Below, in pieces: positions 1-64,000 of a stretch of 64,000 bases of DNA. The notes beneath the pieces were generated by a model. The model was not told where the DNA came from, did not search any database, and saw only the letters and a program-made list of their open reading frames with translations. Each line of letters opens with the position of its first letter. The stretch's first letter is position 1. The DNA is from Magnetovibrio sp. (lineage in GTDB: Bacteria; Pseudomonadota; Alphaproteobacteria; Rhodospirillales; Magnetovibrionaceae), in assembly GCF_036568125.1 (NCBI RefSeq), contig NZ_DATCTF010000010.1:434001-498000 (forward strand). The letters are read 5' to 3'. Position numbers and translations under genes: made by a program.

Positions 1-1776
1 ATCATCACGCCGTGGCTGCTGTGCAAGATCACTTGCTGGCGCAAGCATCTGCCCGAAGATTCCATGACCGATGAAAACGCCGATTATGATGAAGGCGTCG
101 ACATGGGCGGCCATGGCGACCACGGTCCCGGGGCGTTGGGTAATTTTTACAAACGCATGGCCACCAAGCTGTTGACCGGGCGCAAGAACTCCATCCGCCT
201 GCTGGTGATCACCGGTATCGCCACGGTGGCCTCGTTGGGGCTGTTTGCGACCAAGGACGTGACGGTCAAGCTGTTGCCGTTCGACAACAAGTCGGAATTG
301 CAGGTGGTGCTTGATCTGCCCGAAGGCTCGTCGCTGGAAGTGACCGAGCGCGCGCTGTTGAACATTGCAGACCGCATCAAGGATCTGCCCGAATTGATCA
401 GCATGCAGGCCTATGTCGGCACCGCCATGCCGTTCAACTTCAACGGTCTGGTGCGTCACTATTATTTGCGTTCCGAACCGTGGCAGGGCGAATTGCAGAT
501 CAATCTCGCGCCCAAGGGTGAACGTAATCGTCAAAGCCATGAAGTGGCGTTGGCCGTGCGTGAACTGCTCGATGGTCTCGATGTGCCTCCTGGCACTTCG
601 GTCAAGGTGGTCGAGGTTCCCCCTGGGCCGCCGGTGATGGCGACCTTGATGGCGGAAATTTATGGGCCCGATCCCGAAACCCGTCGCGCCGCCGCCGCCA
701 AGGTGCGCGAGGCGTTCCAGTCAGTCGATTATGTCGTCGACGTGGACGACAGCTACGGTCAGCCCGAAACCCGGGTGCGCTTGGAAATCGATCAGGACAA
801 TCTGGAATTCCACGGCGTGCAGGAAAACGATTTGTACGACACCATCCAAGCGGTGGTGGGCGGCAAGACGGTCGGCTATTCCCAGCGTGGCGAAGGCGTG
901 AACCCGATCGAAATCGCCATCCGCCTGCCCAAGGAAGGCTTGGCGATGTCGGAACGGATGTTGTCGATCCCCGTTCCCGCGCCAGGACCGGCGGGCGACA
1001 GCGGCCGCGTGGTCGAATTGGGCGACGTGGTGCGGGTGGTACACGAACAGGCGTCCTATCCGATGTTCCGCCGTGACGGCCATTACGCGGTGCTGGTCAC
1101 CGGCGAATTGGCGGGCGAATTCGAAGCGCCGATTTACGGCATGTTCGCGGTCGAAGAAAAACTCAAGGCCATGGATTGGGGCGATCAAGGTCCGCCGACC
1201 ATCGGCTATCACGGCCAGCCCAAGGACGAAAGCAAGATCACTTTGCTGTGGGATGGCGAATGGGAAGTCACCTACGTGACCTTCCGCGACATGGGACTGG
1301 CGTTCATCTTCGCGCTGCTGGGCATCTATTTGCTGGTTGTGGGCCAGTTCGGCAGCTTCAAACTGCCGTTGGTGATCCTCACCCCGGTGCCGCTGACGTT
1401 CATCGGCATCATGTTCGGCCACTGGCTGTTCAACGCGCCGTTCTCCGCGACCTCGATGATCGGCTTCATCGCGTTGGCGGGCATCATCGTGCGCAACTCG
1501 ATCTTGCTGGTGGACTTCATCAAGCACCGCCAGAAATCGGGCAAGCCGATGCGCGACGTGTTGGTTGAAGCGGGCACCATTCGCTTCAAGCCGATCTTCC
1601 TGACCGCAGTGGCGGCGATGATCGGTTCGGCGTTCATTTTGGCCGACCCGATTTTCCAAGGCCTCGCCATTTCCATGGTGTTCGGTTTGGCCAGTTCGAC
1701 CGCGTTGACATTGCTGGTGATCCCGGCGATCTACGTGGTGTTGCGCGACGACGGTCGGGAAATGACAAACAAATAA
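1..1776 (+). CDS. RND efflux permease, C-terminal part (5' truncated by window)
   Basis: The reading frame is open from the first base, so the start lies outside the window. About 590 residues are visible. They begin with an ITPWLL segment typical of the end of the first transmembrane half of RND permeases, followed by a second large periplasmic porter region (about 60-400) and a C-terminal block of hydrophobic helices (LAFIFALLGIYLLVVGQFGS, PLVILTPVPLTFIGIMFGHW, GIIVRNSILLVDFIKHR, FLTAVAAMIGSAF). This is the AcrB/CzcA superfamily: inner-membrane, proton-driven export together with a periplasmic adaptor and an outer-membrane channel, neither of which is visible. The substrate cannot be told from this fragment. 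A strong terminator follows directly, so this is the last gene of its operon. Confidence 0.93.
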   Translation: MITPWLLCKITCWRKHLPEDSMTDENADYDEGVDMGGHGDHGPGALGNFYKRMATKLLTGRKNSIRLLVITGIATVASLGLFATKDVTVKLLPFDNKSELQVVLDLPEGSSLEVTERALLNIADRIKDLPELISMQAYVGTAMPFNFNGLVRHYYLRSEPWQGELQINLAPKGERNRQSHEVALAVRELLDGLDVPPGTSVKVVEVPPGPPVMATLMAEIYGPDPETRRAAAAKVREAFQSVDYVVDVDDSYGQPETRVRLEIDQDNLEFHGVQENDLYDTIQAVVGGKTVGYSQRGEGVNPIEIAIRLPKEGLAMSERMLSIPVPAPGPAGDSGRVVELGDVVRVVHEQASYPMFRRDGHYAVLVTGELAGEFEAPIYGMFAVEEKLKAMDWGDQGPPTIGYHGQPKDESKITLLWDGEWEVTYVTFRDMGLAFIFALLGIYLLVVGQFGSFKLPLVILTPVPLTFIGIMFGHWLFNAPFSATSMIGFIALAGIIVRNSILLVDFIKHRQKSGKPMRDVLVEAGTIRFKPIFLTAVAAMIGSAFILADPIFQGLAISMVFGLASSTALTLLVIPAIYVVLRDDGREMTNK

Positions 1777-1781
1777 AAACA

Positions 1782-1826
1782 AAAGCCGCTCAGCTTGAAA
1801 TAACCAAGTTGGGCGGCTTTTCTTTT
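1782..1826 (+). terminator. Rho-independent terminator after the RND permease gene
   Basis: A long stem pairs AAAGCCGCTCAGCTTG with CAAGTTGGGCGGCTTT (with two G-U pairs) around a short AAATAAC loop, followed by TCTTTTT. It begins only a few bases after the stop codon. Confidence 0.85.
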
Positions 1827-1851
1827 TGCCCAGGTCCGGTATCTTGAACCC

Positions 1852-3390
1852 ATGATCAAAGAAGACCAATCCGCCCAGGTGGCTTTGCTGTCGGACCCGG
1901 CCGTGTTCGGCGACGGGACCGATGACGTCAAGCGCGTCACCACCCACGCGTCGCATGTGTTCATCGGCAAGACCCGTGTGTACAAGCTCAAGCGTGCGGT
2001 GGAATTTCCGTTTATGGACTACTCCGACCGCGACAAGCGATTGAAGTACTGCGAGGCCGAGGTTGCGCTCAACCGCCGCACGGCCCCCAACCTCTATCTG
2101 GGCGTCAAGCCGATCACCCGCGATGCGGATGGCCGTCTGCAACTCGACAAACCGGGCGAGGTGGTCGACTGGGTGGTTGAAATGGCGCGTTTCGACGAAG
2201 CCACGCTGTTCGATCATTTGGCGGCGGAAGGCAAGCTCGACCGTCATCTGATGGAACATCTGGCCGACAACATCGCCACGTTTCACGCCGCCAGCGAAGC
2301 TCGCCAGGACGGCGGCGGTCGCATTGGCATCGCCTTGACGATTGAAAGCAACGCCAAGTCGTTCGCCGAAAATGCTCCCGGTTTGTTGGATATGGGACGC
2401 GTCGCGGAACTCACCGACCGCTCTCTCGAGACCACCAACGAGATTTTCGAGCTGCTTGAAAGCCGCCGCATGCACGGTTGCGTGCGCCATTGCCACGGCG
2501 ATATGCATTTGCGCAATATCTTCTTGGATGACGGCGAGCCGGTGCTGTTCGACTGCATCGAATTCAACGAGACGTTTTCGACCATCGACGTGCTTTACGA
2601 TTTGGCGTTCTTGTTGATGGATTTGGACTATCGCGGCCTGCGCACGCTCGCCAACGTGACCATGAACCGCTACATGGACATCACCGGTTCGGCGTGGGGA
2701 TTGGCGACGCTGCCTTTGTTTTTGAGTGTGCGCGCGGGCGTGCGCTCGTTTGTCGCGTGCGCGGCGGCGAAAAGTGTCGACGACCCAGAATTCAAGAAAG
2801 ACCAAGCTCGCCAAGCGCAGACCTATCTCGACATGGCACTGAACTATTTGTCCGTTCCCGAACCGCGCCTGATTGCTGTGGGCGGCTTGTCGGGCAGCGG
2901 TAAGTCGCGTCTGGGCCGTGATTTGGCCCAACACATCGGCGCCGCGCCGGGCGCGCGGGTGGTGCGTAGCGACGTGTTGCGCAAGCGCATCGCAGGCAAG
3001 CATCCGCTCGACAGGTTGGGGCCCGAAGGTTACACCGCCGACATGACGGCGCAGACCTATCAAGCCGTTTATGACGAAGCCCGTGCGGTGCTCGCCACCG
3101 GCCATTCGGTGATTGCGGATTGCGTGTTTTCCAAACCCGAAGAACGTGCCGCCATCGAAACGGTGGCGGTCGAAATGGGCGTGCCGTTCGACGGGTTTTG
3201 GCTGAGCGCATCGCCGGAAATCATGCAGGCGCGGGTGACGGCGCGTGAAAAGAACGCGTCCGACGCCGATGCCGAGGTTGTGCGCATGCAGCTCGGCTAT
3301 GATTTGGGCGACATCACCTGGCACCAAGTCGATTCCTCGGGCAGCCGCGAAGAAACCGACGCCCAGGCGTTGCAAATACTCAATCTCTAG
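1852..3390 (+). CDS. APH-like phosphotransferase fused to P-loop kinase
   Basis: A 512-residue two-domain protein. Residues about 30-330 resemble the aminoglycoside/choline phosphotransferase fold, with the catalytic-loop pattern CHGDMHLRNIFLDDG and a downstream FDCIEFNE metal-binding aspartate. Residues about 340-500 form a nucleotide-binding domain of the AAA_33/zeta-toxin-like kinase type, with a Walker A motif GGLSGSGKS. Proteins with this exact order are widespread in proteobacteria and are usually annotated as bifunctional aminoglycoside phosphotransferase/ATP-binding protein. The natural substrate is unknown and antibiotic resistance should not be assumed. It has its own start after the upstream terminator, so it is probably transcribed separately from the RND gene. 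Confidence 0.85.
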   Translation: MIKEDQSAQVALLSDPAVFGDGTDDVKRVTTHASHVFIGKTRVYKLKRAVEFPFMDYSDRDKRLKYCEAEVALNRRTAPNLYLGVKPITRDADGRLQLDKPGEVVDWVVEMARFDEATLFDHLAAEGKLDRHLMEHLADNIATFHAASEARQDGGGRIGIALTIESNAKSFAENAPGLLDMGRVAELTDRSLETTNEIFELLESRRMHGCVRHCHGDMHLRNIFLDDGEPVLFDCIEFNETFSTIDVLYDLAFLLMDLDYRGLRTLANVTMNRYMDITGSAWGLATLPLFLSVRAGVRSFVACAAAKSVDDPEFKKDQARQAQTYLDMALNYLSVPEPRLIAVGGLSGSGKSRLGRDLAQHIGAAPGARVVRSDVLRKRIAGKHPLDRLGPEGYTADMTAQTYQAVYDEARAVLATGHSVIADCVFSKPEERAAIETVAVEMGVPFDGFWLSASPEIMQARVTAREKNASDADAEVVRMQLGYDLGDITWHQVDSSGSREETDAQALQILNL

Positions 3391-3472
3391 AGCCAAAACC
3401 ATACATTACAAGGCTTTATCTTTCACCGCTTCGGGTCCATCATGGATAGAGGCAAAAGGTGAGGAGTCTGCC

Positions 3473-4345
3473 ATGTCGATCCGTTCCATTCTTGCACCCG
3501 TCGACGGGGCTTCGGACAATCGCGCGATCGTTGAAAATGCGTTGGAATTGGCCCGAACCTTCAACGCGCATGTGGATGTGTTGCATGTGCGCCCAGATGC
3601 CCGTGATGCGGTGCCGCTGTTCGGCGAGGGGCTGTCGGGCGATATGGTCGAGGAAATGATCACGTCCGCCGAACGTGAAGGCGCGGCGAAGGCCGCCGAG
3701 CTCAAGGCAATGGTTGAGAAATTGTGCCAAAGCCGTGACGTCCCCATGGTCACCGGTCCTGGCGGGGGCGAAGATTCCATCACCGCCACATGGCGTGAAA
3801 CGATCGGTCGGGAAGACGAACTGGTCGCGTGGCGCGGTCGTCTGTCGGATCTGGTGGTGAGTGCGCGTCCTGGCGAAGACAGCTCTCCCATGCGGGCTTT
3901 GACCATGCACGCGGCGTTGTTCGAGTGCGGCCGTCCGGTGTTGGCCTTGCCGGTAAATCCCAATGTCGGTGAAATGGGCCGAGTGATCGCCATCGCGTGG
4001 AACGGAACCGCTCAGTCCGCGCGTGCTGTGCATGCAGCGATGCCGCTCATCACGCGTGCGTATGAAGTCAACGTGCTGACATGCGAAAGCACCCGCACCG
4101 AGCCGACCGCTGGTGACGAACTGGCCGAATATCTGGGTTGGTGGGGGGTGACGCCCAAAGTCGTGAATTTCCCCCCCGGACCCGAAGGGGCCGGTGCAAG
4201 CTTGCTGGCACACGCCCACGACCTAAACGCCGACATGTTGGTGAGCGGAGCGTATTCTCATTCGCGTCTGATGCAGACGGTTATGGGCGGCGTCACCAGC
4301 GCGCTGATGGACACCGCCGATATCCCGGTGTTGTTTAGCCACTAG
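3473..4345 (+). CDS. Universal stress protein (UspA family)
   Basis: A 290-residue protein starting MSIRSILAPVDG. The start is chosen because GTGAGGAG lies just upstream and the family's beta strand 1 begins here. Two Usp-like halves are present. The second ends in MLVSGAYSHSRLMQTVMGG, which resembles the GxxGhSRlxexxxG nucleotide-binding signature of this family. In the family this fold binds ATP or other ligands in the cytoplasm and acts in stress tolerance; the ligand here is unknown. It follows the kinase gene in the same direction and may share its transcript. Confidence 0.85.
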   Translation: MSIRSILAPVDGASDNRAIVENALELARTFNAHVDVLHVRPDARDAVPLFGEGLSGDMVEEMITSAEREGAAKAAELKAMVEKLCQSRDVPMVTGPGGGEDSITATWRETIGREDELVAWRGRLSDLVVSARPGEDSSPMRALTMHAALFECGRPVLALPVNPNVGEMGRVIAIAWNGTAQSARAVHAAMPLITRAYEVNVLTCESTRTEPTAGDELAEYLGWWGVTPKVVNFPPGPEGAGASLLAHAHDLNADMLVSGAYSHSRLMQTVMGGVTSALMDTADIPVLFSH

Positions 4346-4357
4346 GGCTGCAAAACA

Positions 4358-5101
4358 TCACCCTTGACGCCATTGACGGGCAAAAAAGCCGCGATAAAAC
4401 AGCACCGCGCTTTGTCCGCCCGCTTCGGCGTCGAAGACTTTCCAGCCGTTTTTGGATTTATAAAACCGGAAATTGATGGTCAAAGGCTGACCACGCCAGC
4501 GATCCAATCGCACCGGCACCACCAGCTCGCCGCGGCTTGAGCCGGGGCGGGTTTTTCCGACCGTGAAGCGGGTGGCGCGGATATCGCCCATGGCTTCAAC
4601 CAATTTGGCGGTGAAGTTGCTGCGCAGGGCGCTCAACGCGGCGGCGCGTTGCTGGTCGCTCATGCGCGTGCCCAGACGTCCCAGCGCCATTTGCGTCATG
4701 GTTTCGAAATCGATGTCCGGGGCGATTTGCTTTTCCACGTAGCTGAGAATTTGGCTGGGGTTAAGGCCGGTGCCGTTCGCGCCGGCCGCGCCGCCTTGGC
4801 TTTGGCTGAGGAAGGTGCGCAAGTTGCTCAACTGGGCCGCGACCTTGGCCGAAGGTCCGTCGGCTTGGGGCGCCGCGGGTTTCGGCTTGGGCTGGGGCGC
4901 GAAACGGGGATCGTAATTTTGCCCGAACTGCGAACCGTAACGGGGAGCATAAGGCGCACCGTATTGCGGGCCGCGCTGGGGCTGATAGGGTTGGCCGTAT
5001 TGTGATCCGTATTGAGGGGCGTAATCGGCGGAAAGCGTTGGGCTTGTCGCGCTCAAGGTCAGGGCCACGGTCGCGATGGCGGCGAATACGATCTGCTTCA
5101 T
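4358..5101 (-). CDS. MlaC/Ttg2D-like periplasmic protein
   Basis: A 247-residue precursor. The start at MKQIVFAAIATVALTL is supported by AGGGGGACC just upstream and gives a clean Sec signal peptide ending near TLSA. After it comes a low-complexity segment rich in Tyr, Gln, Pro and Gly (about residues 25-75). The MlaC-like domain (about 95-245) follows, with YVEKQIAPDIDFETMTQMAL, a conserved FRFYKSKNGWKVFDAE segment and a final YRGFFARQ. Family members bind phospholipid in the periplasm and pass it to the MlaFEDB complex. No other mla gene is nearby, so the protein is an orphan and its ligand is an inference. The Tyr/Gln-rich spacer is unusual for the family. Confidence 0.78.
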   Translation of the reverse strand: MKQIVFAAIATVALTLSATSPTLSADYAPQYGSQYGQPYQPQRGPQYGAPYAPRYGSQFGQNYDPRFAPQPKPKPAAPQADGPSAKVAAQLSNLRTFLSQSQGGAAGANGTGLNPSQILSYVEKQIAPDIDFETMTQMALGRLGTRMSDQQRAAALSALRSNFTAKLVEAMGDIRATRFTVGKTRPGSSRGELVVPVRLDRWRGQPLTINFRFYKSKNGWKVFDAEAGGQSAVLFYRGFFARQWRQG

Positions 5102-5205
5102 AAGGTCCCCCTGTTGATGTGTGATGGACTCCAATCCGGGCGCCATTATCGCCTGAAATCGTGATCAAGACACCCTACGATTTTAAAAACATCGCGTAGA
5201 GCTCT

Positions 5206-5832
5206 TTAAAGCAGAACCGGACGGTCATCGACATTGTCGGCGCGCAAGCCGCCGTCGTAAGGACGCAACAGAGCGTTGACCTGATCGAAAGTGTTCCGGG
5301 TGTCGATCCAGGCGGCTTCGTCTTCGGGTTTGAGTATCACCGGCATGCGATCGTGGATCGATGCGATGTCGGGTGCGGGGGCGCAGGTGACGATGGTGAC
5401 GGTGTCGTCGTCCGCGCCGATCAAGCCGGCCATGGCGAATAGCTCCCCGTCTTCGTTATCTTCACCGGTTGCGGCGCTTTTCATATGAATGCGCATTTTT
5501 TGCTTGGCCCCGCCGGCAGGACGCGCCCATTCGAAGTATGCCGTCGCGGGCACCAGACAGCGTTTGTTGAGTAGCGGGCGGAAGGTCGGCTTGGTGATCA
5601 AGGTTTCAGCACGCGCGTTGATCAGCGGCTTGGCGTCCCAGTCGACCTGGAGCCCCCAGCCGAGCAGCCGTCCGCGCGTCATACCGCTTTGCCCGTCGAT
5701 GGTGAGGATGCGATTCGTCGGGTTCATCTCTGTCCCGTGCAGGGACTGGGGCGGGGGAGGCGGCGAGAGCTTCAGGCCGAAGCGCTCCTTGACCTTTTCC
5801 ATCGCCGCCTTGACTTCGAATTTGCCGCACAT
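5206..5832 (-). CDS. SRAP-family protein (YedK/HMCES-like)
   Basis: A 208-residue protein. I place the start at MCGKF because family members need Cys2 exposed after removal of Met1; an ATG two codons earlier also exists. Further family landmarks are NARAETLITKPTFR (active-site Asn), LVPATAYFEWA (Glu) and SIHDRMPVIL (His). SRAP proteins form a thiazolidine crosslink with abasic sites in single-stranded DNA and so protect replication forks. The usual motif is MCGRF; here Arg4 is Lys. The gene stands alone between the MlaC-like gene and the divergent SDR gene. Confidence 0.9.
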   Translation of the reverse strand: MCGKFEVKAAMEKVKERFGLKLSPPPPPQSLHGTEMNPTNRILTIDGQSGMTRGRLLGWGLQVDWDAKPLINARAETLITKPTFRPLLNKRCLVPATAYFEWARPAGGAKQKMRIHMKSAATGEDNEDGELFAMAGLIGADDDTVTIVTCAPAPDIASIHDRMPVILKPEDEAAWIDTRNTFDQVNALLRPYDGGLRADNVDDRPVLL

Positions 5833-5882
5833 GCCCACTTAACCCACTGGAAAGAAAATCCGGTTTAGCCTAACGTCTCACT

Positions 5883-6623
5883 ATGACCGAGCAACGCAAA
5901 ACAGTCATCATCACAGGCGCGTCCCGAGGAATCGGCCACGCCACAGCGCTTTTGTTTTTGGAACGCGGCTGGCGCATCATCACCTGCGCGCGCGGCGATG
6001 CCCCGCCCGAGGCCGCGACGGATGAAAACTGGCTCGCCCACATTCCTACCGATCTGGCCAAGGCCGACAGCATCAAGGCTTTTATCGTCGAGGCCACCAA
6101 GCTGCTCGATGGCGGCCCACTGCATGCATTGGTGAACAATGCGGGGTTGTCGCCCAAAACCCCTTATAAGGAGCGTCTCGGATGTCTCAACGGTGATCTC
6201 GATGCTTGGCGCGAGGTGTTCGAGATCAATTTCTTCGCCGCGTTGCGGTTGTCGCGCGGGTTTGCCTCGGCGTTGCACAACGGTCACGGGGCGATCGTCA
6301 ACATCACCTCGATCGCAGGCCATTACATCCACCCGTTCGCCGGGTCGGCCTATTCCATCTCCAAGGCGGCGCTGAGCGCCATGACCCGGGAAATGGCGGG
6401 CGAGTTCGCGGCGCTCGACGTGCGCGTCAATGCGGTCGCGCCGGGCGAGATCGAAACGTCGATGATCCAACCCGAATACGAAGCCCTGATCCCGCGCATT
6501 CCCTTAGACCGCATGGGCGCGCCCCGCGACGTCGCCAGCACGGTCTATTATCTGTGTTCGGAAGACAGCAATTACGTCACCGGCACCGAAATCTGGGTCA
6601 CCGGCGGCCAGCATATGTACTGA
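5883..6623 (+). CDS. SDR-family oxidoreductase
   Basis: A 246-residue classical short-chain dehydrogenase. It has the dinucleotide-binding motif TGASRGIG at residues 11-18, an NNAG motif, and the catalytic residues Ser143, Tyr157 and Lys161 (YSISK). A C-terminal VTGTEIWVTGGQ segment resembles FabG-type enzymes. It is expected to carry out NAD(P)-dependent oxidation or reduction in the cytoplasm. The substrate cannot be inferred: no fatty-acid or polyketide genes lie nearby. Confidence 0.9.
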   Translation: MTEQRKTVIITGASRGIGHATALLFLERGWRIITCARGDAPPEAATDENWLAHIPTDLAKADSIKAFIVEATKLLDGGPLHALVNNAGLSPKTPYKERLGCLNGDLDAWREVFEINFFAALRLSRGFASALHNGHGAIVNITSIAGHYIHPFAGSAYSISKAALSAMTREMAGEFAALDVRVNAVAPGEIETSMIQPEYEALIPRIPLDRMGAPRDVASTVYYLCSEDSNYVTGTEIWVTGGQHMY

Positions 6624-6764
6624 GCCTACCCACTAAGGTTGTGTGCATGGCATACTTCAGTATGCATCAAATTTGCTTGTATGATTTTTTTAACTCACCA
6701 AATGGAAGCAATCGCCAGTGTTACCGGTTTGTGACGCTGGGTTTTCATGTTTGGGAGTTTTGGG

Positions 6765-8735
6765 ATGCTGTCGCTTCGCAATGGAACCATCGGTTCGCGT
6801 GTCGGTATTGGCTTTGTTCTCGCCTTATCGGTGTTTTTCGCCATCGGCGCGCCGACCATCCTGTCAGTGATGGGGAACCTCAATGCGGAAGCGCAACACC
6901 GCGAGCTGCGTAGTTATTTCGACACCTTCAAGGCGTCATTGGAAGCCGAGGCGCTCAAAGCGACGGCGCTCAGCGCCATGATCGCCAATATCCCCGATGT
7001 CGCCGAAAAATTCGCTGTGGGTGACAGGGACGGCTTGGCCGCATTGACGGTGCCGACCTTCAAGGTGATGAAGGAACAATACGGCGTCCGCCAGTTCCAG
7101 TTTCACACCCCGCCGGCAACCTCGTTTTTGCGTGTGCACAAACCTGAAAAATTTGGCGACGATTTGAGCGGTTTTCGCAAAACGGTGGTCGAGACCAATG
7201 CCAAGAAATCCGTAATCTGGGGGCTTGAGCGCGGCGTCGCTGGGCTCGGCATCCGTGGCTTGTCGCCGGTGGTGCATCAAGGTCAACATGTCGGATCAGT
7301 CGAATTCGGCTTGAGCTTCGGTAAACCGTTCATGGATGCTTTCAAGGCCCAATACGGCGTCGACGCCAGCTTGTTTATTCCCAAAGATGAGGCTTACGCC
7401 ACCTTTGCGTCGACCTTGGAAGATGTGCGCTTTGGCACCGACGCGCAATTCGCAGCCGCGTTGAACGGCGAGCAGAGCACCGTGACGTCGAAAATCGGCG
7501 CAGTTCCGGTCGCCGTGATCATCGCACCGATCGAAGATTTTTCCGGCAAGCCCATCGGCATCGTCGAGTTGGCTGTGGACATCAGCTATTACGTCAATGC
7601 TACCAACACCATTTACATGATCGTTGCGGGCCTGTTGGTTCTGACCATGGCCATTGCGGCGGCGTTTATTTTCTATGTGCGCCGTGGCATATCCGCACCG
7701 TTGACGCAAATTACCGGCGCGATGCGCACACTGGCCAATGGCAAATTGGACGTCGACGTCGAAAGCAACGCATCCATTCGCGAAGTGGTCGACATTGCCG
7801 ATGCATTGGTGGTGTTCCGTGACAACGCCGTTGAACGCGAACGCATTCAGCGCGAGCAACGCGAAGAAGAGGCCCGCAAGGCGCAACGCCAAGAACGCAT
7901 GAGCAAAATCACCGACGATTTTGGCGATCATATCTCAGGCTTGCTGAGCACCGTGGGCGGTGCGGTCGAGCAATTGCAGGGCTATTCACAGGAAATGAAG
8001 GGCATCGCCACGGACACCAGTTCGCGGAGCGCCACTGTGGCCGCAGCGACGGAAGAAGCCGCTGCCAGCGTGCAGACGGTGGCGTCGGCGGCCGAGGAAT
8101 TGAGTGCATCAATTGAGGAGATCCGCCGCCAAGTGTCGCATTCCACATCATTGGCTGTAAAGGCCGTGGGGCAGGCGGAAAAAACCGGTGAAACCGTGCA
8201 GGGTTTGGCCGTTTCTGGCAACAAAATTGGCGAAGTTCTGGCCTTAATCACCGATATCGCCGATCAAACAAACCTGTTGGCCTTGAACGCGACAATCGAA
8301 GCGGCACGTGCCGGCGAAGCCGGTAAAGGTTTCGCTGTTGTGGCGTCGGAAGTGAAAAATCTCGCCAACCAAACGGCGCGTGCCACGGAAGAGATCTCAT
8401 CGCAAATCCTTGCGGTGCAAAATAACACCCGCGAAGCGGTCGAAGCCATCGACAGCATCACCCACGTGATCGGCGAGCTCAACACCATTTCCGAGCAAAT
8501 CGCCGCAGCCGTCGATGAACAAGGTGCGGCCACCCAGGAAATCGCCCGGAATGTGGAACAAGCCGCAGCCGGCTCGCAAGAGGTGTCCTCGAACATCGTC
8601 AGCGTGTCCGACGCCGCGCATCGAACCGAAGGTGCCGCCGACCAAGTCAGCAGTTCGGCCAGCGATTTGAAGCAGGAAATGCATGCCCTCAAATCGCAGG
8701 TCGAGACGTTCTTGAAGGACGTTCATGCGGCCTAA
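6765..8735 (+). CDS. Methyl-accepting chemotaxis protein with periplasmic Cache-type sensor
   Basis: A 656-residue receptor. I chose the ATG preceded by GGGAG at seven bases; an ATG six codons earlier has a weak ribosome site. Order: transmembrane helix 1 (about 8-30), periplasmic sensor with a segment [20 protein letters not shown] typical of dCache_3-type sensors, transmembrane helix 2 (about 285-308), HAMP (about 310-365), then a long cytoplasmic signalling coiled coil with the hairpin tip [20 protein letters not shown] and flanking methylation helices. It should signal to CheA/CheW. Its 3' end overlaps the convergent LysR gene by four bases. Confidence 0.93.
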
Positions 8736-9643
8736 ATCACAGGGCTCTGCTCGTTACGGATGATGGAGATCAGCGCATCGGCGACCGGATGGTCGATGTT
8801 GTTGCGGTGGCGTGCAATCCACAGCGTGCGCATGATGCGAAATCCGCTGACCTTGATGTGATGCAGGCGTCCGGCCTCGATGTCCTTGATCACCGCGAAA
8901 CGAGGCAGGAAACTGACGTGACGGCCGGGGATCAAGACATCGACCAGGGCGTCGGTCCCGCCGACCTCCAACACCACGTCCAGGGCGTTGAAGCCGATCG
9001 CGTCGAGGGCTTCTTCGAGATCGCGGCGTGATGCCGCGCCCGGTTCACGCAACACATAGCTGAGATCCAGCAGCATGGTGATGGGGATCATGTCTTCTTC
9101 GGCAAGCGGATGGTTCATGCCACACACCAACAGCAGTTCGTCGTCCATCCACTTTTGCACCATCAGGTCGGGGTGCTCGGGCGGGCGTTCCAGCAACGCC
9201 AAATCGGTGAGCCCGCTGGCGAGGTTGTTTTCGCTCTGGCGGCCGTAAACGAGGCGGCTGTCGATGCGGTATTGTGGGTAAAGTTCCGCGAACTCCAACA
9301 GAAACTTAGGCAGAAAATGCTCGCCAATGGCAATGGTTACGTCCAGGTGCAGCGACGTCTTGCCGCGCGCCATCTCATTGAGTTCGCGGCGCAATGACAG
9401 TTGCCGGTCCAAAGTCTGAACCGCCAGCAGGTAGACCTTTTCCCCAGCGGCCGTCAATCGCAGGCGCCCGCCCACACGTTCCGTCAACGCCAGGCCGTAA
9501 CACTCTTCCAAAGTGCGCAGGCGTTTGGTGACCGCCGGTTGGCCAACGTTTAAGGCATGGGCGGCGGCCGATACGCTGCCTTTTTCCACAACCGCGCGCA
9601 ATGCCGCCCAGCCGCGGATGTCGGGAAGATTTTTATATTCCAT
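8732..9643 (-). CDS. LysR-family transcriptional regulator
   Basis: A 303-residue protein with an N-terminal winged helix-turn-helix ([20 protein letters not shown], about 22-41) and a C-terminal periplasmic-binding-like effector domain. It is divergent from the small membrane protein/Usp/TSUP gene group, and a 17-bp palindrome lies between its start and theirs. This is the usual layout for a LysR protein controlling both itself and the divergent genes. The likely targets, a TSUP exporter and stress proteins, suggest a response to a sulfur compound or another anion; that is inference. Confidence 0.9.
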
Positions 9644-9667
9644 AAAGGAATATTAGCGAAAAATAAT

Positions 9668-9684
9668 TGATTAGGAAATAATCA
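9668..9684. promoter_or_regulatory. Candidate LysR operator (perfect palindrome)
   Basis: TGATTA-GGAAA-TAATCA is a perfect 6-bp-arm palindrome centred about 30 bp upstream of the LysR start, in the AT-rich divergent region. It contains the T-N11-A core expected of LysR sites. A second AT-rich partial dyad (TGATTAATTATA) lies about 40 bp further on. Regulation is inferred from position and symmetry only. Confidence 0.5.
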
Positions 9685-9855
9685 TTTATGCGAAGATACT
9701 CCTGATTAATTATATTGCGCGTATGTCTGCGGAATCTATGGGTTATCGTCTTTTGCTCATCCATTCTCAAGATTCCACAAAGCCTCATGCCATGTGGACT
9801 AATTCCATTTTGGAATGAAGATTGAGCGCACGGATATTTGTCTTAGGAGTAAAGG

Positions 9856-10173
9856 ATGACCGACACCATGGTCACACACGTCGACAGCGCCATGATTTCC
9901 CAGTCCGAGCCGAAACGGCCGTGGCGATTGCGCAATCTTTTGATGTTACGGCCCAAGGCCAAAGCGGCCATTGGCTATGGCCTTTTGAGCATGGGGCTGT
10001 ACTTCGGCCTTTACACCTTCAACGACGACATCCGCCACATCGCCGAGATGACCAATCAGGGCGATAAAACTTATTTTCTGCTGCCGATCGGTATCGCCTT
10101 TCTGTTTTCCGTTGTCCACGGCTTGTTCACCGACCGGTTCTGGGAGGCCTTGGGCTTGAAGGCCAAGCGGTGA
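9856..10173 (+). CDS. Small two-helix membrane protein, unknown function
   Basis: 105 residues with AGGAGT five bases before the ATG. After a 45-residue charged N-terminus there are two hydrophobic helices (AIGYGLLSMGLYFGLYTF and FLLPIGIAFLFSVVHGLF) and a short basic tail. I do not recognise a named family. It is one base away from the downstream Usp reading frame and is followed by a TSUP exporter, so the three are probably one operon divergent from the LysR gene. A role in exporter assembly or in sensing membrane stress is possible but not shown. Confidence 0.75.
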   Translation: MTDTMVTHVDSAMISQSEPKRPWRLRNLLMLRPKAKAAIGYGLLSMGLYFGLYTFNDDIRHIAEMTNQGDKTYFLLPIGIAFLFSVVHGLFTDRFWEALGLKAKR

Positions 10174-10213
10174 TATGATGACCTCCGGTGTGATCATGCA
10201 GGAGGATGTCGCC

Positions 10214-11062
10214 GTGCCGCATTTAAAGCTCTCGCCCGTGGGGCGGTTCGAGAACGTTTTGCTCGCCACGGATGGATCGGAATGGAGCGCCGGGGCGGAA
10301 CGCATCGCCATTGCGATGTGTGCGGAACATGAAGCCCATCTTCATATTCTGTCGGCCATTTCCACGCCCGGCGAGGCTGGATGGATGGGCAAACCCAACG
10401 ACATCGAAGCCGAACGCAAGACCGATGAAACCATCCAACGTCTTGAAAAGGTTGCAGCGGACGCTGGCGTGAAATGCACTGGCCATATCCGTTCCGGCGA
10501 TGATCCTTACGAAGTGATTGTCGAGACCGCTCGCGATTTGTCCGTCGACGTGGTGGTTATGGGCCGCAAGGGGCGCCGCGGTTTGGCGCGCTTGATGTTG
10601 GGCGACGCCACAGCAAAGGTCATTGGCTATGCGCCGTGCTCGGTCTTGGTGGTGCCGGAAACCGCCAACATGTGGAGCTCGATTTTGGTCGCCACCGACG
10701 GCTCGCGCTTTAGCGACATGGCTGCCGTGGCCGCCGCGGAATTGGCCAAGACAGGTGGCGTGCCGCTGACCGTGTTGTCGGTCAAGGTTCCGGTTCACAG
10801 CGAACGACGTCAGGCAGAAGCTCAGCCGATCGTTGATCGCGTTCTCGAATTCCTCAGCGACAAGGGTATACAGGCCCGCGGGGTCGTTGAGGAGGGTCCG
10901 GCGGATGACACCATCGTCGAAGTCGCCAAGGACCGCCAATCCGGTCTGATCGTATTGGGGAATTTCGGTCGGACCGGCATTGGCCGCATGTTATTTGGCT
11001 CCAAAGCCGAACGGGTCATCAATCAGACCTCGACACCGGTTTTCATCGCCAGAGGCGGATGA
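10214..11062 (+). CDS. Tandem-domain universal stress protein
   Basis: Two Usp domains in tandem: the first begins FENVLLATDGS and ends with a VVMGRKGRRGLARLMLGDAT loop; the second begins SSILVATDGSRFS and ends VLGNFGRTGIGRMLFGSKAE. Both G-rich loops fit the ATP-binding Usp signature. I chose GTG at 10214, eight bases after a strong AGGAGG; in-frame ATGs at 10175 and 10196 would add up to 13 residues. It lies between a small membrane protein and a TSUP exporter. In the family, such proteins bind ATP and modulate stress physiology. Confidence 0.88.
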   Translation: MPHLKLSPVGRFENVLLATDGSEWSAGAERIAIAMCAEHEAHLHILSAISTPGEAGWMGKPNDIEAERKTDETIQRLEKVAADAGVKCTGHIRSGDDPYEVIVETARDLSVDVVVMGRKGRRGLARLMLGDATAKVIGYAPCSVLVVPETANMWSSILVATDGSRFSDMAAVAAAELAKTGGVPLTVLSVKVPVHSERRQAEAQPIVDRVLEFLSDKGIQARGVVEEGPADDTIVEVAKDRQSGLIVLGNFGRTGIGRMLFGSKAERVINQTSTPVFIARGG

Positions 11063-11154
11063 GATAAAAAAATATATCGTTTTTCGAGGTTCCTCCCCCC
11101 TCGCGTAACTTATTGACCCAGCGGGCCTAACGCGCCGCTATTGAGGAGCGCTCA

Positions 11155-12234
11155 ATGGAAGCCATTATCTTTCTCGACCTGACCCCCGGCATCGTGGTGC
11201 TGCTGTTCTTGGTCGGCTTTGTCGGTGGCATGGTCAGTGGCTTCATCGGCTCCGGAGGTGCGTTCGTGCTGACCCCGGCGATGATGAGCCTGGGCGCGCC
11301 CGCCATCGTCGCGGTGGCCAGCAACATGGCGCACAAGTTTCCCAAAGCGCTGGTGGGCTCGATCAAGCGCGCCAAATACGGTCAGGTGGATGTCAAGTTG
11401 GGCGTCATCATGGGCGTCTTCGCCGAAGCCGGGGTGTTTTACGGCAAGGGCGTGATGACCGACATCCGCAAGCAATTCGGCGACGCGGGCACCGATTTGT
11501 ACGTCTCAGCGGTGTTCGTGGTGGTTCTGGCGGTGGTTGGCGGTTTCGTGCTGCGCGATGCGTTGCGCAGCCGCCATGGTGAAACCGGTGAGAGTGAGCA
11601 CAAAACCCCGAAACTCGCCAAATGGGTCCAGTCGGTGCGCATTCCCGGCACGATGATGCGTTTCAAGTCGATCGGCAACAAGGAAGTATCCGTGCTGTTC
11701 ATCGCCCCGCTGGGCTTTGCCACCGGCATGCTGGCGGCGTCCATCGCGGTGGGCGGCTTCATCGGCGTTCCGGCGATGATCTACGTATTAGGCGTTCCGG
11801 CTATTATGGCCACCGCGACCGAACTGGTGGTGGCGTTCGTGATGGGCGCGGGCGGCACCATGCTGTACGCCTGGGACGGTTTCGTCGACATCCGCTTGGC
11901 GATGATCATTCTCGCAGGCTCCCTGTTTGGCGTGCAGATCGGCGCCATCGGCACCACCTACGTCAAGGATTGGGTGGTCAAGCTGATCATGGCGATGATC
12001 ATGTTGATCGTGTTGGTCAGCCGCTTTTTCAAATTGCCGGTTTATTTTTCCAACCTCGGCATGATCGAAACGCTGCCCGCCGCCACCAGCGAACTGCTCT
12101 CGACGGCCAGTTTTTCAACTCTGGCTTTGGCCTTGGTGTCAGGGGCTGGGGCCATTCTCATGGCGCTGGTCAAAGGCATCGCGGCAGACCGCAAAGCACA
12201 GCAGACCGCCGTTGCCGAGACACCGTCCCCCTAA
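11155..12234 (+). CDS. TSUP (TauE/SafE) family anion exporter
   Basis: A 359-residue integral membrane protein with GAGGAG six bases before the ATG. The N-terminal repeat has GFVGGMVSGFIGSGGAFVLTP and the second repeat has GFATGMLAASIAVGGFIGVP, the duplicated glycine-rich motifs of the TSUP family; eight or more hydrophobic helices can be seen. Members move sulfite, sulfonates, sulfoacetate or other organic anions across the inner membrane. With the dsr locus 8 kb away, sulfite or sulfonate export is plausible but the substrate is not determined by sequence. A central soluble loop (about 140-175) separates the two halves. Confidence 0.9.
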   Translation: MEAIIFLDLTPGIVVLLFLVGFVGGMVSGFIGSGGAFVLTPAMMSLGAPAIVAVASNMAHKFPKALVGSIKRAKYGQVDVKLGVIMGVFAEAGVFYGKGVMTDIRKQFGDAGTDLYVSAVFVVVLAVVGGFVLRDALRSRHGETGESEHKTPKLAKWVQSVRIPGTMMRFKSIGNKEVSVLFIAPLGFATGMLAASIAVGGFIGVPAMIYVLGVPAIMATATELVVAFVMGAGGTMLYAWDGFVDIRLAMIILAGSLFGVQIGAIGTTYVKDWVVKLIMAMIMLIVLVSRFFKLPVYFSNLGMIETLPAATSELLSTASFSTLALALVSGAGAILMALVKGIAADRKAQQTAVAETPSP

Positions 12235-12267
12235 CCATTTCGTTCCACAGATCGCTTCAATCCCAGG

Positions 12268-12329
12268 TTATCCACAACCTGCGCGTCGATTTGTGCACAA
12301 TTTGCGCTTTTCCTAGGCGGAAAAAGCGC
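12268..12329. other. DnaA-box-like site and hairpin in the spacer
   Basis: TTATCCACA at 12268-12276 is a perfect DnaA-box consensus, itself inside a CAGGTT...AACCTG stem. At 12304-12329 GCGCTTTTCC pairs with GGAAAAAGCGC (one bulged A). No T-tract follows on either strand, so neither is a convincing terminator. A single DnaA box is not an origin. Confidence 0.4.
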
Positions 12330-12439
12330 CCAAGGCACAATATGTAGTGGCTTCTCGCTATTTACCGTCCCCATATAGCGGGTGTATGATCTGCGCCATA
12401 GCTTAACAGGCAAAGCTCGGGCTTGCCCGGGGCACGAAC

Positions 12440-15400
12440 ATGGTCAAAGAGCCGCACAGCCGGAAAACCGGCGACGATACCAGCGCACTCGACAAACTCG
12501 GCCTTTCCGTCGCCGATGACATCGAGGGTGTCAACGCGCCCGCTGAACGCGAACCGTCGCCGAGCGAATTCGATGAATGGAAACAGCCGTTCTATCTGCG
12601 CTATAAGCTGGCCACCGGTTTGGGTGGGGTGCTCAGCGGCGTCTGGCTGTGGCTGACTTACACGTATATTGCCGACAACATCGGTTGGGACGTGTTGTAC
12701 GAGCTGCTGCCCCACGAATTGGGCGGTCTGGCGGCGGGAGTGTTTACGCCCGTCGCGCTGTTGTGGATGGTCATTGCGTTGTTCGAACGAGGCCACGGTT
12801 TGCGCAGCGAAACCGCGCACCTGCGCTGGCAGATCCGCCAACTGACGTACCCGTCTGATCGTTCCGAAAGCCGGGTCAAGGAAATCACCGAAAGCTTGCG
12901 CCGCCAGGCGCGCGATTTGAGCCAAGCCTCGGACGAAGCCTATAAACGCGGTGAAGCCATCACCAATCAAGTGCGCGAACGGGCGTTGGAATTGGCGCGG
13001 GTGTCCGAAGACGCCGACTTGCGCGCCCGTGCGGTGGCCGAGGCCCTGTCGCGCGAAACCGAGGAATTGCGTCTGGTGTCGCAAAAGGCCGAAAGCCGGG
13101 CGCGCGATGTCGGCGATGTCTTGCACCGTCGCGGCCACGACATCGCCACCGCCACTGATCGTGCCAGCGCACGCAGCGAAGATCTGGTCGAGGTTTTGGA
13201 ACGGCGCATTCAGGAATTGGCCGAGGTCTCCGAGGCCGGTTCGCGCCATGCCTTTGAGGTCGCCGACACCTTCCACCAGCGCAGCGAAGACATGGCGCGC
13301 ATCTCCGCCGAGACGGCGGCGCGTGCGGAAAGCGTGGGCGAAGTGCTCGCCACCCGCATCGCCGATATGAACGCCGCCACCGAAGACGCGGTGCAACGCA
13401 TCGAAACGGGATCGGAGCTGCTGGCCGGTGCAGGCGCTGAAATGGGTGCGCGCGGCGATCGCTTCGAAGCGCAGACCAATCGCATCGGCGAAACACTGCG
13501 TCGCCAACAGTCCGATTTGGAACGCGCCGCGTTGGATGCCGCCACTCATGCGCACGAGGTCGAAGGTCATCTGCAGCGCCAGACCCAGGCGCTCAACGAC
13601 ACCGCCGACAATGTCTCGTCACGGGTCAAGTCGATGACCGAAACCATGGGCGAGCATGCTCATGAACTGGTTGCAGCGTCCGATTTGGTGGCGTTGCGTA
13701 TGAAGGCGGCGGGCGAGGCCTTCCAGGCCGAAGCCAAAGGCTTATCAGCAACCGCCGAAAACGCCAATCAGCACACCGCTCAGGTGCGTGAATTGTTGCG
13801 CAAGACCTCGATGGACTTGAGCAACATTTCCGCCAAGGCCCTCGATCAGGTTGAAATGGTGGGCAAAGCCCTGCAAAGCCGTGCGGACGAACTGGCCAAG
13901 ACCGGTGACGAGTCCGAGGCACAGGTGATGGATGCTGCGGCGACGCTGAAGCTGCAAACACAAAACATCAAGGATGCGACGGAAACCTCCATCGCGCGCC
14001 TCGACGCGGTCGTCGATCATATGCGCGATGGTTCCGTGAACTTGGAAGGTGCGTCGAATACGGCGCAATCGGCCTTATCCGAAGCCACCCGCATCTTGGA
14101 AGAAGGGGCGAGCCGAATTGCGGTCAGCGCGCAAACCGGCGCCAGTTCCATCGCCACGGCGACCCGTGCAATGAAGGACGGCCTGGATGGCATCAACACA
14201 TCGTCGGAACGCACCGGCCAAATCACCGAAGCGTTCCGCCGTCACTTGATCGACTTCAAAAGCACGTCCAACGACGCGGTCAATTCGATTTCCGATTTGA
14301 GCGACATGGTGCAAGACCGCGCCCATTTGTTGGAAGGGGTCACCGATCACGCCACCAACAAGCTGTCGGATGCGGGCGATGTGTTGCAAAAACGCACCGA
14401 ACATATGATCTATGTCGCTGCGCGCACCGGTAAACTGGTGACCAACGCCACAGAAAACCTCGATCAGCGTACCGATATGATGGAAGACACTTCGGAACGC
14501 GCCGAAAACCGTCTGCGTCAACTCGGCGACGCGGTGCGCGAAAGTCTCAACCAACTGATGGAAAGTTCCGATCAGGCATCCGATCGTCTCGACAGCGTCA
14601 GCTCAACGCTGGAAGACCAGACCGAAAATGTCTCGCGGGTGACGGCGTCGGCAGTAGAAGACGTCGACAAGGCCACAGCCGCGCTGATGGAACGCTCCCG
14701 CGAAGTGGGCTCGGCCTCGGACCGTGCGGCGCGCTTGATTTCGCTGGTGTCCGACGCCCTGCACCGCCAGACGGCGGGCCTGACTGACGCGTCGAAGCAG
14801 GCGGCGGAACGCATTGACGTGATGGGCGACACCATCAAGGAGCACGCCCGCGAACTGGATGATTTGGGTACCCGCGCCACTGACCGATTGCTGGAAACCG
14901 GCGAAAAGCTCAAAGACAGCGCGTTCAGCCTGCAAAGCGTGACGGACGAATCCGTGAGCCGCGTGCGCACCGTCACCGACGCCTTGGTCGATGGCGAGCG
15001 GCTGGTATCGCAACGCATAGAAACGGCCGAACGCGAACTCGACGGGATCGGCCGGCGTTTGAACGAGCGCGCCGACGAAGCCGCGCGCGTCACGGGCCAG
15101 GCCGGCGACCGGTTGGAAGGGATCTCCGACACTTTCCGCCGCCACACCGAAAGCCTCGATACCGCGCTGGACCGCGCCAGCGACCGTTTGGAAGACGTCG
15201 GCGATTTGCTGTCACGGCGCACCGACGATTTGACCACGTCCTATACACGGGCTTCGGAACACATCCGCACGTTCTCCGACGACATGCACCAGCAGGCCAA
15301 TGGCTTGATGGAAGCGTCCGATCGCGCCGCCGGAAAACTGGGCGAGGTGAGCGCACGGTTGAACGAAGAGGTCCACGGCGTCAACAAAACCGTCGACAAG

Positions 15401-16570
15401 GCCACCAAGCTGATCGATCTGGTGACCAATGCGTTCCATCATCAGACCTCCGACCTGGGCGCGGCGTCGGAACGTGCGGCGGGCGAATTGGAACGGGTCA
15501 GCGAACTGGTCAAACGTTCGGCTGGCGAGATGTCGCGCATTTCCGACGACACCGTGCGCGATTTGGGCACTGCCGGCGATGCTTTGCGCCAGCACTTGGG
15601 CGATTTGAGTTCCGCATCCACCCAAGCCACCGCGAAAATGGAAGGCGCAGCCGACGCGTTGCGTTACCAGGGCCGCGAAATCCTGTCGGTTTCCGATGAA
15701 GCCTTGTCGAAAATCAATCAAGTCGGCGATAGTCTCAACCGTCAAAACGAGGGCATCGCGCAGCTTACCGAGAGCAGCTTGGAAAAGGTCCGTGTGTTCC
15801 TCGATCAGGTCGAGCGCCAAACCAAGGACACCGTGCTGGAAGCCGAGAAAATCAGCGAACATTTGGATGTGGCGCACAACCGCACGCGCGGCCAGCTCAA
15901 CGAGCTCAACCGCATGTACGGCCGTGCCGAACAGGGCGCGGGCTTGCTTGGCGAAGCGCTGGAAAAACAAAGCCACAACGTCGCCCGCGCCACCGAACAA
16001 TCGCTGGCACGGGTGGTGTCGTGGGACAAGACGTTGCGCGACCGGGTCGGCGATTTGACCCGCGCCTCGGAAACCGTGGCTCAGCAGCTTGCCGGGGTCG
16101 GCGACAAGGTCGATCAGGGGACCCGCGACCTGTTGCTGGCGGCTCGTCAGGCCCAGGCGCTTAACGAAAGCCTGGACGCGACCTTGGACCGCGCCCATGT
16201 GGACGATTTCATGCGCCGTTCGGCGTTTATCACCGAAAAGCTGCAATCCTTGGCGGTCGATTTGGCGCGCATCGTCGAAGTGCCGATCACCGAAGACGAC
16301 TGGCGCCGCTTCAACAAGGGCGAGAAGGGCATTTTCGTGCGCAAAATGCTGGGCTTCAAAGAAAAGAATACCTTGGCGTCGATTAAGGCGGTCTATCAAG
16401 AAGACGGCGAATTCCGCGACTACGTCGGGCGTTATGTCAGTGAATTTAACGCAATGATGGACAAAGCGCGCGAACGCGATCATGATGGGGTTCTTGAGAG
16501 CACATTCATGTCGTCGGACATGGGGAAATTGTATATGGTGCTCTCCAAGGCGCTTGGTCGCGACTTGTAA
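12440..16570 (+). CDS. Giant membrane-anchored helical-repeat protein (GPR-like architecture)
   Basis: 1376 residues. About 50 polar residues precede two hydrophobic helices (about 56-80 and 93-113), so both ends are probably cytoplasmic. From residue 164 to about 1235 the protein is an array of about 43 units of 25 residues, loosely SDxAxxRlxxVGDxLxRxTxxL, with a four-residue deletion in one unit. A distinct C-terminal domain (about 1250-1376) has DWRRFNKGEKGIFVRKMLGF and ends SSDMGKLYMVLSKALGRD. The architecture recalls the large apolipoprotein-like polar growth proteins of Rhizobiales (GPR/RgsE), which organise the growth pole. Homology is my inference, not proven. It is monocistronic, with a strong terminator. 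Confidence 0.88.
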   Translation: MVKEPHSRKTGDDTSALDKLGLSVADDIEGVNAPAEREPSPSEFDEWKQPFYLRYKLATGLGGVLSGVWLWLTYTYIADNIGWDVLYELLPHELGGLAAGVFTPVALLWMVIALFERGHGLRSETAHLRWQIRQLTYPSDRSESRVKEITESLRRQARDLSQASDEAYKRGEAITNQVRERALELARVSEDADLRARAVAEALSRETEELRLVSQKAESRARDVGDVLHRRGHDIATATDRASARSEDLVEVLERRIQELAEVSEAGSRHAFEVADTFHQRSEDMARISAETAARAESVGEVLATRIADMNAATEDAVQRIETGSELLAGAGAEMGARGDRFEAQTNRIGETLRRQQSDLERAALDAATHAHEVEGHLQRQTQALNDTADNVSSRVKSMTETMGEHAHELVAASDLVALRMKAAGEAFQAEAKGLSATAENANQHTAQVRELLRKTSMDLSNISAKALDQVEMVGKALQSRADELAKTGDESEAQVMDAAATLKLQTQNIKDATETSIARLDAVVDHMRDGSVNLEGASNTAQSALSEATRILEEGASRIAVSAQTGASSIATATRAMKDGLDGINTSSERTGQITEAFRRHLIDFKSTSNDAVNSISDLSDMVQDRAHLLEGVTDHATNKLSDAGDVLQKRTEHMIYVAARTGKLVTNATENLDQRTDMMEDTSERAENRLRQLGDAVRESLNQLMESSDQASDRLDSVSSTLEDQTENVSRVTASAVEDVDKATAALMERSREVGSASDRAARLISLVSDALHRQTAGLTDASKQAAERIDVMGDTIKEHARELDDLGTRATDRLLETGEKLKDSAFSLQSVTDESVSRVRTVTDALVDGERLVSQRIETAERELDGIGRRLNERADEAARVTGQAGDRLEGISDTFRRHTESLDTALDRASDRLEDVGDLLSRRTDDLTTSYTRASEHIRTFSDDMHQQANGLMEASDRAAGKLGEVSARLNEEVHGVNKTVDKATKLIDLVTNAFHHQTSDLGAASERAAGELERVSELVKRSAGEMSRISDDTVRDLGTAGDALRQHLGDLSSASTQATAKMEGAADALRYQGREILSVSDEALSKINQVGDSLNRQNEGIAQLTESSLEKVRVFLDQVERQTKDTVLEAEKISEHLDVAHNRTRGQLNELNRMYGRAEQGAGLLGEALEKQSHNVARATEQSLARVVSWDKTLRDRVGDLTRASETVAQQLAGVGDKVDQGTRDLLLAARQAQALNESLDATLDRAHVDDFMRRSAFITEKLQSLAVDLARIVEVPITEDDWRRFNKGEKGIFVRKMLGFKEKNTLASIKAVYQEDGEFRDYVGRYVSEFNAMMDKARERDHDGVLESTFMSSDMGKLYMVLSKALGRDL
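12929..16160 (+). repeat. In-frame array of ~43 diverged 75-bp repeats
   Basis: Each unit encodes 25 residues. Examples are SEDADLRARAVAEALSRETE (first 20 of one unit) and SDRAARLISLVSDALHRQTA (first 20 of another). Register is kept across the whole array except for one unit shortened by four residues (near 14210-14280). DNA identity between units is low, so the periodicity is held by protein structure rather than by recent duplication. Confidence 0.85.
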
Positions 16571-16640
16571 GGTATTGTTTTGTAAGCTGTGTAGCTTTTT
16601 ACATTTCGGGGGAGGTCCCCATAATCAGGGGACCCATCTT

Positions 16641-16676
16641 GGGGCGGAAACCGTATGTGTTTCCGCCCCTTTTTTA
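16641..16676 (+). terminator. Rho-independent terminator
   Basis: A perfect 11-bp stem GGGGCGGAAAC/GTTTCCGCCCC with a CGTATGT loop is followed by TTTTTTATTT. It terminates the giant repeat gene just before the convergent chelatase gene. Confidence 0.93.
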
Positions 16677-16687
16677 TTTGGGATGGA

Positions 16688-17536
16688 TTAGGCCGCTTCG
16701 CTTTGCGCCGCACGCACGCGGGTGAGGATCAATTCCGCCATTTCCGGGGCATCGCCCAGCGGCGGCAGATACACCAGCCGTCGGCCGTTGACGGTCAGCT
16801 CATTGGGCTGGATGGCGCTAAGGCGGCTGATGAAATCATCCGACTTTACGTCGAAGCCGATCTCGCGGGGGATTTCGTCTGCGCCATGATAGCCATCGGA
16901 AATCAGGAACGGCGCGAACACGACCGTTTGGGCGTCGCTCAAGGCGCGCCAATCCTTGATGAACGGCGTTTCTTCCAGAAACGAGGTGTAAATCGGAGCG
17001 CTGACGCCATGACGGCCGAGATCTCCGGCAATACGGGTGGTGTGCTCGAACGACGCCCGGCTGCGCTGCGAACCGTGACCGACCACCACCACGGCGGTGT
17101 CGCCGTCTTGATCGATCGCCAAATCGGCCATCGCCGCGCGGATGCGGATGGCGAAGGTCTTGGCGATGGCCGGATCGGTTCCCACCGGCGCGGTCTGAAA
17201 TATCCGCTGGTGACCATTGGGCGTGATCCGTTCGGTCACCGGGCCGGTCAGGCTCAGCGCCATCGGCAGCTTGTTGGTGGTGATGAACCCGGCGCAGGCC
17301 AAATTGGGCACCACGAAGATTTCCGGGGTGTTCATATCGTCGAGCACGTCCTTGACGAACGGTTTTTCGGTGAGAAATCCGGCCCGCACATCGGCGAACA
17401 ACGCCAATTTACGAATGGTCTCGGCGTGCTTGCGCGACGACGTGCGCCCACCAGGGGTGCTGGGCGAGCCGTGAGCGGCGATCAACAGACCTGCGCGGCT
17501 GAAATCCAGTACGGCGGGCGCGTCGTCCTTAGCCAT
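16688..17536 (-). CDS. CbiX/SirB-type chelatase, siroheme branch
   Basis: 282 residues with two CbiX-like halves: the first starts LLIAAHGSPSTPGG and the second VVVVGHGSQRSRASFEHTTR. Each contains the HGS motif whose histidine can serve in metal insertion. Family members insert Fe2+ (SirB) or Co2+ (CbiX) into sirohydrochlorin. As the last gene of the dsr locus, directly after the uroporphyrinogen methyltransferase, ferrochelation for the siroheme of DsrAB is the most likely role. Its start overlaps the end of the methyltransferase gene by eight bases, so translation is probably coupled. Confidence 0.83.
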   Translation of the reverse strand: MAKDDAPAVLDFSRAGLLIAAHGSPSTPGGRTSSRKHAETIRKLALFADVRAGFLTEKPFVKDVLDDMNTPEIFVVPNLACAGFITTNKLPMALSLTGPVTERITPNGHQRIFQTAPVGTDPAIAKTFAIRIRAAMADLAIDQDGDTAVVVVGHGSQRSRASFEHTTRIAGDLGRHGVSAPIYTSFLEETPFIKDWRALSDAQTVVFAPFLISDGYHGADEIPREIGFDVKSDDFISRLSAIQPNELTVNGRRLVYLPPLGDAPEMAELILTRVRAAQSEAA

Positions 17537-18347
17537 TCGAGGGACCAGAAGCCTGATCGTCTTCCAACAGGCATTGGTGCGCCTGGGTGTGCCAAGCGAT
17601 GGTGTTCGACAGATCGACCACTTTGCCGATGATCAGCAACGACGGGGCTTTCAGTTCGGCGCGTTCGATGCATGCGGGCAGTTTTTCCAAGGTGGTGAGA
17701 ATGGTGCGCTGCTCTTCGGTGGTGCCGCGTTCGATCCCGGCGGCGGGCATGTCGGCGGGCAAGCCGGCCTTGATCAATTCGTCGGAAATCTTTTGCACGT
17801 TGATCAAGCCCATGTAGATCACCAACGTGGTGTCGGGATCGGCCATGCTTTTCCAGTTGAGATCGAGGTGCTTGCCTTCTTGGCAGTGGCCGGTGACGAA
17901 GCGTACGCCGGTGACGTAGCCGCGATGGGTCAGCGGAATGCCCGCGTACGCGCCGCAGCCCGCCGATGCGGTGATGCCGGGCACGATTTCAAAGTCGATG
18001 TTGTGTTCGGCCAGGAACATGGCTTCTTCACTGCCGCGCCCGAAAATGAACGGATCGCCGCCCTTGAGGCGCACCACGGTCTTGTCCTGACGGGCGAGAT
18101 CGACCAGGGTCTGGTTGATTTCGTCTTGCGGCATGAAATGGTCGCGCGCCGCCTTGCCGGCGAAGATCTTTTCGCAAGCGTCGGGAACCATGTCCAAGAT
18201 TTCGTCCGATACCAGGCGGTCGTATACCACCACATCGGCCTTTTTCAGGCACGCAGCGGCTTTCAGCGTCAACAGGCCGGGATCGCCGGGACCGGCGCCG
18301 ACGATAAACACACTGACGTTATCCGATTTGGTTTTTACCTTGCTCAA
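17529..18347 (-). CDS. cobA: Uroporphyrinogen-III C-methyltransferase (SUMT)
   Basis: About 272 residues. Family motifs are VGAGPGDPGLLTLKA near the N-terminus, VVYDRLVS, RLKGGDPFIFGRGSEEA and VPGITASAGCGAYAGIPLTHRG. It converts uroporphyrinogen III to precorrin-2 with two S-adenosylmethionine molecules, the entry to siroheme. I propose a TTG start at 18347 because AAGGA lies six bases upstream, whereas the nearest in-frame ATG (18473) would run 85 bases into dsrN. It is a single-domain SUMT, without the CysG dehydrogenase/ferrochelatase domain; a separate precorrin-2 dehydrogenase is not seen in the window. Confidence 0.9.
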   Translation of the reverse strand: MSKVKTKSDNVSVFIVGAGPGDPGLLTLKAAACLKKADVVVYDRLVSDEILDMVPDACEKIFAGKAARDHFMPQDEINQTLVDLARQDKTVVRLKGGDPFIFGRGSEEAMFLAEHNIDFEIVPGITASAGCGAYAGIPLTHRGYVTGVRFVTGHCQEGKHLDLNWKSMADPDTTLVIYMGLINVQKISDELIKAGLPADMPAAGIERGTTEEQRTILTTLEKLPACIERAELKAPSLLIIGKVVDLSNTIAWHTQAHQCLLEDDQASGPSNG

Positions 18348-18388
18348 AGTCGTATCCTTAAATGAATGCCTGTGCCACGGATGGCGAA

Positions 18389-19810
18389 TTAACCGGCGAT
18401 TTGCGCCGGGGAAGCGGCGCGGCCACGTTGTTGTTTCTTCTGTCGCACGAAGGCGGTGAAAGCCTCCGCCCAACGGCAGCGACTGGTTGAGCGCAAATGC
18501 GCATAGCCTGCCACCATGTTGTGCATGACGATCCCGTCATGGTGCCCATCGACGCCTTGGCCGCGCAAGACCTCGAATGCGAATGTGAGGTCTGCATCGA
18601 TATTTTCAAGCCGTGAATGGTGAAATTCGTGGGCGGGGATGTAATCGCCTTCAAACGTGCAGGCGTTATCGGTGCCGTTCCACGGATGGGCGTCCGTGGG
18701 GCGCAAATGCACGTATCCACGGCCTTGCGGACGGGCGTGCATGGTGCTGTCGGCGGGGATCACGCCGACCATCTGATGGGTGTCTTCGTGCCACGAAATG
18801 GATCGCGACAGATACATCAACCCGCCGCATTCCGCATAGGTCGGCAGACCGGCTTCGATCGCGGCCTTGATGCGGGCGCGCAGGGTCTTGTTGGCTTCCA
18901 GCTTTTTCATCTGGGTTTCGGGAAAGCCTCCGCCCAAAAACAGGCCGTCGCAGGTGGGCAGATAGACGTCGTTCAGCGCATTGAAATAGACCAATTGCGC
19001 CCCCGATTTCTTCAGGGCATCGAGATCGTCGGCATAATAGAAACCGAACGCCGGGTCCTTGGCGACGGCAATACGCACATCGGGGCGCGCAAGCGGCGCA
19101 TCGGATTGCGGCGCAGGTATGGGCGTGGGGACTTGGGCGGCAATGGCCTCGATACGGTCGAGATCTACTTGGGCGGCGATCTCTTCGGCCAAGGTGTCGA
19201 TGCGCGCGCGGGCAGCCGGGTGTTCGTTGCTGGGGATCAGGCCGATGTGGCGCTCGTCCACGCCCAGCTTGGCGTTGCGCCGGATCGAGCCGAGCACCGG
19301 AATATTGGTGTAGCGCTCAACCGCGGCGATGAGCTTTTCTTCGTGACGCGGCCCCATGACCTTGTTCAAGATCACGCCGGCGATGGTGATGGAGGTGTCA
19401 AACACCTCGTACCCCTTGAGCAACGGTGCGATGCCGCGGGTGATGCCCGACGCGTCGACCACCAAAATCACCGGGGCGTTCAACATCTTTGCCAGCGCGG
19501 CGTTGGAATTGGAGCCCTCCACGTCGACGCCGTCGTGTAGGCCCTTGTTGCCTTCGATGATGGTGATGTCGGCGCGGCTCGCATGTGTGGCGAACAGGGC
19601 CTTGATCTCATCATCCGACTGGGTGTGGAAGTCGAGGTTGTAGCACGGTCGGCCCGCCGCCTCGCCCAGCCACTTGGGATCGATGTAATCGGGGCCTTTT
19701 TTGAAGGTCGCCACGGTGCGTCCGCGCAGCGCCAAGGCCCGGACCAACCCGGTCGTGACCATGGTTTTGCCCGAAGACTTGTGCGCGGCGGAAATCAGCA
19801 CGTGGCCCAT
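18389..19810 (-). CDS. dsrN: DsrN, siroheme amidase (cobyrinate a,c-diamide synthase family)
   Basis: 473 residues, starting MGHVLISAAHKSSGKT with the P-loop in the first 16 residues and AAAGG upstream. The N-terminal domain is the CobB/BioD-like ATPase; the C-terminal domain is a class I glutamine amidotransferase with the nucleophile in YAECGGLMYLS and a later EFHHSRLE. By sequence it is a cobyrinic acid a,c-diamide synthase. In dsr loci this enzyme is named DsrN and amidates siroheme to the siro(heme)amide found in reverse DsrAB. No cobalamin genes surround it, which supports DsrN over CobB. Confidence 0.9.
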   Translation of the reverse strand: MGHVLISAAHKSSGKTMVTTGLVRALALRGRTVATFKKGPDYIDPKWLGEAAGRPCYNLDFHTQSDDEIKALFATHASRADITIIEGNKGLHDGVDVEGSNSNAALAKMLNAPVILVVDASGITRGIAPLLKGYEVFDTSITIAGVILNKVMGPRHEEKLIAAVERYTNIPVLGSIRRNAKLGVDERHIGLIPSNEHPAARARIDTLAEEIAAQVDLDRIEAIAAQVPTPIPAPQSDAPLARPDVRIAVAKDPAFGFYYADDLDALKKSGAQLVYFNALNDVYLPTCDGLFLGGGFPETQMKKLEANKTLRARIKAAIEAGLPTYAECGGLMYLSRSISWHEDTHQMVGVIPADSTMHARPQGRGYVHLRPTDAHPWNGTDNACTFEGDYIPAHEFHHSRLENIDADLTFAFEVLRGQGVDGHHDGIVMHNMVAGYAHLRSTSRCRWAEAFTAFVRQKKQQRGRAASPAQIAG

Positions 19811-19826
19811 ATGGCGACCTTTCGGC

Positions 19827-20831
19827 TTATGCGGCCCGGAACATTTGCGCGCGGTTGCGCGTATTCCACAGGTTGCGGGCGTGATCGACGGCTTCTTCGG
19901 GGCTTGATGCGCGGCCCATGATGCGCAGCACATAGGCGGCGGTGCCGATCACGGCGGCTTCGCCGTAGACGTCGGTCTCGTCGCCATACCAGATCTTCGG
20001 CAGGCGCGTGATGTCCATGGTCTCGTCTTTGTAGAAGGCGCTTTCCTCGATCAAGGCGGGCCATTGCTCTTCGGATTTGATGCCGTCGTGCAGGTATTGC
20101 ACCACCACCGGCTTGTGCGGACGGCGTTCGGCTTCGCCGCCTTCGCCCTTGAACACCGCCATGTGTTTTTGGCCCAACAATTCGGCCGTGTCGCGGTGGA
20201 TGTCGCGGTAGTTGGGGTGGAACACGGTCTGCATTTCATGCGCGGCGTTGAACGGGTTGATCATGCGCGCGAAGGTGTTGACCGGCGAGCGCACGCCGAG
20301 GATCGGCTTCAACTCGATGATCTCTTGCAGGCGCGGCACGAAATTACGCAGCGGCAGATAGGCGAAATTGGTGGCGCGGATTTGCTCGGCGGCTTCTTCC
20401 ATGGAGCCCGCGAGGGGGATGCCCAGGGCGGTGAGCGCTTCGCTGGAAAACAGGCGGCCTTCGGTGTGGCCTTCGGTGCCTTGCATGCAGATGGTGATGC
20501 CGTTTTGCGCCAACAGCATCGCCGACAGCAGATACCACGGCAATTGACGCTTTTTGCCCGAGTACGATGCCCAGTCGACATCGACCACCGGGGCGTTGGC
20601 CGGCACGGTGATGGTGTCGCGCACGGCGCGCACGAAACCGGCGCCTTCGCCCGGAACTTCGGTGCGCATGCGCAAGATGCACAAGAACGCGCCTAGCTGC
20701 AGCGGTTCGACGTCGCCGGAAACAATCAGTTTCGCGGCGTCGTACATTTCTTCTTCGTCCAACGGCCGCGACAGGTTGGGGCCACGGCCGATGATGCGGA
20801 TGTACTGGGCAAAAGGATGCTCGGTGCTCAT
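19827..20831 (-). CDS. TrpD2/YbiB-like glycosyltransferase-family protein in the dsr operon
   Basis: 334 residues of the anthranilate phosphoribosyltransferase-like fold: an N-terminal helical domain (MYDAAKLIVSGDVEPLQLGAF) followed by the alpha/beta domain with MQGTEGHTEGRLFSSEALTA and LKPILGVRSPVNTFARMINP. The canonical TrpD GTGGD loop is replaced (VDWASYSGKKRQLPW), which is typical of the YbiB/TrpD2 branch, whose characterised member binds nucleic acid rather than making tryptophan. Its stop is 16 bases from the dsrN start, so it belongs to the same transcript. Its role in sulfur oxidation or cofactor handling is unknown. Confidence 0.8.
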   Translation of the reverse strand: MSTEHPFAQYIRIIGRGPNLSRPLDEEEMYDAAKLIVSGDVEPLQLGAFLCILRMRTEVPGEGAGFVRAVRDTITVPANAPVVDVDWASYSGKKRQLPWYLLSAMLLAQNGITICMQGTEGHTEGRLFSSEALTALGIPLAGSMEEAAEQIRATNFAYLPLRNFVPRLQEIIELKPILGVRSPVNTFARMINPFNAAHEMQTVFHPNYRDIHRDTAELLGQKHMAVFKGEGGEAERRPHKPVVVQYLHDGIKSEEQWPALIEESAFYKDETMDITRLPKIWYGDETDVYGEAAVIGTAAYVLRIMGRASSPEEAVDHARNLWNTRNRAQMFRAA

Positions 20832-20857
20832 GTCGTCTCAATCCACGTTTTCAAAGT

Positions 20858-20923
20858 CCCCGAATCATTTCGGGGAGGGAAGTCCTGTAAAATAGAAGGG
20901 ACCCAGGCACTATGACCTGGGCC
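20858..20923 (-). other. Two hairpins between dsrP and the TrpD2-like gene
   Basis: CCCCGAA/TTCGGGG with a TCAT loop (20858-20875), and CCCAGG/CCTGGG with flanking GGG/CCC (20898-20923). On the minus strand the second stem is followed by TCCCTTCTATTTTA, a weak U-rich stretch. It may be a partial terminator or a processing/stabilising stem at the end of the dsrP message. Confidence 0.5.
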
Positions 20924-20980
20924 CCCCCGAAAAACCAGTCATTTGCCCCCAGCAAATGAAAGATTGTGAAGCTGACGACC

Positions 20981-22204
20981 TTAGGCGTCGTCGGACGCGT
21001 GATGCGGATCGACCTTGGCGTCGGACAAGCTGGTCGGCAGCAACGGCAGGTACTTGACCGCCACCGCAATGATCAAGACCGTCACGGCAAAGCCGCTCAA
21101 GCCAAGCATTACTTCCCAATGGCTCGGGGTGTAAGGGTGGATCGCGCCATCGAAGAAGCTTGATGAAACTTCCATGCCTGGGAACAGCTGCAGCGGGAAC
21201 GCCTGGCCGCCGATGATGATGATATACATCTGCGCCAAACCGCCGATGATCACCAAGATCGAGGCGATCACGATGCCCTGACAGGTTCGACCGGTGGCCG
21301 GGTTAAACAGCAACGCCAGCGGGAAAACGGTACCCAGGCCGATCTGCACCACCCAGAACAAGAAGGTGTAAATACCGCCATCCATCAAGATGAAAGATTC
21401 AACACCGCCGTGTTCGGCTGCATACAAGTTGGTCAAGTGTTGCACCACGGTGAAGTAGAACGCCGCTGCGACGAATACGCCCAACAAGTTGCGCATCTTG
21501 AACAAGATCAGGTCGCCCAAAGGACGGCCCGATGACTTATACGCCACCGACACCAAAATGATGAAGAAGGCGAGACCAAAGGCAAAGGACAAGGCGATGA
21601 ACAGCGGCGCCATGATGGCGGCGTCATAACCCGGACGGGCGACCAGGAAACCGAAGATCGAGCCGGTACCGGTGGTCAGGATCAAGCGCCACACGAAAGC
21701 AAACAAACCGGCTTTCTTGGAATGGGGCACCATGCGCCGTTCCATCATCATCCACAGGTATGCCGCCACGATGACGAAGAACCCGTTATAGAGAATGATG
21801 TTCCAGGCGAAGATGGACTTGAAATTATAGTGGGTCATCGCCACGATCAAACGATCGGGGCGGCCGAGATCGAGCACCAGAACCATCAAACCGCCAGCCA
21901 GCAAGGCCAATGAAGAGACGGCAGACAGGCGCGCCAAGGGCTTGTAGTGGTATTTACCAAACACCGACGAGATCGACGCGACGTTCAACGCACCGGATGC
22001 GGCTACGATCAAGAACACGGCGAACACATGCGGGGTGCCCCACACGATGGCGTTGTTCATGCCAGTGATGACATGGCCATGGTGTTCCATATTATAGACA
22101 GCGTAGAGCCCGACAGCGATCATCGCGCCCAGCCAACCGATCAGGGAATAATAATCCCCGCCCTTGCCTTCGATTTCTTTGTAAACGGTCGTATCAGCAG
22201 CCAT
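20981..22204 (-). CDS. dsrP: DsrP, NrfD-like quinone-interacting membrane subunit
   Basis: 407 residues with about ten hydrophobic helices, e.g. WLGAMIAVGLYAVYNMEHHG and HVFAVFLIVAASGALNVAS, the pattern of NrfD/PsrC-family menaquinol or ubiquinol subunits. In the DsrMKJOP complex DsrP partners the iron-sulfur protein DsrO and the cytochrome DsrJ. Its start is four bases after the dsrO stop, as in an operon with coupled translation. In sulfur oxidisers the complex takes electrons from the DsrC cycle to the quinone pool or periplasm. Confidence 0.94.
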   Translation of the reverse strand: MAADTTVYKEIEGKGGDYYSLIGWLGAMIAVGLYAVYNMEHHGHVITGMNNAIVWGTPHVFAVFLIVAASGALNVASISSVFGKYHYKPLARLSAVSSLALLAGGLMVLVLDLGRPDRLIVAMTHYNFKSIFAWNIILYNGFFVIVAAYLWMMMERRMVPHSKKAGLFAFVWRLILTTGTGSIFGFLVARPGYDAAIMAPLFIALSFAFGLAFFIILVSVAYKSSGRPLGDLILFKMRNLLGVFVAAAFYFTVVQHLTNLYAAEHGGVESFILMDGGIYTFLFWVVQIGLGTVFPLALLFNPATGRTCQGIVIASILVIIGGLAQMYIIIIGGQAFPLQLFPGMEVSSSFFDGAIHPYTPSHWEVMLGLSGFAVTVLIIAVAVKYLPLLPTSLSDAKVDPHHASDDA

Positions 22205-22208
22205 GACC

Positions 22209-22976
22209 TTAAATCCCCCGGTAATGGACGCCAGGCTCGACGCCGAGGTCGGCGCGGATGCGTTGCGTCACGTACTTGGATACAGCACGCGAAATTTCGG
22301 AATTCGGATCGTTGAGATCACCAAACATGATGGCGTTGGAGCCAGCTTTGTTTAGCGCCTCGACACACGCGGGTTTTTGACCCTTGTCGACGCGGTGCAC
22401 GCACATGGTGCAGGCTTCGACGGTGCCTTTGCCGCGCGGCATGTGCGGACGTTGCCCGTGTGCGTCTTCGTGCACGAACGAACGGCAGGAGTAGGGGCAC
22501 GCCATCATGCAGTAGCGACAGCCGATGCAGATGTGCTTGTCGACCAAAACGATACCATCGGCGCGTTTCATCGACGCGCCGGTGGGGCACACGTCGACGC
22601 ACGGCGGGTTGGCGCAGTGCTGACACATGACCGGCAAACTGGCTTTGGCGCCGGTCTTGGGGTCTTTGATGGAAACCTTGCGGATCCATTGCGGATCGGT
22701 CGCCGGGTTGGCGTCTTTTTCGTCTTTACCCCAGCCCTGTTCGGCTTTACAGGCATCGATCGCCAAATCCCACACGCCTTCCGGCGCGTTGGCGTCGACC
22801 AGCATGCCCCAGCGCTTGGCCGAGGTAGCCGGCCCGGTCACGGCGGCTTGCACCGTTTGCAGCGTTACGCCCGGTGCCAGGGTGATGACGGCAGCCGCTG
22901 CACCGCCCTTGAGCAGGTTGCGGCGGGACGTATCAACAGCGTTCATGCCTACGGAATTACGAGACGTGTCCGTCAT
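22209..22976 (-). CDS. dsrO: DsrO, Tat-exported periplasmic ferredoxin subunit
   Basis: 255 residues. The N-terminus has a twin-arginine signal SRRNLLKGGAAAAVITLAPG, so the folded protein is exported with its clusters. Several cysteine groups follow: CQHCANPPCVDVCPTGAS, CIGCRYCMMACPYSCRSF and CTMCVHRVDKGQKPAC, consistent with up to four [4Fe-4S] clusters of the NrfC/DmsB type. It passes electrons between DsrJ and DsrP. Its ATG overlaps the dsrJ stop in an ATGA junction. The start is fixed by that overlap and by the Tat motif. Confidence 0.94.
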   Translation of the reverse strand: MTDTSRNSVGMNAVDTSRRNLLKGGAAAAVITLAPGVTLQTVQAAVTGPATSAKRWGMLVDANAPEGVWDLAIDACKAEQGWGKDEKDANPATDPQWIRKVSIKDPKTGAKASLPVMCQHCANPPCVDVCPTGASMKRADGIVLVDKHICIGCRYCMMACPYSCRSFVHEDAHGQRPHMPRGKGTVEACTMCVHRVDKGQKPACVEALNKAGSNAIMFGDLNDPNSEISRAVSKYVTQRIRADLGVEPGVHYRGI

Positions 22977-23467
22977 TGTTTGGCCCCCTTGTCGAGATGT
23001 TTTTCCAGGGCCGCGATCAGCGCCTTGTCGGCATGGTCGGCGGGCAGGGCGGACTGTTTGCCCATGCCCGGCTGGGCTGCGCCGGTGTGGCATTGGAAAC
23101 AGTCGATGGAAACGGCTGCGTAGGTGTGGCACTCCGCACAGAACGGCTTGAGCGTGCGCACCTTGCCGCCCGCGACGTCGGGAGACGTCACCGCGTGGCA
23201 ATCGATGCATTCGTTCAAGCTGTACTTGTTGCCGCGAATACCTTCGCGCAGCGTTTCATCGCGCTGGTGTTTAAGGAACTCAAAATGATTACGGCGCATC
23301 ACGTCTGTGGGTTCGACGCATTGCTCACCCTTGAAGGCCTTGGCCGGTTTCGGCACAGGCACTTCGCCGGCATGGGCGGGAGCGGCCATCAGGCCGCTCC
23401 CAATCCCAAAGGCGACAAGGACAAACCCCAAAATCGTGAGGCTCAGAATTCGAGAAGCCGAACGCAT
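22973..23467 (-). CDS. dsrJ: DsrJ, periplasmic triheme cytochrome c
   Basis: 164 residues with an uncleaved or Sec-type signal (LTILGFVLVAFGIGSGLMAA). Three heme-binding motifs are visible: CIDCH (87-91), CAECH (110-114) and CFQCH (123-127). Cys50 in KGEQCVEPTDVMRRNH corresponds to the conserved cysteine that in Allochromatium DsrJ can act as an axial heme ligand. It is the periplasmic redox subunit of DsrMKJOP. The AGGAGG-like GGAGGAA upstream supports the start. Confidence 0.95.
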   Translation of the reverse strand: MRSASRILSLTILGFVLVAFGIGSGLMAAPAHAGEVPVPKPAKAFKGEQCVEPTDVMRRNHFEFLKHQRDETLREGIRGNKYSLNECIDCHAVTSPDVAGGKVRTLKPFCAECHTYAAVSIDCFQCHTGAAQPGMGKQSALPADHADKALIAALEKHLDKGAKQ

Positions 23468-23499
23468 TCGACGTTCCTCCTTAAGTCTAGTCCGTCTTG

Positions 23500-25440
23500 T
23501 TACTCACCAAGACCCATCTGGATGTAGCCGGTCGGGCACACATCGCGGCAGATGTGGCAGCCGATGCACTTCGTGTAGTCGGTGTCGACGTAACGGCCGA
23601 CGGTGACATCGTCGCGCTTGACGCGGAACACGGCGTCTTGCGGGCAGAAGATCACGCAGTTGTCGCACTCGAAGCACATGCCGCAGCTCATGCAGCGTTC
23701 GCCTTCGTGTTGCGCCTGTTCGGCGGTGAAGCCAACCAGACGTTCTTCGAAGTTGCCGAGAACCTCATCCGCGCTGATGTGCTTTTCTTCGCGCTTTTGC
23801 ACCGGATCGTAGGTGTAGTGACCCAAGAACAGCTCGTCGTGCGGGATGATCTGCGAAGAAGAACGGTCTTCGAAGTTGTGCACGGCGAATTTGGCTTCCG
23901 AGGTGCCGCGAACCGGTTCTTTGGAATACGGCTCGGGGTCCTTGTGGCGCTGGTGCAGTTCGTTCAACAGGTTGAAGTGGTGCACGTCGACCTTCGGACG
24001 ACGCTCGTCGGGGTGACCGGCGAGCATGTGGTCGATGCTTTCGGCAGCGATCGCGCCGTGGCCGATGGCGGTGGTCAGCAGGTGCGGGCGGACGATGTCG
24101 CCGCCGGCGAAGTGCTTTTCGGTGCCTTTGACTTGGTAGACCGGGGTGATGTCCATGAAGCCACGGCCGTTGTCGAGAGCTTCCAGGCCGTTGGCCAAGT
24201 CGCCCATCTGACCGATGGCGGACACGATCAGGTCGCATTCGATGTCGAATTCGGTGCCTTCGACGGGAACCGGGGTCATGCCGTCCATGGTGCATTCGCA
24301 CATGCGCAGAGCGGTGGCGCGGCCGTTGGCATCTTTGATGATGTCGACCGGCATCACGCCGCCTTTGATTTCCACGCCTTCGCGGGTGGCGTCTTCACGT
24401 TCGCGCTCGGATGCGGTCATGCCTTCGAGCGGGAACAGCGACGTCAGAACTGACTGCACGCCTTCACGCTGCGCAGCGGACGCCACGTCGTGTGCGGTGT
24501 GGCCGAGAACGACGGCTTCCGGACGATCTTTTTCCGCCATGGTGGAGATGTGACCCAGACGACGGGCAACGGATGCAACGTCGATCGAGGTGTCGCCACC
24601 GCCGACCACGACCACTTTCTTGGTGGTGTAGTGCAAGCGACCTTGGTTGAACGCTTCGAGGAACGCAACACCGGTGATGCAGTTTTCGGTGCCTTCCCAG
24701 GAGTCGAGGAACAGACCTCGGCCCTTCTGTGCGCCAACGGCCCAGAAGATGGCGTCGTAGTCGGCTTCGAGCTGTTCGACGGTGACGTCTTTACCGATGG
24801 TCACGCCCAACTTGGCTTCCACGCCGGTGTCCAGGATACGCTGGATTTCAGCATCCAAGATGTCGCGCGGGACGCGATAGCCGGGGATACCGAACGCCAT
24901 CATGCCGCCCAGTTTGTCCTGCTTTTCGAAAACCGTGACGCTGTGGCCCTTGCGGCGCATCTGCCACGCAGCGGCCAAGCCGCCCGGTCCACCGCCGATG
25001 ACGGCGATTTTCTTGCCGGTTTCTTTTTCCGGCTTGGGCAGGGTCAGATTGTGTTCGATGGCATAATCGCCGACGTGCTGTTCGACGCCGTTGATGCCGA
25101 TCTGATCGTCGACTTCGTTACGGTTGCAGCCGTCTTCGCACGGTGCCGGGCAAACGCGGCCCATGACCGACGGGAACGGGTTGGCTTCGACCATGCGTTC
25201 GAACGCATATTCCTGCCAAGCCTGGCCTTCGACCGGGGATTTGTCCATGCCGCGGGCAATCGCCAGCCAGCCGCGGATGTCGTGGCCGGACGGGCACGAA
25301 CCTTGGCACGGCGGGGTGCGGTGGACGTAGGTCGGGCACTTGTGCGACCAGCCCGCCTGGAAAATTTTTTCTTGGAAGTCATCCCATTCGGATTCACCGT
25401 CGGTGTAACGTCGCCAATTCAAAGCCTGTTCCGCAGTCAT
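23500..25440 (-). CDS. dsrL: DsrL, iron-sulfur flavoprotein NAD(P)H oxidoreductase
   Basis: 646 residues, start MTAEQALNWRRY supported by AAGGAAG upstream. Domains in order: N-terminal cysteine cluster region (CPTYVHRTPPCQGSCPSGHD, and CPAPCEDGCNR), then a glutamate-synthase-small-subunit-like flavin/NAD(P) core with AVIGGGPGGLAAAWQMRRKG and VVVGGGDTSIDVASVARRLG, and a C-terminal two-cluster ferredoxin (CMSCGMCFECDNCVIFCP and CIGCHICRDVCPTGY). In sulfur oxidisers DsrL binds DsrAB and moves electrons from sulfite formation to NAD(P)+. Its presence, with DsrEFH, marks the oxidative type of dsr pathway. Confidence 0.95.
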   Translation of the reverse strand: MTAEQALNWRRYTDGESEWDDFQEKIFQAGWSHKCPTYVHRTPPCQGSCPSGHDIRGWLAIARGMDKSPVEGQAWQEYAFERMVEANPFPSVMGRVCPAPCEDGCNRNEVDDQIGINGVEQHVGDYAIEHNLTLPKPEKETGKKIAVIGGGPGGLAAAWQMRRKGHSVTVFEKQDKLGGMMAFGIPGYRVPRDILDAEIQRILDTGVEAKLGVTIGKDVTVEQLEADYDAIFWAVGAQKGRGLFLDSWEGTENCITGVAFLEAFNQGRLHYTTKKVVVVGGGDTSIDVASVARRLGHISTMAEKDRPEAVVLGHTAHDVASAAQREGVQSVLTSLFPLEGMTASEREREDATREGVEIKGGVMPVDIIKDANGRATALRMCECTMDGMTPVPVEGTEFDIECDLIVSAIGQMGDLANGLEALDNGRGFMDITPVYQVKGTEKHFAGGDIVRPHLLTTAIGHGAIAAESIDHMLAGHPDERRPKVDVHHFNLLNELHQRHKDPEPYSKEPVRGTSEAKFAVHNFEDRSSSQIIPHDELFLGHYTYDPVQKREEKHISADEVLGNFEERLVGFTAEQAQHEGERCMSCGMCFECDNCVIFCPQDAVFRVKRDDVTVGRYVDTDYTKCIGCHICRDVCPTGYIQMGLGE

Positions 25441-25463
25441 GTTTTTTCTTCCTTCTTCGCAAG

Positions 25464-25525
25464 GGGGCTTCAGCCCCTCTGTGATGATGCCCTGTTTGTC
25501 AGGGGGCGGCGGGATGATGCCCGCC
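25464..25525 (-). other. Three tandem hairpins between dsrK and dsrL
   Basis: The 97-base gap holds three short perfect stems in a row: GGGGCT/AGCCCC (25464-25477), CCCTG/CAGGG (25490-25504) and GGCGGG/CCCGCC (25508-25525). No U-tract follows, so full termination is unlikely. They are better explained as RNA-processing or stability elements within the operon. Confidence 0.55.
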
Positions 25526-25537
25526 TTGCCTGTTCGT

Positions 25538-27034
25538 TTATTCCTTAGCGCCGAGCTGGATCGCTTCGCTGACCAGCTGGTGCACACTCACAATCATGTC
25601 CATGGAGAAACCGTAATACGGCATCACCTTGGTGAATTGGCTCTTACAAATGGCGCAGATTGCGGCCATGTGCGTGACGCCATGGTTCTCAACAACGTCC
25701 TTGAGCGCTTCCATACGCGGCAGCGCACCCTTGACGCGAAGCTCCATCAAATCGTCGGTCAACAAACCGCCGCCACCGCCGCAACAGAAGGTTTTCTCAT
25801 GCGTGGTTTGCGGGTCCATTTCGACGAACCTGTTCACGCTGGCCTGAATAACGGCGCGCGGGATGATGAATTGACCGCCTTCCATGTCGCCCATGCGCGA
25901 GGCGCGGGCCACGTTGCAGCTGTCGTGGAAGGTCAACACCTTGTCATCGTTGGCTTCCGGGTCGAGCACGATGCCGCCCGACTGGATCAAGCCATGGGTG
26001 ACCTCGAGGATGTGTTGAGGCACCGGGTACTTGGGATCGAGGAAGTCCCACGGACCGGCCAAGGTGTTCAAGAACGAATACGCGACGCGCCAGGCATGGC
26101 CGCATTCACCGAATACGATGCGCTTGACGCCCAGATCCAACGCGGCCTTGCGGATGCGGTTGGCGACCTTGTGCATCTGTTCGTACGAACCGATGAACAT
26201 GGCGAAGTTGGCCGCTTCCGATGCGTACGACGACAGCGTCCAGCTGATGCCCGCTTGGTGGAAGACCTTGGCGTAACCGATCAGGCCGTCCACATGGGGC
26301 TCGGCGAAGAAGTCGGCCGACGGGGTCACCAGCAGCACGTCGGCGCCGTGAACGTCGAGCGGGAATTTGACCTCGACATCGGTGTCGTCGAGGACGTCTT
26401 CTTCAAGGCCTTCCAAGGTGTCGACCAGTGCCGGTTCCGGCAGGCCGAGGTTGTTGCCGATGACGTGAACCTTGGCGAGAATTTCGTTGGAATATTTTTG
26501 GCCGACGCCGATGTGGTCCATGATGTCGCGGGCGGCCATGGAAATTTCGGCGGTGTCGATGCCGTAGGGGCAGAACACCGAGCAACGGCGGCACTGGGAA
26601 CACTGGTGGAAGTATTTGTACCAGTCGTCCAGCATCTCCTTGTTCATGTCTTTCGCGCCGACCAGGCCCGGTGCGATCTTGCCGGCCAGGGTGAAGTGGC
26701 GGCGATACAGAGAACGCAGCAGATCCTGACGCGCAACCGGCATGTTTTTGGGGTCGCCGGTGCCGAGGAAGTAGTGGCACTTATCGGTACACGCGCCGCA
26801 TTTCACGCAGCTGTCGAGATACACGCGCAGGGCACGGTTCTTTTCGAGCAGATCGCCGAGCTTTTCGACGGCCTTTTCTTCCCAGTTGTCCACCAATTCA
26901 CCGGGGAAGCCGAGGGGCTCGTTATGCTCCGGCTTGGCGATGAACGGCTGCGAGTGGTCCATCGCGCCGTCTTGAATGGCGGGATTGTCCCTGAACTCAC
27001 GGAACGCCGGGGTTTCGAATTTTTGGTCTGCCAC
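25538..27034 (-). CDS. dsrK: DsrK, HdrD-like catalytic iron-sulfur subunit
   Basis: 498 residues. I chose the GTG at 27034 because GAGGAG lies seven bases upstream; a TTG two codons earlier is too close to it. Cys76, Cys79, Cys82 and Cys86 form the first [4Fe-4S] motif (CVKCGACTDKC) and CSQCRRCSVFCPYG the second. The C-terminal half carries CCG-type segments, TFHDSCNVARASRMG and KTFCCGGGGGLLTDDL, which in this family bind the noncubane catalytic cluster. DsrK is the heterodisulfide-reductase-like subunit that handles the DsrC disulfide or trisulfide on the cytoplasmic side of the complex. Confidence 0.95.
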   Translation of the reverse strand: MADQKFETPAFREFRDNPAIQDGAMDHSQPFIAKPEHNEPLGFPGELVDNWEEKAVEKLGDLLEKNRALRVYLDSCVKCGACTDKCHYFLGTGDPKNMPVARQDLLRSLYRRHFTLAGKIAPGLVGAKDMNKEMLDDWYKYFHQCSQCRRCSVFCPYGIDTAEISMAARDIMDHIGVGQKYSNEILAKVHVIGNNLGLPEPALVDTLEGLEEDVLDDTDVEVKFPLDVHGADVLLVTPSADFFAEPHVDGLIGYAKVFHQAGISWTLSSYASEAANFAMFIGSYEQMHKVANRIRKAALDLGVKRIVFGECGHAWRVAYSFLNTLAGPWDFLDPKYPVPQHILEVTHGLIQSGGIVLDPEANDDKVLTFHDSCNVARASRMGDMEGGQFIIPRAVIQASVNRFVEMDPQTTHEKTFCCGGGGGLLTDDLMELRVKGALPRMEALKDVVENHGVTHMAAICAICKSQFTKVMPYYGFSMDMIVSVHQLVSEAIQLGAKE

Positions 27035-27074
27035 GATCAAACTCCTCGATCGAATTCTCTAACTCGCGCGCCGA

Positions 27075-27818
27075 TTAGGCTTCGCGATCCGCGTCCATGT
27101 GTGCCGCCCACGGCGCCAGGTGGCGCTTATCGCGAGCGTCATCGACTTGATTGCGCGACGGGCTGAAGAACACGCCCGGCACGTGCAAGAGCTTGCTGAA
27201 GGGAAACACGATCATCAGAACGGCAACCGCGCCCAAGTGGATAAGCAGCGGGCCATCTGCGGGCAATTCCTGAATGTTGAAGCGCAGCAGGCCCAAGAAG
27301 AACGTTTTCACTTGAATGATGTCGGTGTGGCTGAGGAACTTCATGTTCAGCCCGGAAATGCCGATCAGCACCAGCAACGCCAGCATCAGGTGGTCGGACG
27401 GACCGGTGATGTAGCGAATGCGTTCTTGCACCACGCGGCGCGCCCACAGGCCGAGAAGGCCGGCGACCATGGCCAGACCACCGTAAATGCCGAACGGCTG
27501 GATCAGTTCGATGACCATCCAAACGTCGGCCTGGAAGTAACGCACATGGCGCAACAGGGCCAGGGCGAGGCCGGCGTGGAACAGCACGGCGAAAATCCAG
27601 ATCCAACGGTTGGATTTGAACAGGCTTTCGAAAAACGCAACCTCGCGGAAAACGCGGAGGGCGGCGCCTGACTTCGTCAGCGGAGCCGGCATGGTGGGGA
27701 TCTTCAACGGCGTCGGCGTAGAGGCGTAAATCTTGATTCGCCATGCCAAGCCAACGACGAGCAATGCCGTCGCCGAGTAGAAGAGAAGCGCGTAGATCAC
27801 CGACAAGGTCGACATCAC
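27075..27818 (-). CDS. dsrM: DsrM, membrane cytochrome b subunit
   Basis: 247 residues with five hydrophobic helices, starting IYALLFYSATALLVVGLAW. Histidines in the helices (VLFHAGLALALLRHVRYF, LLIHLGAVAVL) are candidates for heme b ligands, as in NarI/HdrE-like proteins. A GTG at 27818 and an ATG at the next codon are both served by AAGGA. It is 40 bases upstream of dsrK and forms the DsrMK membrane module. Confidence 0.94.
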   Translation of the reverse strand: MMSTLSVIYALLFYSATALLVVGLAWRIKIYASTPTPLKIPTMPAPLTKSGAALRVFREVAFFESLFKSNRWIWIFAVLFHAGLALALLRHVRYFQADVWMVIELIQPFGIYGGLAMVAGLLGLWARRVVQERIRYITGPSDHLMLALLVLIGISGLNMKFLSHTDIIQVKTFFLGLLRFNIQELPADGPLLIHLGAVAVLMIVFPFSKLLHVPGVFFSPSRNQVDDARDKRHLAPWAAHMDADREA

Positions 27819-27975
27819 GTATCAGTCCTTACAGTCATAAACTTAGCAAAAGTACAAAACGAATAGTGCGTGCAACGGGGTCAAAAATATCGACCCATTT
27901 GGGTAATCGAAGGCCGTTCAGGCGTAATTGCCCGCGTGGCCGTGACAGTGGTGTTTATTATTGTTTTTGTGAAAA

Positions 27976-28014
27976 CCGGGGGCGGACCGGACCTCATCGG
28001 GTGGCCCGCCCCTG
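27976..28014 (-). terminator. Likely terminator or strong hairpin after dsrC
   Basis: GGGGCGGGCC pairs with GGTCCGCCCC (one mismatch) close behind the dsrC stop, followed on the minus strand by CGGTTTTCAC. The U-tract is short, so part of the transcription may read through into dsrM, 160 bases further on. Confidence 0.6.
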
Positions 28015-28028
28015 GAATTCAAGACGTC

Positions 28029-28364
28029 TTAGACGCAGCCCGTGGGCTTCGGCAGACCGGCAACCTTACAAGCCTGCTTTGCAGGACCGTACGGGAACAG
28101 TTCGTACAGGTACTTGTTGGAACCCTTTTCGGGGCCGAATTTTTTCTTCACGGCTTTGACCAGCACGCGAACAGCCGGAGCGATCTGGTATTCGTTGTAG
28201 TATTCGCGCAGGAAGTTCACAACCGACCAATGCTCTTCGGTCATGTCCAGGCCTTCAGCTTCGGCGATCACTTTGCCGAGGTCTTCGTTCCAGTTGGTGA
28301 CGTCGAGGATGTAGCCTTCTTCGTCGTGTTCGTAATCAACGCCGTTTACGGTGTATGCAGCCAT
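28029..28364 (-). CDS. dsrC: DsrC, sulfur carrier protein
   Basis: 111 residues. The flexible C-terminal arm reads CKVAGLPKPTGCV, giving the two conserved redox cysteines Cys99 and Cys110 (penultimate) ten residues apart, the signature of true DsrC rather than TusE-only relatives. DsrC receives persulfide sulfur from DsrEFH and presents it to DsrAB, leaving as a protein trisulfide or disulfide that is processed by DsrMK. The gene has its own gaps of over 110 bases on both sides, each with hairpins, which fits separate, high expression. Confidence 0.97.
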   Translation of the reverse strand: MAAYTVNGVDYEHDEEGYILDVTNWNEDLGKVIAEAEGLDMTEEHWSVVNFLREYYNEYQIAPAVRVLVKAVKKKFGPEKGSNKYLYELFPYGPAKQACKVAGLPKPTGCV

Positions 28365-28384
28365 AGTTCAGTCTCCTGTTTAGG

Positions 28385-28459
28385 CCGGTTCCCTGGGGGT
28401 GAAACCGGGATGCAATGCCCTCAGTGGGCTTCAAAAAGCCCCCCCATACTTGCATGGGG
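28385..28459 (-). other. Three hairpins between dsrH and dsrC
   Basis: On the minus strand the dsrH-dsrC gap holds CCCCAT/ATGGGG (28442-28459), GGGCTT/AAGCCC (28426-28441) and CCGGTT/AACCGG (28385-28408). Together they leave only the ribosome site free in front of dsrC. The middle stem is followed by GAAGCCCACTG, not by Us, so this looks like 5' protection or an internal processing site rather than a terminator. Confidence 0.55.
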
Positions 28460-28477
28460 CGGGGCGAAATATTTGCC

Positions 28478-28780
28478 TTAGAGCCAAGCGTTGTGCGCGC
28501 CGTGTTCCTCAGCAAGGTCCACGAAGCCGGCGTAATCGACGACTTTCACGCCATCGATAACTTGGTCTTCGGAAAGGCCGCGGGCTTTAAGGTCCGGACC
28601 CAGAACAAATACAGCGTGGTCAGCCACGGCGCCTTCGATTTTAGAAGACTGCACGGTGCCCTTAACAGCGCCGATGACGCCGTCTTCGATGAGCAGAATC
28701 GCGGAGCCTTTTTTCGCCAAACGCAGGCAGGTGTCCAGCGAGTTGCGCTCGAAGGGCGACTTGTTCACGGTGTGAAGCAT
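28478..28780 (-). CDS. dsrH: DsrH, subunit of the DsrEFH sulfurtransferase
   Basis: 100 residues, start MLHTVNKSPFERN with AAGGAGAG upstream. Cys18 in SLDTCLRLAKKG is the position of the conserved DsrH/TusB cysteine. The protein belongs to the TusB/DsrH family; with DsrE and DsrF it forms the hexameric cytoplasmic sulfur-transfer complex. Its gene follows dsrF by 17 bases. Confidence 0.95.
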   Translation of the reverse strand: MLHTVNKSPFERNSLDTCLRLAKKGSAILLIEDGVIGAVKGTVQSSKIEGAVADHAVFVLGPDLKARGLSEDQVIDGVKVVDYAGFVDLAEEHGAHNAWL

Positions 28781-28797
28781 ATCACGTCTCTCCTTCG

Positions 28798-29220
28798 TTA
28801 GCCGCTGATGACGCAATCGGATGCGTCAAGAATGTCGGCGAGTTCAGCAGCGCTGAGCACTTCGACGTCGACCTTGAAATCGTCCTCGGTCAGCCCGCGG
28901 GCTTCCATGGATTCCTTCTCGACGATGATGCGCCAGACCATATCGATGTCCTCGTCCTCGTCGGCATCTTCTTTTTCCATTTCGATGATGCCGAAGGTGG
29001 GCGAGAAGTTCTTCATGCCGATTTCGGTGGTGTCGTGACCGGCTTTGAGCTGGTACACGCCGTCGTCGGCGAACACGATGTTGGCGTGCTGTTCGAAAGC
29101 AGCCGAGATCAGAACCGTTTCCAACACTTCGAGAGCGTAGACGGTGCCGTACGGCGCCTTGCGGTTCATGAAGGTGAAGGTCTTTTTGACGCCTTCGGTA
29201 TCAAATTCGAATTCAGCCAT
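28798..29220 (-). CDS. dsrF: DsrF, subunit of the DsrEFH sulfurtransferase
   Basis: 140 residues, start MAEFEFDTEG chosen four bases after the dsrE stop, with a GGAG ribosome site inside the dsrE end. It has the DsrE/DsrF-like alpha-beta fold (FTFMNRKAPYGTVYALEVLE; FADDGVYQLKAGHDT). A strongly acidic loop, EMEKEDADEDEDID, sits in the middle (about 83-96). A C-terminal ASDCVISG cysteine is present. It is a structural partner of DsrE and DsrH. Confidence 0.94.
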   Translation of the reverse strand: MAEFEFDTEGVKKTFTFMNRKAPYGTVYALEVLETVLISAAFEQHANIVFADDGVYQLKAGHDTTEIGMKNFSPTFGIIEMEKEDADEDEDIDMVWRIIVEKESMEARGLTEDDFKVDVEVLSAAELADILDASDCVISG

Positions 29221-29224
29221 GGGA

Positions 29225-29584
29225 TCAGTCTCCAAACATCATGAGACGGTCGCAGCCCATGCCGGCTTCCACCAACTGGCCGAGGCCAGAAATGCGGAAC
29301 CCGTCGGCCAGGTTCTCGTCCTTAATGCCGCGACGCATGCCGGCGGCGACGCACACCACCAGATCGACGTTCTTTTCGGCGGCCAATTCGCCCCACAGCT
29401 TGACCAGGTTGCGGTCGTCAGCCTGCGGCTCGGAAAGCTTGTTGGCGTTGTTCACGCCGTCGTAATAGAAGAACACGCGGGGCACTTCATGGCCTTTTTC
29501 CAACGCGGCTTTGGTGAAGTGATAAGCCGTGTCGGATGCTTGGTGCGTGAACGGTCCTTCGTTGATCAAAATACCGAACTTCAT
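29225..29584 (-). CDS. dsrE: DsrE, catalytic sulfurtransferase subunit
   Basis: 119 residues. Cys78 in DLVVCVAAGMRRGI is exactly the position of the essential persulfide-carrying cysteine known for Allochromatium DsrE. It belongs to the TusD/DsrE family. DsrEFH accepts sulfur from upstream carriers (rhodanese/TusA, not in this window) and passes it to Cys110 of DsrC. Presence of dsrEFH is a marker of the oxidative Dsr pathway. Confidence 0.96.
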   Translation of the reverse strand: MKFGILINEGPFTHQASDTAYHFTKAALEKGHEVPRVFFYYDGVNNANKLSEPQADDRNLVKLWGELAAEKNVDLVVCVAAGMRRGIKDENLADGFRISGLGQLVEAGMGCDRLMMFGD

Positions 29585-29620
29585 AAAACAATCCCTTGTT
29601 TCACAATCTTGGTTTCTATG

Positions 29621-29645
29621 TGGGGGCGGCCAATTGCCGCCCCCG
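29621..29645 (-). other. GC-rich hairpin between dsrB and dsrE
   Basis: A perfect 9-bp stem GGGGGCGGC/GCCGCCCCC with a 5-base CAATT loop lies in the 90-base dsrB-dsrE gap. On the minus strand it is followed by ACATAGAAACC, with no U-tract, so it is more likely a stability or processing stem than a terminator. Confidence 0.6.
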
Positions 29646-29674
29646 CAAGAAAGTCAGTCGACTTTGGTGGTGCC

Positions 29675-30757
29675 TTACAGGTGAACGTGCGAAGAAGCGT
29701 TCAACGTGCTGCGGCCACCGCGCCAGTCTTCAATGTGGAACTTCGTGAACGGCAGGCCCGTGGCTTCGAAGAAGCGCGGCCAACCGATACGGTCGATCCA
29801 TTCGTTCATGCGTTCCCAGGGCTTGCCGCCTTCTTTGTAGGCTGCAAGGATCTTGAGAACCACTTCCGTGGCTTCCGGCCAACGCGGAGCGTTGTTCGGC
29901 AGGCCAGCCGCAACCAGCTTGTGGAAGGACGGCTTGGAACGGGTCGAGGAGTGCTTACCACCAACCCAGATGGCGATCTTGGAGTTCACCGGGTCGTTGA
30001 TCTGCATCGGCGGGCAGGGCGGGAAACAAGCGCCGCAGCACACGCATTTCTTTTCGTCGACTTCCAGGGTTGCTTTGCCGTTGACCAGCGCGGGGCGGAT
30101 AGCCGCCACGGGGCAACGGGCCACAACGGCCGGGCGTTCGCACATGTTGGACACCAGATCGTGGTTGATGATCGGCGGCTTGGTGTGCTGAACGTTGATC
30201 GCGATGTCGCCTTGACCGCCACAGTTGATCTGGCAGCAAGAGGTCGTGATCTTCACGCGGTTCGGCATCTCTTCGTGCTTGAACTCGTGATACATCGCGT
30301 CCATCAGGGACTTCACAACGCCGGAAGCGTCGGTGCCCGGAATGTCGCAGTGCAGCCAGCCCTGGGTGTGGGAAATCATCGAAACCGAGTTGCCGGTGCC
30401 GCCGACGGGGAAGCCTTCGCTTTCCAGACGGTCGATCAGCGGCTGAACTTCAGCTTCGGACTCGACCATGTATTCGATGTTCGAGCGGGTGGTGAAACGA
30501 ACGTGGCCACCGGCCATTTCGTCGGCGATGTCGCACAGCTTGCGGATGGTGTAAACGTCCATCTGGCGCTGCGTACCGGCCTTAATGGTCCAGACTTCGC
30601 TGCCGTCTTTGGCAACGTGGTGAAGAACGCCGACCTGGGGACGGTCGTGCCAAGCCCAGTTGCCGTAGTTTTTCTTCAGAGCCGGGTGCATGTACTGCAT
30701 GCCATCCGGGACGCCGCATTCATCCGGCATACGCGGAGCTTCTTGCGCCTCACTCAT
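29675..30757 (-). CDS. dsrB: DsrB, sulfite reductase beta subunit (reverse type)
   Basis: 360 residues. Cysteines in TTSCCQINCGGQGD belong to the siroheme-linked [4Fe-4S] site of the sulfite reductase fold, and CVCCGACFPPCPP is the inserted ferredoxin domain. The N-terminal part carries a RFTTRSNIEYMVES segment typical of the siroheme-binding region. With DsrA it forms the alpha2beta2 enzyme; in this operon context (DsrEFH and DsrL present) it should oxidise DsrC-bound sulfane sulfur to sulfite in the cytoplasm. It starts 99 bases after dsrA. Confidence 0.97.
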   Translation of the reverse strand: MSEAQEAPRMPDECGVPDGMQYMHPALKKNYGNWAWHDRPQVGVLHHVAKDGSEVWTIKAGTQRQMDVYTIRKLCDIADEMAGGHVRFTTRSNIEYMVESEAEVQPLIDRLESEGFPVGGTGNSVSMISHTQGWLHCDIPGTDASGVVKSLMDAMYHEFKHEEMPNRVKITTSCCQINCGGQGDIAINVQHTKPPIINHDLVSNMCERPAVVARCPVAAIRPALVNGKATLEVDEKKCVCCGACFPPCPPMQINDPVNSKIAIWVGGKHSSTRSKPSFHKLVAAGLPNNAPRWPEATEVVLKILAAYKEGGKPWERMNEWIDRIGWPRFFEATGLPFTKFHIEDWRGGRSTLNASSHVHL

Positions 30758-30791
30758 GGTTAGTCCTCCAATATTCTCGTATCAGTCAACT

Positions 30792-30823
30792 CCCGCCGGG
30801 TTTCCAGGTGAAGACCCGGCGGG
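30792..30823 (-). other. GC-rich hairpin between dsrA and dsrB
   Basis: A perfect 10-bp stem CCCGCCGGGT/ACCCGGCGGG with a 12-base loop sits in the dsrA-dsrB gap. On the minus strand AGTTGACTG follows, so it is not a terminator there. On the plus strand it would be followed by GGTTTGTTTT. Confidence 0.6.
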
Positions 30824-30856
30824 GGTTTGTTTTAAAAACAGTGGGTTCGGCTAAGC

Positions 30857-32110
30857 TTATTCAGCCGCTGCCGCGCCTTTGCGGGCGTTCCACTTTTCGA
30901 CTTCTTCGTCCCAGCCGTCCATGCGGACGTAGGAGCTGGTGCGCGGGTGGCTGACCATGTTCGGGTCAACCTCGACACCAATGCCTTCGAGGAAGTTGAC
31001 GAGGCCGATGCGCTCGATCATTTCGCCGGTGCGCTCGTGTTCCAGAGCGTTTTCAGCGAAGAAGTCGAGAACGTTTTCGGACAGCTCGACGAGCCATTCG
31101 TAATCGTCTTCGTCTTCCATTTTGTGGAACGGAACGACCATGGTGCCCATCAGGTCACCGATCTTGAGCGTACGCTTACCACCGATCAGGACGCTGACAC
31201 CCTTTTCGTCGCCGGGCGACAGGGCTTTGGTGCAAACGTTGATGCAGTGCATGCACTTCACGCAGCTTTCGTTGTCGATGTCCAAGGTGTCGTCGTCGTT
31301 GAGCGACAGCGCACGGGTCGGGCACATGTTCACGACTTGGTCGTTGAACGCCTTGCGGCCCAATTCCGCAACCTTTTCCTTGATCTTTTCCTGATCGACT
31401 TTGATGTCGTCGGCCCAGGTGCCCAGAACCGCGAAGTCCGAACGGTGCGTGGCGTTCACGCAGTCGTTGGCGCAGCCGGAGAACTTGGCTTTGAACTTGT
31501 ACGGCAGGGACGGGCGGTGCATGTCATCGAGCATGTTGTTGATGACCATGCGCATCGCCTTGCCTTCGTCGTAGCAGGACTGTTCGCAACGGGCAGCACC
31601 CACGCAGCTCATGGAGGTACGCACGCCAGCGCCAGCGCCACCGAGGTCGAAGCCCATTTCGTTGAGCTCGTCAAAAGCGGGCTGCACGTTGTCGGTGCTG
31701 ATGCCTTGGAACATGATGTCGCCGGACTGGCCGTGGAAAGCGATCAAGCCGGAGCCATACTTTTCCCAGATGTCGCACATTTTGCGCAACGTGCCGGTGT
31801 CGTAGTGCATACCGGCGGGGGGCATGATGCGGAGCGTGTGGAACTCTGCGCTTTCCTTGTACTTACCGGCAACTTCCGAGAAGCGGGGGATCACGCCAGC
31901 GCCATAGCCGCGCACACCAACGGTGCCGCCTTTCCAGTAGCCCTTGCGGGTTTCGTAGGAGTGCTCGAGCTGGCCGAGCAGGCTCTTCATGATCGGGGCA
32001 TAGGCTTTGCCTTCGTCGTCAGCCAAGCGCTTCAGGCCGGTGACGAAGCTCGGCCACGGGCCGCCTTCGAGTTGATCAAGAAGAGGAGTATCAGGTTTAT
32101 TGGTCGCCAT
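30857..32110 (-). CDS. dsrA: DsrA, sulfite reductase alpha subunit (reverse type)
   Basis: 417 residues, start MATNKPDTPLLDQLEGGPWP with GCGGAGGAA upstream. CVGAARCEQSCYDEGKAM and GCANDCVNATHRSDF supply the cysteines for the siroheme-coupled cluster, and CVKCMHCINVCTKAL is the ferredoxin insertion. It is the first gene of the dsr operon. The catalytic siroheme sits in the paired subunit arrangement; electrons and substrate are exchanged with DsrL and DsrC. A 480-base divergent intergenic region lies upstream. Confidence 0.97.
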   Translation of the reverse strand: MATNKPDTPLLDQLEGGPWPSFVTGLKRLADDEGKAYAPIMKSLLGQLEHSYETRKGYWKGGTVGVRGYGAGVIPRFSEVAGKYKESAEFHTLRIMPPAGMHYDTGTLRKMCDIWEKYGSGLIAFHGQSGDIMFQGISTDNVQPAFDELNEMGFDLGGAGAGVRTSMSCVGAARCEQSCYDEGKAMRMVINNMLDDMHRPSLPYKFKAKFSGCANDCVNATHRSDFAVLGTWADDIKVDQEKIKEKVAELGRKAFNDQVVNMCPTRALSLNDDDTLDIDNESCVKCMHCINVCTKALSPGDEKGVSVLIGGKRTLKIGDLMGTMVVPFHKMEDEDDYEWLVELSENVLDFFAENALEHERTGEMIERIGLVNFLEGIGVEVDPNMVSHPRTSSYVRMDGWDEEVEKWNARKGAAAAE

Positions 32111-32593
32111 TTTATTCCATTCCTCCGCAGAGTTCGTTCGATCCCAAAAAGGACACAAAAGGGTCCCCACTCCTGAACCGTCAGGAGTTGAATAGAGGTC
32201 CCCCCGTTCCTAGACCGGAAACCCGGCCAAAAAAACGGTATGCCCATACAGGACACACCAGGACGTGTCTGTTAGCGGATATGCCAGTGGGGTTTTGTTA
32301 CCCCGTTACAGCCAACGCCTGTTATTTTGTTATGCACGATCTTCAGAATTTTTTCTGTAAGTTTCGTGTGCGTGTCGCCACGCGTCTGGTTGTTATTTTG
32401 ACTGGATTTTATATTACCGCAATCTAATATGTCCAATAGGAAATGTGCTGCAACGCACCAATTCTGAAATTTTCTTTCGAATCAGTGAGTTAAATGCCCA
32501 AATGATCACTGTAAAATAAGCCTAAAATGGGCTGTAACTGACTGTCTGCGTTGAGAAATTTGAAAAAACGGCGAAAAGAAGGCGAGATAGGCG
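32111..32593. promoter_or_regulatory. Divergent dsrA/TauD regulatory region
   Basis: This 483-base AT-richer gap must contain the promoters of the dsr operon (leftward) and of the dioxygenase gene (rightward). A perfect 8-bp hairpin ACTCCTGA/TCAGGAGT with an ACCG loop lies at 32169-32188 in the probable dsrA leader, flanked on both sides by GGTCCCC. A short dyad GACAC...GTGTC lies near 32253-32270. I could not assign -35/-10 boxes with confidence. Confidence 0.55.
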
Positions 32594-33613
32594 ATGAACG
32601 ATAGATTTTTAGAGCCCGGCCAGCACGACGAATTCGTCCGCGAAGCCGTTTCCCTGACCCCCGAAGCGGGGGCGGATGGGCCTTTTTCTTTGAAAAACAG
32701 TGTAGAATACGCCCGGTGGCGCGACGCTAAGCTTGCCGGCATGCCGACCCGCGCCGACGAATTGGTGGTCGAACTGAAGGACACCGCGAATCCAACGGAA
32801 GCCGAACGCGAGGCGATTCGCGACCGAATCCGCCGCACCGGGATGGCGATCTATGTCGGCCCGGCGCGCGATGGCGTCGAAGACTCCAAAGATCAGGTGC
32901 GCGCGCTCGGCCGTCATTTCGGGTTGGAGCACATCGATCACAACCCCTACGCCGATGAAGACGCCATCACCCCGTTGCACGTCGCGGCGGGGAACGAACG
33001 TTTGGAAGCTGGGCGCAAGATGTACATTCCCTACACCAGCCGCCCGATCAACTGGCACACCGACGGCTATTACAACACCCCCGCGCGGCGCATTCGCGGC
33101 ATGGTGCTGCATTGTGTGCGCCAAGCGGGCATGCGGGGCGGGGAAAACGCCTTGTTTGATCCGGAAATGGCCTATTTGCTGATGCGCGAACGCGACCCCG
33201 ACATGGTCGCGGCGTTTTGCGCCGCCGACGCCATGACCATCCCCGGCAACGATATGGACGACGAGGTTTCGCGCGGCGACGTGACGGGGCCGGTGTTTTC
33301 GCTCAACAAAGCCGACGGCACCTTGTACATGCGCTACACCGCGCGCAAGCGCAACATCGACTGGGCGCCGGACGCGGCAACGCAAAAGGCGGTGGCGTTC
33401 ATGGAAGAAATTTTATCGGACGGCGGCCCCGGCGAGCCCTATATCTATCGTCACCGCATGGCCCCGGGCCAAGGCCTGATCTGCAACAACGTCCTGCACA
33501 CCCGCACCGCGTTCGAAGACGGCGAGGGCGAAGCCGGGGATGAATCGGGGCACCGCATGATGCTGCGCGCGCGTTACTTAGAGCGCGTCGCAGGCACCGC
33601 ATCACAGCTTTAA
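32594..33613 (+). CDS. TauD/TfdA-family Fe(II)/2-oxoglutarate dioxygenase
   Basis: 339 residues. The metal-binding facial triad is visible as His155-x-Asp157 (NWHTDGYYN) and His302 (VLHTRTAFED), followed by the 2-oxoglutarate-binding Arg in HRMMLRARYLER. Family members hydroxylate taurine, other sulfonates, gamma-butyrobetaine or related compounds. Being divergent from dsrA, it may release sulfite from an organosulfonate or share dsr control; the substrate is not shown by sequence. It is followed after 16 bases by a 72-residue protein. Confidence 0.85.
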   Translation: MNDRFLEPGQHDEFVREAVSLTPEAGADGPFSLKNSVEYARWRDAKLAGMPTRADELVVELKDTANPTEAEREAIRDRIRRTGMAIYVGPARDGVEDSKDQVRALGRHFGLEHIDHNPYADEDAITPLHVAAGNERLEAGRKMYIPYTSRPINWHTDGYYNTPARRIRGMVLHCVRQAGMRGGENALFDPEMAYLLMRERDPDMVAAFCAADAMTIPGNDMDDEVSRGDVTGPVFSLNKADGTLYMRYTARKRNIDWAPDAATQKAVAFMEEILSDGGPGEPYIYRHRMAPGQGLICNNVLHTRTAFEDGEGEAGDESGHRMMLRARYLERVAGTASQL

Positions 33614-33629
33614 GTACAAGGAATTTCCC

Positions 33630-33848
33630 ATGAGCACCAAAGAATCCAGCCGCGAAATCGAAGTCATCAACGCACCGTGGCACAAGGAAGTGACGATTTC
33701 GGAATCGACCTACGAAGGCGGCTTCAAGATGTTCCATGTGCGCATCAAGGAAGGCAAACGCTTCACCGACCTCGAACTCGACGCCGAAACCGCCGCCCAC
33801 ATCGCGGATTTGATGGGCACCTGGGCGAAGGACAACATGCCGGGGTGA
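33630..33848 (+). CDS. Small conserved-looking soluble protein, unknown function
   Basis: 72 residues with AAGGAA upstream, directly behind the dioxygenase gene. It is a compact, charged, probably alpha/beta protein (VINAPWHKEVTISE; FHVRIKEGKRFTDLELDAET; HIADLMGTWAKDN) with no membrane segment or cysteines. I do not recognise the family. The tight spacing suggests co-expression with the dioxygenase. Confidence 0.72.
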   Translation: MSTKESSREIEVINAPWHKEVTISESTYEGGFKMFHVRIKEGKRFTDLELDAETAAHIADLMGTWAKDNMPG

Positions 33849-33949
33849 GGGGAGATCGCGTGGGCTTGATGCAGATCATTTGCCCCGCCCTTGGACCTGC
33901 CGTATAACCTTTCCCCAACACAAAGACCGACGAACTTGGGGAGACCGCC

Positions 33950-35038
33950 GTGACCAACACGACCATACCGGCCAGTGCTCGACTGGACCAAAAGCGCGCC
34001 AATTGGATGGCGGGGTGGCTTTTGAGCGTCGCGGGCATGGTGTTCATCATGGTGATCTTGGGCGGGTTGACGCGCCTGACCCATTCCGGCCTGTCGATGG
34101 TCGAGTGGAAGCTGTTCACCGGCTGGATCCCGCCGTTCAACGACGCCGACTGGGCGGACCTGTTTTACAAATACACCCATTTCCCCGAATTCCATAAGGT
34201 CAACCCGGACATGACCTTGGAAGGCTTCAAGGGCATTTTCTGGCTGGAATACGTCCACCGCGTCTGGGGGCGGTTGATGGGCTTTGCGTTCTTCTTGCCG
34301 TTCGCGGCCTTTTTGATCATGCGCTGGGTGCGCGTTTCCGACGCCTTGTTTTGGAAGTTTCTCGGCCTGTTCATTCTCGGCGGCAGCCAAGGCGTGATGG
34401 GCTGGTACATGGTCATGAGCGGCCTGGTCGACCGGCCCGACGTCAGCCAGTACCGTTTGGTCGCACACTTCGCCTTGGCGCTGCTGATCATCGCGGCGTT
34501 GCTGTGGGTGGCGATGGGGCTGCTCAAGCGCGAACCGTACGACAACCACCACCAAGACCCCGAAAACCTGGGCAAGTGGGCGTTTTGGCTGTTCGCGTTG
34601 ATCGCCCTGACGGCGTTGTCCGGCGGATTCGTCGCGGGCACCGACGCGGGCTTCGCCTACAACACCTTTCCGCTGATGGACGGCGAACTGGTGCCGGGCG
34701 GCCTGTTCGATCACCAGCCGGCGTGGCGCGCGCCGTTCGAAGACATCACCACGGTGCAGTTCAATCATCGCACCTTGGCTGAGCTGACGGTGGTGCTGAT
34801 CATCGTGTTTTGGGTCAAGTCGGTGGACAAGCACCTGGCCCCGCGCACGCGGCGTGCGATCCAGCTGTTCGGCCTTATGGCGCTGGTGCAAGTCGGCCTG
34901 GGCATTTCGACGTTGTTGCTGGTGGTGCCGGTGGCGTTGGCGAGCCTGCACCAAGTGGGCGCGGTGGTGTTGTTTTCCCTGGCGCTGTGGTGCATACACG
35001 AACTGCGCGCCCCCCGGGGGGATGCGCGCAGCTTTTAA
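33950..35038 (+). CDS. ctaA: Heme A synthase
   Basis: 362 residues with eight hydrophobic helices. Heme-binding and catalytic landmarks are GGLTRLTHSGLSMVEWK, FWLEYVHRVWGRLMG, LVAHFALALLIIAAL, FNHRTLAELT and ASLHQVGAVV, the paired histidines of CtaA/COX15. It oxidises the methyl group of heme O to heme A for aa3-type oxidases in the inner membrane. The start is GTG at 33950, eight bases after TTGGGGAG. It indicates aerobic respiration in this organism. Confidence 0.94.
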   Translation: MTNTTIPASARLDQKRANWMAGWLLSVAGMVFIMVILGGLTRLTHSGLSMVEWKLFTGWIPPFNDADWADLFYKYTHFPEFHKVNPDMTLEGFKGIFWLEYVHRVWGRLMGFAFFLPFAAFLIMRWVRVSDALFWKFLGLFILGGSQGVMGWYMVMSGLVDRPDVSQYRLVAHFALALLIIAALLWVAMGLLKREPYDNHHQDPENLGKWAFWLFALIALTALSGGFVAGTDAGFAYNTFPLMDGELVPGGLFDHQPAWRAPFEDITTVQFNHRTLAELTVVLIIVFWVKSVDKHLAPRTRRAIQLFGLMALVQVGLGISTLLLVVPVALASLHQVGAVVLFSLALWCIHELRAPRGDARSF

Positions 35039-35059
35039 GGTCTTTTTTATAAGGTCTTT

Positions 35060-35080
35060 GCAGGCGCTCCTCGCGCCTGC
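35060..35080. terminator. Hairpin between convergent ctaA and MCP genes
   Basis: A perfect 8-bp stem GCAGGCGC/GCGCCTGC with a TCCTC loop lies in the 62-base gap between the two stop codons. Neither flank has a strong U-tract (GGGTCGTGTCTTCG on the plus strand), so efficiency is uncertain. Confidence 0.45.
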
Positions 35081-35100
35081 GGGTCGTGTCTTCGTTTGAT

Positions 35101-37149
35101 TTATATCTTCTTCAAGCCGGTCAGGAAGTCCTGCACCTGATGGCTGAGCTTGTCGGATTCGGCGGTCAGCGTGGTCACCGCGCTGAGCACCATTTCCGCC
35201 GCTTGGCCGGTTTCGTTGGCGGCTTCGTTGACGCCTGAGATGTTGGACGTCACCTCGCCGGTGCCCGCCGCCGCTTGTTCGACGTTGCGGGCGATTTCCT
35301 GGGTCGCCGCGCCTTGTTCTTCGACCGCCGCGGCGATGGCCGAGGCGATCTCGCTCATTTGGCCGATGGTGCCGCCGATGGATTTGATGGCCTGCACCGC
35401 GTCCTGGGTCGCACCTTGGATGCCGCCGATCTGGTTGGAGATTTCCTCGGTCGCCTTGGCGGTCTGGTTGGCGAGGTTCTTGACCTCGGACGCCACCACG
35501 GCGAAGCCTTTTCCCGCTTCGCCGGCGCGCGCCGCTTCGATGGTGGCGTTGAGCGCCAGCAGGTTGGTCTGGTCGGCGATGTCGGTGATCAACGCCACCA
35601 CTTCGCCGATCTTGTTGGCGGCTTCAGCCAGGCCTTGGACCTTTTCGTTGGCGCCTTCGACCTCGTGCACGGCCGCGCCCGCAACCTGGGTGGATTGGGA
35701 CACCTGACGCGAAATCTCGGAAATCGAACTCGACAGCTCTTCTGCCGCCGAGGCCACGGTTTGTACGTTGGTGGAGGCTTCTTCCGCCGCCGCCGCGACC
35801 ACGGTGGACTGCTTGGAGGTTTCTTCCGCCGTGGCGGCCATGCTTTCGGCTGTGCCTTGCAAGGTGCTCGACGCGCTGGACACCTCGCGCAGAACGCCGG
35901 TGACATCGGTTTCGAACCTGCTCGCCATGTTTTCCATGGCGATGCGTTTTTGTTCTTTGGCGGCGTTTTCTTTTTCCTGCTCGGCGGCCATGTGTTGGTT
36001 TTTGATCATGTTCTCTTTGAACACTTCGACGGCTTGGCTCATGGAACCGATTTCGTCGCCGCGATGGGTGCCGGATACGTGAACCGAAGTGTCGCCGTCG
36101 GCCAAGGTGCGCATGGTGGCGGTCAAGCCGACAACCGGGCGGGTGATGCCGGTGACGATGACGTAAACCAATCCGGCCGTGATCAACAACAGCACGGCGG
36201 TGGCGGCCAGGAACAGATAGAACGAGGTCGATGCTGCGCCTTTGATGGTTTCGGCTTGGCCTTTCAATTCGTCCGAAATGACGTCTTCGACTTCTTTCAG
36301 CTTGTCGATTTTCTTGGTGATGGTGCCGAACCAGTAGGGACCTTCGACGCCTTCGGTGGTGCCGCTGTAGAGACTGTCGATGGCGATCTTGCGCATCCGT
36401 TCGACTTCATCGACCTCCTTGCCTTGAACGATGTTTTTCAAGGCGGCGCGCTGGGTTTCGCTGGCGTAGATGTTGAACGTGAACAACAACACCTTCTGTT
36501 CCGCGATCAGTTCGGTCATGCGGCGGTAGACGGGCGGGGCGAACTTAGCCGCGCCGAAGCCCGCGCCACCCATGGCGCGTTCCTGACCCGCGCGCTCTTT
36601 GGCTTGCAAAAAGCTGGTGTAGGCGGTGATGGTTTTGGTCACTTGGGCGTTGGTGCTGATGACCGCCATTTCCTCGACGATGGACAACAACTTGGCGATG
36701 GTGCCGGTATAGTACGAGGCCATCTGCGGAACGGTGAGATCGAAACCCGTCACACCGGTGCGTTTGGCGTTCAGCTCGGACAGGGCTTTTTGCGCGGTCT
36801 CGAGCTTGGTGGTCAGTGTCGCGCCGAAGGCCCGTGCGTCGAAACTTTTCAATGCCATGTCCATCGTTTCGATGGCGGCGTTGGTAGCGGTATGTTGGGT
36901 GGGGAGTTCCTTGGCGAATTTTGCACCTTTGGAGCCGATGTAAACAGCCGAAGTGCCCCGCTCTTTTTGCAGTTCATGGACCACGCCGCTGATGTCGGGG
37001 GCGACATTAGCGAGTCCCTGGAGCGCTTCCATCTCGGAAAAAACCAGATGTTTTTGATAAATCGAATAAGCGGAAAAGAAAAGTAAGCCCACGATTGGCA
37101 ACACCAGTGCCAACGCAATTCGTGATCCAATTTTCATGTTTGCGAGCAT
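35101..37149 (-). CDS. Methyl-accepting chemotaxis protein with NIT sensor domain
   Basis: 682 residues, start MLANMKIGSRIAL with GGAG six bases upstream. Order: transmembrane helix (about 10-32), a periplasmic nitrate/nitrite-sensing (NIT) domain recognisable by HELQKERGTSAVYIGSKG and LNAKRTGVTGFD, a second transmembrane helix (about 315-335), HAMP, and the signalling domain with [23 protein letters not shown] domains in other receptors sense nitrate, nitrite or related small ligands; the ligand here is unproven. It stands alone, and no che genes are nearby. Confidence 0.93.
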   Translation of the reverse strand: MLANMKIGSRIALALVLPIVGLLFFSAYSIYQKHLVFSEMEALQGLANVAPDISGVVHELQKERGTSAVYIGSKGAKFAKELPTQHTATNAAIETMDMALKSFDARAFGATLTTKLETAQKALSELNAKRTGVTGFDLTVPQMASYYTGTIAKLLSIVEEMAVISTNAQVTKTITAYTSFLQAKERAGQERAMGGAGFGAAKFAPPVYRRMTELIAEQKVLLFTFNIYASETQRAALKNIVQGKEVDEVERMRKIAIDSLYSGTTEGVEGPYWFGTITKKIDKLKEVEDVISDELKGQAETIKGAASTSFYLFLAATAVLLLITAGLVYVIVTGITRPVVGLTATMRTLADGDTSVHVSGTHRGDEIGSMSQAVEVFKENMIKNQHMAAEQEKENAAKEQKRIAMENMASRFETDVTGVLREVSSASSTLQGTAESMAATAEETSKQSTVVAAAAEEASTNVQTVASAAEELSSSISEISRQVSQSTQVAGAAVHEVEGANEKVQGLAEAANKIGEVVALITDIADQTNLLALNATIEAARAGEAGKGFAVVASEVKNLANQTAKATEEISNQIGGIQGATQDAVQAIKSIGGTIGQMSEIASAIAAAVEEQGAATQEIARNVEQAAAGTGEVTSNISGVNEAANETGQAAEMVLSAVTTLTAESDKLSHQVQDFLTGLKKI

Positions 37150-37733
37150 TATTTTCTCCAACTCAGGTCGTTTCGCACTGTCTAATCAATTATAAATAAG
37201 GAAAAAGCGCGGGGGGTAGGATGGCATCCGGCTCAGCCGGTCGTATTTGACCGCTGTCAAACCTTGATGCACCCGTCAAACCGCAAGCCGTTACCTGCAG
37301 ATATGTGATTGATGAGGCTCCCCAGCCTTTTCCCACTTCAACGTCCCTCACATCTCCGTGAGGTTCGCTTTAACTCCATGCGGCGTTAGCTTAACGGCAA
37401 AAAAAACAGTCGTCACTCAATTACTTGTGACGATTTCGGGTGAAAATGCAGTTGGCCCTGTGGGGCAATGCGTGTTCCATATGGTGTGCAAATCCTGCGA
37501 CACATGTCGGTCATGCGGTGATTTGTGGGGCCATACGCTAGATCATACGTCATATGGGCAAGAACGCCTTGTGAGTGTTGAATGAATTCCGATAGAATGC
37601 ATGACGAACGCGTAAAGCGAAGCGTAGCTGTCTATCTTCTACGTTTAGTAATTGAGAGTGAGTGAGCCTTGCCCGGCAGCTCTAGGGATGGTTCGGGGAT
37701 AAGGTCATAACGTCGGTTAAGGGAACAGACTGG
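37150..37733. other. Long intergenic region with weak inverted repeats
   Basis: About 580 bases without a convincing gene. A small stem CCTCAC/GTGAGG lies at 37346-37363. A longer imperfect inverted repeat joins CCATATGG...CAAATC (about 37478-37494) with GATTTG...CCATACG (about 37520-37537). It may hold promoters for the flanking divergent genes or a structured RNA; I cannot name a family. Confidence 0.3.
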
Positions 37734-38669
37734 ATGAGCGACCATAAAAAATTTCGACTGGTAACGCGTAGCGACTTTGACGGTCTTGTGTGCGCGGTGC
37801 TGCTCAAGGAAATGGATTTGATCGAAGACATCAAGTTCGTTCACCCCAAGGACATGCAGGATGGAACCATCCTGATTTCCGAAGACGATATCACCACCAA
37901 TCTGCCGTATGTGCCGGGCGTTCATATCGCGTTCGATCACCACGCCAGCGAGATGATTCGTCTCGACGACATTCCGCCCAACCACGTCATCGATCCCGAA
38001 GCCCCGTCCGCGGCGCGGGTGGTGTATGACTATTACGGCGGCCATGTTGAGTTTAAAAACATCTCCACCGATATGATGGAAGCCGTGGACAAAGCCGATA
38101 GCGCTCAGTTCAACGAACAGGAAATTCTCAATCCCGACGGTTGGGTGTTGCTCAACTTCATCATGGATTCGCGCACCGGTCTGGGGCGCTTCAAAGATTT
38201 CCGCATTTCCAACTATCAGTTGATGATGGAATTGATCGATTATTGCCGCGATCACAGCATCGATGAGATCTTGGACCTGCCCGATGTCCGGGAACGCGTC
38301 GAGTTGTACATGGACCACGCCGCCCGGGCTCGTGACCAGATTGAACGCTGCACCACGGTGCATGGCAATTTGGCGGTGTTGGACCTGCGTTCCGAGGACA
38401 CCATCTACGCCACCAACCGCTTCATGATTTACGCGATGTATCCCGATACCAATATTTCGATTCATGCGATCTGGGGTCTGAACAAGCTCAATACCGTGTT
38501 CGCGGTGGGCAAATCGGTGCTCAATCGCAGTTCGAAGACGGACATCGGTTCGTTGATGCTGGAATATGGCGGCGGTGGTCATTTGAACGCAGGCACGTGC
38601 CAGATCGACAACGATGACTCAGAACGCGTGCAGGCTGAACTGATTGCCCGCATAACCGCCGACGGATGA
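37734..38669 (+). CDS. DHH-family phosphoesterase
   Basis: 311 residues. The N-terminus has RSDFDGLVCAVLLK (first metal motif), then an SEDDIT segment and HIAFDHHASE, the DHH-type second motif, with a C-terminal GGGGHLNAGTCQ substrate-binding loop of the DHHA1 type. Relatives are exopolyphosphatase-like enzymes or oligonucleotide/cyclic-dinucleotide phosphodiesterases (NrnA type). Which substrate it uses is open. Its stop overlaps the start of the CtpA-type protease gene (ATGA), so the two are translationally coupled. Confidence 0.85.
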   Translation: MSDHKKFRLVTRSDFDGLVCAVLLKEMDLIEDIKFVHPKDMQDGTILISEDDITTNLPYVPGVHIAFDHHASEMIRLDDIPPNHVIDPEAPSAARVVYDYYGGHVEFKNISTDMMEAVDKADSAQFNEQEILNPDGWVLLNFIMDSRTGLGRFKDFRISNYQLMMELIDYCRDHSIDEILDLPDVRERVELYMDHAARARDQIERCTTVHGNLAVLDLRSEDTIYATNRFMIYAMYPDTNISIHAIWGLNKLNTVFAVGKSVLNRSSKTDIGSLMLEYGGGGHLNAGTCQIDNDDSERVQAELIARITADG

Positions 38670-40177
38670 ACCGCTTTAGTCAATTGATGGCCTTCGTTTT
38701 GGGCGGGGCCATGGCTTTTGGTCTGTTGCAGACACTCAGCGCCTGTTCGGATGGCCGTGTCGCCATAGATCAGGTCGTTCGTGTGTTCGGCTCGATGACG
38801 CCTGCCGACCCGGAAGGCGAAAAAGAGTTGGTGCGTTTCTACGAAACGTACGACCTGTATTCGAACAATCCTGGAAATTTGCGCCAGCGCGATCATTTTC
38901 GCGATGCCTTTCGCCAAGTGCGCGCCAATTATGTGGTTGAAACCGACAGCGTCCAATTGATCGATGCCGCAATCCAGGGCGTTAAGGACCTGAATGCCGA
39001 GCCGGCCAGTTTGGAACCGCGCGCGGTGGTCGAGGCGGGGTTGGACGCGATGATCGCCACTCTTGATCCGCATTCCAGCTACCTAAATCCCGACGAGTTA
39101 CGCGACACCCAAGTCATTACCCGGGGCGAATTCGGTGGTTTGGGACTTGAGGTGACGATGGAGAAGGGACTGGTCAAGGTGGTTTCGCCCATCGAGGATA
39201 CCCCCGCGTACCGCGCGGGCATCATCGCTGGCGACCGTATTTCGCACATTGAAGGTGAGCCGATTGGTGGGAAAACCCTGTCCCAATCGGTCAAATTGAT
39301 GCGCGGACGCCCGGGCGAACCGATCGTGTTGACCATCATGCGCGATGGAGAGGCCCCGTTCGACGTGCGCATCGTGCGTGCGGTGATTGAGGTGCGCTCC
39401 GTGCGTTGGCATATGGAAGACGATATCGCGTACGTACGCATCGCCAGTTTCAACGAAAAGGTCGAACCCAAGCTGAAACAGGCTTTTCAGGAATTGCACG
39501 CCCAAGCCGGTCCCAACTTCAAGGGCGTGGTGTTGGACCTGCGAAACAACCCAGGCGGTTTGTTGTTCCAGTCCTTATTCGTGTCGGACAGCTTTTTGGA
39601 TCGCGGCAAAATCGTCTCGGTGCGCGAGCGCGACAGGAGACGGGATCGGGTGTTTATGGCCAAGCCCGGCGATTTGAGCAATGGTGCGGCGGTGGTCGTG
39701 TTGATCAACGAAGGCTCCGCCTCGGCGTCCGAAATCGTTGCCGGTGCGTTGCGCGACCAAGGCCGCGCGGTGGTGATGGGGCGGCGTTCGTTTGGCAAGG
39801 GCTCGGTGCAGACGATCCAGCCGTTACCGCTTGAAGGCGCGTTGCGGCTCACAACGGCTCGGTATTACTCTCCGTCCGGGCACACCATTCAGGCCCGCGG
39901 CGTCGGACCCGATATCGTGTTGAGTCGCCCGTTGCCCGCCAATGCGGAAGAAGCGCAAACTTACAAACGCGAAGCCGATTTGCCGGGGGCGCTGAACGGC
40001 GATTCTCTTGCCGAAAAACCTGCTCGCGCGACGCTGGACCGTGAAACGTGCCCGACGGCGGGACCTGATGGCGAAGATCGAGAGCTAGGATGTGCATTGG
40101 CCTATCTGCATGCTGGCACGACCGAGGCCTTTCTTGCCACCATCGCGCACGAAGTTTCCGCGACGCCAAGGCTATAA
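38666..40177 (+). CDS. ctpA: S41-family carboxy-terminal processing protease
   Basis: 503 residues. The N-terminus is a lipoprotein-type signal, with a hydrophobic stretch ending LSACSDG where LSAC is a good lipobox, so it is probably tethered to a periplasmic membrane face. A PDZ domain follows (GGLGLEVTMEKGLVKVVSPI). The catalytic region has EGSASASEIVAGALRDQG (Ser) and GRRSFGKGSVQTIQPL (Lys). CtpA enzymes trim or degrade periplasmic and peptidoglycan-hydrolase proteins. It is coupled to the upstream DHH gene by a four-base overlap, a pairing with no obvious biochemical logic. Confidence 0.9.
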   Translation: MNRFSQLMAFVLGGAMAFGLLQTLSACSDGRVAIDQVVRVFGSMTPADPEGEKELVRFYETYDLYSNNPGNLRQRDHFRDAFRQVRANYVVETDSVQLIDAAIQGVKDLNAEPASLEPRAVVEAGLDAMIATLDPHSSYLNPDELRDTQVITRGEFGGLGLEVTMEKGLVKVVSPIEDTPAYRAGIIAGDRISHIEGEPIGGKTLSQSVKLMRGRPGEPIVLTIMRDGEAPFDVRIVRAVIEVRSVRWHMEDDIAYVRIASFNEKVEPKLKQAFQELHAQAGPNFKGVVLDLRNNPGGLLFQSLFVSDSFLDRGKIVSVRERDRRRDRVFMAKPGDLSNGAAVVVLINEGSASASEIVAGALRDQGRAVVMGRRSFGKGSVQTIQPLPLEGALRLTTARYYSPSGHTIQARGVGPDIVLSRPLPANAEEAQTYKREADLPGALNGDSLAEKPARATLDRETCPTAGPDGEDRELGCALAYLHAGTTEAFLATIAHEVSATPRL

Positions 40178-40613
40178 GCTTTCGCTGATTTTCAAAACTG
40201 TGTAAAATCAAGTGGTTGTGCAGGTTGTGTAGCGATGCACACTGGTGCGACCCGGGGACGGAGCGCGCACCGCACCCTTACGCCAGGATGGTTTTTTTAT
40301 CGAAAATGGTAACCTTAAGAAAAACCGTTTGATCATGGCGGGTTAGCTTCTGTTGCTCAAGTGTGTCGCCAAGATCAACAGCTTTTCTTATATCGCCATA
40401 AAAGTGTGCTCGTGTTGACGCGTGAATCGCCACAGATGTATGCTTTTAATAAGGAACACCACTATTTTTCCGCTCTTTTTGCCGCGACCTTGATAGTGAC
40501 CGAACGCTTCGGTCTCTCGCTCTTGGGCGGCATTTTGCGTTTTTAGGGACTGGGTCGAATGACCGATTTGACTTGGGTTCCCTGGGTTTTTCGATATCGG
40601 AAGGTTTCGAACC
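40178..40613. other. Intergenic region upstream of the giant adhesin gene
   Basis: 436 bases in which I see no convincing gene. The region is moderately AT-rich and must contain the promoter of the adhesin gene. A loose GGTTTTTT...AAAAACC inverted repeat occurs near 40289-40330. GGAAGG lies ten bases before the adhesin ATG. Confidence 0.35.
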
Positions 40614-43600
40614 ATGGCTACCAACGATTTAGGCAACGGCACTGTTGACCTCACCTCCGGCGAAAGCACAAGCTTCTCCGTAGAGGCGACCTCTGGCGAT
40701 ACGATTGTGATCCCCGAAGGGCTCAACCCGGCAACGGCTGATTATGCGCATGAGGGCCCCGATCTGATCTTGACCTGGCCTGACGGCAGCGAAGTGGTCG
40801 TGAAGGATTACTTCATGGTCGATCCGCAGCCGACATTGGCGTCTGAGCAAGGCGCCGAGGTGCCAGGAGATCTTGCTGCTCGTTTGGCCGGTCCCGTCGC
40901 CCCTGGAATGGTAGCCCAGGCCGGTGCGGAAGGTGTCACCGAACAACCTATCGGTCAGGTTGAAAAGCTTGTCGGCACGGTCACGGCGGTGCGCGCGGAC
41001 GGTACACGCGTCGAACTGCAAGCGGGCGATCCCGTTTATCAGGGTGACATTCTCGAAACCGGTCCCGACGGTGCCATCGGCGTGATCTTGGCCGACGAAA
41101 CCACGTTCTCCATGGCTGAAGACGGTCGCATGGTTCTGGATGAAATGGTTTACGATCCGGGCACCCAGGAAGGTTCCGTGTCCATGTCTGTGATGCAAGG
41201 TGTGTTCACCTTTGTGTCCGGTCAGGTCGCCAAGACCGATCCCGACGCCATGACTTTGCACACCCCGGTCGCGACCATTGGTATTCGCGGCACCCAGGTG
41301 GGCTTGGATTTGTCCGACGGTCAAAACCTCGACATCGTGTTGATGGAAGAAGCCGACGGCTTCGTCGGCGAAGTCGTGGTGACGAACACTGGTGGCGTGA
41401 CGGTCTTGAACGGCGCCAACGAATTTACCGTGGTGAACAGTTTCTTGTCCGCGCCGAGCGCAAGTTCGGTCATGAATACCGAGAGCATGATCAACTCGTT
41501 CTCCGGTTCTCTGCGTTACTTGCCGTTGAACCAACATAACGTCAACGACTTTGGTCTTCAGGCTCAAATTCAGCAAGGCCAGGGGCTGAATGCCGATGGT
41601 TTGGCTGATTTTGAAACCTCTTCCGGCGAAGATGCCTCTGATATTCAAGCCGACGGTCTGGCAGACTTCGACACCGCTGCGGGCGCTCAAACGGTTGAGG
41701 ACGAACTTGCCAACTTCGACACCGCCGCGGGTGCTTCCGATCAAATCAACGGCGCCGACGACCCAATTACCGTGGCCGTGGACGCCGCGGCTGTCGGTCT
41801 TTCGCAATTGACCGGCGGGCAGCAGGGCTCGCCCTCCCAAGATATTCCCAAAGGCACACCTCCGGAAGGAACTCCGCCGACAGACAATCCTCAAGATACA
41901 CCCGAGGACACGGCTGGCGCGCCCACGATTTCCGTTAACGATGCGACGGTCAACGAAGACGGCACCGTCGCTCTCGACATTACCGTGGCAACAACGAACG
42001 CTGGCGATACGATCGAGACGATCACCATTTCCGGCGTGCCAGAAGGCGCAAGCCTGTCGGCCGGCACGCTCAACAGCGACGGCACCTGGACTCTGTCTCC
42101 CGGTCAGTTGAGCGGCCTCACCATTACGCCTAAGGGCGATTACAGCGGCACCTTCGATCTTAAGATCACTGCGACGGCGACGGATGGCACTGCGACGGCA
42201 ACCACGCAAACCCCTGCCACCTTGAGCGTCAGCGTGACGCCGGATGCCGATACCCCGACGTTGAGCGCGACGGCGGGCACCGGCCAGGGCGGCGAGGCGA
42301 TCGCATTGAATATTACGACGGCTGTAACCGATACGGATACGTCTGAAACCGTGACCTCGATCACCATTGGCAACGTTCCGGACGGTGCGAAGCTGAGCGC
42401 CGGTACAGATAACGGTGACGGCACCTGGACTCTGTCCGCGGACGATCTGGCAGGCCTGACCATCACTCCGGCTGCGGACTACAGTGGTACCATCAATTTG
42501 TCAGTCACAACTGAGGTTACCGATACCGCCACGGGCCTGCCTTCCGATACGGCCACGGCAACGCAAACGGTTGGCGTCGTCGTTGAGGCTCCGACGCCTG
42601 TGGCAGGCGAGCCGGCGATTTCCGTTAACAACGCTACGGTCAACGAAGACGGCACCGTCGCCCTCGATATTTCCGTTTCGACTTCTGACGCGGGCGACAC
42701 GATTGCTTCGATCACCATTTCCGGCGTACCCGACGGCGCAAACTTGTCCGCCGGCACCGACAATGGCGACGGCAGCTGGACGTTGGCGCCGGGCGATCTG
42801 ACCGGCCTTACCATTACGCCCAAGGGTGACTACAGCGGCACCTTCGATCTCAATGTAACGGCGACGGCGACGGACGGCACCGCCACGGCGACCACGCAAA
42901 CCCCCGCCACCTTGAGCGTCAGCGTGACACCTGATGCCGATGCGCCGACCTTGAGCGCGACCACCTCGGGTGGCGCGGAAGACACGGTGATCGCGTTGAA
43001 TATCACAACGGCCGTTACGGACACCGATACGTCTGAAAGCATCACCTCCATCACCATCTCCAACGTTCCGGACGGTGCGAAGCTGAGCGCCGGTACCGAT
43101 AACGGTGACGGCACCTGGACGTTGAGCGAAGGGCAATTGGACGGTCTGACGCTGACGCCGCCGAGCAACTTCAATGGCACTATCGATCTGTCCGTGACCA
43201 CTCTGGTCACCGACACGGCAACCGGCCTGCCTTCGGACACGGCTACCGCCACCCAATCGCTATCTGTCACGGTGACGCCGGTCGGCGACACCCCGGGCAT
43301 CGCGGTTGTGGGTGGTGGGATCGGTGATGAGGACACCAACATCCCGATCGGCATCACGGTGACGCCGGTGGGTGGCGAAACCCTGACCAACGTCGTGATC
43401 AGCGGCGTTCCGACGGGTGCGAGCCTGTCACTGGGTACCGACAACGGTGATGGAACCTGGACCATTGACGGCGCCGATTTGGCCGACCTTGGCAACCTGA
43501 CCATGACGCCGGTTGAACACTACAGCGGTACGCCGACACTCGGTGTCGCGGTGACCACATCCGAGGGCGGTACGGCTTCGGTCGACGTTCCGGTGACGGT

Positions 43601-46600
43601 GATCGCAGTGGCCGACGCACCGACGCTGGACGTGAGCATTGGCGCAGCCGTCGTCAACGACGTTAGCGGCAGCTTGACCCTTGAAAACATGGGCCAAGCC
43701 AGCGCGGGTTATGAAAACACCATTGGCTGGTATCGGATGGATGAAAACGGCGATCCTGTCGAAGGTGGCGTGATTTGGGCCGATGCTAAGGAAAGTGTTG
43801 GCGACAGCTTCACACTGGATGATATCGACCCGAGCACCATCGGCTTCTTCCTGTTGTCCGATGGCGGCACGCAGAACCCTGGTTTGTCGAACGGTGAAAG
43901 CGTCACCTTCGCTCAAGACAGCAGCGGCACCTGGCAGGTTATGGACGCCGGTGGCAACGTGCTCGATTCGGCTTCGGGTGGTGGCTTGTTCTTCACCAAC
44001 CAGACCCTGAACGCAGATGGTTACGACCATGAAAGCGATAGCGGTGCTATCGGCAACATGAATTGGGAAGACCTCAATGGCGGCGGCGATCAAGACTTCA
44101 ACGACGTCAATTTGAACCTCACCACGCAAGCTGGCAGTGGCACCGCCACCACGTCGTTCGATTTGAACATCACTTCGAACTTGGTGGACACGGACGGTTC
44201 GGAAACCTTGTCACTGGTTGTGGCCGGAATTCCGGCTAACGCCACGCTGTCTGCCGGTACGGATAACGGTGACGGCACATGGAGCCTGAGCCCCGATCAA
44301 TTGAGCGGGCTGAGTATCACGGTGCCAAGCGATGTCACGGTCGATTTCGATCTGACGGTGACGGCAACGGCGACCGAGCCCAATGGCGACACCGCATCGG
44401 TTTCGCAGACGGTTACGGCCGATTTGCCGGATGCCCCGACGGTTGACGTTGGCGATGCGGCCGGCGACGAGGATACGGCCATTCCGGTCGACATTACGGC
44501 GGTCGTCGATGGCGGTTCCGTTGCTTCTGTGGTGATCAGTGGCGTGCCCACGGGTGCGACCTTGTCGGCCGGTACCGACAACGGCGACGGTTCGTGGACG
44601 TTGGGTGGCGGAGATCTGGATGGTTTGACCATCACGCCTCCGGAAGACTATAGCGGTGCGTTCGATCTGGGCGTGAGCGTAACGTCCAGCGACGGCCAAA
44701 CCACCAGCACGACCACCACCGTGACGGTTGAGGCCGTGGCGGATGCGCCGACGCTTTCGGTGAGTCTCACAGAAGTCGAAGGTGGCGGCGACACCGGAGC
44801 CGGTGAAACACTTGCTTCCGACGATTTCAACGACGGCGTGTCGGGATGGGGCGGTGAAGTTTCGAGCTACTACGGTCAGATGAACATCGACCATAACGAT
44901 ACCGCGACCAAGACCTTCGACTTCGGCGCAGAAAACGCTGGCAAGACGATCACCATTTCGTTCGATGTCGCCAATTACGGCGGTTGGGACGAAAGCGGGT
45001 CCCATGCGGATTACTTCACCGTTACGGCCAACGGCGAGCAAATTCTCAACACCACGGACGGTGATGGCACGCAGACGCTGACGGCGACGTTGGACGAAAA
45101 CGGTCAACTCCAGCTCAATATGGGCGTGGATGCGACGGCGTGCCAAGAAGGCCTGTTGATCGACAACTTCGTGGTCGCTTCGGGCGATGACTGGGTGGCG
45201 ACCGACGGCAACGTCTTCAACCTGGATATCACGTCCAGCTTGAACGACACCGACGGTTCCGAAACCCTGTCGATTCTCGTCAGTGGTGTGCCGAGTGGCG
45301 CTGAACTGTCCGCAGGTACGGACAACGGCGACGGCACCTGGACGCTGAGCACGGATCAGCTGTCCGGCTTGACCGTGACGGTGCCTGAAAATGTATCCGG
45401 TGATCTGGATCTGACGGTAACCGCCACGGCGACCGAACCCAACGGTGACACCGCATCCGTCTCGCAGACGGTTACGGCGTCCTTGCCTGAGGCGCCGACG
45501 GTCGAAACCAGCGACGTGACCGGCAACGAAGACACGGCCATTCCGGTCGATATCTCCGCGGCGATTGCTGGTGGCAGCTTAGCCTCTGTGGTCATCTCGG
45601 GCGTGCCCTCGGGCGCGACGTTCTCAGCTGGTACCGACAACGGTGACGGCACGTGGACGATGGATGGCGGCGACCTGGGTGGTCTCACCATCACCCCGCC
45701 GAACGACTACTCGGGTGCGTTCAACCTGTCCATCACGGCCACCGGCACGGACGGACAGACGGCGACTGGGTCTTCGACCGTGACGGTCACGGCTGTGGCG
45801 GATGCGCCTGATCTGACCACCGGTATCGGCGGCGTGAGCGTTAGCGGAGATACCGTCGAAGGGTCCGACTACTCCAACATCAACTTCGGTGCCGGTGCGG
45901 GTTATGGCGCGGGCTGGGACGAGAAGGAAAACGACCTGTCGTCCAAGGATGACGAGTGGACCGGCGACTGGAGAGACAACGACGTTGACGGCGAGAGCGG
46001 CAACGATGTCCTGGCCGGCATGGGCGGTGCCGACGATATCGAAGGTGGTCGCGATGCCGACCTGATCTTCGGCGGCGCGGGTTCCGACAACCTCGAAGGC
46101 GATGAAGGCAACGACATCATCTTCGGCGGTTCCGGCAACAACGATATCGAAGGCGGTTCCGGCAACGACTTCCTCATCGGAGGTTCCGGCAACGACGACA
46201 TTGATGGCGGCGACGGCAACGATGTGATCTTCGCTGGCGGCGGTTACGACAAAGTCAATGGTGGCGCCGGTTCGGACGTCATGGTGCTCAGCGGTGCACG
46301 GGAAGATTACCTGTTCACCGAAATGCCGGGCACCAGCGGTCAGTACGTGATCGAGCACCTGAACGGTGGCGATGACGGCGTGAACTTGGTTGAAAACATC
46401 GAAACCTTCCAATTCACCGACGGGCAGTTCGGCCTGAACGACATGATGGCCAGCAACCCGGCAGAGAACTTGCTGCTGACGTACGACATCACCATCGACA
46501 CCGGTTTGACCGATGTCGACGGGTCGGAAACCCTGACCGACATCACCGTTTCCGGCGTCCCGCAAGGCGCGACCTTCAGCGCTGGTACGGACAATGGCGA

Positions 46601-47048
46601 CGGTACTTGGACCCTGGGTGAAAGCGATCTCGATGGATTGACCCTGCAAGTCGATGAAACGGTGGGTCAAGACTTCTCGCTCAGCGTTTCTGTGACGTCC
46701 GTCGAAGCATCGAACGGTGACACGGCGACCAGCACGTCGACCATCGATGTGGTGCTGCCGGAAGACATCAGCGTCGAAGGCGACACCTCGGTCGATGCCC
46801 TGGATCCGCTGGCGGCGATGTTCGAAGACAGCGATACGCTGAACTTCGAAGGCGAGGAATACGACATCAGCTCGCTCACCGACGGTGACAGCAAGGATGA
46901 TTACGGCGGAATCACCCCGTTGGGTAGCGGCTCGTCGCAAGACCAAAGCAGCGACGGCGGTGACACATCGTATCAAGACGACAGCAGCGATGGGTATTCC
47001 AGCTCCGACAGTGGTTCCGACGATTGGACCCCTGACGACAACTGCTAA
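40614..47048 (+). CDS. Giant secreted adhesin: FecR domain, bacterial Ig/cadherin-like repeats, DUF4114-like module, RTX repeats
   Basis: 2144 residues, strongly acidic, almost cysteine-free, no N-terminal signal peptide; these are features of type I-secreted RTX adhesins. Order: N-terminal region (1-110), FecR-type domain (about 115-290, with GDPVYQGDILETGPDGAIG and HTPVATIGIRGTQVGL), a linker with two TAAG motifs (354-373), five repeats of about 100 residues, a DUF4114-like module (about 1015-1170, GWYRMDENGDPVEGG), two repeats, a beta-sandwich-like module (about 1390-1530), two repeats, RTX nonapeptides (about 1790-1890), a tenth repeat and an acidic Ser/Asp tail ending DDNC. It probably mediates surface attachment or biofilm formation. 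No type I exporter genes are in the window. Confidence 0.9.
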   Translation: MATNDLGNGTVDLTSGESTSFSVEATSGDTIVIPEGLNPATADYAHEGPDLILTWPDGSEVVVKDYFMVDPQPTLASEQGAEVPGDLAARLAGPVAPGMVAQAGAEGVTEQPIGQVEKLVGTVTAVRADGTRVELQAGDPVYQGDILETGPDGAIGVILADETTFSMAEDGRMVLDEMVYDPGTQEGSVSMSVMQGVFTFVSGQVAKTDPDAMTLHTPVATIGIRGTQVGLDLSDGQNLDIVLMEEADGFVGEVVVTNTGGVTVLNGANEFTVVNSFLSAPSASSVMNTESMINSFSGSLRYLPLNQHNVNDFGLQAQIQQGQGLNADGLADFETSSGEDASDIQADGLADFDTAAGAQTVEDELANFDTAAGASDQINGADDPITVAVDAAAVGLSQLTGGQQGSPSQDIPKGTPPEGTPPTDNPQDTPEDTAGAPTISVNDATVNEDGTVALDITVATTNAGDTIETITISGVPEGASLSAGTLNSDGTWTLSPGQLSGLTITPKGDYSGTFDLKITATATDGTATATTQTPATLSVSVTPDADTPTLSATAGTGQGGEAIALNITTAVTDTDTSETVTSITIGNVPDGAKLSAGTDNGDGTWTLSADDLAGLTITPAADYSGTINLSVTTEVTDTATGLPSDTATATQTVGVVVEAPTPVAGEPAISVNNATVNEDGTVALDISVSTSDAGDTIASITISGVPDGANLSAGTDNGDGSWTLAPGDLTGLTITPKGDYSGTFDLNVTATATDGTATATTQTPATLSVSVTPDADAPTLSATTSGGAEDTVIALNITTAVTDTDTSESITSITISNVPDGAKLSAGTDNGDGTWTLSEGQLDGLTLTPPSNFNGTIDLSVTTLVTDTATGLPSDTATATQSLSVTVTPVGDTPGIAVVGGGIGDEDTNIPIGITVTPVGGETLTNVVISGVPTGASLSLGTDNGDGTWTIDGADLADLGNLTMTPVEHYSGTPTLGVAVTTSEGGTASVDVPVTVIAVADAPTLDVSIGAAVVNDVSGSLTLENMGQASAGYENTIGWYRMDENGDPVEGGVIWADAKESVGDSFTLDDIDPSTIGFFLLSDGGTQNPGLSNGESVTFAQDSSGTWQVMDAGGNVLDSASGGGLFFTNQTLNADGYDHESDSGAIGNMNWEDLNGGGDQDFNDVNLNLTTQAGSGTATTSFDLNITSNLVDTDGSETLSLVVAGIPANATLSAGTDNGDGTWSLSPDQLSGLSITVPSDVTVDFDLTVTATATEPNGDTASVSQTVTADLPDAPTVDVGDAAGDEDTAIPVDITAVVDGGSVASVVISGVPTGATLSAGTDNGDGSWTLGGGDLDGLTITPPEDYSGAFDLGVSVTSSDGQTTSTTTTVTVEAVADAPTLSVSLTEVEGGGDTGAGETLASDDFNDGVSGWGGEVSSYYGQMNIDHNDTATKTFDFGAENAGKTITISFDVANYGGWDESGSHADYFTVTANGEQILNTTDGDGTQTLTATLDENGQLQLNMGVDATACQEGLLIDNFVVASGDDWVATDGNVFNLDITSSLNDTDGSETLSILVSGVPSGAELSAGTDNGDGTWTLSTDQLSGLTVTVPENVSGDLDLTVTATATEPNGDTASVSQTVTASLPEAPTVETSDVTGNEDTAIPVDISAAIAGGSLASVVISGVPSGATFSAGTDNGDGTWTMDGGDLGGLTITPPNDYSGAFNLSITATGTDGQTATGSSTVTVTAVADAPDLTTGIGGVSVSGDTVEGSDYSNINFGAGAGYGAGWDEKENDLSSKDDEWTGDWRDNDVDGESGNDVLAGMGGADDIEGGRDADLIFGGAGSDNLEGDEGNDIIFGGSGNNDIEGGSGNDFLIGGSGNDDIDGGDGNDVIFAGGGYDKVNGGAGSDVMVLSGAREDYLFTEMPGTSGQYVIEHLNGGDDGVNLVENIETFQFTDGQFGLNDMMASNPAENLLLTYDITIDTGLTDVDGSETLTDITVSGVPQGATFSAGTDNGDGTWTLGESDLDGLTLQVDETVGQDFSLSVSVTSVEASNGDTATSTSTIDVVLPEDISVEGDTSVDALDPLAAMFEDSDTLNFEGEEYDISSLTDGDSKDDYGGITPLGSGSSQDQSSDGGDTSYQDDSSDGYSSSDSGSDDWTPDDNC
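41673..41732 (+). other. Duplicated TAAG motif in the adhesin linker
   Basis: The linker repeats DFDTAAGA and NFDTAAGA sixteen residues apart (Thr354-Gly357 and Thr370-Gly373), after a related DFETSSGE. TAAG is the di-alanine sequence cleaved by LapG in LapA-type adhesins. Here it lies behind a FecR domain rather than behind a LapA retention module. Function is inferred. Confidence 0.5.
41925..46780 (+). repeat. Ten ~100-residue Ig/cadherin-like repeats in the adhesin
   Basis: Each unit ends in a near-invariant LSAGTDNGDGTWTL-type segment and a YSGTFDL-type strand. Units 1+2 (41.93-42.59 kb) resemble 3+4 (42.61-43.28 kb) much more than their neighbours, and 6+7 resemble 8+9, so the array grew by duplication of two-repeat blocks. 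Unit 5 is divergent. Two foreign modules are inserted before units 6 and 8. Confidence 0.85.
45990..46290 (+). repeat. RTX calcium-binding nonapeptide repeats
   Basis: About nine GGxGxDxUx-type units, e.g. GGAGSDNLEGDEGNDIIFGG and GGSGNDFLIGGSGNDDIDGG. In this family they bind Ca2+ outside the cell and help folding after type I secretion. Confidence 0.92.
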
Positions 47049-47074
47049 GCGTCAACACATCGGCGATTATGAAC

Positions 47075-47110
47075 AATACGGCGGCCTCCATGGCCGCCGT
47101 ATTTGTGTTA
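47075..47110 (+). terminator. Rho-independent terminator after the adhesin gene
   Basis: A perfect 11-bp stem ATACGGCGGCC/GGCCGCCGTAT with a TCCAT loop is followed by TTGTGTTATAATCTTT. It starts 27 bases after the stop codon. Confidence 0.88.
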
Positions 47111-47229
47111 TAATCTTTGGTGTGACGCGTATCTGATCCGGTAGGATGTGCGCCGAACGTGAAGACTGTGTTCACCATCACAGACAAATGCATGCCAAGC
47201 GCGTTCAATAGGAGTGCAAGGAGTGTGCT

Positions 47230-47436
47230 ATGTTGACCTTTGAAGTCATCGTCTATAACGAAAAAGTCCGAGAGCTTCTCCGTGATGGAGAGCACCACAA
47301 GCGCTTCAGTGACGATTGGGGCGACAGTCATTACATCGAGATCAAGGCCGACGACGAAAACAGTGCCTTGGCCAAGGTGCAAATGCGCTATCCCGAACGC
47401 GACGGTTTTGTGGTCGAAGACATCACGCGCGTCTAA
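47230..47436 (+). CDS. Small acidic protein, unknown function
   Basis: 68 residues, start preceded by AAGGAG at six bases. It is a charged single-domain protein (MLTFEVIVYNEKVRELLRDG; DDENSALAKVQMRYPERDGF) without signal peptide or cysteines; the pattern suggests a small ferredoxin-like alpha/beta fold. I do not recognise the family. It lies between the adhesin terminator and the convergent sensor gene. Confidence 0.68.
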   Translation: MLTFEVIVYNEKVRELLRDGEHHKRFSDDWGDSHYIEIKADDENSALAKVQMRYPERDGFVVEDITRV

Positions 47437-47513
47437 AGCTTAACTGCGGGCACGTACGTTGCGGGCATGGTCCGCAGGTTTCTCGTCACGCTCATCAAGA
47501 CGACGTCTTGGTA

Positions 47514-49760
47514 CTATTCCGCTTCGCTCACCGCTTCCGGGCGCTCACGGTAATGCGCCCATTTTTCCTTGCCGTCGCGATTTTCCAGGAAATTGATCAA
47601 CGCCGAAACCGGTTTGCGGTCGAACTTGCTGCCGGTGTCCGATAGCAAGATGTCGGAAACCTTTTCGAACGTCATGGCGTCGCGGTATGCACGCGCGCTG
47701 ACCATGCCGACGAAGGCGTTGGCGACCGCCAGGATGCGCGCCGACTGTAAGATGTCCTCGCCGGCTTTTCCCAATGGCCCATTGCCGTCCCAGGTTTCGC
47801 CCATATCGCGGATGGTGTCGACCACCGGACCTTCGAAGGTGACGTCCTTCAACAGATCGACGCTGACCAGATAGCTCGACATCAAAGTCTGGCGTTCTTG
47901 CGGCGTCAGGTCGCCGGTCTTGGTCAGCAGTTCGGGGGGAATGAAGATCTTGCCCAGGTTCATCAGGCTGCCGGCAATGTCCACGGTCTTGGCCGCCAAG
48001 TCGTCTTGACCCATTTCCAAGGCGATGGCCTTGGCGACTTCGGCGACGTGCTTGGAATGGTTCGCGGAGAAGGGATCGCGACGGTCGACGACGCTGACCA
48101 AGGTGTCGATCAACTGACGCAGCATTTTTTCGCTACGGCGGCGTTCGCGGGTCAGTTCGGTGATGTCTTCCAAAATCATCAACACACCCGGCGGATGGTC
48201 GCGGTCACCGCGCAAGGGAATGTGATCGGATTTGATCACCTGCAAATCGTCGGCCTCGTCGTCGTCGTCGTCGCCGAAAGTGCTGATGTGCATTTCACGG
48301 CAGGCGTCGCGGTCTTCGGTTTCCTTGAAGCGTTTGAGAACCTTTTCATTGATGTCGGCATAGACCTGCGCCTTGATGGGGCCGATCACGGCGGCCATGG
48401 TTTTGCCGACCATGTCGCCGACCGGGATGCCGGCATCGTTGGCCGCGGGCTCGTTGGCGTAGGTGTAGACCGTGTCGCCACCCACCGCGACAATGCCGGC
48501 GGGGTGGGAGTTGGATATCAGGTTCATAAACTTCGACAGGTTCTCGAACCGTTCGGCGGAGATCTTGAAATTTTGAGCCGCCTGGGTGGCGCGCAACGAC
48601 GAGCCATGTCGCCACACCGCGAACACCGCGATGGTGACGCCGACGATGATCAAGATGAATACGGTCAGTATCGTTTTCAGACGCGTTTCGGTTTCCGCCA
48701 ACGCTTCGGCGCGGTTCACCTTGCGCACCAGCACCCACGGCGCGCCGGAAATGGGGCGGGACGACATCAGCACCTCTTCGCCCAGGTAGTCGCGTTTGAG
48801 CGCGAAACCGCCGGGTGCGGTGAGAGCATAGGCGGCGGCCAGTTCAGGGGTGTCCATGGCCAGGGCGCGTTTGAGGGCGGGTGTGCCGTCCTTCAACGGG
48901 GTCAGGTATTCCGCCGTGATGCCTTGCTTGCGCACCAAATAGGTTTCAGAGCTTTCCGACGTCTCACCCGGCTGCACCAACTTGGCGTAGAGGTCTTCAT
49001 CGACGATCTTGACGCCGATCACCGCGCCGATGCCTTTGGCGCCGCGGCCGTCGTCCTGGATACCGTAAACGGGCAGGGCGAAGCCGATGGTCGGCTGGTT
49101 GGAAGGGCCCATGTAGATGTCGATGATGGTCGGCTCACCTTCCAGGGCCTGCATGGCGGCGTCTTTGAGTTTGCCGATCATCGGCGGCATGCCGGGCGAC
49201 GAGGCCACCGGCAGACCTTCGGCGTCAACCAGGCCCAATCCTGCGACGCCCACACGTTCGATGTTGGCGGAAACGGCGGCGGCTTCCACAGGCGGTTTGA
49301 AGCCGGTGCGTTCCGCCGTGGCGGTCAGGATGTTGCGCAGATAGGTGGTTTCCGCGGCACCGCCACCGTCCGAGGTCGCAAAGGGGTCGTCCTCAATGCT
49401 TGTTTCCGATGGGGCCTTGGCGGCGGCGATTTCGCTCATATACAGCTGCAAAGAGGCGTTTTCCGCCAGTTCGCGCATGGTTTTGAAGTTCCCGGCCAGC
49501 CACTCGTTGACGGCAGCGGAGCGGGAATCGCCGACAATGCCAAGGCGGATTTGCCATTCTTGAAGCGAGCGGGCGCGTTCGTCTTCCACGAACTTGAACG
49601 CACCGAAAATCGATGCGCCGACAGCGGCAAGCATCACGATCACGCCGATAAAAACGAATTTGTTGACGGGGCGTTTTACATCTTCGAGTTGTTGATCACC
49701 CTTTTGAGCGGCGGCGTCGCTGCTGGTTTGCTGCTTTTGTTCTGACGCGTTGTCCGACAC
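47514..49760 (-). CDS. Membrane sensor: Cache-type periplasmic domain, PAS, degenerate HD-GYP
   Basis: 748 residues from a GTG preceded by GGGGAGA; a TTG six codons earlier is possible. Order: cytoplasmic tail, transmembrane helix (about 33-56), large periplasmic Cache-like sensor (about 60-345), transmembrane helix (about 365-388), PAS-like domain (about 400-520) with an acidic FGDDDDDEADD loop, and an HD-GYP-like domain (about 545-735). The metal-binding HD pair is lost (GSLMNLGK, near 597, where HDxGK is expected), and the GYP motif reads GETWDGNGPLG. It is therefore probably a c-di-GMP-binding or protein-interaction module rather than an active phosphodiesterase. It is divergent from a LapG-like protease gene. 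Confidence 0.85.
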   Translation of the reverse strand: MSDNASEQKQQTSSDAAAQKGDQQLEDVKRPVNKFVFIGVIVMLAAVGASIFGAFKFVEDERARSLQEWQIRLGIVGDSRSAAVNEWLAGNFKTMRELAENASLQLYMSEIAAAKAPSETSIEDDPFATSDGGGAAETTYLRNILTATAERTGFKPPVEAAAVSANIERVGVAGLGLVDAEGLPVASSPGMPPMIGKLKDAAMQALEGEPTIIDIYMGPSNQPTIGFALPVYGIQDDGRGAKGIGAVIGVKIVDEDLYAKLVQPGETSESSETYLVRKQGITAEYLTPLKDGTPALKRALAMDTPELAAAYALTAPGGFALKRDYLGEEVLMSSRPISGAPWVLVRKVNRAEALAETETRLKTILTVFILIIVGVTIAVFAVWRHGSSLRATQAAQNFKISAERFENLSKFMNLISNSHPAGIVAVGGDTVYTYANEPAANDAGIPVGDMVGKTMAAVIGPIKAQVYADINEKVLKRFKETEDRDACREMHISTFGDDDDDEADDLQVIKSDHIPLRGDRDHPPGVLMILEDITELTRERRRSEKMLRQLIDTLVSVVDRRDPFSANHSKHVAEVAKAIALEMGQDDLAAKTVDIAGSLMNLGKIFIPPELLTKTGDLTPQERQTLMSSYLVSVDLLKDVTFEGPVVDTIRDMGETWDGNGPLGKAGEDILQSARILAVANAFVGMVSARAYRDAMTFEKVSDILLSDTGSKFDRKPVSALINFLENRDGKEKWAHYRERPEAVSEAE

Positions 49761-49946
49761 CGGTCTCTCCCCAAGCAAAACATGCTAAACATCAACAATT
49801 ACGGGACTCTACCGATAATCCATCACCCTGGCAAATGGGGAATATAGCTTTGCGCCGGTCTCAAAGCTGCATATATACTGGCCATCGTTGCAATTGATTG
49901 CACTGGAAGACGTTGCATGCCGCTTTGTGCGCCAGACAGAGGGGAT

Positions 49947-50633
49947 ATGACGCCGCATCGGACCCACACACCGCACTTGATGCGGGTGGCGTTCTTCGCG
50001 GTGTTTGTTGCCGTCTATGCCGCATTCGACATGTCGCCGACCTGGGCGGCTGCCGGGGAAGCCAGCTTTTTCGATACCACCGAACAGATGTCCACCAAGA
50101 TGGATGCGTTCAAGAAGTGGAACGAAGCGTTGGCGCGCTATTCCAAGGAAGAGGCCGCGGCGAAAAAAGGCACTTGCGACGATAAAGAACTGAACAAGTG
50201 CAATTTCGACAAGTGGATCAAGTTTCTCAAAGGCATCAAGGACAAGGATGCCGTCAGCCAGATCCGCGAGATCAACGATTACATGAACCGCGCGCCCTAT
50301 ATCACCGACCCGGTCAATTGGGGGCAAAAGGACTTTTGGGCCACGCCGGGTGAGTTCATGGCCAAGTTCGGCGATTGCGAAGACTATGCCATCGCAAAAT
50401 ACATGTCCCTGCGTCTGCTGGGCTATAGCGAGGATGAGTTGCGCGTCGTCGCAGTCAAGGATCTCAACCTCAAGATCGGCCACGCCATCTTGGTGGTCTA
50501 TTACAAAGGCAAGCCTTACGTGCTCGACAACCAAATCAAGCAGGTGGTGCCGACCACCAAGATCAAGCACTACCTACCGGTTTTCTCCATCAATCAGAAA
50601 GCCTGGTGGAAACACGTACCAGCGGGAAGCTGA
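49947..50633 (+). CDS. LapG-like periplasmic cysteine protease (BTLCP family)
   Basis: 228 residues from ATG 49947 (AGAGG upstream); an ATG ten codons earlier has GGAAGA and is also possible. The N-terminus is a Sec signal peptide (VAFFAVFVAVYAAF, ending near TWAAA). The bacterial transglutaminase-like cysteine peptidase domain has its triad as Cys in KFGDCEDYAIAKYM, His in KIGHAILVVYY and Asp in YVLDNQIKQV, spaced 35 and 15 residues apart, very close to LapG. LapG cleaves the N-terminus of LapA-type adhesins and is held inactive by the c-di-GMP receptor LapD. With a giant adhesin 3 kb away and a degenerate HD-GYP sensor divergent from it, a role in adhesin release is likely, though no lapD is present. 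Confidence 0.88.
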   Translation: MTPHRTHTPHLMRVAFFAVFVAVYAAFDMSPTWAAAGEASFFDTTEQMSTKMDAFKKWNEALARYSKEEAAAKKGTCDDKELNKCNFDKWIKFLKGIKDKDAVSQIREINDYMNRAPYITDPVNWGQKDFWATPGEFMAKFGDCEDYAIAKYMSLRLLGYSEDELRVVAVKDLNLKIGHAILVVYYKGKPYVLDNQIKQVVPTTKIKHYLPVFSINQKAWWKHVPAGS

Positions 50634-50637
50634 GCGC

Positions 50638-50871
50638 TTAAGCCGACCACGGTTCGTCGCGGCGGTCGCGGCCCGAACGGCGTTCGAACTCGCGCCGATC
50701 CGACGCCGCACGGCGGTCCGCGTTGCTGCGCCGTTCGATCACCACCGGAACGTTGTCTTGGCGGCGGTCTTCGGCTTTGGTGCGGCGGTCCGTATTGCTG
50801 CGCTGTTCAATGTCGTCACGACGGGTGGAGGCACGGCTCTCATCCGTGTTTTTCTGACTCTGCGATCCCAT
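50638..50871 (-). CDS. Small Arg/Asp-rich low-complexity protein
   Basis: 77 residues with AGGAATG eight bases before the ATG. It is made of RRxxxDRR-like units (RRDDIEQRSNTDRR, ERRSNADRRAASDRR, ERRSGRDRRDEP) that recall the basic linker tags found on some bacterial signalling proteins. No domain or membrane segment is visible and it is probably disordered. It is convergent with the LapG-like gene, four bases away. It may be a real small protein; function unknown. Confidence 0.55.
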   Translation of the reverse strand: MGSQSQKNTDESRASTRRDDIEQRSNTDRRTKAEDRRQDNVPVVIERRSNADRRAASDRREFERRSGRDRRDEPWSA

Positions 50872-50925
50872 TTGGCATTCCTAGTTTTGCTTCGACACTT
50901 CTGTGGTGTGACTAATTGTCATATG

Positions 50926-50948
50926 AATAACAAGAATCATTTGTTATT
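50926..50948. repeat. Perfect inverted repeat upstream of prfC
   Basis: AATAACAA and TTGTTATT flank a 7-base GAATCAT loop in the AT-rich gap between the small Arg-rich gene and prfC. It could be an operator for either divergent gene. Confidence 0.4.
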
Positions 50949-51088
50949 ATCACAGTGTTATGAATGCATAGCAATGCATCAAATGGACGAGGAAAACGCC
51001 GTAGATAGAGGGCCAACGCCTTTTTCATTGGCGTTTTTCGTCGAATTGCCTATGTTCGCCTCGACCTCAATCCTGATCTCGAGACTTT

Positions 51089-52681
51089 ATGACGCACCTC
51101 GTCAATTACATTGAAAACCGGCGCACCTTCGCCATCATCGCTCACCCCGACGCGGGCAAGACGACACTGACCGAAAAGCTGCTGTTGTTCGGCGGCGCGA
51201 TTCAGTTGGCCGGTGCGGTCAAGGCGCGTGGCGACGCGCGGCGCGCGCGTTCGGACTGGATGAAGGTCGAGCAGGAACGCGGTATTTCCGTCGCGTCTTC
51301 GGTGATGACGTTCGATTACGGCGAGCAGACCTTCAACCTGCTCGATACGCCCGGTCACGAAGACTTTTCCGAAGACACCTATCGCACGCTGACCGCCGTG
51401 GACAGCGCGGTGATGGTGCTCGACGGCGCGAAAGGTGTGGAAAGCCAGACCAAGAAACTGTTCGAAGTGTGCCGCCTGCGCGACGTGCCGATCGCCACCT
51501 TTGTCAACAAGATGGACCGCGAAAGCCGCGATACGTTCGAGATTTTGGACGAGATCGAACAGAGCCTGGCGCTCGACGTTACGCCCGCGACCTTGCCGAT
51601 CGGCATGGGACGCGATTTCCTGGGCTGTTACGACCTGATCAATGACCAACTGATCTTGATGGAACGCACCAAGGGCAGTCAGGTGGGCGAGGGCATCAAG
51701 GTTGCCGGTCTCGACGATCCGCTGTTGGACGAACTGCTGCCCGCCCATGCGGCGGCGAAACTGCGCGAAGACGTGGAAATGGTCCACGGCCTGTGCCCGG
51801 CGTTCGATCATCAGGCCTATCTGGAAGGCAACATGACGCCGGTGTTTTTCGGCTCGGCGGTCAATAACTTCGGCGTGCGCGAGCTGCTCGACGGGCTGGC
51901 CAAGTACGCCCCGTCGCCGCGCCCGCAAGTTGCCGACAAACGCACCGTCGATCCGTTCGAGCCCAAGGTCACGGGCGTGGTGTTCAAGATCCAGGCGAAC
52001 ATGGACCCCAAACACCGCGACCGCATCGCCTTCATGCGGATCAATTCCGGTCACTTCAAGCGTGGCATGAAGCTCAAGCACCTGCGCTCGGGCAAGACGC
52101 TCAGCCTGCACAATCCGGTGTTGTTCATGGCCCAGGACCGCGAAGTGGCGGAAGAGGCCGTGGCCGGCGACATCATCGGCATTCCCAACCACGGCAATCT
52201 GCGCATCGGCGACACCTTGTCGGAAACCGAAGAACTGCGCTTCACCGGGGTGCCGACGTTCGCGCCGGAATACCTGCAAAAAGCCCGTCCCGCCGATCCG
52301 CTGAAAGCCAAGCATCTGGGCAAGGCGTTGCAGCAGATCGCCGAAGAGGGCGGCGCGTGCGTGTTCAAGCCGACCATCGGCTCAGATTGGGTGGTCGGCG
52401 TGGTTGGCCCGCTGCAATTTGAAGTGCTGGCCGATCGCATCCGCACGGAATACGAAATTCCGGTGCATTTCGAACCGACCGAGCTTTACACCGCGCGCTG
52501 GATCGAAGCCCCCGACGAGCGCCAGCTCAAGGAATTCCTCGACGCCAACCGCGGCGCGACCGGCGTGGACCACGACGGCGCACCCGTCTACATGGCGCGC
52601 AACGCCTGGCACCTGAACAAGGCGCAAGACGACTTCCCCAACATCCGTTTGCAAAAGACCAAGGAACAATCGCTGGTTTGA
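51089..52681 (+). CDS. prfC: Peptide chain release factor 3
   Basis: 530 residues, the usual length for RF3. The GTPase motifs are AHPDAGKT (residues 18-25), DTPGHEDF and NKMD, with the RF3-typical EQERGISVASSVM switch region. The C-terminal domains extend to RLQKTKEQSL. RF3 is a GTPase that recycles RF1/RF2 from the ribosome after termination and also supports post-transfer quality control. It is monocistronic with a terminator behind it. Confidence 0.97.
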   Translation: MTHLVNYIENRRTFAIIAHPDAGKTTLTEKLLLFGGAIQLAGAVKARGDARRARSDWMKVEQERGISVASSVMTFDYGEQTFNLLDTPGHEDFSEDTYRTLTAVDSAVMVLDGAKGVESQTKKLFEVCRLRDVPIATFVNKMDRESRDTFEILDEIEQSLALDVTPATLPIGMGRDFLGCYDLINDQLILMERTKGSQVGEGIKVAGLDDPLLDELLPAHAAAKLREDVEMVHGLCPAFDHQAYLEGNMTPVFFGSAVNNFGVRELLDGLAKYAPSPRPQVADKRTVDPFEPKVTGVVFKIQANMDPKHRDRIAFMRINSGHFKRGMKLKHLRSGKTLSLHNPVLFMAQDREVAEEAVAGDIIGIPNHGNLRIGDTLSETEELRFTGVPTFAPEYLQKARPADPLKAKHLGKALQQIAEEGGACVFKPTIGSDWVVGVVGPLQFEVLADRIRTEYEIPVHFEPTELYTARWIEAPDERQLKEFLDANRGATGVDHDGAPVYMARNAWHLNKAQDDFPNIRLQKTKEQSLV

Positions 52682-52709
52682 TGAACGGCCGTTGACGAGA
52701 TCAAGTGGG

Positions 52710-52745
52710 GGGAGCCATCGCTTTATGCGTTGGCTCCCATTTCAT
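52710..52745 (+). terminator. Terminator after prfC
   Basis: GGGAGCCATCGC pairs with GCGTTGGCTCCC (one mismatch) around a TTTAT loop, followed by ATTTCATT. The U-tract is weak but the position, 29 bases after the stop, fits. Confidence 0.7.
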
Positions 52746-53003
52746 TAACAAGTTGTTCTGGCAGCGTTTGTTCTGCTGACGTCTCATGATGATTTTTTGA
52801 CGAAATCGACTAAATCCCAAATGCCGTTAGGGGGCTCGACAACATGCGGCTTACGGCTGTTTTAAATCCGTAAGCAGACGTTTGAGCCTTCAAGCCATAA
52901 TGTCTGCCTGTAGCCAATTGCAGTCATCCTCAAACACCTTTGCACGAGCTATTTCGTCTTAATCGACTAAGACTTAAAAGCTTTTTCCCGTCCGTAGATT
53001 GGT
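52746..53003. other. AT-rich spacer at the left edge of an accessory island
   Basis: No gene is visible. Two perfect small inverted repeats occur, CTTACGG/CCGTAAG (52850-52874) and GTCTTA/TAAGAC (52956-52973). Base composition falls sharply here relative to prfC. Confidence 0.4.
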
Positions 53004-53588
53004 CTAGGAACCCTCATCCTTTATCGGAACGTTAATGTATTCCGGTTCCTCCCTGATCTGTTCAAGCCTCTCAGAAAAGGCGGTAACGAAGTCTTGAAAC
53101 TCTACTACTTCCGCAATCGTCGGACTACGCTCATACAATGCGTGTACGCTTTGATTTCGGAGGCGCCGTAAACTGTGAAACAGTTCTCTCTCGCCGTCCG
53201 AAATTTTTCCCTCGCTGCAAAGTACATCCACGAATTTTGTCGGATTTGTAAACCGCATCATTCCGTTGTTCTGAATCAGTCGGTAGAGAACTGCCTCTAG
53301 TGACTTCCAAATTTCCATGATTGCAGCACCAGTATCGACCGCAGCTAGCTTGAGAATCTTGTCATTCGGATTAAGGGGCGGAATTTCAGCAAGATGAAGC
53401 CCTAGGGAGGTGCGCTCCAATATTTCTCTGGCTTCCTGGAATGTAACCTCCACTTCCTTGTACCGGATGGTCTTAATGAGCGAGGCCAATATTGGAGCTT
53501 TGTGCAATGCTACGAGTGCTAGGACAAGAATTAGTAACGGCCAAACGACAGCACTGACTATTGTTGAAATGAAAGTTAGCGTATCCAT
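53004..53588 (-). CDS. Membrane-anchored protein with HEPN-like RX4H motif
   Basis: 194 residues. An N-terminal helix (VVWPLLILVLALVALHKAPIL, about 15-35) anchors a mostly helical cytoplasmic domain. Near the C-terminus LRRLRNQSVHALYE contains Arg144-x4-His149, the RX4-6H pattern of HEPN domains, with Asn after Arg as in many ribonuclease members. HEPN proteins include RNase toxins, defence effectors and inactive scaffolds. I do not recognise a named family. It lies 39 bases downstream of another RX4H gene, so the two probably form one operon in an AT-rich island. Confidence 0.75.
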   Translation of the reverse strand: MDTLTFISTIVSAVVWPLLILVLALVALHKAPILASLIKTIRYKEVEVTFQEAREILERTSLGLHLAEIPPLNPNDKILKLAAVDTGAAIMEIWKSLEAVLYRLIQNNGMMRFTNPTKFVDVLCSEGKISDGERELFHSLRRLRNQSVHALYERSPTIAEVVEFQDFVTAFSERLEQIREEPEYINVPIKDEGS

Positions 53589-53627
53589 AGCTTGTCACCA
53601 TAGGCGAATTCGTGAATGGAACCATGA

Positions 53628-54281
53628 CTATCGACTGGTTCGATTTTCCAGTCTCGTATCCATGATGTCTGGCCATGTTCCAGTTGGCATTGAACTCAAA
53701 TACGCGGTCATGAGATCTCGAACAGCTTGAATATAATTTTCAATTGTTGCCCCATCCTTTTTCCCTACAATAGATGGTCCCCGACCATGTGCAACGCAGT
53801 TTCTGTCAGTGTTTAAATTGGCGAGCGTTTCTCGTGTTTGTCGTCCAACTAATTTCGTTTTTCGTATTGCGCGACCTAGGTTTGACGGGCTTTGGTCAAG
53901 TACTTTAAGGCTGTGTTTACTCAACATGATCTCTGTCGCAATGCACAGATTCAAGATGGCCTTTTCGTCCCAGCCCGCCATGTAGCTTGCCATTCCATCA
54001 TAGAAGGAGAGTAAGCCAGTATCCGCTCTTCTAGATTCCTGGGTATGATGACACGAAAGCAGCCACGTTCCATGAGTGAGCGGCGATCCAAATCCGAGTT
54101 CAGGTTGATATTGGCAGATGCCATGCCAAGTAGATTCAACATCCCCCGCTCCTTTGTGTTTTAGCTCTGAAAGAATCTTAAAATCTTTTGTTGTTGCCCC
54201 CCCCCATGCACAGAGGGCCGTGCATGGGATTATGCGGCGCACGTATCCACCATTGATGCGTAAATTGACAAATGTGCTCAA
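53628..54281 (-). CDS. C-terminal half of a frameshifted gene, HEPN-like (RX4H)
   Basis: 217 codons are open, but the first 25 or so overlap the end of the upstream half in another frame and are probably not used alone. The helical domain contains DEKAILNLCIATEIMLSK and TDRNCVAHGRGPS, where Arg160-x4-His165 (numbered from the ATG at 54281) is a HEPN RX4H motif of the Apea-like type. It joins the upstream half if the G9 tract loses one base, giving a single protein of about 382 residues. An independent start at 54281 lacks a good ribosome site. Confidence 0.65.
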   Translation of the reverse strand: MSTFVNLRINGGYVRRIIPCTALCAWGGATTKDFKILSELKHKGAGDVESTWHGICQYQPELGFGSPLTHGTWLLSCHHTQESRRADTGLLSFYDGMASYMAGWDEKAILNLCIATEIMLSKHSLKVLDQSPSNLGRAIRKTKLVGRQTRETLANLNTDRNCVAHGRGPSIVGKKDGATIENYIQAVRDLMTAYLSSMPTGTWPDIMDTRLENRTSR

Positions 54282-54777
54282 GCAAAAGGGTTAGAATTTT
54301 AAAACTGTCCACGCCTGACTGTGTATCTACTCTGATGCCTCTACACCATTTCAGTTGCTTGTCGGTTCCATGGACCATTCGCACACCGCGCACTGCGCTT
54401 TCCGGAAGAGGTACAGCATGTTCAACTTTTTCTACACCTTCCGGAATTAATACCTCATCAAATGCGCCAGAGGTTTCGGACTTATCACTGACTTCGAATG
54501 GTGGGTAAATTCTTACTTCCCCACCATCGCCCTTAAACCTCAAGACATCCAACACTTCGTCAATTTTCACCCAAATCGGATTGGGGAAAAGATAGATTTG
54601 CGTCTCGAAATCTAGCAACAGGTCTTCTTCGTACGTTGATTTTTCGGCTTCCGATAGATCTGGCCAAAACCTTCCCTTTTTAGCCAATTCGTCCTCAGAC
54701 ATTGTTGCCTTTACAAGATATGCGCCCCATTCCCGGGAAATCGTCATTGGAGTTAGACCCCCTGAATTCTCAACCAT
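54178..54777 (-). CDS. N-terminal half of a frameshifted gene, unknown domain
   Basis: 199 codons, start MVENSGGLTPM with AGAGGA five bases upstream. It is an acidic alpha/beta protein (YEEDLLLDFETQIYLFPNPI; VRIYPPFEVSDKSE) ending soon after a G9 run as LCMGGGNNKRF. With eight Gs the frame continues as GGATTKDFKILSEL into the downstream RX4H half. The domain is not recognised; by analogy with two-part defence proteins it may be a sensor or regulatory part in front of a HEPN effector, which is inference. Codon use and composition differ from the GC-rich neighbours. Confidence 0.65.
   Translation of the reverse strand: MVENSGGLTPMTISREWGAYLVKATMSEDELAKKGRFWPDLSEAEKSTYEEDLLLDFETQIYLFPNPIWVKIDEVLDVLRFKGDGGEVRIYPPFEVSDKSETSGAFDEVLIPEGVEKVEHAVPLPESAVRGVRMVHGTDKQLKWCRGIRVDTQSGVDSFKILTLLLEHICQFTHQWWIRAPHNPMHGPLCMGGGNNKRF
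54197..54205 (-). repeat. G9 homopolymer at the frameshift point
   Basis: Nine consecutive C on the plus strand (G on the coding strand). A change to eight Gs, or to eleven, would fuse the two halves. It could be a phase-variable tract, a slippery site or a recent mutation. Confidence 0.85.
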
Positions 54778-55123
54778 CTGAATCCTCTACATCGTCTTGC
54801 ATCACCGACCACAAGAAACACTATGGTTCATCCATGATGTCACCTTGCCGCATCATCTGGGTAGTACGTTTATCCGTCTTCCAAGCTGTAAAATGTTTGT
54901 CCCCTTTGTTAGCGCTGAGACCGCAAGGGGGCAAAATTTGACCATACATTAGCACAGGCCGAACGTCTGCTTCGGGGGGCATATGCGAACGAAGGACGCA
55001 AGCGTGAAAGTCGACCGTTTTGTATCTCTAAGCAGACATCGTAAGAAAAGCCGCCTCAACCGAATGCTGATACGGATTTCCCACATACGGTTAATGGCTC
55101 GAGCGCGGCTCCCCCTTTTTTTG
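54778..55123. other. Spacer at the right edge of the accessory island
   Basis: 346 bases with no convincing gene. Short open frames are not supported by ribosome sites or recognisable sequence. GC content rises again towards roxA. I see no integrase, tRNA or clear direct repeat at the edge. Confidence 0.35.
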
Positions 55124-56302
55124 TTACGCCAGTTCCAGCGCTTCGTGATTGTACAGCGTCAGCAACAGGTCGAACGTAGCGGGGTCGGCGAGCATGTCGG
55201 GATGGGCCTCGGGCCGCACCGGATTTTCTTTGATGAGGCTGCGCACTACGGCCATACTTTCGGGTGTTAGCGTGAAACTGTGGCCGTCGAAGCCGAGCAG
55301 CATTTCGCCCCGAGAAGACATCGTCAGCACGAATTTGACGTAGGCGGGCTTGATCAAGCCGTTCCCTTGGTTCAATGCGGTGCGCAACGCGTCGGCGGAA
55401 AGGAGGTCTTCGCGTTCGGTATAAACGCCGAAATCTTCGTGCGACGATTGGGTCAGGAATTCCACCAACCAGCTTTCGAACGATTGGGCGTTCAACAGTG
55501 CACCGAGGCTGGCTTGCAGTTCGCCCACAGCGGTGCGGTTGACGGTGAACCCGGCGCTGTCGGTGTCAAGCCCGTCGGCGACGTATCGCGGATCGCGGTC
55601 TTCGCATTCGGCCAGATATTGACCGTAGCCGGTCAAGAGTTCCGACATCTTCGGGCCGAGCAGGCCGACGGAATACGTCAGCGCGTCCTCGACGGTGGTG
55701 CCTTCGTGGCCGAAGCCGGGCGGCACGTACAGCACGTCGCCGCAGGTGACTTCGATCTCGTCGCCGTCGAAGCCGTTTTTGAGCACCTTGAAATCCATGC
55801 CGTCGATGTAATCGCGATCGACGATCGCGTCGCGGCTGATCTTCCACCGCCGTTTGCCGGGGCCTTGCACCAAGAACACGTGGTAGGTATCGAAGTGCGG
55901 GCCCACCGATCCGCCCGGCGCGGAAAAGCCGACCATGATGTCGTCGAGCAACCAGCGCGGGGCGAAGTCGAAATGGCGCAGCAGCTCCGCCGTCGCGGGA
56001 TGGAACTGTTCGACGTTTTGTACCAGCAGGCTCCAATGTGATTGACCGGCGGCGGCGAAGTCGTCCTCGTCGAATGGCCCGTAGGCGCAGCTCCAATCCT
56101 GCGTCGCGCCAGCGGTTTTGAGCAGCCGTGAACGCGGCGCGTCTTCCATCGCCAGTCCCGCCAACTCATCGGCGGAAATCAAGTCGTCCATGTCTGATGG
56201 GGCGATCGCGCCACGCACCACGAACGGCTGCCTGTTCCAATAGCGGGCGTAAAATTCAACTGCGGAGGGCAAGGCGTCCAGGTGGATGAGGGGCGAGGGC
56301 AT
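55124..56302 (-). CDS. roxA: Cupin-fold ribosomal-protein oxygenase (RoxA/YcfD family)
   Basis: 392 residues. The JmjC-like metal site is His136-x-Asp138 (VGPHFDTYHVFL) with distal His199 (PPGFGHEGTT). The segment RYWNRQPFVVRGAI near the N-terminus and the C-terminal winged-helix-like region match the YcfD family, which hydroxylates an arginine in ribosomal protein uL16 using Fe(II), O2 and 2-oxoglutarate. Its start is seven bases after the stop of the BON-domain gene, so the two are co-transcribed. Confidence 0.9.
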   Translation of the reverse strand: MPSPLIHLDALPSAVEFYARYWNRQPFVVRGAIAPSDMDDLISADELAGLAMEDAPRSRLLKTAGATQDWSCAYGPFDEDDFAAAGQSHWSLLVQNVEQFHPATAELLRHFDFAPRWLLDDIMVGFSAPGGSVGPHFDTYHVFLVQGPGKRRWKISRDAIVDRDYIDGMDFKVLKNGFDGDEIEVTCGDVLYVPPGFGHEGTTVEDALTYSVGLLGPKMSELLTGYGQYLAECEDRDPRYVADGLDTDSAGFTVNRTAVGELQASLGALLNAQSFESWLVEFLTQSSHEDFGVYTEREDLLSADALRTALNQGNGLIKPAYVKFVLTMSSRGEMLLGFDGHSFTLTPESMAVVRSLIKENPVRPEAHPDMLADPATFDLLLTLYNHEALELA

Positions 56303-56309
56303 ATCCCGC

Positions 56310-56927
56310 TCAGCTTTTCGGTTTGATCTTCACCCGGCTGGTGACCTTGGTGACGTTTTCGATACCCTTGACCACCTTGACGGCTTTGTCGAGTTCGTCC
56401 TTGGTGAAGGCGCGGCCGAACAGGAACACGTGCCCGCCGATGGAACGCCAGCGGAAATTGGTGACGTTGACGGCCTTGGCGTCGATCAATTGCGCATTGA
56501 TCTTGGTTTCGATCACGGTGTCGTCGACGAAGCCTTCGACCACGCCTTTGTCCTGCTTGACCTTGGGGATCACCAACACCTCGTTGTAGAGCCGCTTAAC
56601 CCCTTCGATGGTTTTGACGATCTGCCCGGCCTTGGCTTTCAGGTCGCCGGTTTCCACCACCCCGGTGATCATCACGTCTTGTTCGTAGACGTCGGTGTTG
56701 AAGGAAATCACGTCGCTGCCCATCTGGTCGGTGATGGTGGCGATGATCTTGGCTTTGATTTCCGCGTCCTTGGCGATGTCGCCGGCGCTGCGGTCTTCGA
56801 CCACCGCTTCGACCGCACCCTTGACGTAGGACAGCGGGTTGAAGTCGATCGCGTGGGCGGGATGGGCAGCGGCGATCAGGCTGGCGAGGGCGGCGGCGGT
56901 GAGGATACGGCGAGAAATAGTCGGCAT
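56310..56927 (-). CDS. BON-domain periplasmic protein (DolP/OsmY-like)
   Basis: 205 residues, start MPTISRRILTAAALASLIAA with AGGACG upstream and a signal peptide ending near AHA. Two BON domains follow: KAKIIATITDQMGSDVISFN...VMITGVVETGD and ETKINAQLIDAKAVNVTNFR...HVFLFGRAFTKDE. BON proteins bind phospholipid or maintain the outer membrane. There is no lipobox, unlike E. coli DolP. It is in one transcript with roxA. Confidence 0.87.
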   Translation of the reverse strand: MPTISRRILTAAALASLIAAAHPAHAIDFNPLSYVKGAVEAVVEDRSAGDIAKDAEIKAKIIATITDQMGSDVISFNTDVYEQDVMITGVVETGDLKAKAGQIVKTIEGVKRLYNEVLVIPKVKQDKGVVEGFVDDTVIETKINAQLIDAKAVNVTNFRWRSIGGHVFLFGRAFTKDELDKAVKVVKGIENVTKVTSRVKIKPKS

Positions 56928-56979
56928 GGTGACGTCCTACATTCAGAAAATTGGATCGTGTTGAAAGGTTTATAACACG

Positions 56980-57008
56980 AAAGCCCCCGTCAATTCGACA
57001 GGGGCTTT
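56980..57008 (-). terminator. Terminator after phoH
   Basis: AAAGCCCC-x-GTC pairs with GAC-x-GGGGCTTT around an AATTC loop, 22 bases past the phoH stop. On the minus strand CGTGTTATAAACC follows. Confidence 0.75.
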
Positions 57009-57029
57009 GCGTCATGAGTGTTATTGCCG

Positions 57030-57785
57030 TCAGATGACGGCGAGCATTTCCGCCACCAGCGGGTGACGCACCACGTCTTCGTCCTTGAGCCGCACCACGC
57101 CGACGGTGTCGAGCGCTTCCAGGCGATGCGCGATGTCGGCCAGTCCCGACATGCCGGGCAAAAGGTCTGTCTGGTCGGGGTCGCCGGTGACCACCATGGT
57201 CGAATGCCAGCCCATGCGGGTCAGCAGCATTTTGATCTGGGTGTAGGTGCAGTTTTGCGCTTCGTCGATGACCACGAACGCGTTGTTCAGGGTGCGTCCG
57301 CGCATGAAGCCCACCGGGGCGATTTCGATTTCGCCGTTTTTCATCATCGCCTTGAGGCTGCGCCCGCCCATGCGGTCGGTGAGGCTGTCGAACAGCGGCC
57401 GCAGATATGGGGCGATCTTTTCTTCCATCTCGCCGGGCAGATAGCCGAGGCTCTCGCCCGCTTCGACCGCCGGGCGGGTTAGCACGATGCGCCCGACCTC
57501 GCCTTTTTCAAACGCCTCTACGGCCTTGGAAATCGCCAGATAGGTCTTGCCGGTGCCCGCCGGTCCCAACGCCATGACCAGATTGTGATCGTCGATGGCT
57601 TTCATCAGGCGTTTTTGGCCTTCGCTGCGGGGCGATACGTTTTTGACGTAACGCTGATCCCTCAAACTGTCGGCTTCCCCGGGGGCGTCCATCAGCGGAT
57701 GCCATTTTCCATTTCCGTCAGCCGGATGCAGGGTGTGAACGTCAGCGGTGTTGGCGGCTTGGTTGCGGCGGTACTTCTTACCCAT
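57030..57785 (-). CDS. phoH: PhoH-family ATPase
   Basis: 251 residues. Walker A is GPAGTGKT at 74-81 and Walker B lies in NAFVVIDEAQNCT, in the helicase-like PhoH fold. The N-terminal part (about 1-50) is polar and extended. GGAGAG precedes the ATG. PhoH ATPases are linked to RNA metabolism and phosphate starvation in different species. Unlike the common phoH-ybeY-ybeX cluster, no ybeY follows here, so this is more likely the stand-alone PhoH2-like type in context, though it lacks a PIN domain. Confidence 0.92.
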   Translation of the reverse strand: MGKKYRRNQAANTADVHTLHPADGNGKWHPLMDAPGEADSLRDQRYVKNVSPRSEGQKRLMKAIDDHNLVMALGPAGTGKTYLAISKAVEAFEKGEVGRIVLTRPAVEAGESLGYLPGEMEEKIAPYLRPLFDSLTDRMGGRSLKAMMKNGEIEIAPVGFMRGRTLNNAFVVIDEAQNCTYTQIKMLLTRMGWHSTMVVTGDPDQTDLLPGMSGLADIAHRLEALDTVGVVRLKDEDVVRHPLVAEMLAVI

Positions 57786-58069
57786 GATGCTCTCCGATGG
57801 TTGAGGTTGGGCACAAACGACAAACGCCCCCGAAGCGGAGGCGTTGGAAACGTGTGCAGGTGGTGAAGTCGAAAATCGCTGCGGCGGACTCGAAAGAGAG
57901 GAATGCCAAAGCGCCCGTTACATAATGTGGCGTTGCGCTAGTCGCACAGGGCGGACTTGTCTGAAGTCCTGGGCTTGATGTGGCTGTTGAGCCATTTGGC
58001 ATCGAAGTGTCTCTCCTTGCGAATCGACCGATGCAGCTATTTTAACAAAACAGATGTTAAAGAAATTGT
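57786..58069. other. Intergenic region before phoH with a hairpin
   Basis: AACGCC...GGCGTT with inner CCG/CGG pairs at 57823-57845; on the minus strand TTGTCGTTTG follows, a weak terminator for the MFS/DksA transcript. I see nothing else. Confidence 0.4.
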
Positions 58070-59302
58070 TCAATTGCTCGCTTTTGTTTTTTTACGCCGA
58101 AGTTCTTTGGCCGGAAACAGCACCAGCGCGTTGGTCAACAGGGCCACGCCTGCGCCGCCGTAAGCGATGGCGGAAACCGATATTCCCGCATCCAAAAGCC
58201 AGCCGACCAGCGCCGGGGCCAGGGCGGTGGACACCACCGCCATCGAAGACGTCAACGAACGGATCGCGCCCAAATGGCGCACGCCGAAGGTTTCCGCCCA
58301 CGCCGCGCTGATCAACACTCCACTGGCGCCCACGGTGAGGCCGCCGAGGCTAAAATAAAGTGGCGCCGACCATGTTTGATCCAGGCTGGCGACAACGATC
58401 AAGGCCAGCGTCAACGGCGCGATGAACACCGGCAACACCACGCCGGGGCCAAAACGGTCCACCACCCAGCCGCTGATCAGGCTGGCGGCGACGCTGGCGC
58501 CGGCGAAAGCGGGGAAGCTGGCGGCGAGCAAACCGATGTCCCAGCCCTTAGAATCGGCGATGGCGAGTTGGTGGAAAAACAACCCGGTCATCATGAACGG
58601 CCCCATCAAAGAGGCCGGCACGATCATTTGAAAGCGCCAGTCGCTCATCAGGCGGCGCTGGGTGAGGTCGCCCTTGTCGGCATCTTCGGCTTTCAGTCGC
58701 TCTTGCAACGCCGCATGGCGCACGCCGTGGCCTTTGAGCAACCACAGCGCCAACGGCAGATGCACGGTGAAGATATAAAGTGCAAAACCGCCCCAGGCTT
58801 CGCGCCAGCTTATGGCGCTCAAGATCACCACCAGGGCTGCGGGAAAGGTGGCTTCGGCAATGGGATAGCCCAGCCCCACGACGCTCATGGCGCGGCCACG
58901 GGCGGCGTCGAAATAGCGCGCCATGGAAACCACGGCGGTATGGCGCAACAGGCCTTGGCCGAACAGCCTTAGGCCGAAAAACGCGACGACCAAGACCCAT
59001 GGCGAATAAGTCGCAGCCATCAATGCGCCCGACAGCGCAAGTCCGGCGAACACCACGCCTGTGTACAGACGCAAATCCACCCGGTCGATCTTGCGTCCGG
59101 CCCACAAAATAACCGTGGCGCTGAGCAAGGTGGCGACCGCGTACAGGCCGCCAAAATCGCTGTGGCTGAGGTCGAAATCGGCGCGGATGTGATCGCCGAA
59201 TAATGCGATGAAAAAGGTCTGGCCGAAGTTGCTCGCCAGCGTGCAGGCCAAGCCGAAACCGAGGAAACGGGCGTTTTGAATTAGAAAGGTCAGGGTGTTC
59301 AT
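58070..59302 (-). CDS. Major facilitator superfamily transporter
   Basis: 410 residues with twelve hydrophobic helices, start MNTLTFLIQNARFLGFGLAC. The helix 2-3 loop reads GGLYAVATLLSATVILWAGRKIDR, resembling the G-x-x-x-D-R-x-G-R-R signature of MFS proteins in degenerate form. The substrate cannot be assigned. It lies 16 bases downstream of the DksA/TraR gene and is likely co-transcribed with it. Confidence 0.88.
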   Translation of the reverse strand: MNTLTFLIQNARFLGFGLACTLASNFGQTFFIALFGDHIRADFDLSHSDFGGLYAVATLLSATVILWAGRKIDRVDLRLYTGVVFAGLALSGALMAATYSPWVLVVAFFGLRLFGQGLLRHTAVVSMARYFDAARGRAMSVVGLGYPIAEATFPAALVVILSAISWREAWGGFALYIFTVHLPLALWLLKGHGVRHAALQERLKAEDADKGDLTQRRLMSDWRFQMIVPASLMGPFMMTGLFFHQLAIADSKGWDIGLLAASFPAFAGASVAASLISGWVVDRFGPGVVLPVFIAPLTLALIVVASLDQTWSAPLYFSLGGLTVGASGVLISAAWAETFGVRHLGAIRSLTSSMAVVSTALAPALVGWLLDAGISVSAIAYGGAGVALLTNALVLFPAKELRRKKTKASN

Positions 59303-59318
59303 GAACGCGCGTGGGCCA

Positions 59319-59663
59319 TCAGTCGGCTTTGTGGGCGCAATCGACACACACCGGGGTGGCGGGGTCCATTTCCAAGCGTTTCGCCTGGATTTCTTCGCCG
59401 CACGAGACGCAATAGCCGTAATCGCCCGCGTCCAGGCGCGCCAACGCCGCGTCGATGCGTTTGAGCTCGACAGCGCGACGGCGCTCCGTTTCGACCTGCA
59501 TGGCCTGATTTTGCAACGCGTCCATGCGCGACAAACGCCCGACGGTGGTTTGGTCGAGTTCCACCACACCGCGTTCTTCCGCTGTTACCTCGGCGTCGTG
59601 GAGCAGCGCCTGGCGTTCGGCAAGTAATTGGCTGCGCACGGTTTTTTTATCGATAGCGGTCAT
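59319..59663 (-). CDS. DksA/TraR-type C4 zinc-finger protein
   Basis: 114 residues; ATG at 59663 is chosen over a TTG at 59672 because AGAGAAG lies nine bases upstream. A long N-terminal coiled region (LSRMDALQNQAMQVETERRR) is followed by the zinc finger YCVSCGEEIQAKRL...PVCVDCAHKAD. It belongs to the short DksA/TraR-like group, which may bind the RNA polymerase secondary channel; the DxxDxA-type tip of true DksA is not evident. It is the first gene of the transcript with the MFS gene. Confidence 0.87.
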   Translation of the reverse strand: MTAIDKKTVRSQLLAERQALLHDAEVTAEERGVVELDQTTVGRLSRMDALQNQAMQVETERRRAVELKRIDAALARLDAGDYGYCVSCGEEIQAKRLEMDPATPVCVDCAHKAD

Positions 59664-59846
59664 GGGGTTCAACTTCTCTGGTTCGAGATTGCGGCTCAGT
59701 GTCTGTGCTGATTATTTCATATTTTATGAAGGAATGCGAAAAAGGATAAGGAGCAAAAGATCTGGAAAACGGCCTTTCACATACCCATATAAAGAGCATC
59801 GTTGGTGTGGGGGTTCCTGTTTAACGCGCAAGCGGAGGAACGACCA

Positions 59847-60284
59847 ATGTTTGTGAAAACCATCTTGGCCGAGAAAGGCCCGGAACTGATCAGAATTTCG
59901 CACAACGCTTCCATTCGCGATGCGGCCCAGTTGTTCAAGATCGAACGGATCGGGTTCGCCATCGTCGAAGACAATCATCACGACCCCATCGGCACCGTTT
60001 CCGAACGCGACATCGTCCAGGCGTTGGCCCTTTATGCCGATATCAATGGTATGAAGGTCGCCGACGTGATGACCCGCAATCTCGTCAGCGTCGGCCCCGA
60101 GGAACCGTTGGAGACGGTCCGCGAACTGATGACCGAACGCCGCACCCGCCACGTTCTGGTCAAAGACGGGGGCGAATTGATCGGTATCGTCAGCATCGGC
60201 GACCTGATCAAGCACAGCCTTGCGGAGTGTCAGGTCGACAGCGTGCAAATGCGCGATTACATCAGCGGCACCGGCTACCAGTAA
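59847..60284 (+). CDS. Tandem CBS-domain protein
   Basis: 145 residues, start MFVKTILAEKG with GGAGG eight bases upstream. Two CBS domains are visible (about 10-60: SIRDAAQLFKIERIGFAIVE; about 75-135: PLETVRELMTERRTRHVLVK with IGIVSIGDLIK). CBS pairs bind adenosine nucleotides and regulate partner proteins. It has no fused effector, so its partner is unknown. It is divergent from the DksA/TraR gene. Confidence 0.92.
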   Translation: MFVKTILAEKGPELIRISHNASIRDAAQLFKIERIGFAIVEDNHHDPIGTVSERDIVQALALYADINGMKVADVMTRNLVSVGPEEPLETVRELMTERRTRHVLVKDGGELIGIVSIGDLIKHSLAECQVDSVQMRDYISGTGYQ

Positions 60285-60380
60285 CGCCGGTCTAGTAACG
60301 ACGGTCTGGCAGCGACCGCTGGACAGCGGGGCACAACACGACCATCTTGAACGCGGATATCTGCAACCGCGTGAGGGGTC

Positions 60381-62918
60381 GTGTCGTTTTTTAAATCCAT
60401 CCTTTTGGCGATAAACATCGCGCGCCGCGACTTGCGCGGCGGCTTACGCGGACGTGCGCGGACGTTGGGCCTGTTGGTCGCGGGCGTGTTGGTCGGCGTC
60501 GCCGCGGTGGCGTTGGTCGGGGCCTGTTCGCAAAGCCTGCGCGACGGCGCGCGTCAGGGCGGTCTGGAAGCGGTGGGCGGGGACTTGTCGTTACGATTGT
60601 TTCATCGCGCGCCATCCGTCGATGAGTTGGCGGCGATCGCCCGCGAAGGCCAAGCCAGCGTCACCGCCGAATTGCGCCCGATGGTGCAATTCGGAACCCG
60701 GAGCCTGTTGGTCGAGCTCAAGGGCGTCGATGCGGCGTATCCGCTTTACGGCGAGGTCCAGACCACATCCCCGACACCTTTGGCGGCGCTGTTGCAAGAT
60801 CGGGGTGCGGTGGCGGACGCGGCGGTGTTCGACGACTTGGGATTGAGCATCGGCGACGAGATCGTCGTCGGCGCGCAAACGTATACGCTGCGCGCCAAGT
60901 TGGTGAGCGAACCGGACCGCGCCTTTCGCGCCTTTTCCCTAGGCCCGCGTGTGATGGTGGCCCTGGATGGATTGGCCGAAACCGGATTGGCCGCGCCGGG
61001 CGCGGAGATCTATTTCTACACCCGCGTCAAATTGGCCCCCACCGCGGATGCGGGCGAAGCCCTCAAGCGTATCGATGCACGCTTTCCCGGTTCGGGCTGG
61101 CGCATGGTCAACGGGCGTGACGGCGTGCCGGGGGTGGAGCGCACCTTGGCGATGGCGCATGTGTTGTTGCTGTTTTTGGGGCTCGGCGTGATGTTGGTCG
61201 GCGGCGCGGGCATCAGCGGCGCGGTGCGCGCGCACATCACCGCCAAGATGGACATCATCGCCATTTTAAAAAGCATCGGCACGCCGCCCAATGTGATCGC
61301 CTACGCCTTGGGTTTCGAGGTGCTGGCGGGCGCGGGTGTCGGCGCACTGCTGGGTGTCGCGGTGGGGGCGTTCGGTCCGGCTCTGGCCGTTGGCGCGGTG
61401 GCCGATCAATTGCCGTTTGATTTGAGCCCCTGGCCGTCGGCGAAAGCATTGGTCGGCGCGGCGGGATTTGGCTTGTTGGTGGCGCTGTTGTTTGCATGGT
61501 GGCCGTTGATGGCGGTGCGCAGCGTCACCACCCGCCAATTGCTGCGCGAACGTTTTGACCATGTGCCGGGGCGCATCGGTTGTGGCGGCGCACTCGGGGT
61601 GCTTTTGATCTTGTCCGGATTGGTCGCGCTGGTGTTCTGGGTTTCGCCCATGGCGGTTCTGACGGGCGCGTTTTTGTTGGGCGGGTTGGTCTTGGCCCTA
61701 TTGTTTTACGCTTTGGGGCGGGCGTTGATGCGCATGGCGCAATGGCTGTCGCGCCGCGCGTCGAAACGCAGTGTCCTGTTGCGCTTGGCGTTGGGCAATC
61801 TGCATCGCGGCGGCGCGCCAACCGCTGCGGTGACGATGGCGTTGGGCCTGACCCTGACGCTGCTGGTGGCCTTGGACGGGATCGAACGTGCGGCGACCCG
61901 GCACGTCGCCACCACCTTGCCGGCCACCGCGCCCGATCTGGTGCTGTTTTCCATGCCTAAGGATCGTGCCGATGACCTGGACGCCGCCTTGGCGCGCTGG
62001 GACGGCCTGCAGTCCAAACGCATCATGCCTTTTCTGCACGCCCGCGTCGAAGCCATCGGCGGCGTGGCGGTGCGCGATCTGAATATCCCCGCATCCTTGA
62101 ACTGGGTGGTGCGCGGCGACCGCGGCGTTTCGTTCGCATCCTCAATGCCGGCAGGCAGCACCCTGACCGACGGCGCGTGGTGGCCGCCGCAAGACGAGAG
62201 GCGTTTGCTGTCCGTCGACGCCGCCATCGCCGCCAAGTTGGGGGTGGGGGTGGGCGACACCATCACGCTCAACGTCTCGGGCTTGCCGGTGACGGGGCGC
62301 ATCGCCAACTTGCGCCGGATCGACTGGACCCGCTTGGATCTGGATTTTCCCATCCTCGCCAGCCCTGGTGCGTTGCAAGACGTGCCCCACACCTACGCCG
62401 CAGCCGTGAAAGCCAAACCGGGACGGGGCCCAGACATGGAACGCCTGATCGCGGTGCAGTTCGGCGAAGTGGCACGGGTGCGCGTCGAAGGCGTGATCCA
62501 GGCCTTGGCCTCGGCCCTCGACGCACTGGTCGCGGGGCTGCGCATCGCGGCATTGATGACCGGTGCGGCGGCGTTGGTGGTGCTGGCGGGCAGTGTGGTC
62601 CAAGGGCTCAGTGCGCGCCTGGATGAAGCGCTGTTGTTCAAGGTTTTGGGCGCCAAGCGCAGTCAGATGCTCATCCACTTGGCGGTGGAGTTCGCGACCC
62701 TGGGGGTGTTGGTATCGTTGATCGCGGTGCCGTTGGGTATGACGGTGGCGGCGGGTGTCAGCCGCGCGGCGGGGCTTGCGGATGCGACCATCGCCATCGG
62801 CGGCGGCGTGCAGTTGGCGCTGATCGCCACCCTGGTCACCGTCGCGGTGGGCTTGCTCGCGACCTGGGGCGCTTACGCGTCCGCGCCTTCGCGGTACTTG
62901 CGCAATCGCGGTGTGTGA
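60381..62918 (+). CDS. FtsX-like ABC transporter permease (YbbP type), orphan
   Basis: 845 residues, GTG start with GAGGGGTC upstream. The N-terminal helix (LGLLVAGVLVGVAAVALVGA), a large periplasmic MacB-PCD-like region (about 45-250), a first FtsX block of helices (about 255-440), a second periplasmic region (about 500-690) and a final FtsX block (LVVLAGSVVQGLSARLDEAL; ATLGVLVSLIAVPLGMTVAA). This matches YbbP-like permeases that act with a YbbA-type ATPase on lipoprotein or lipid substrates. The ATPase normally lies directly upstream; here the neighbour is a CBS protein and no ABC ATPase is in the window. Its 3' end overlaps yaaA by 46 bases. Confidence 0.88.
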   Translation: MSFFKSILLAINIARRDLRGGLRGRARTLGLLVAGVLVGVAAVALVGACSQSLRDGARQGGLEAVGGDLSLRLFHRAPSVDELAAIAREGQASVTAELRPMVQFGTRSLLVELKGVDAAYPLYGEVQTTSPTPLAALLQDRGAVADAAVFDDLGLSIGDEIVVGAQTYTLRAKLVSEPDRAFRAFSLGPRVMVALDGLAETGLAAPGAEIYFYTRVKLAPTADAGEALKRIDARFPGSGWRMVNGRDGVPGVERTLAMAHVLLLFLGLGVMLVGGAGISGAVRAHITAKMDIIAILKSIGTPPNVIAYALGFEVLAGAGVGALLGVAVGAFGPALAVGAVADQLPFDLSPWPSAKALVGAAGFGLLVALLFAWWPLMAVRSVTTRQLLRERFDHVPGRIGCGGALGVLLILSGLVALVFWVSPMAVLTGAFLLGGLVLALLFYALGRALMRMAQWLSRRASKRSVLLRLALGNLHRGGAPTAAVTMALGLTLTLLVALDGIERAATRHVATTLPATAPDLVLFSMPKDRADDLDAALARWDGLQSKRIMPFLHARVEAIGGVAVRDLNIPASLNWVVRGDRGVSFASSMPAGSTLTDGAWWPPQDERRLLSVDAAIAAKLGVGVGDTITLNVSGLPVTGRIANLRRIDWTRLDLDFPILASPGALQDVPHTYAAAVKAKPGRGPDMERLIAVQFGEVARVRVEGVIQALASALDALVAGLRIAALMTGAAALVVLAGSVVQGLSARLDEALLFKVLGAKRSQMLIHLAVEFATLGVLVSLIAVPLGMTVAAGVSRAAGLADATIAIGGGVQLALIATLVTVAVGLLATWGAYASAPSRYLRNRGV

Positions 62919-63739
62919 TCGTCTTTGCTTTTCGGCGGTGTTGTTTTTTTCTTCGGTTGCGGGCGGGCGAACACCCACTCGTCACCTTCCGAGGCCTGTT
63001 CTTGGAAGGTGTAGCCATCAACATTGAAGGACTTGAGCTGTTCGGCGTCGGTGATGCGGTTCTGCACGATCCAGCGCGCCATCATGCCGCGGGCGCGTTT
63101 GGCGAACAGGCTCATGATCTTGATCTCGCCGTTTTCGCGGATTTCCTTGAACACCGGGGTGATGACCCGCAGCCCATTTGCGATCAGGTTTTCGCCACGC
63201 GCGGCCTTGAAATATTCGATGCTGGCCAGACACACCACGGTGTCGGTTTTGTTCGCCTTGGCTTGTTCGATGATGGCGTCGGACAAGCGGTCGTCCCAGT
63301 ATTCGTACAGGTTCTTGCCTTTGGGGTTTTCCAAACGCGCGCCCATGTCCAGGCGATGCGCGCGGACCAGATCCAACGGCCGCAGCTTGCCGTACAGGCC
63401 GTTCAAGATCACCAAGTGATCTTGGGCGTAGGCGAGGTCCTCGGCGCTCAAGGTTTCGGCATCCAGGCCCACGTAGGTGTCGCCGGAAAACATCCAGCAT
63501 GCGGGCTTGGCGTTGTCGGGGGTGTGGGGAAAAGAAAACACACTATAGTCTTCTTTAACCTGAACGGCCTGCTTGGCGCTGATGTGCATCAGACGCTCCA
63601 TCTCGGTGGTGTCCAGCGCGCCCGCAATCTTTGCCAGTTTGGTGGTGTCGTCGGGATAGTCCGGCGTGGTCAGGACGGGGGTTTCGCGGTCCCAGTCCTT
63701 GAGGTTGAGGCGCTTGGCGGGGGAGATGACGCAGAGCAT
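62873..63739 (-). CDS. yaaA: Peroxide-stress protein YaaA (UPF0246)
   Basis: 288 residues, start MLCVISPAKRLN. Family landmarks are FSGDTYVGLDAETL, LNGLYGKLRPLDLVRAHRLD and FAKRARGMMARWIV. YaaA limits free iron and so oxidative damage during peroxide stress. It is about 30 residues longer than usual, because of a basic C-terminal tail (RPQPKKKTTPPKSKDD) that extends into the antisense of the FtsX-like gene. Confidence 0.92.
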   Translation of the reverse strand: MLCVISPAKRLNLKDWDRETPVLTTPDYPDDTTKLAKIAGALDTTEMERLMHISAKQAVQVKEDYSVFSFPHTPDNAKPACWMFSGDTYVGLDAETLSAEDLAYAQDHLVILNGLYGKLRPLDLVRAHRLDMGARLENPKGKNLYEYWDDRLSDAIIEQAKANKTDTVVCLASIEYFKAARGENLIANGLRVITPVFKEIRENGEIKIMSLFAKRARGMMARWIVQNRITDAEQLKSFNVDGYTFQEQASEGDEWVFARPQPKKKTTPPKSKDDHTPRLRKYREGADA

Positions 63740-63833
63740 GGGTGGATTCTCGTTTAGACTTGTTCCAAAGGTGAAGACACGTTAGGCCAAAAGCGGACCC
63801 AAGGTCAAAAACAGCGATGAGGACGATATAGGG

Positions 63834-64000
63834 ATGATCACCGTCTACGGCATCAAAAATTGCGACACCGTGCGCAAAGCTCTGAAATGGTTGGAAGCCG
63901 AAGGTGTCGAACACACCTTTCACGACTTTCGAACGGACGGTTTGGACGCGACCACGGTTGGCCGCTGGGTCGATGCTTTGGGCTGGGAATCGGTGCTCAA
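63834..64000 (+). CDS. ArsC/Spx-family reductase, 5' part (3' truncated by window)
   Basis: The first 55 codons begin MITVYGIKNCDTVRKALKWL, with the single active-site cysteine Cys10 of the ArsC-like YffB/Spx group, and run to GWESVL at the window edge. GGACGATATAGGG precedes the ATG. Family members are small thioredoxin-fold reductases; YffB-type proteins use glutathione. It is divergent from yaaA. Confidence 0.88.
   Translation, partial: MITVYGIKNCDTVRKALKWLEAEGVEHTFHDFRTDGLDATTVGRWVDALGWESVL

Follow-up and report, generated by a model that had tools for sequence, protein, structure and literature searches.

The protein encoded at 12440..16570 on the + strand of the window (the whole 64,000-nucleotide stretch of Magnetovibrio sp. 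DNA analysed here) is, by analogy with its characterised relatives, most likely a TipN-like polar scaffold of set length. Sequence and profile comparisons place it with Caulobacter TipN and Rhizobiales GPR/RgsE in one alphaproteobacterial family, defined by a membrane hairpin, a long uninterrupted rod and a helical cap. We consider it likely that the full proposal holds, namely that the protein is a landmark or scaffold of the cell pole, built on the anchor-rod-cap plan of this family, and that its fixed length is functional. Family membership as such is not new, because similarity between GPR and TipN was noted earlier (PMC8546619) and distant RgsE homologues have been reported in Rhodospirillales (PMC7327166). 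New here are a membrane-to-cap distance fixed at 1190 residues, the 25-residue rod as the widespread state and the apparent loss of the rod in one family. TipN and GPR/RgsE, which have been studied apart, thereby become one testable family across much of the class.

Anchor, rod and cap

The gene is a single ORF with an ATG start, and its 1376-residue product aligns from end to end with its homologues in related species. The two N-terminal membrane helices proposed in the initial annotation were borne out. The second (approximately residues 94-115; 12719..12784, + strand) is clear by hydropathy and carries the conserved Pro104, while the first (approximately residues 57-78; 12608..12673, + strand) is weak in the window copy, clear in many relatives and modelled as a helix by AlphaFold. 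Residues 86-120 are the best-conserved stretch of the protein, and 115 of 117 family members have a proline at the position of Pro104. An AlphaFold model of residues 41-250 contains two membrane-region helices, a YPSD break and then one continuous helix. The rod (residues 126-1221; 12815..16102, + strand) consists of 44 helical units, and proline makes up 0.1% of residues 121-1260 (P138, within the YPSD break preceding the rod). No proline-rich stretch separates the rod from the C-terminal cap, which begins at about residue 1250 and ends at residue 1376 (16187..16567, + strand).

The cap, described beforehand as conserved-looking, is indeed among the best-conserved parts of the protein, and profiles recover it class-wide. 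An AlphaFold model of residues 1226-1376 is all-helical, with a mean pLDDT of 76; it was computed from the single sequence because a MAFFT alignment of the window and TipN caps gave a doubtful start. No structure in the PDB resembles the modelled fold (best E 0.89), and a search of the PDB with the cap sequence gave no credible match, the only two hits with E<0.001 being designed proteins.

Both ends of the protein are homologous to those of RgsE and TipN. Plain tblastn matches the window cap to the Sinorhizobium meliloti RgsE cap with E=6e-18 (34.5% identity over 116 aa), and HHalign comparison of the cap profiles, akin to the HHsearch against GPR/RgsE suggested at the outset, gives P=8e-29 for RgsE and P=9e-10 for TipN. 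The membrane hairpin gives P=3e-7 for RgsE and P=1.6e-5 for TipN in the same kind of comparison, against 0.05 and 0.8 in hairpin-versus-cap controls; this hairpin-only comparison replaced an iterated anchor HMM, discarded once it had drawn in rod segments (1165 rows). The RgsE reference is a 2089-aa protein labelled 'kinesin' in the S. meliloti record, in agreement with the published length of 2089 aa (PMC7327166). The TipN reference is an 882-aa protein that is the sole significant cap match in its Caulobacter vibrioides genome, and 882 aa is likewise the published length (PMC13170164); Caulobacteraceae-like genomes were first located through a PopZ query and then confirmed by named records. 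The window protein thus has the hairpin, the cap and the long helical rod of heptads and hendecads that characterise the TipN-GPR/RgsE superfamily.

Homology at both ends makes it extremely improbable that the protein is the tail of a ZorA/MotA-like motor or some other unrelated long coiled coil. The rod does give weak ZorA and MCE-family matches, but these fall far below the curated cut-offs (ZorA_1 scores 21.8 bits against a required 190, MCE 34.1 against 140.5) and are confined to the rod, as helix composition would give. SMC matches were likewise below the cut-off and in the rod only. The DivIVA-related Scy and FilP of Streptomyces, which are not known to have a membrane hairpin, come from another phylum, and the window protein gave no DivIVA match in Pfam at E<=1. 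Their likeness to it is one of analogy only: they too are polarity proteins whose very long rods combine hendecads with heptads (PMC9858780), and Scy, like TipN, regulates ParA (PMC3718342).

Register of the rod and its evolution

The Fourier spectrum of hydrophobicity along the rod has its maximum at 3.570 residues per turn, with a power of 167 against a shuffle 99th percentile of 9.3, and BLOSUM autocorrelation peaks at lags of 25, 50 and 75 residues. The predicted 25-residue peak is therefore present, and the shuffles rule out chance periodicity. A 25-position register with one slip of -4 accounts for 54% of the hydrophobicity variance, compared with 0.365 without the slip and a shuffle maximum of 0.043. 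Among the slips fitted (plus or minus 3, 4, 7 and 11), -4 near residue 594 was best, agreeing with the single 4-residue slip read from the sequence initially, and phase tracking along the rod revealed one step of approximately +42 degrees. The rod thus comprises 43 units with the full 25 residues and a single 21-residue unit (residues 576-596; 14165..14227, + strand). The core of each 25-residue unit is formed by seven positions (3, 7, 10, 13/14, 17, 21 and 24), corresponding to two heptads and a hendecad, and the 21-residue unit is three heptads, so the slip amounts to a heptad in place of a hendecad.

The initial description of some 43 exact 25-residue units therefore applies to the register and not to the sequence, since identity between units within the rod is only ~17-30%. 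Recent tandem expansion of the window rod was rejected on the same figure, taken together with the one-to-one alignment of the units with those of relatives. Among distant relatives, identity is 44% at the core positions of the rod and 25% at the others. The 7+7+11 pattern at about 3.57 residues per turn was read correctly at first; the straight helix bundle drawn from it was not, as a period of 25/7 is intermediate between those of a heptad coil and an undistorted helix and predicts a slight left-handed supercoil. For the rod we infer a parallel coiled coil of this kind, which would be ~160 nm long at full extension (calculated for 1,107 residues at 0.148 nm each).

Among 60 sampled genomes near that of the window, 52 contain relatives. 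A cap profile found such relatives in 154 of 387 genomes of the class, nearly always one per genome, and a broader cap profile in 135 of 397 genomes of a phylum sample, where all the matches listed belonged to the window's class. No relative was found in the viral contigs searched. The peak period is 3.57 in the window protein, 3.59 in TipN (lags 25 and 29) and 3.65 in RgsE (lags 22 and 11). Among 124 labelled members, 100 rods are in the 25-type range, 13 are of the 11-residue type and 7 are intermediate. In the cap tree, in which L187, a wrong ORF pick on a long branch, was ignored, the 13 hendecad rods form a single clade (support 100/90, recovered in 99% of bootstrap trees) that lies within the 25-type rods; this is the RgsE cap clade of 13 rows, and the window protein lies outside it. 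Rods with a 25-residue repeat are the prevalent form, and the 11-residue 'apolipoprotein' rod of GPR/RgsE arose once, in one clade. PF01442 (apolipoprotein) matches S. meliloti RgsE with 257.8 bits over 8 stretches and was seen in all three members of the GPR/RgsE clade tested, while the window protein had no PF01442 match in Pfam at E<=1. Because the matching members tested all fall within one clade of 11-residue repeats, the apolipoprotein similarity of GPR, which has been argued to indicate lipid binding, may reflect a period shared by chance and not common descent.

The rod can also be absent. Family f49, which we take to be Rhodobacteraceae, has versions of 330-354 aa comprising hairpin and cap without a rod, and complete loss of the rod seems to have occurred there. 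Other genomes encode a rodless paralogue alongside a long version, among them members of the window's genus (L188, in which the cap is weak) and family (L189).

A fixed membrane-to-cap distance

We measured the membrane-to-cap distance from the conserved proline of the second membrane helix to a conserved glycine of the cap. This distance is 1190 residues in the window protein and 19 others, together 20 of the 35 members in the order, spanning nine families (f1, f3, f5, f9, f15, f18, f20, f25 and f26). Of 22 global pairwise alignments over ~1330 residues, 12 are free of internal gaps, at identities of 28-78%; gap-free alignment at 28% identity hinges on gap costs, BLAST having put five gaps in one such pair, but the net distance of 1190 is independent of gap penalties. 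By comparison, alignments of other proteins encoded at these loci (27-46% identity) mostly have 1 to 9 gaps in 200-310 residues. The weakest 25-residue stretches of the rod are only 13-16% identical among relatives.

Departures from 1190 among close relatives are +11, +22 (common to two genomes of one family), +196, +588, +784 and one -1, and further departures of +55, +121 and +563 were found; over the whole order the distance ranges from 729 to 1974, and several families are off 1190. The larger changes are mostly whole hendecads or tandem blocks. Self-comparison resolves the +196, +588 and +784 departures into tandem repeats of a single 196-residue block (seven 25s and a 21), with identities of up to 89%; in L092 the duplicated block is inserted at residue 596, directly after the 21-residue unit. 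Genuine tandem copies, at 75-89% identity, were confined to relatives, L093 and L094 among them. Across the class, length modulo 25 has no single phase, and the pattern holds at the level of the order only. In the GPR clade open frames range from 2000 to 2475 aa within one Rhizobiaceae-type genus, and constant length is therefore not a general property of the family.

Strict conservation of length across nine families supports the ruler-like constraint envisaged in the initial annotation and suggests that length itself is under selection. Because the membrane-to-cap distance is held at exactly 1190 in the window's order, we suggest that it is functional, serving either to hold the cap at a given spacing from the membrane or to keep adjacent rods in register with one another. 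Part of the constraint may concern register and not total length, as coiled coils discourage insertions and deletions in any case. It is possible, if not our preferred explanation, that this accounts for the whole effect, indels breaking the coiled-coil register and total length having no role of its own: the tolerated +11, +22 and +196 all preserve register, and the rods of other lineages in the family vary widely. Against this, register-preserving changes (7, 11, 18 and 25 being possible) do occur in sister lineages, and 20 members of nine families keep an equal net length despite the low identity of their weakest segments.

There is a more speculative extension, to which we give limited credence: the TipN/GPR family may be a class-wide molecular-ruler system, in which rod length is set by lineage and in turn sets a dimension of the polar assembly, for example a ring diameter or the depth of a polar zone. 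One hairpin and one cap would be joined by a rod of anything from no residues to ~2,500, with the heptad:hendecad ratio switched between lineages, the distance fixed at 1190 in the window's order and growth proceeding in 196-residue blocks. The rodless, fixed-length 25-type, 196-block duplicate and hendecad versions form a natural length series with which the idea of a long coiled coil as a polar ruler can be tested.

Putative role at the cell pole

The protein is probably a landmark or scaffold of the cell pole, judging from its two characterised relatives. TipN, the marker of the new pole, interacts with ParA (PMC4460556, PMC5182065). RgsE is a cytoplasmic, membrane-anchored protein of the growing pole that interacts with TolQ, RgsA and RgsS (PMC7327166), and GPR forms a ring at the growing pole and has an essential C terminus (PMC8262873). 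In the mechanism we envisage, membrane hairpins would gather at the pole, rods would pair as parallel coiled coils through the 7+7+11 repeat, and caps would serve as docking sites for partner proteins, held at a constant distance from the membrane.

The window protein resembles TipN in its homologous hairpin and cap, a rod with a dominant 25-residue lag, a single copy per genome and a host with MreB. Caulobacter has MreB, and the window genome encodes it as a full-length 348-aa open frame (E=3.5e-150). The two differ in that the TipN rod is ~430 residues long compared with 1,100 in the window protein and has mixed lags of 25 and 29, the TipN cap is divergent, and a long non-helical linker (L174), lacking in the window protein, connects the TipN rod to its cap. 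With GPR/RgsE (2115 aa in Agrobacterium, 2089 aa in S. meliloti) the window protein shares the homologous hairpin and cap and a cytoplasmic rod of >1,000 residues, but theirs have a period of 3.65-3.67 (11/22/44) and strong PF01442 matches, vary in length within a genus and occur in hosts that grow without MreB (PMC7327166). The analogy to GPR/RgsE drawn in the initial annotation therefore holds in part, for cap and hairpin, and fails for the clade, the PF01442 match and the rod period (3.570 versus 3.654).

Shared anchor, rod and cap could indicate a growth-pole organiser of the GPR type, a ring at the growing pole that directs wall synthesis as in Rhizobiales, where depletion of GPR leads to rounded cells (PMC8262873). 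Such a role seems improbable for a protein that falls outside the well-supported GPR/RgsE clade, with another rod period and no PF01442 match, in a host that has MreB. Rhizobiales with Rgs proteins are without MreB (PMC7327166), and because the window host has it we prefer a TipN-like landmark to a GPR-like organiser of polar growth.

Gene neighbourhoods raise a further alternative, in which the rod or cap would tether Mla/MCE-type lipid transporters or other envelope machinery and polarity would be secondary. Apparent MCE/Mla transporter genes, recognised by motifs, lie near the gene at six loci of the class, and at Rhizobiales-type loci they accompany an Hpt-domain gene (called in S. meliloti); the apolipoprotein-like rods of GPR have also been read as lipid-related (PMC8262873). 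We think this very improbable, less likely even than an organiser of the GPR type, as MCE/Mla genes are lacking both beside the window gene and in L129-L132 of the same order, where a uroporphyrinogen-III methyltransferase is the neighbour, and the apolipoprotein match is absent here and elsewhere resembles a shared 11-residue period. On function the immediate neighbourhood says little, although it aids the assignment of orthology: the downstream convergent methyltransferase gene is kept in three other members of the order. The window gene itself is flanked by genes for a TauE-type permease and for siroheme/dsr sulphur metabolism.

Rod blocks and rodless members

The rods of L093 and L094, distant relatives within the same order as the window protein, contain tandem repeats of a 196-residue block (seven units of 25 residues and one of 21), through which their anchor-to-cap distances become 1190+588 and 1190+784 residues, respectively, with up to 89% identity between block copies. 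Skip residues in myosin rods are also spaced 196 residues apart, a match that is probably coincidental. Other members consist of hairpin and cap without a rod, about 320–520 residues in all (L113, L157, L158 and L188–L192), and are the sole copy in some cases and a paralogue accompanying the long protein in others.

Antisense frames and Rhizobiales-type neighbourhoods

Two long antisense ORFs lie inside the rod gene on the minus strand (12362–13570 and 15212–16483); such shadows are seen again in relatives, and are most likely a by-product of codon use on the coding strand. An Hpt-domain gene lies near the rod-gene homologue in Rhizobiales-type loci L111, L114, L115, L120, L121, L122 and L125, most of which also have genes for a 2Fe-2S protein and an MCE/Mla-like transporter nearby. 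We know of no discussion linking these neighbours to the growth-pole proteins GPR/RgsE.

Other features of the window

A Dsr-type sulphur cluster occupies 17529–27000, in which the DsrO match exceeds the cut-off, accompanied by DsrP-like, cobyrinate diamide synthase (DsrN-like), uroporphyrinogen-III methyltransferase and CbiX members. The 2144-residue protein encoded at 40614–47048 (plus strand), with FecR, cadherin-like, DUF4114 and RTX repeats, is probably a large secreted adhesin.
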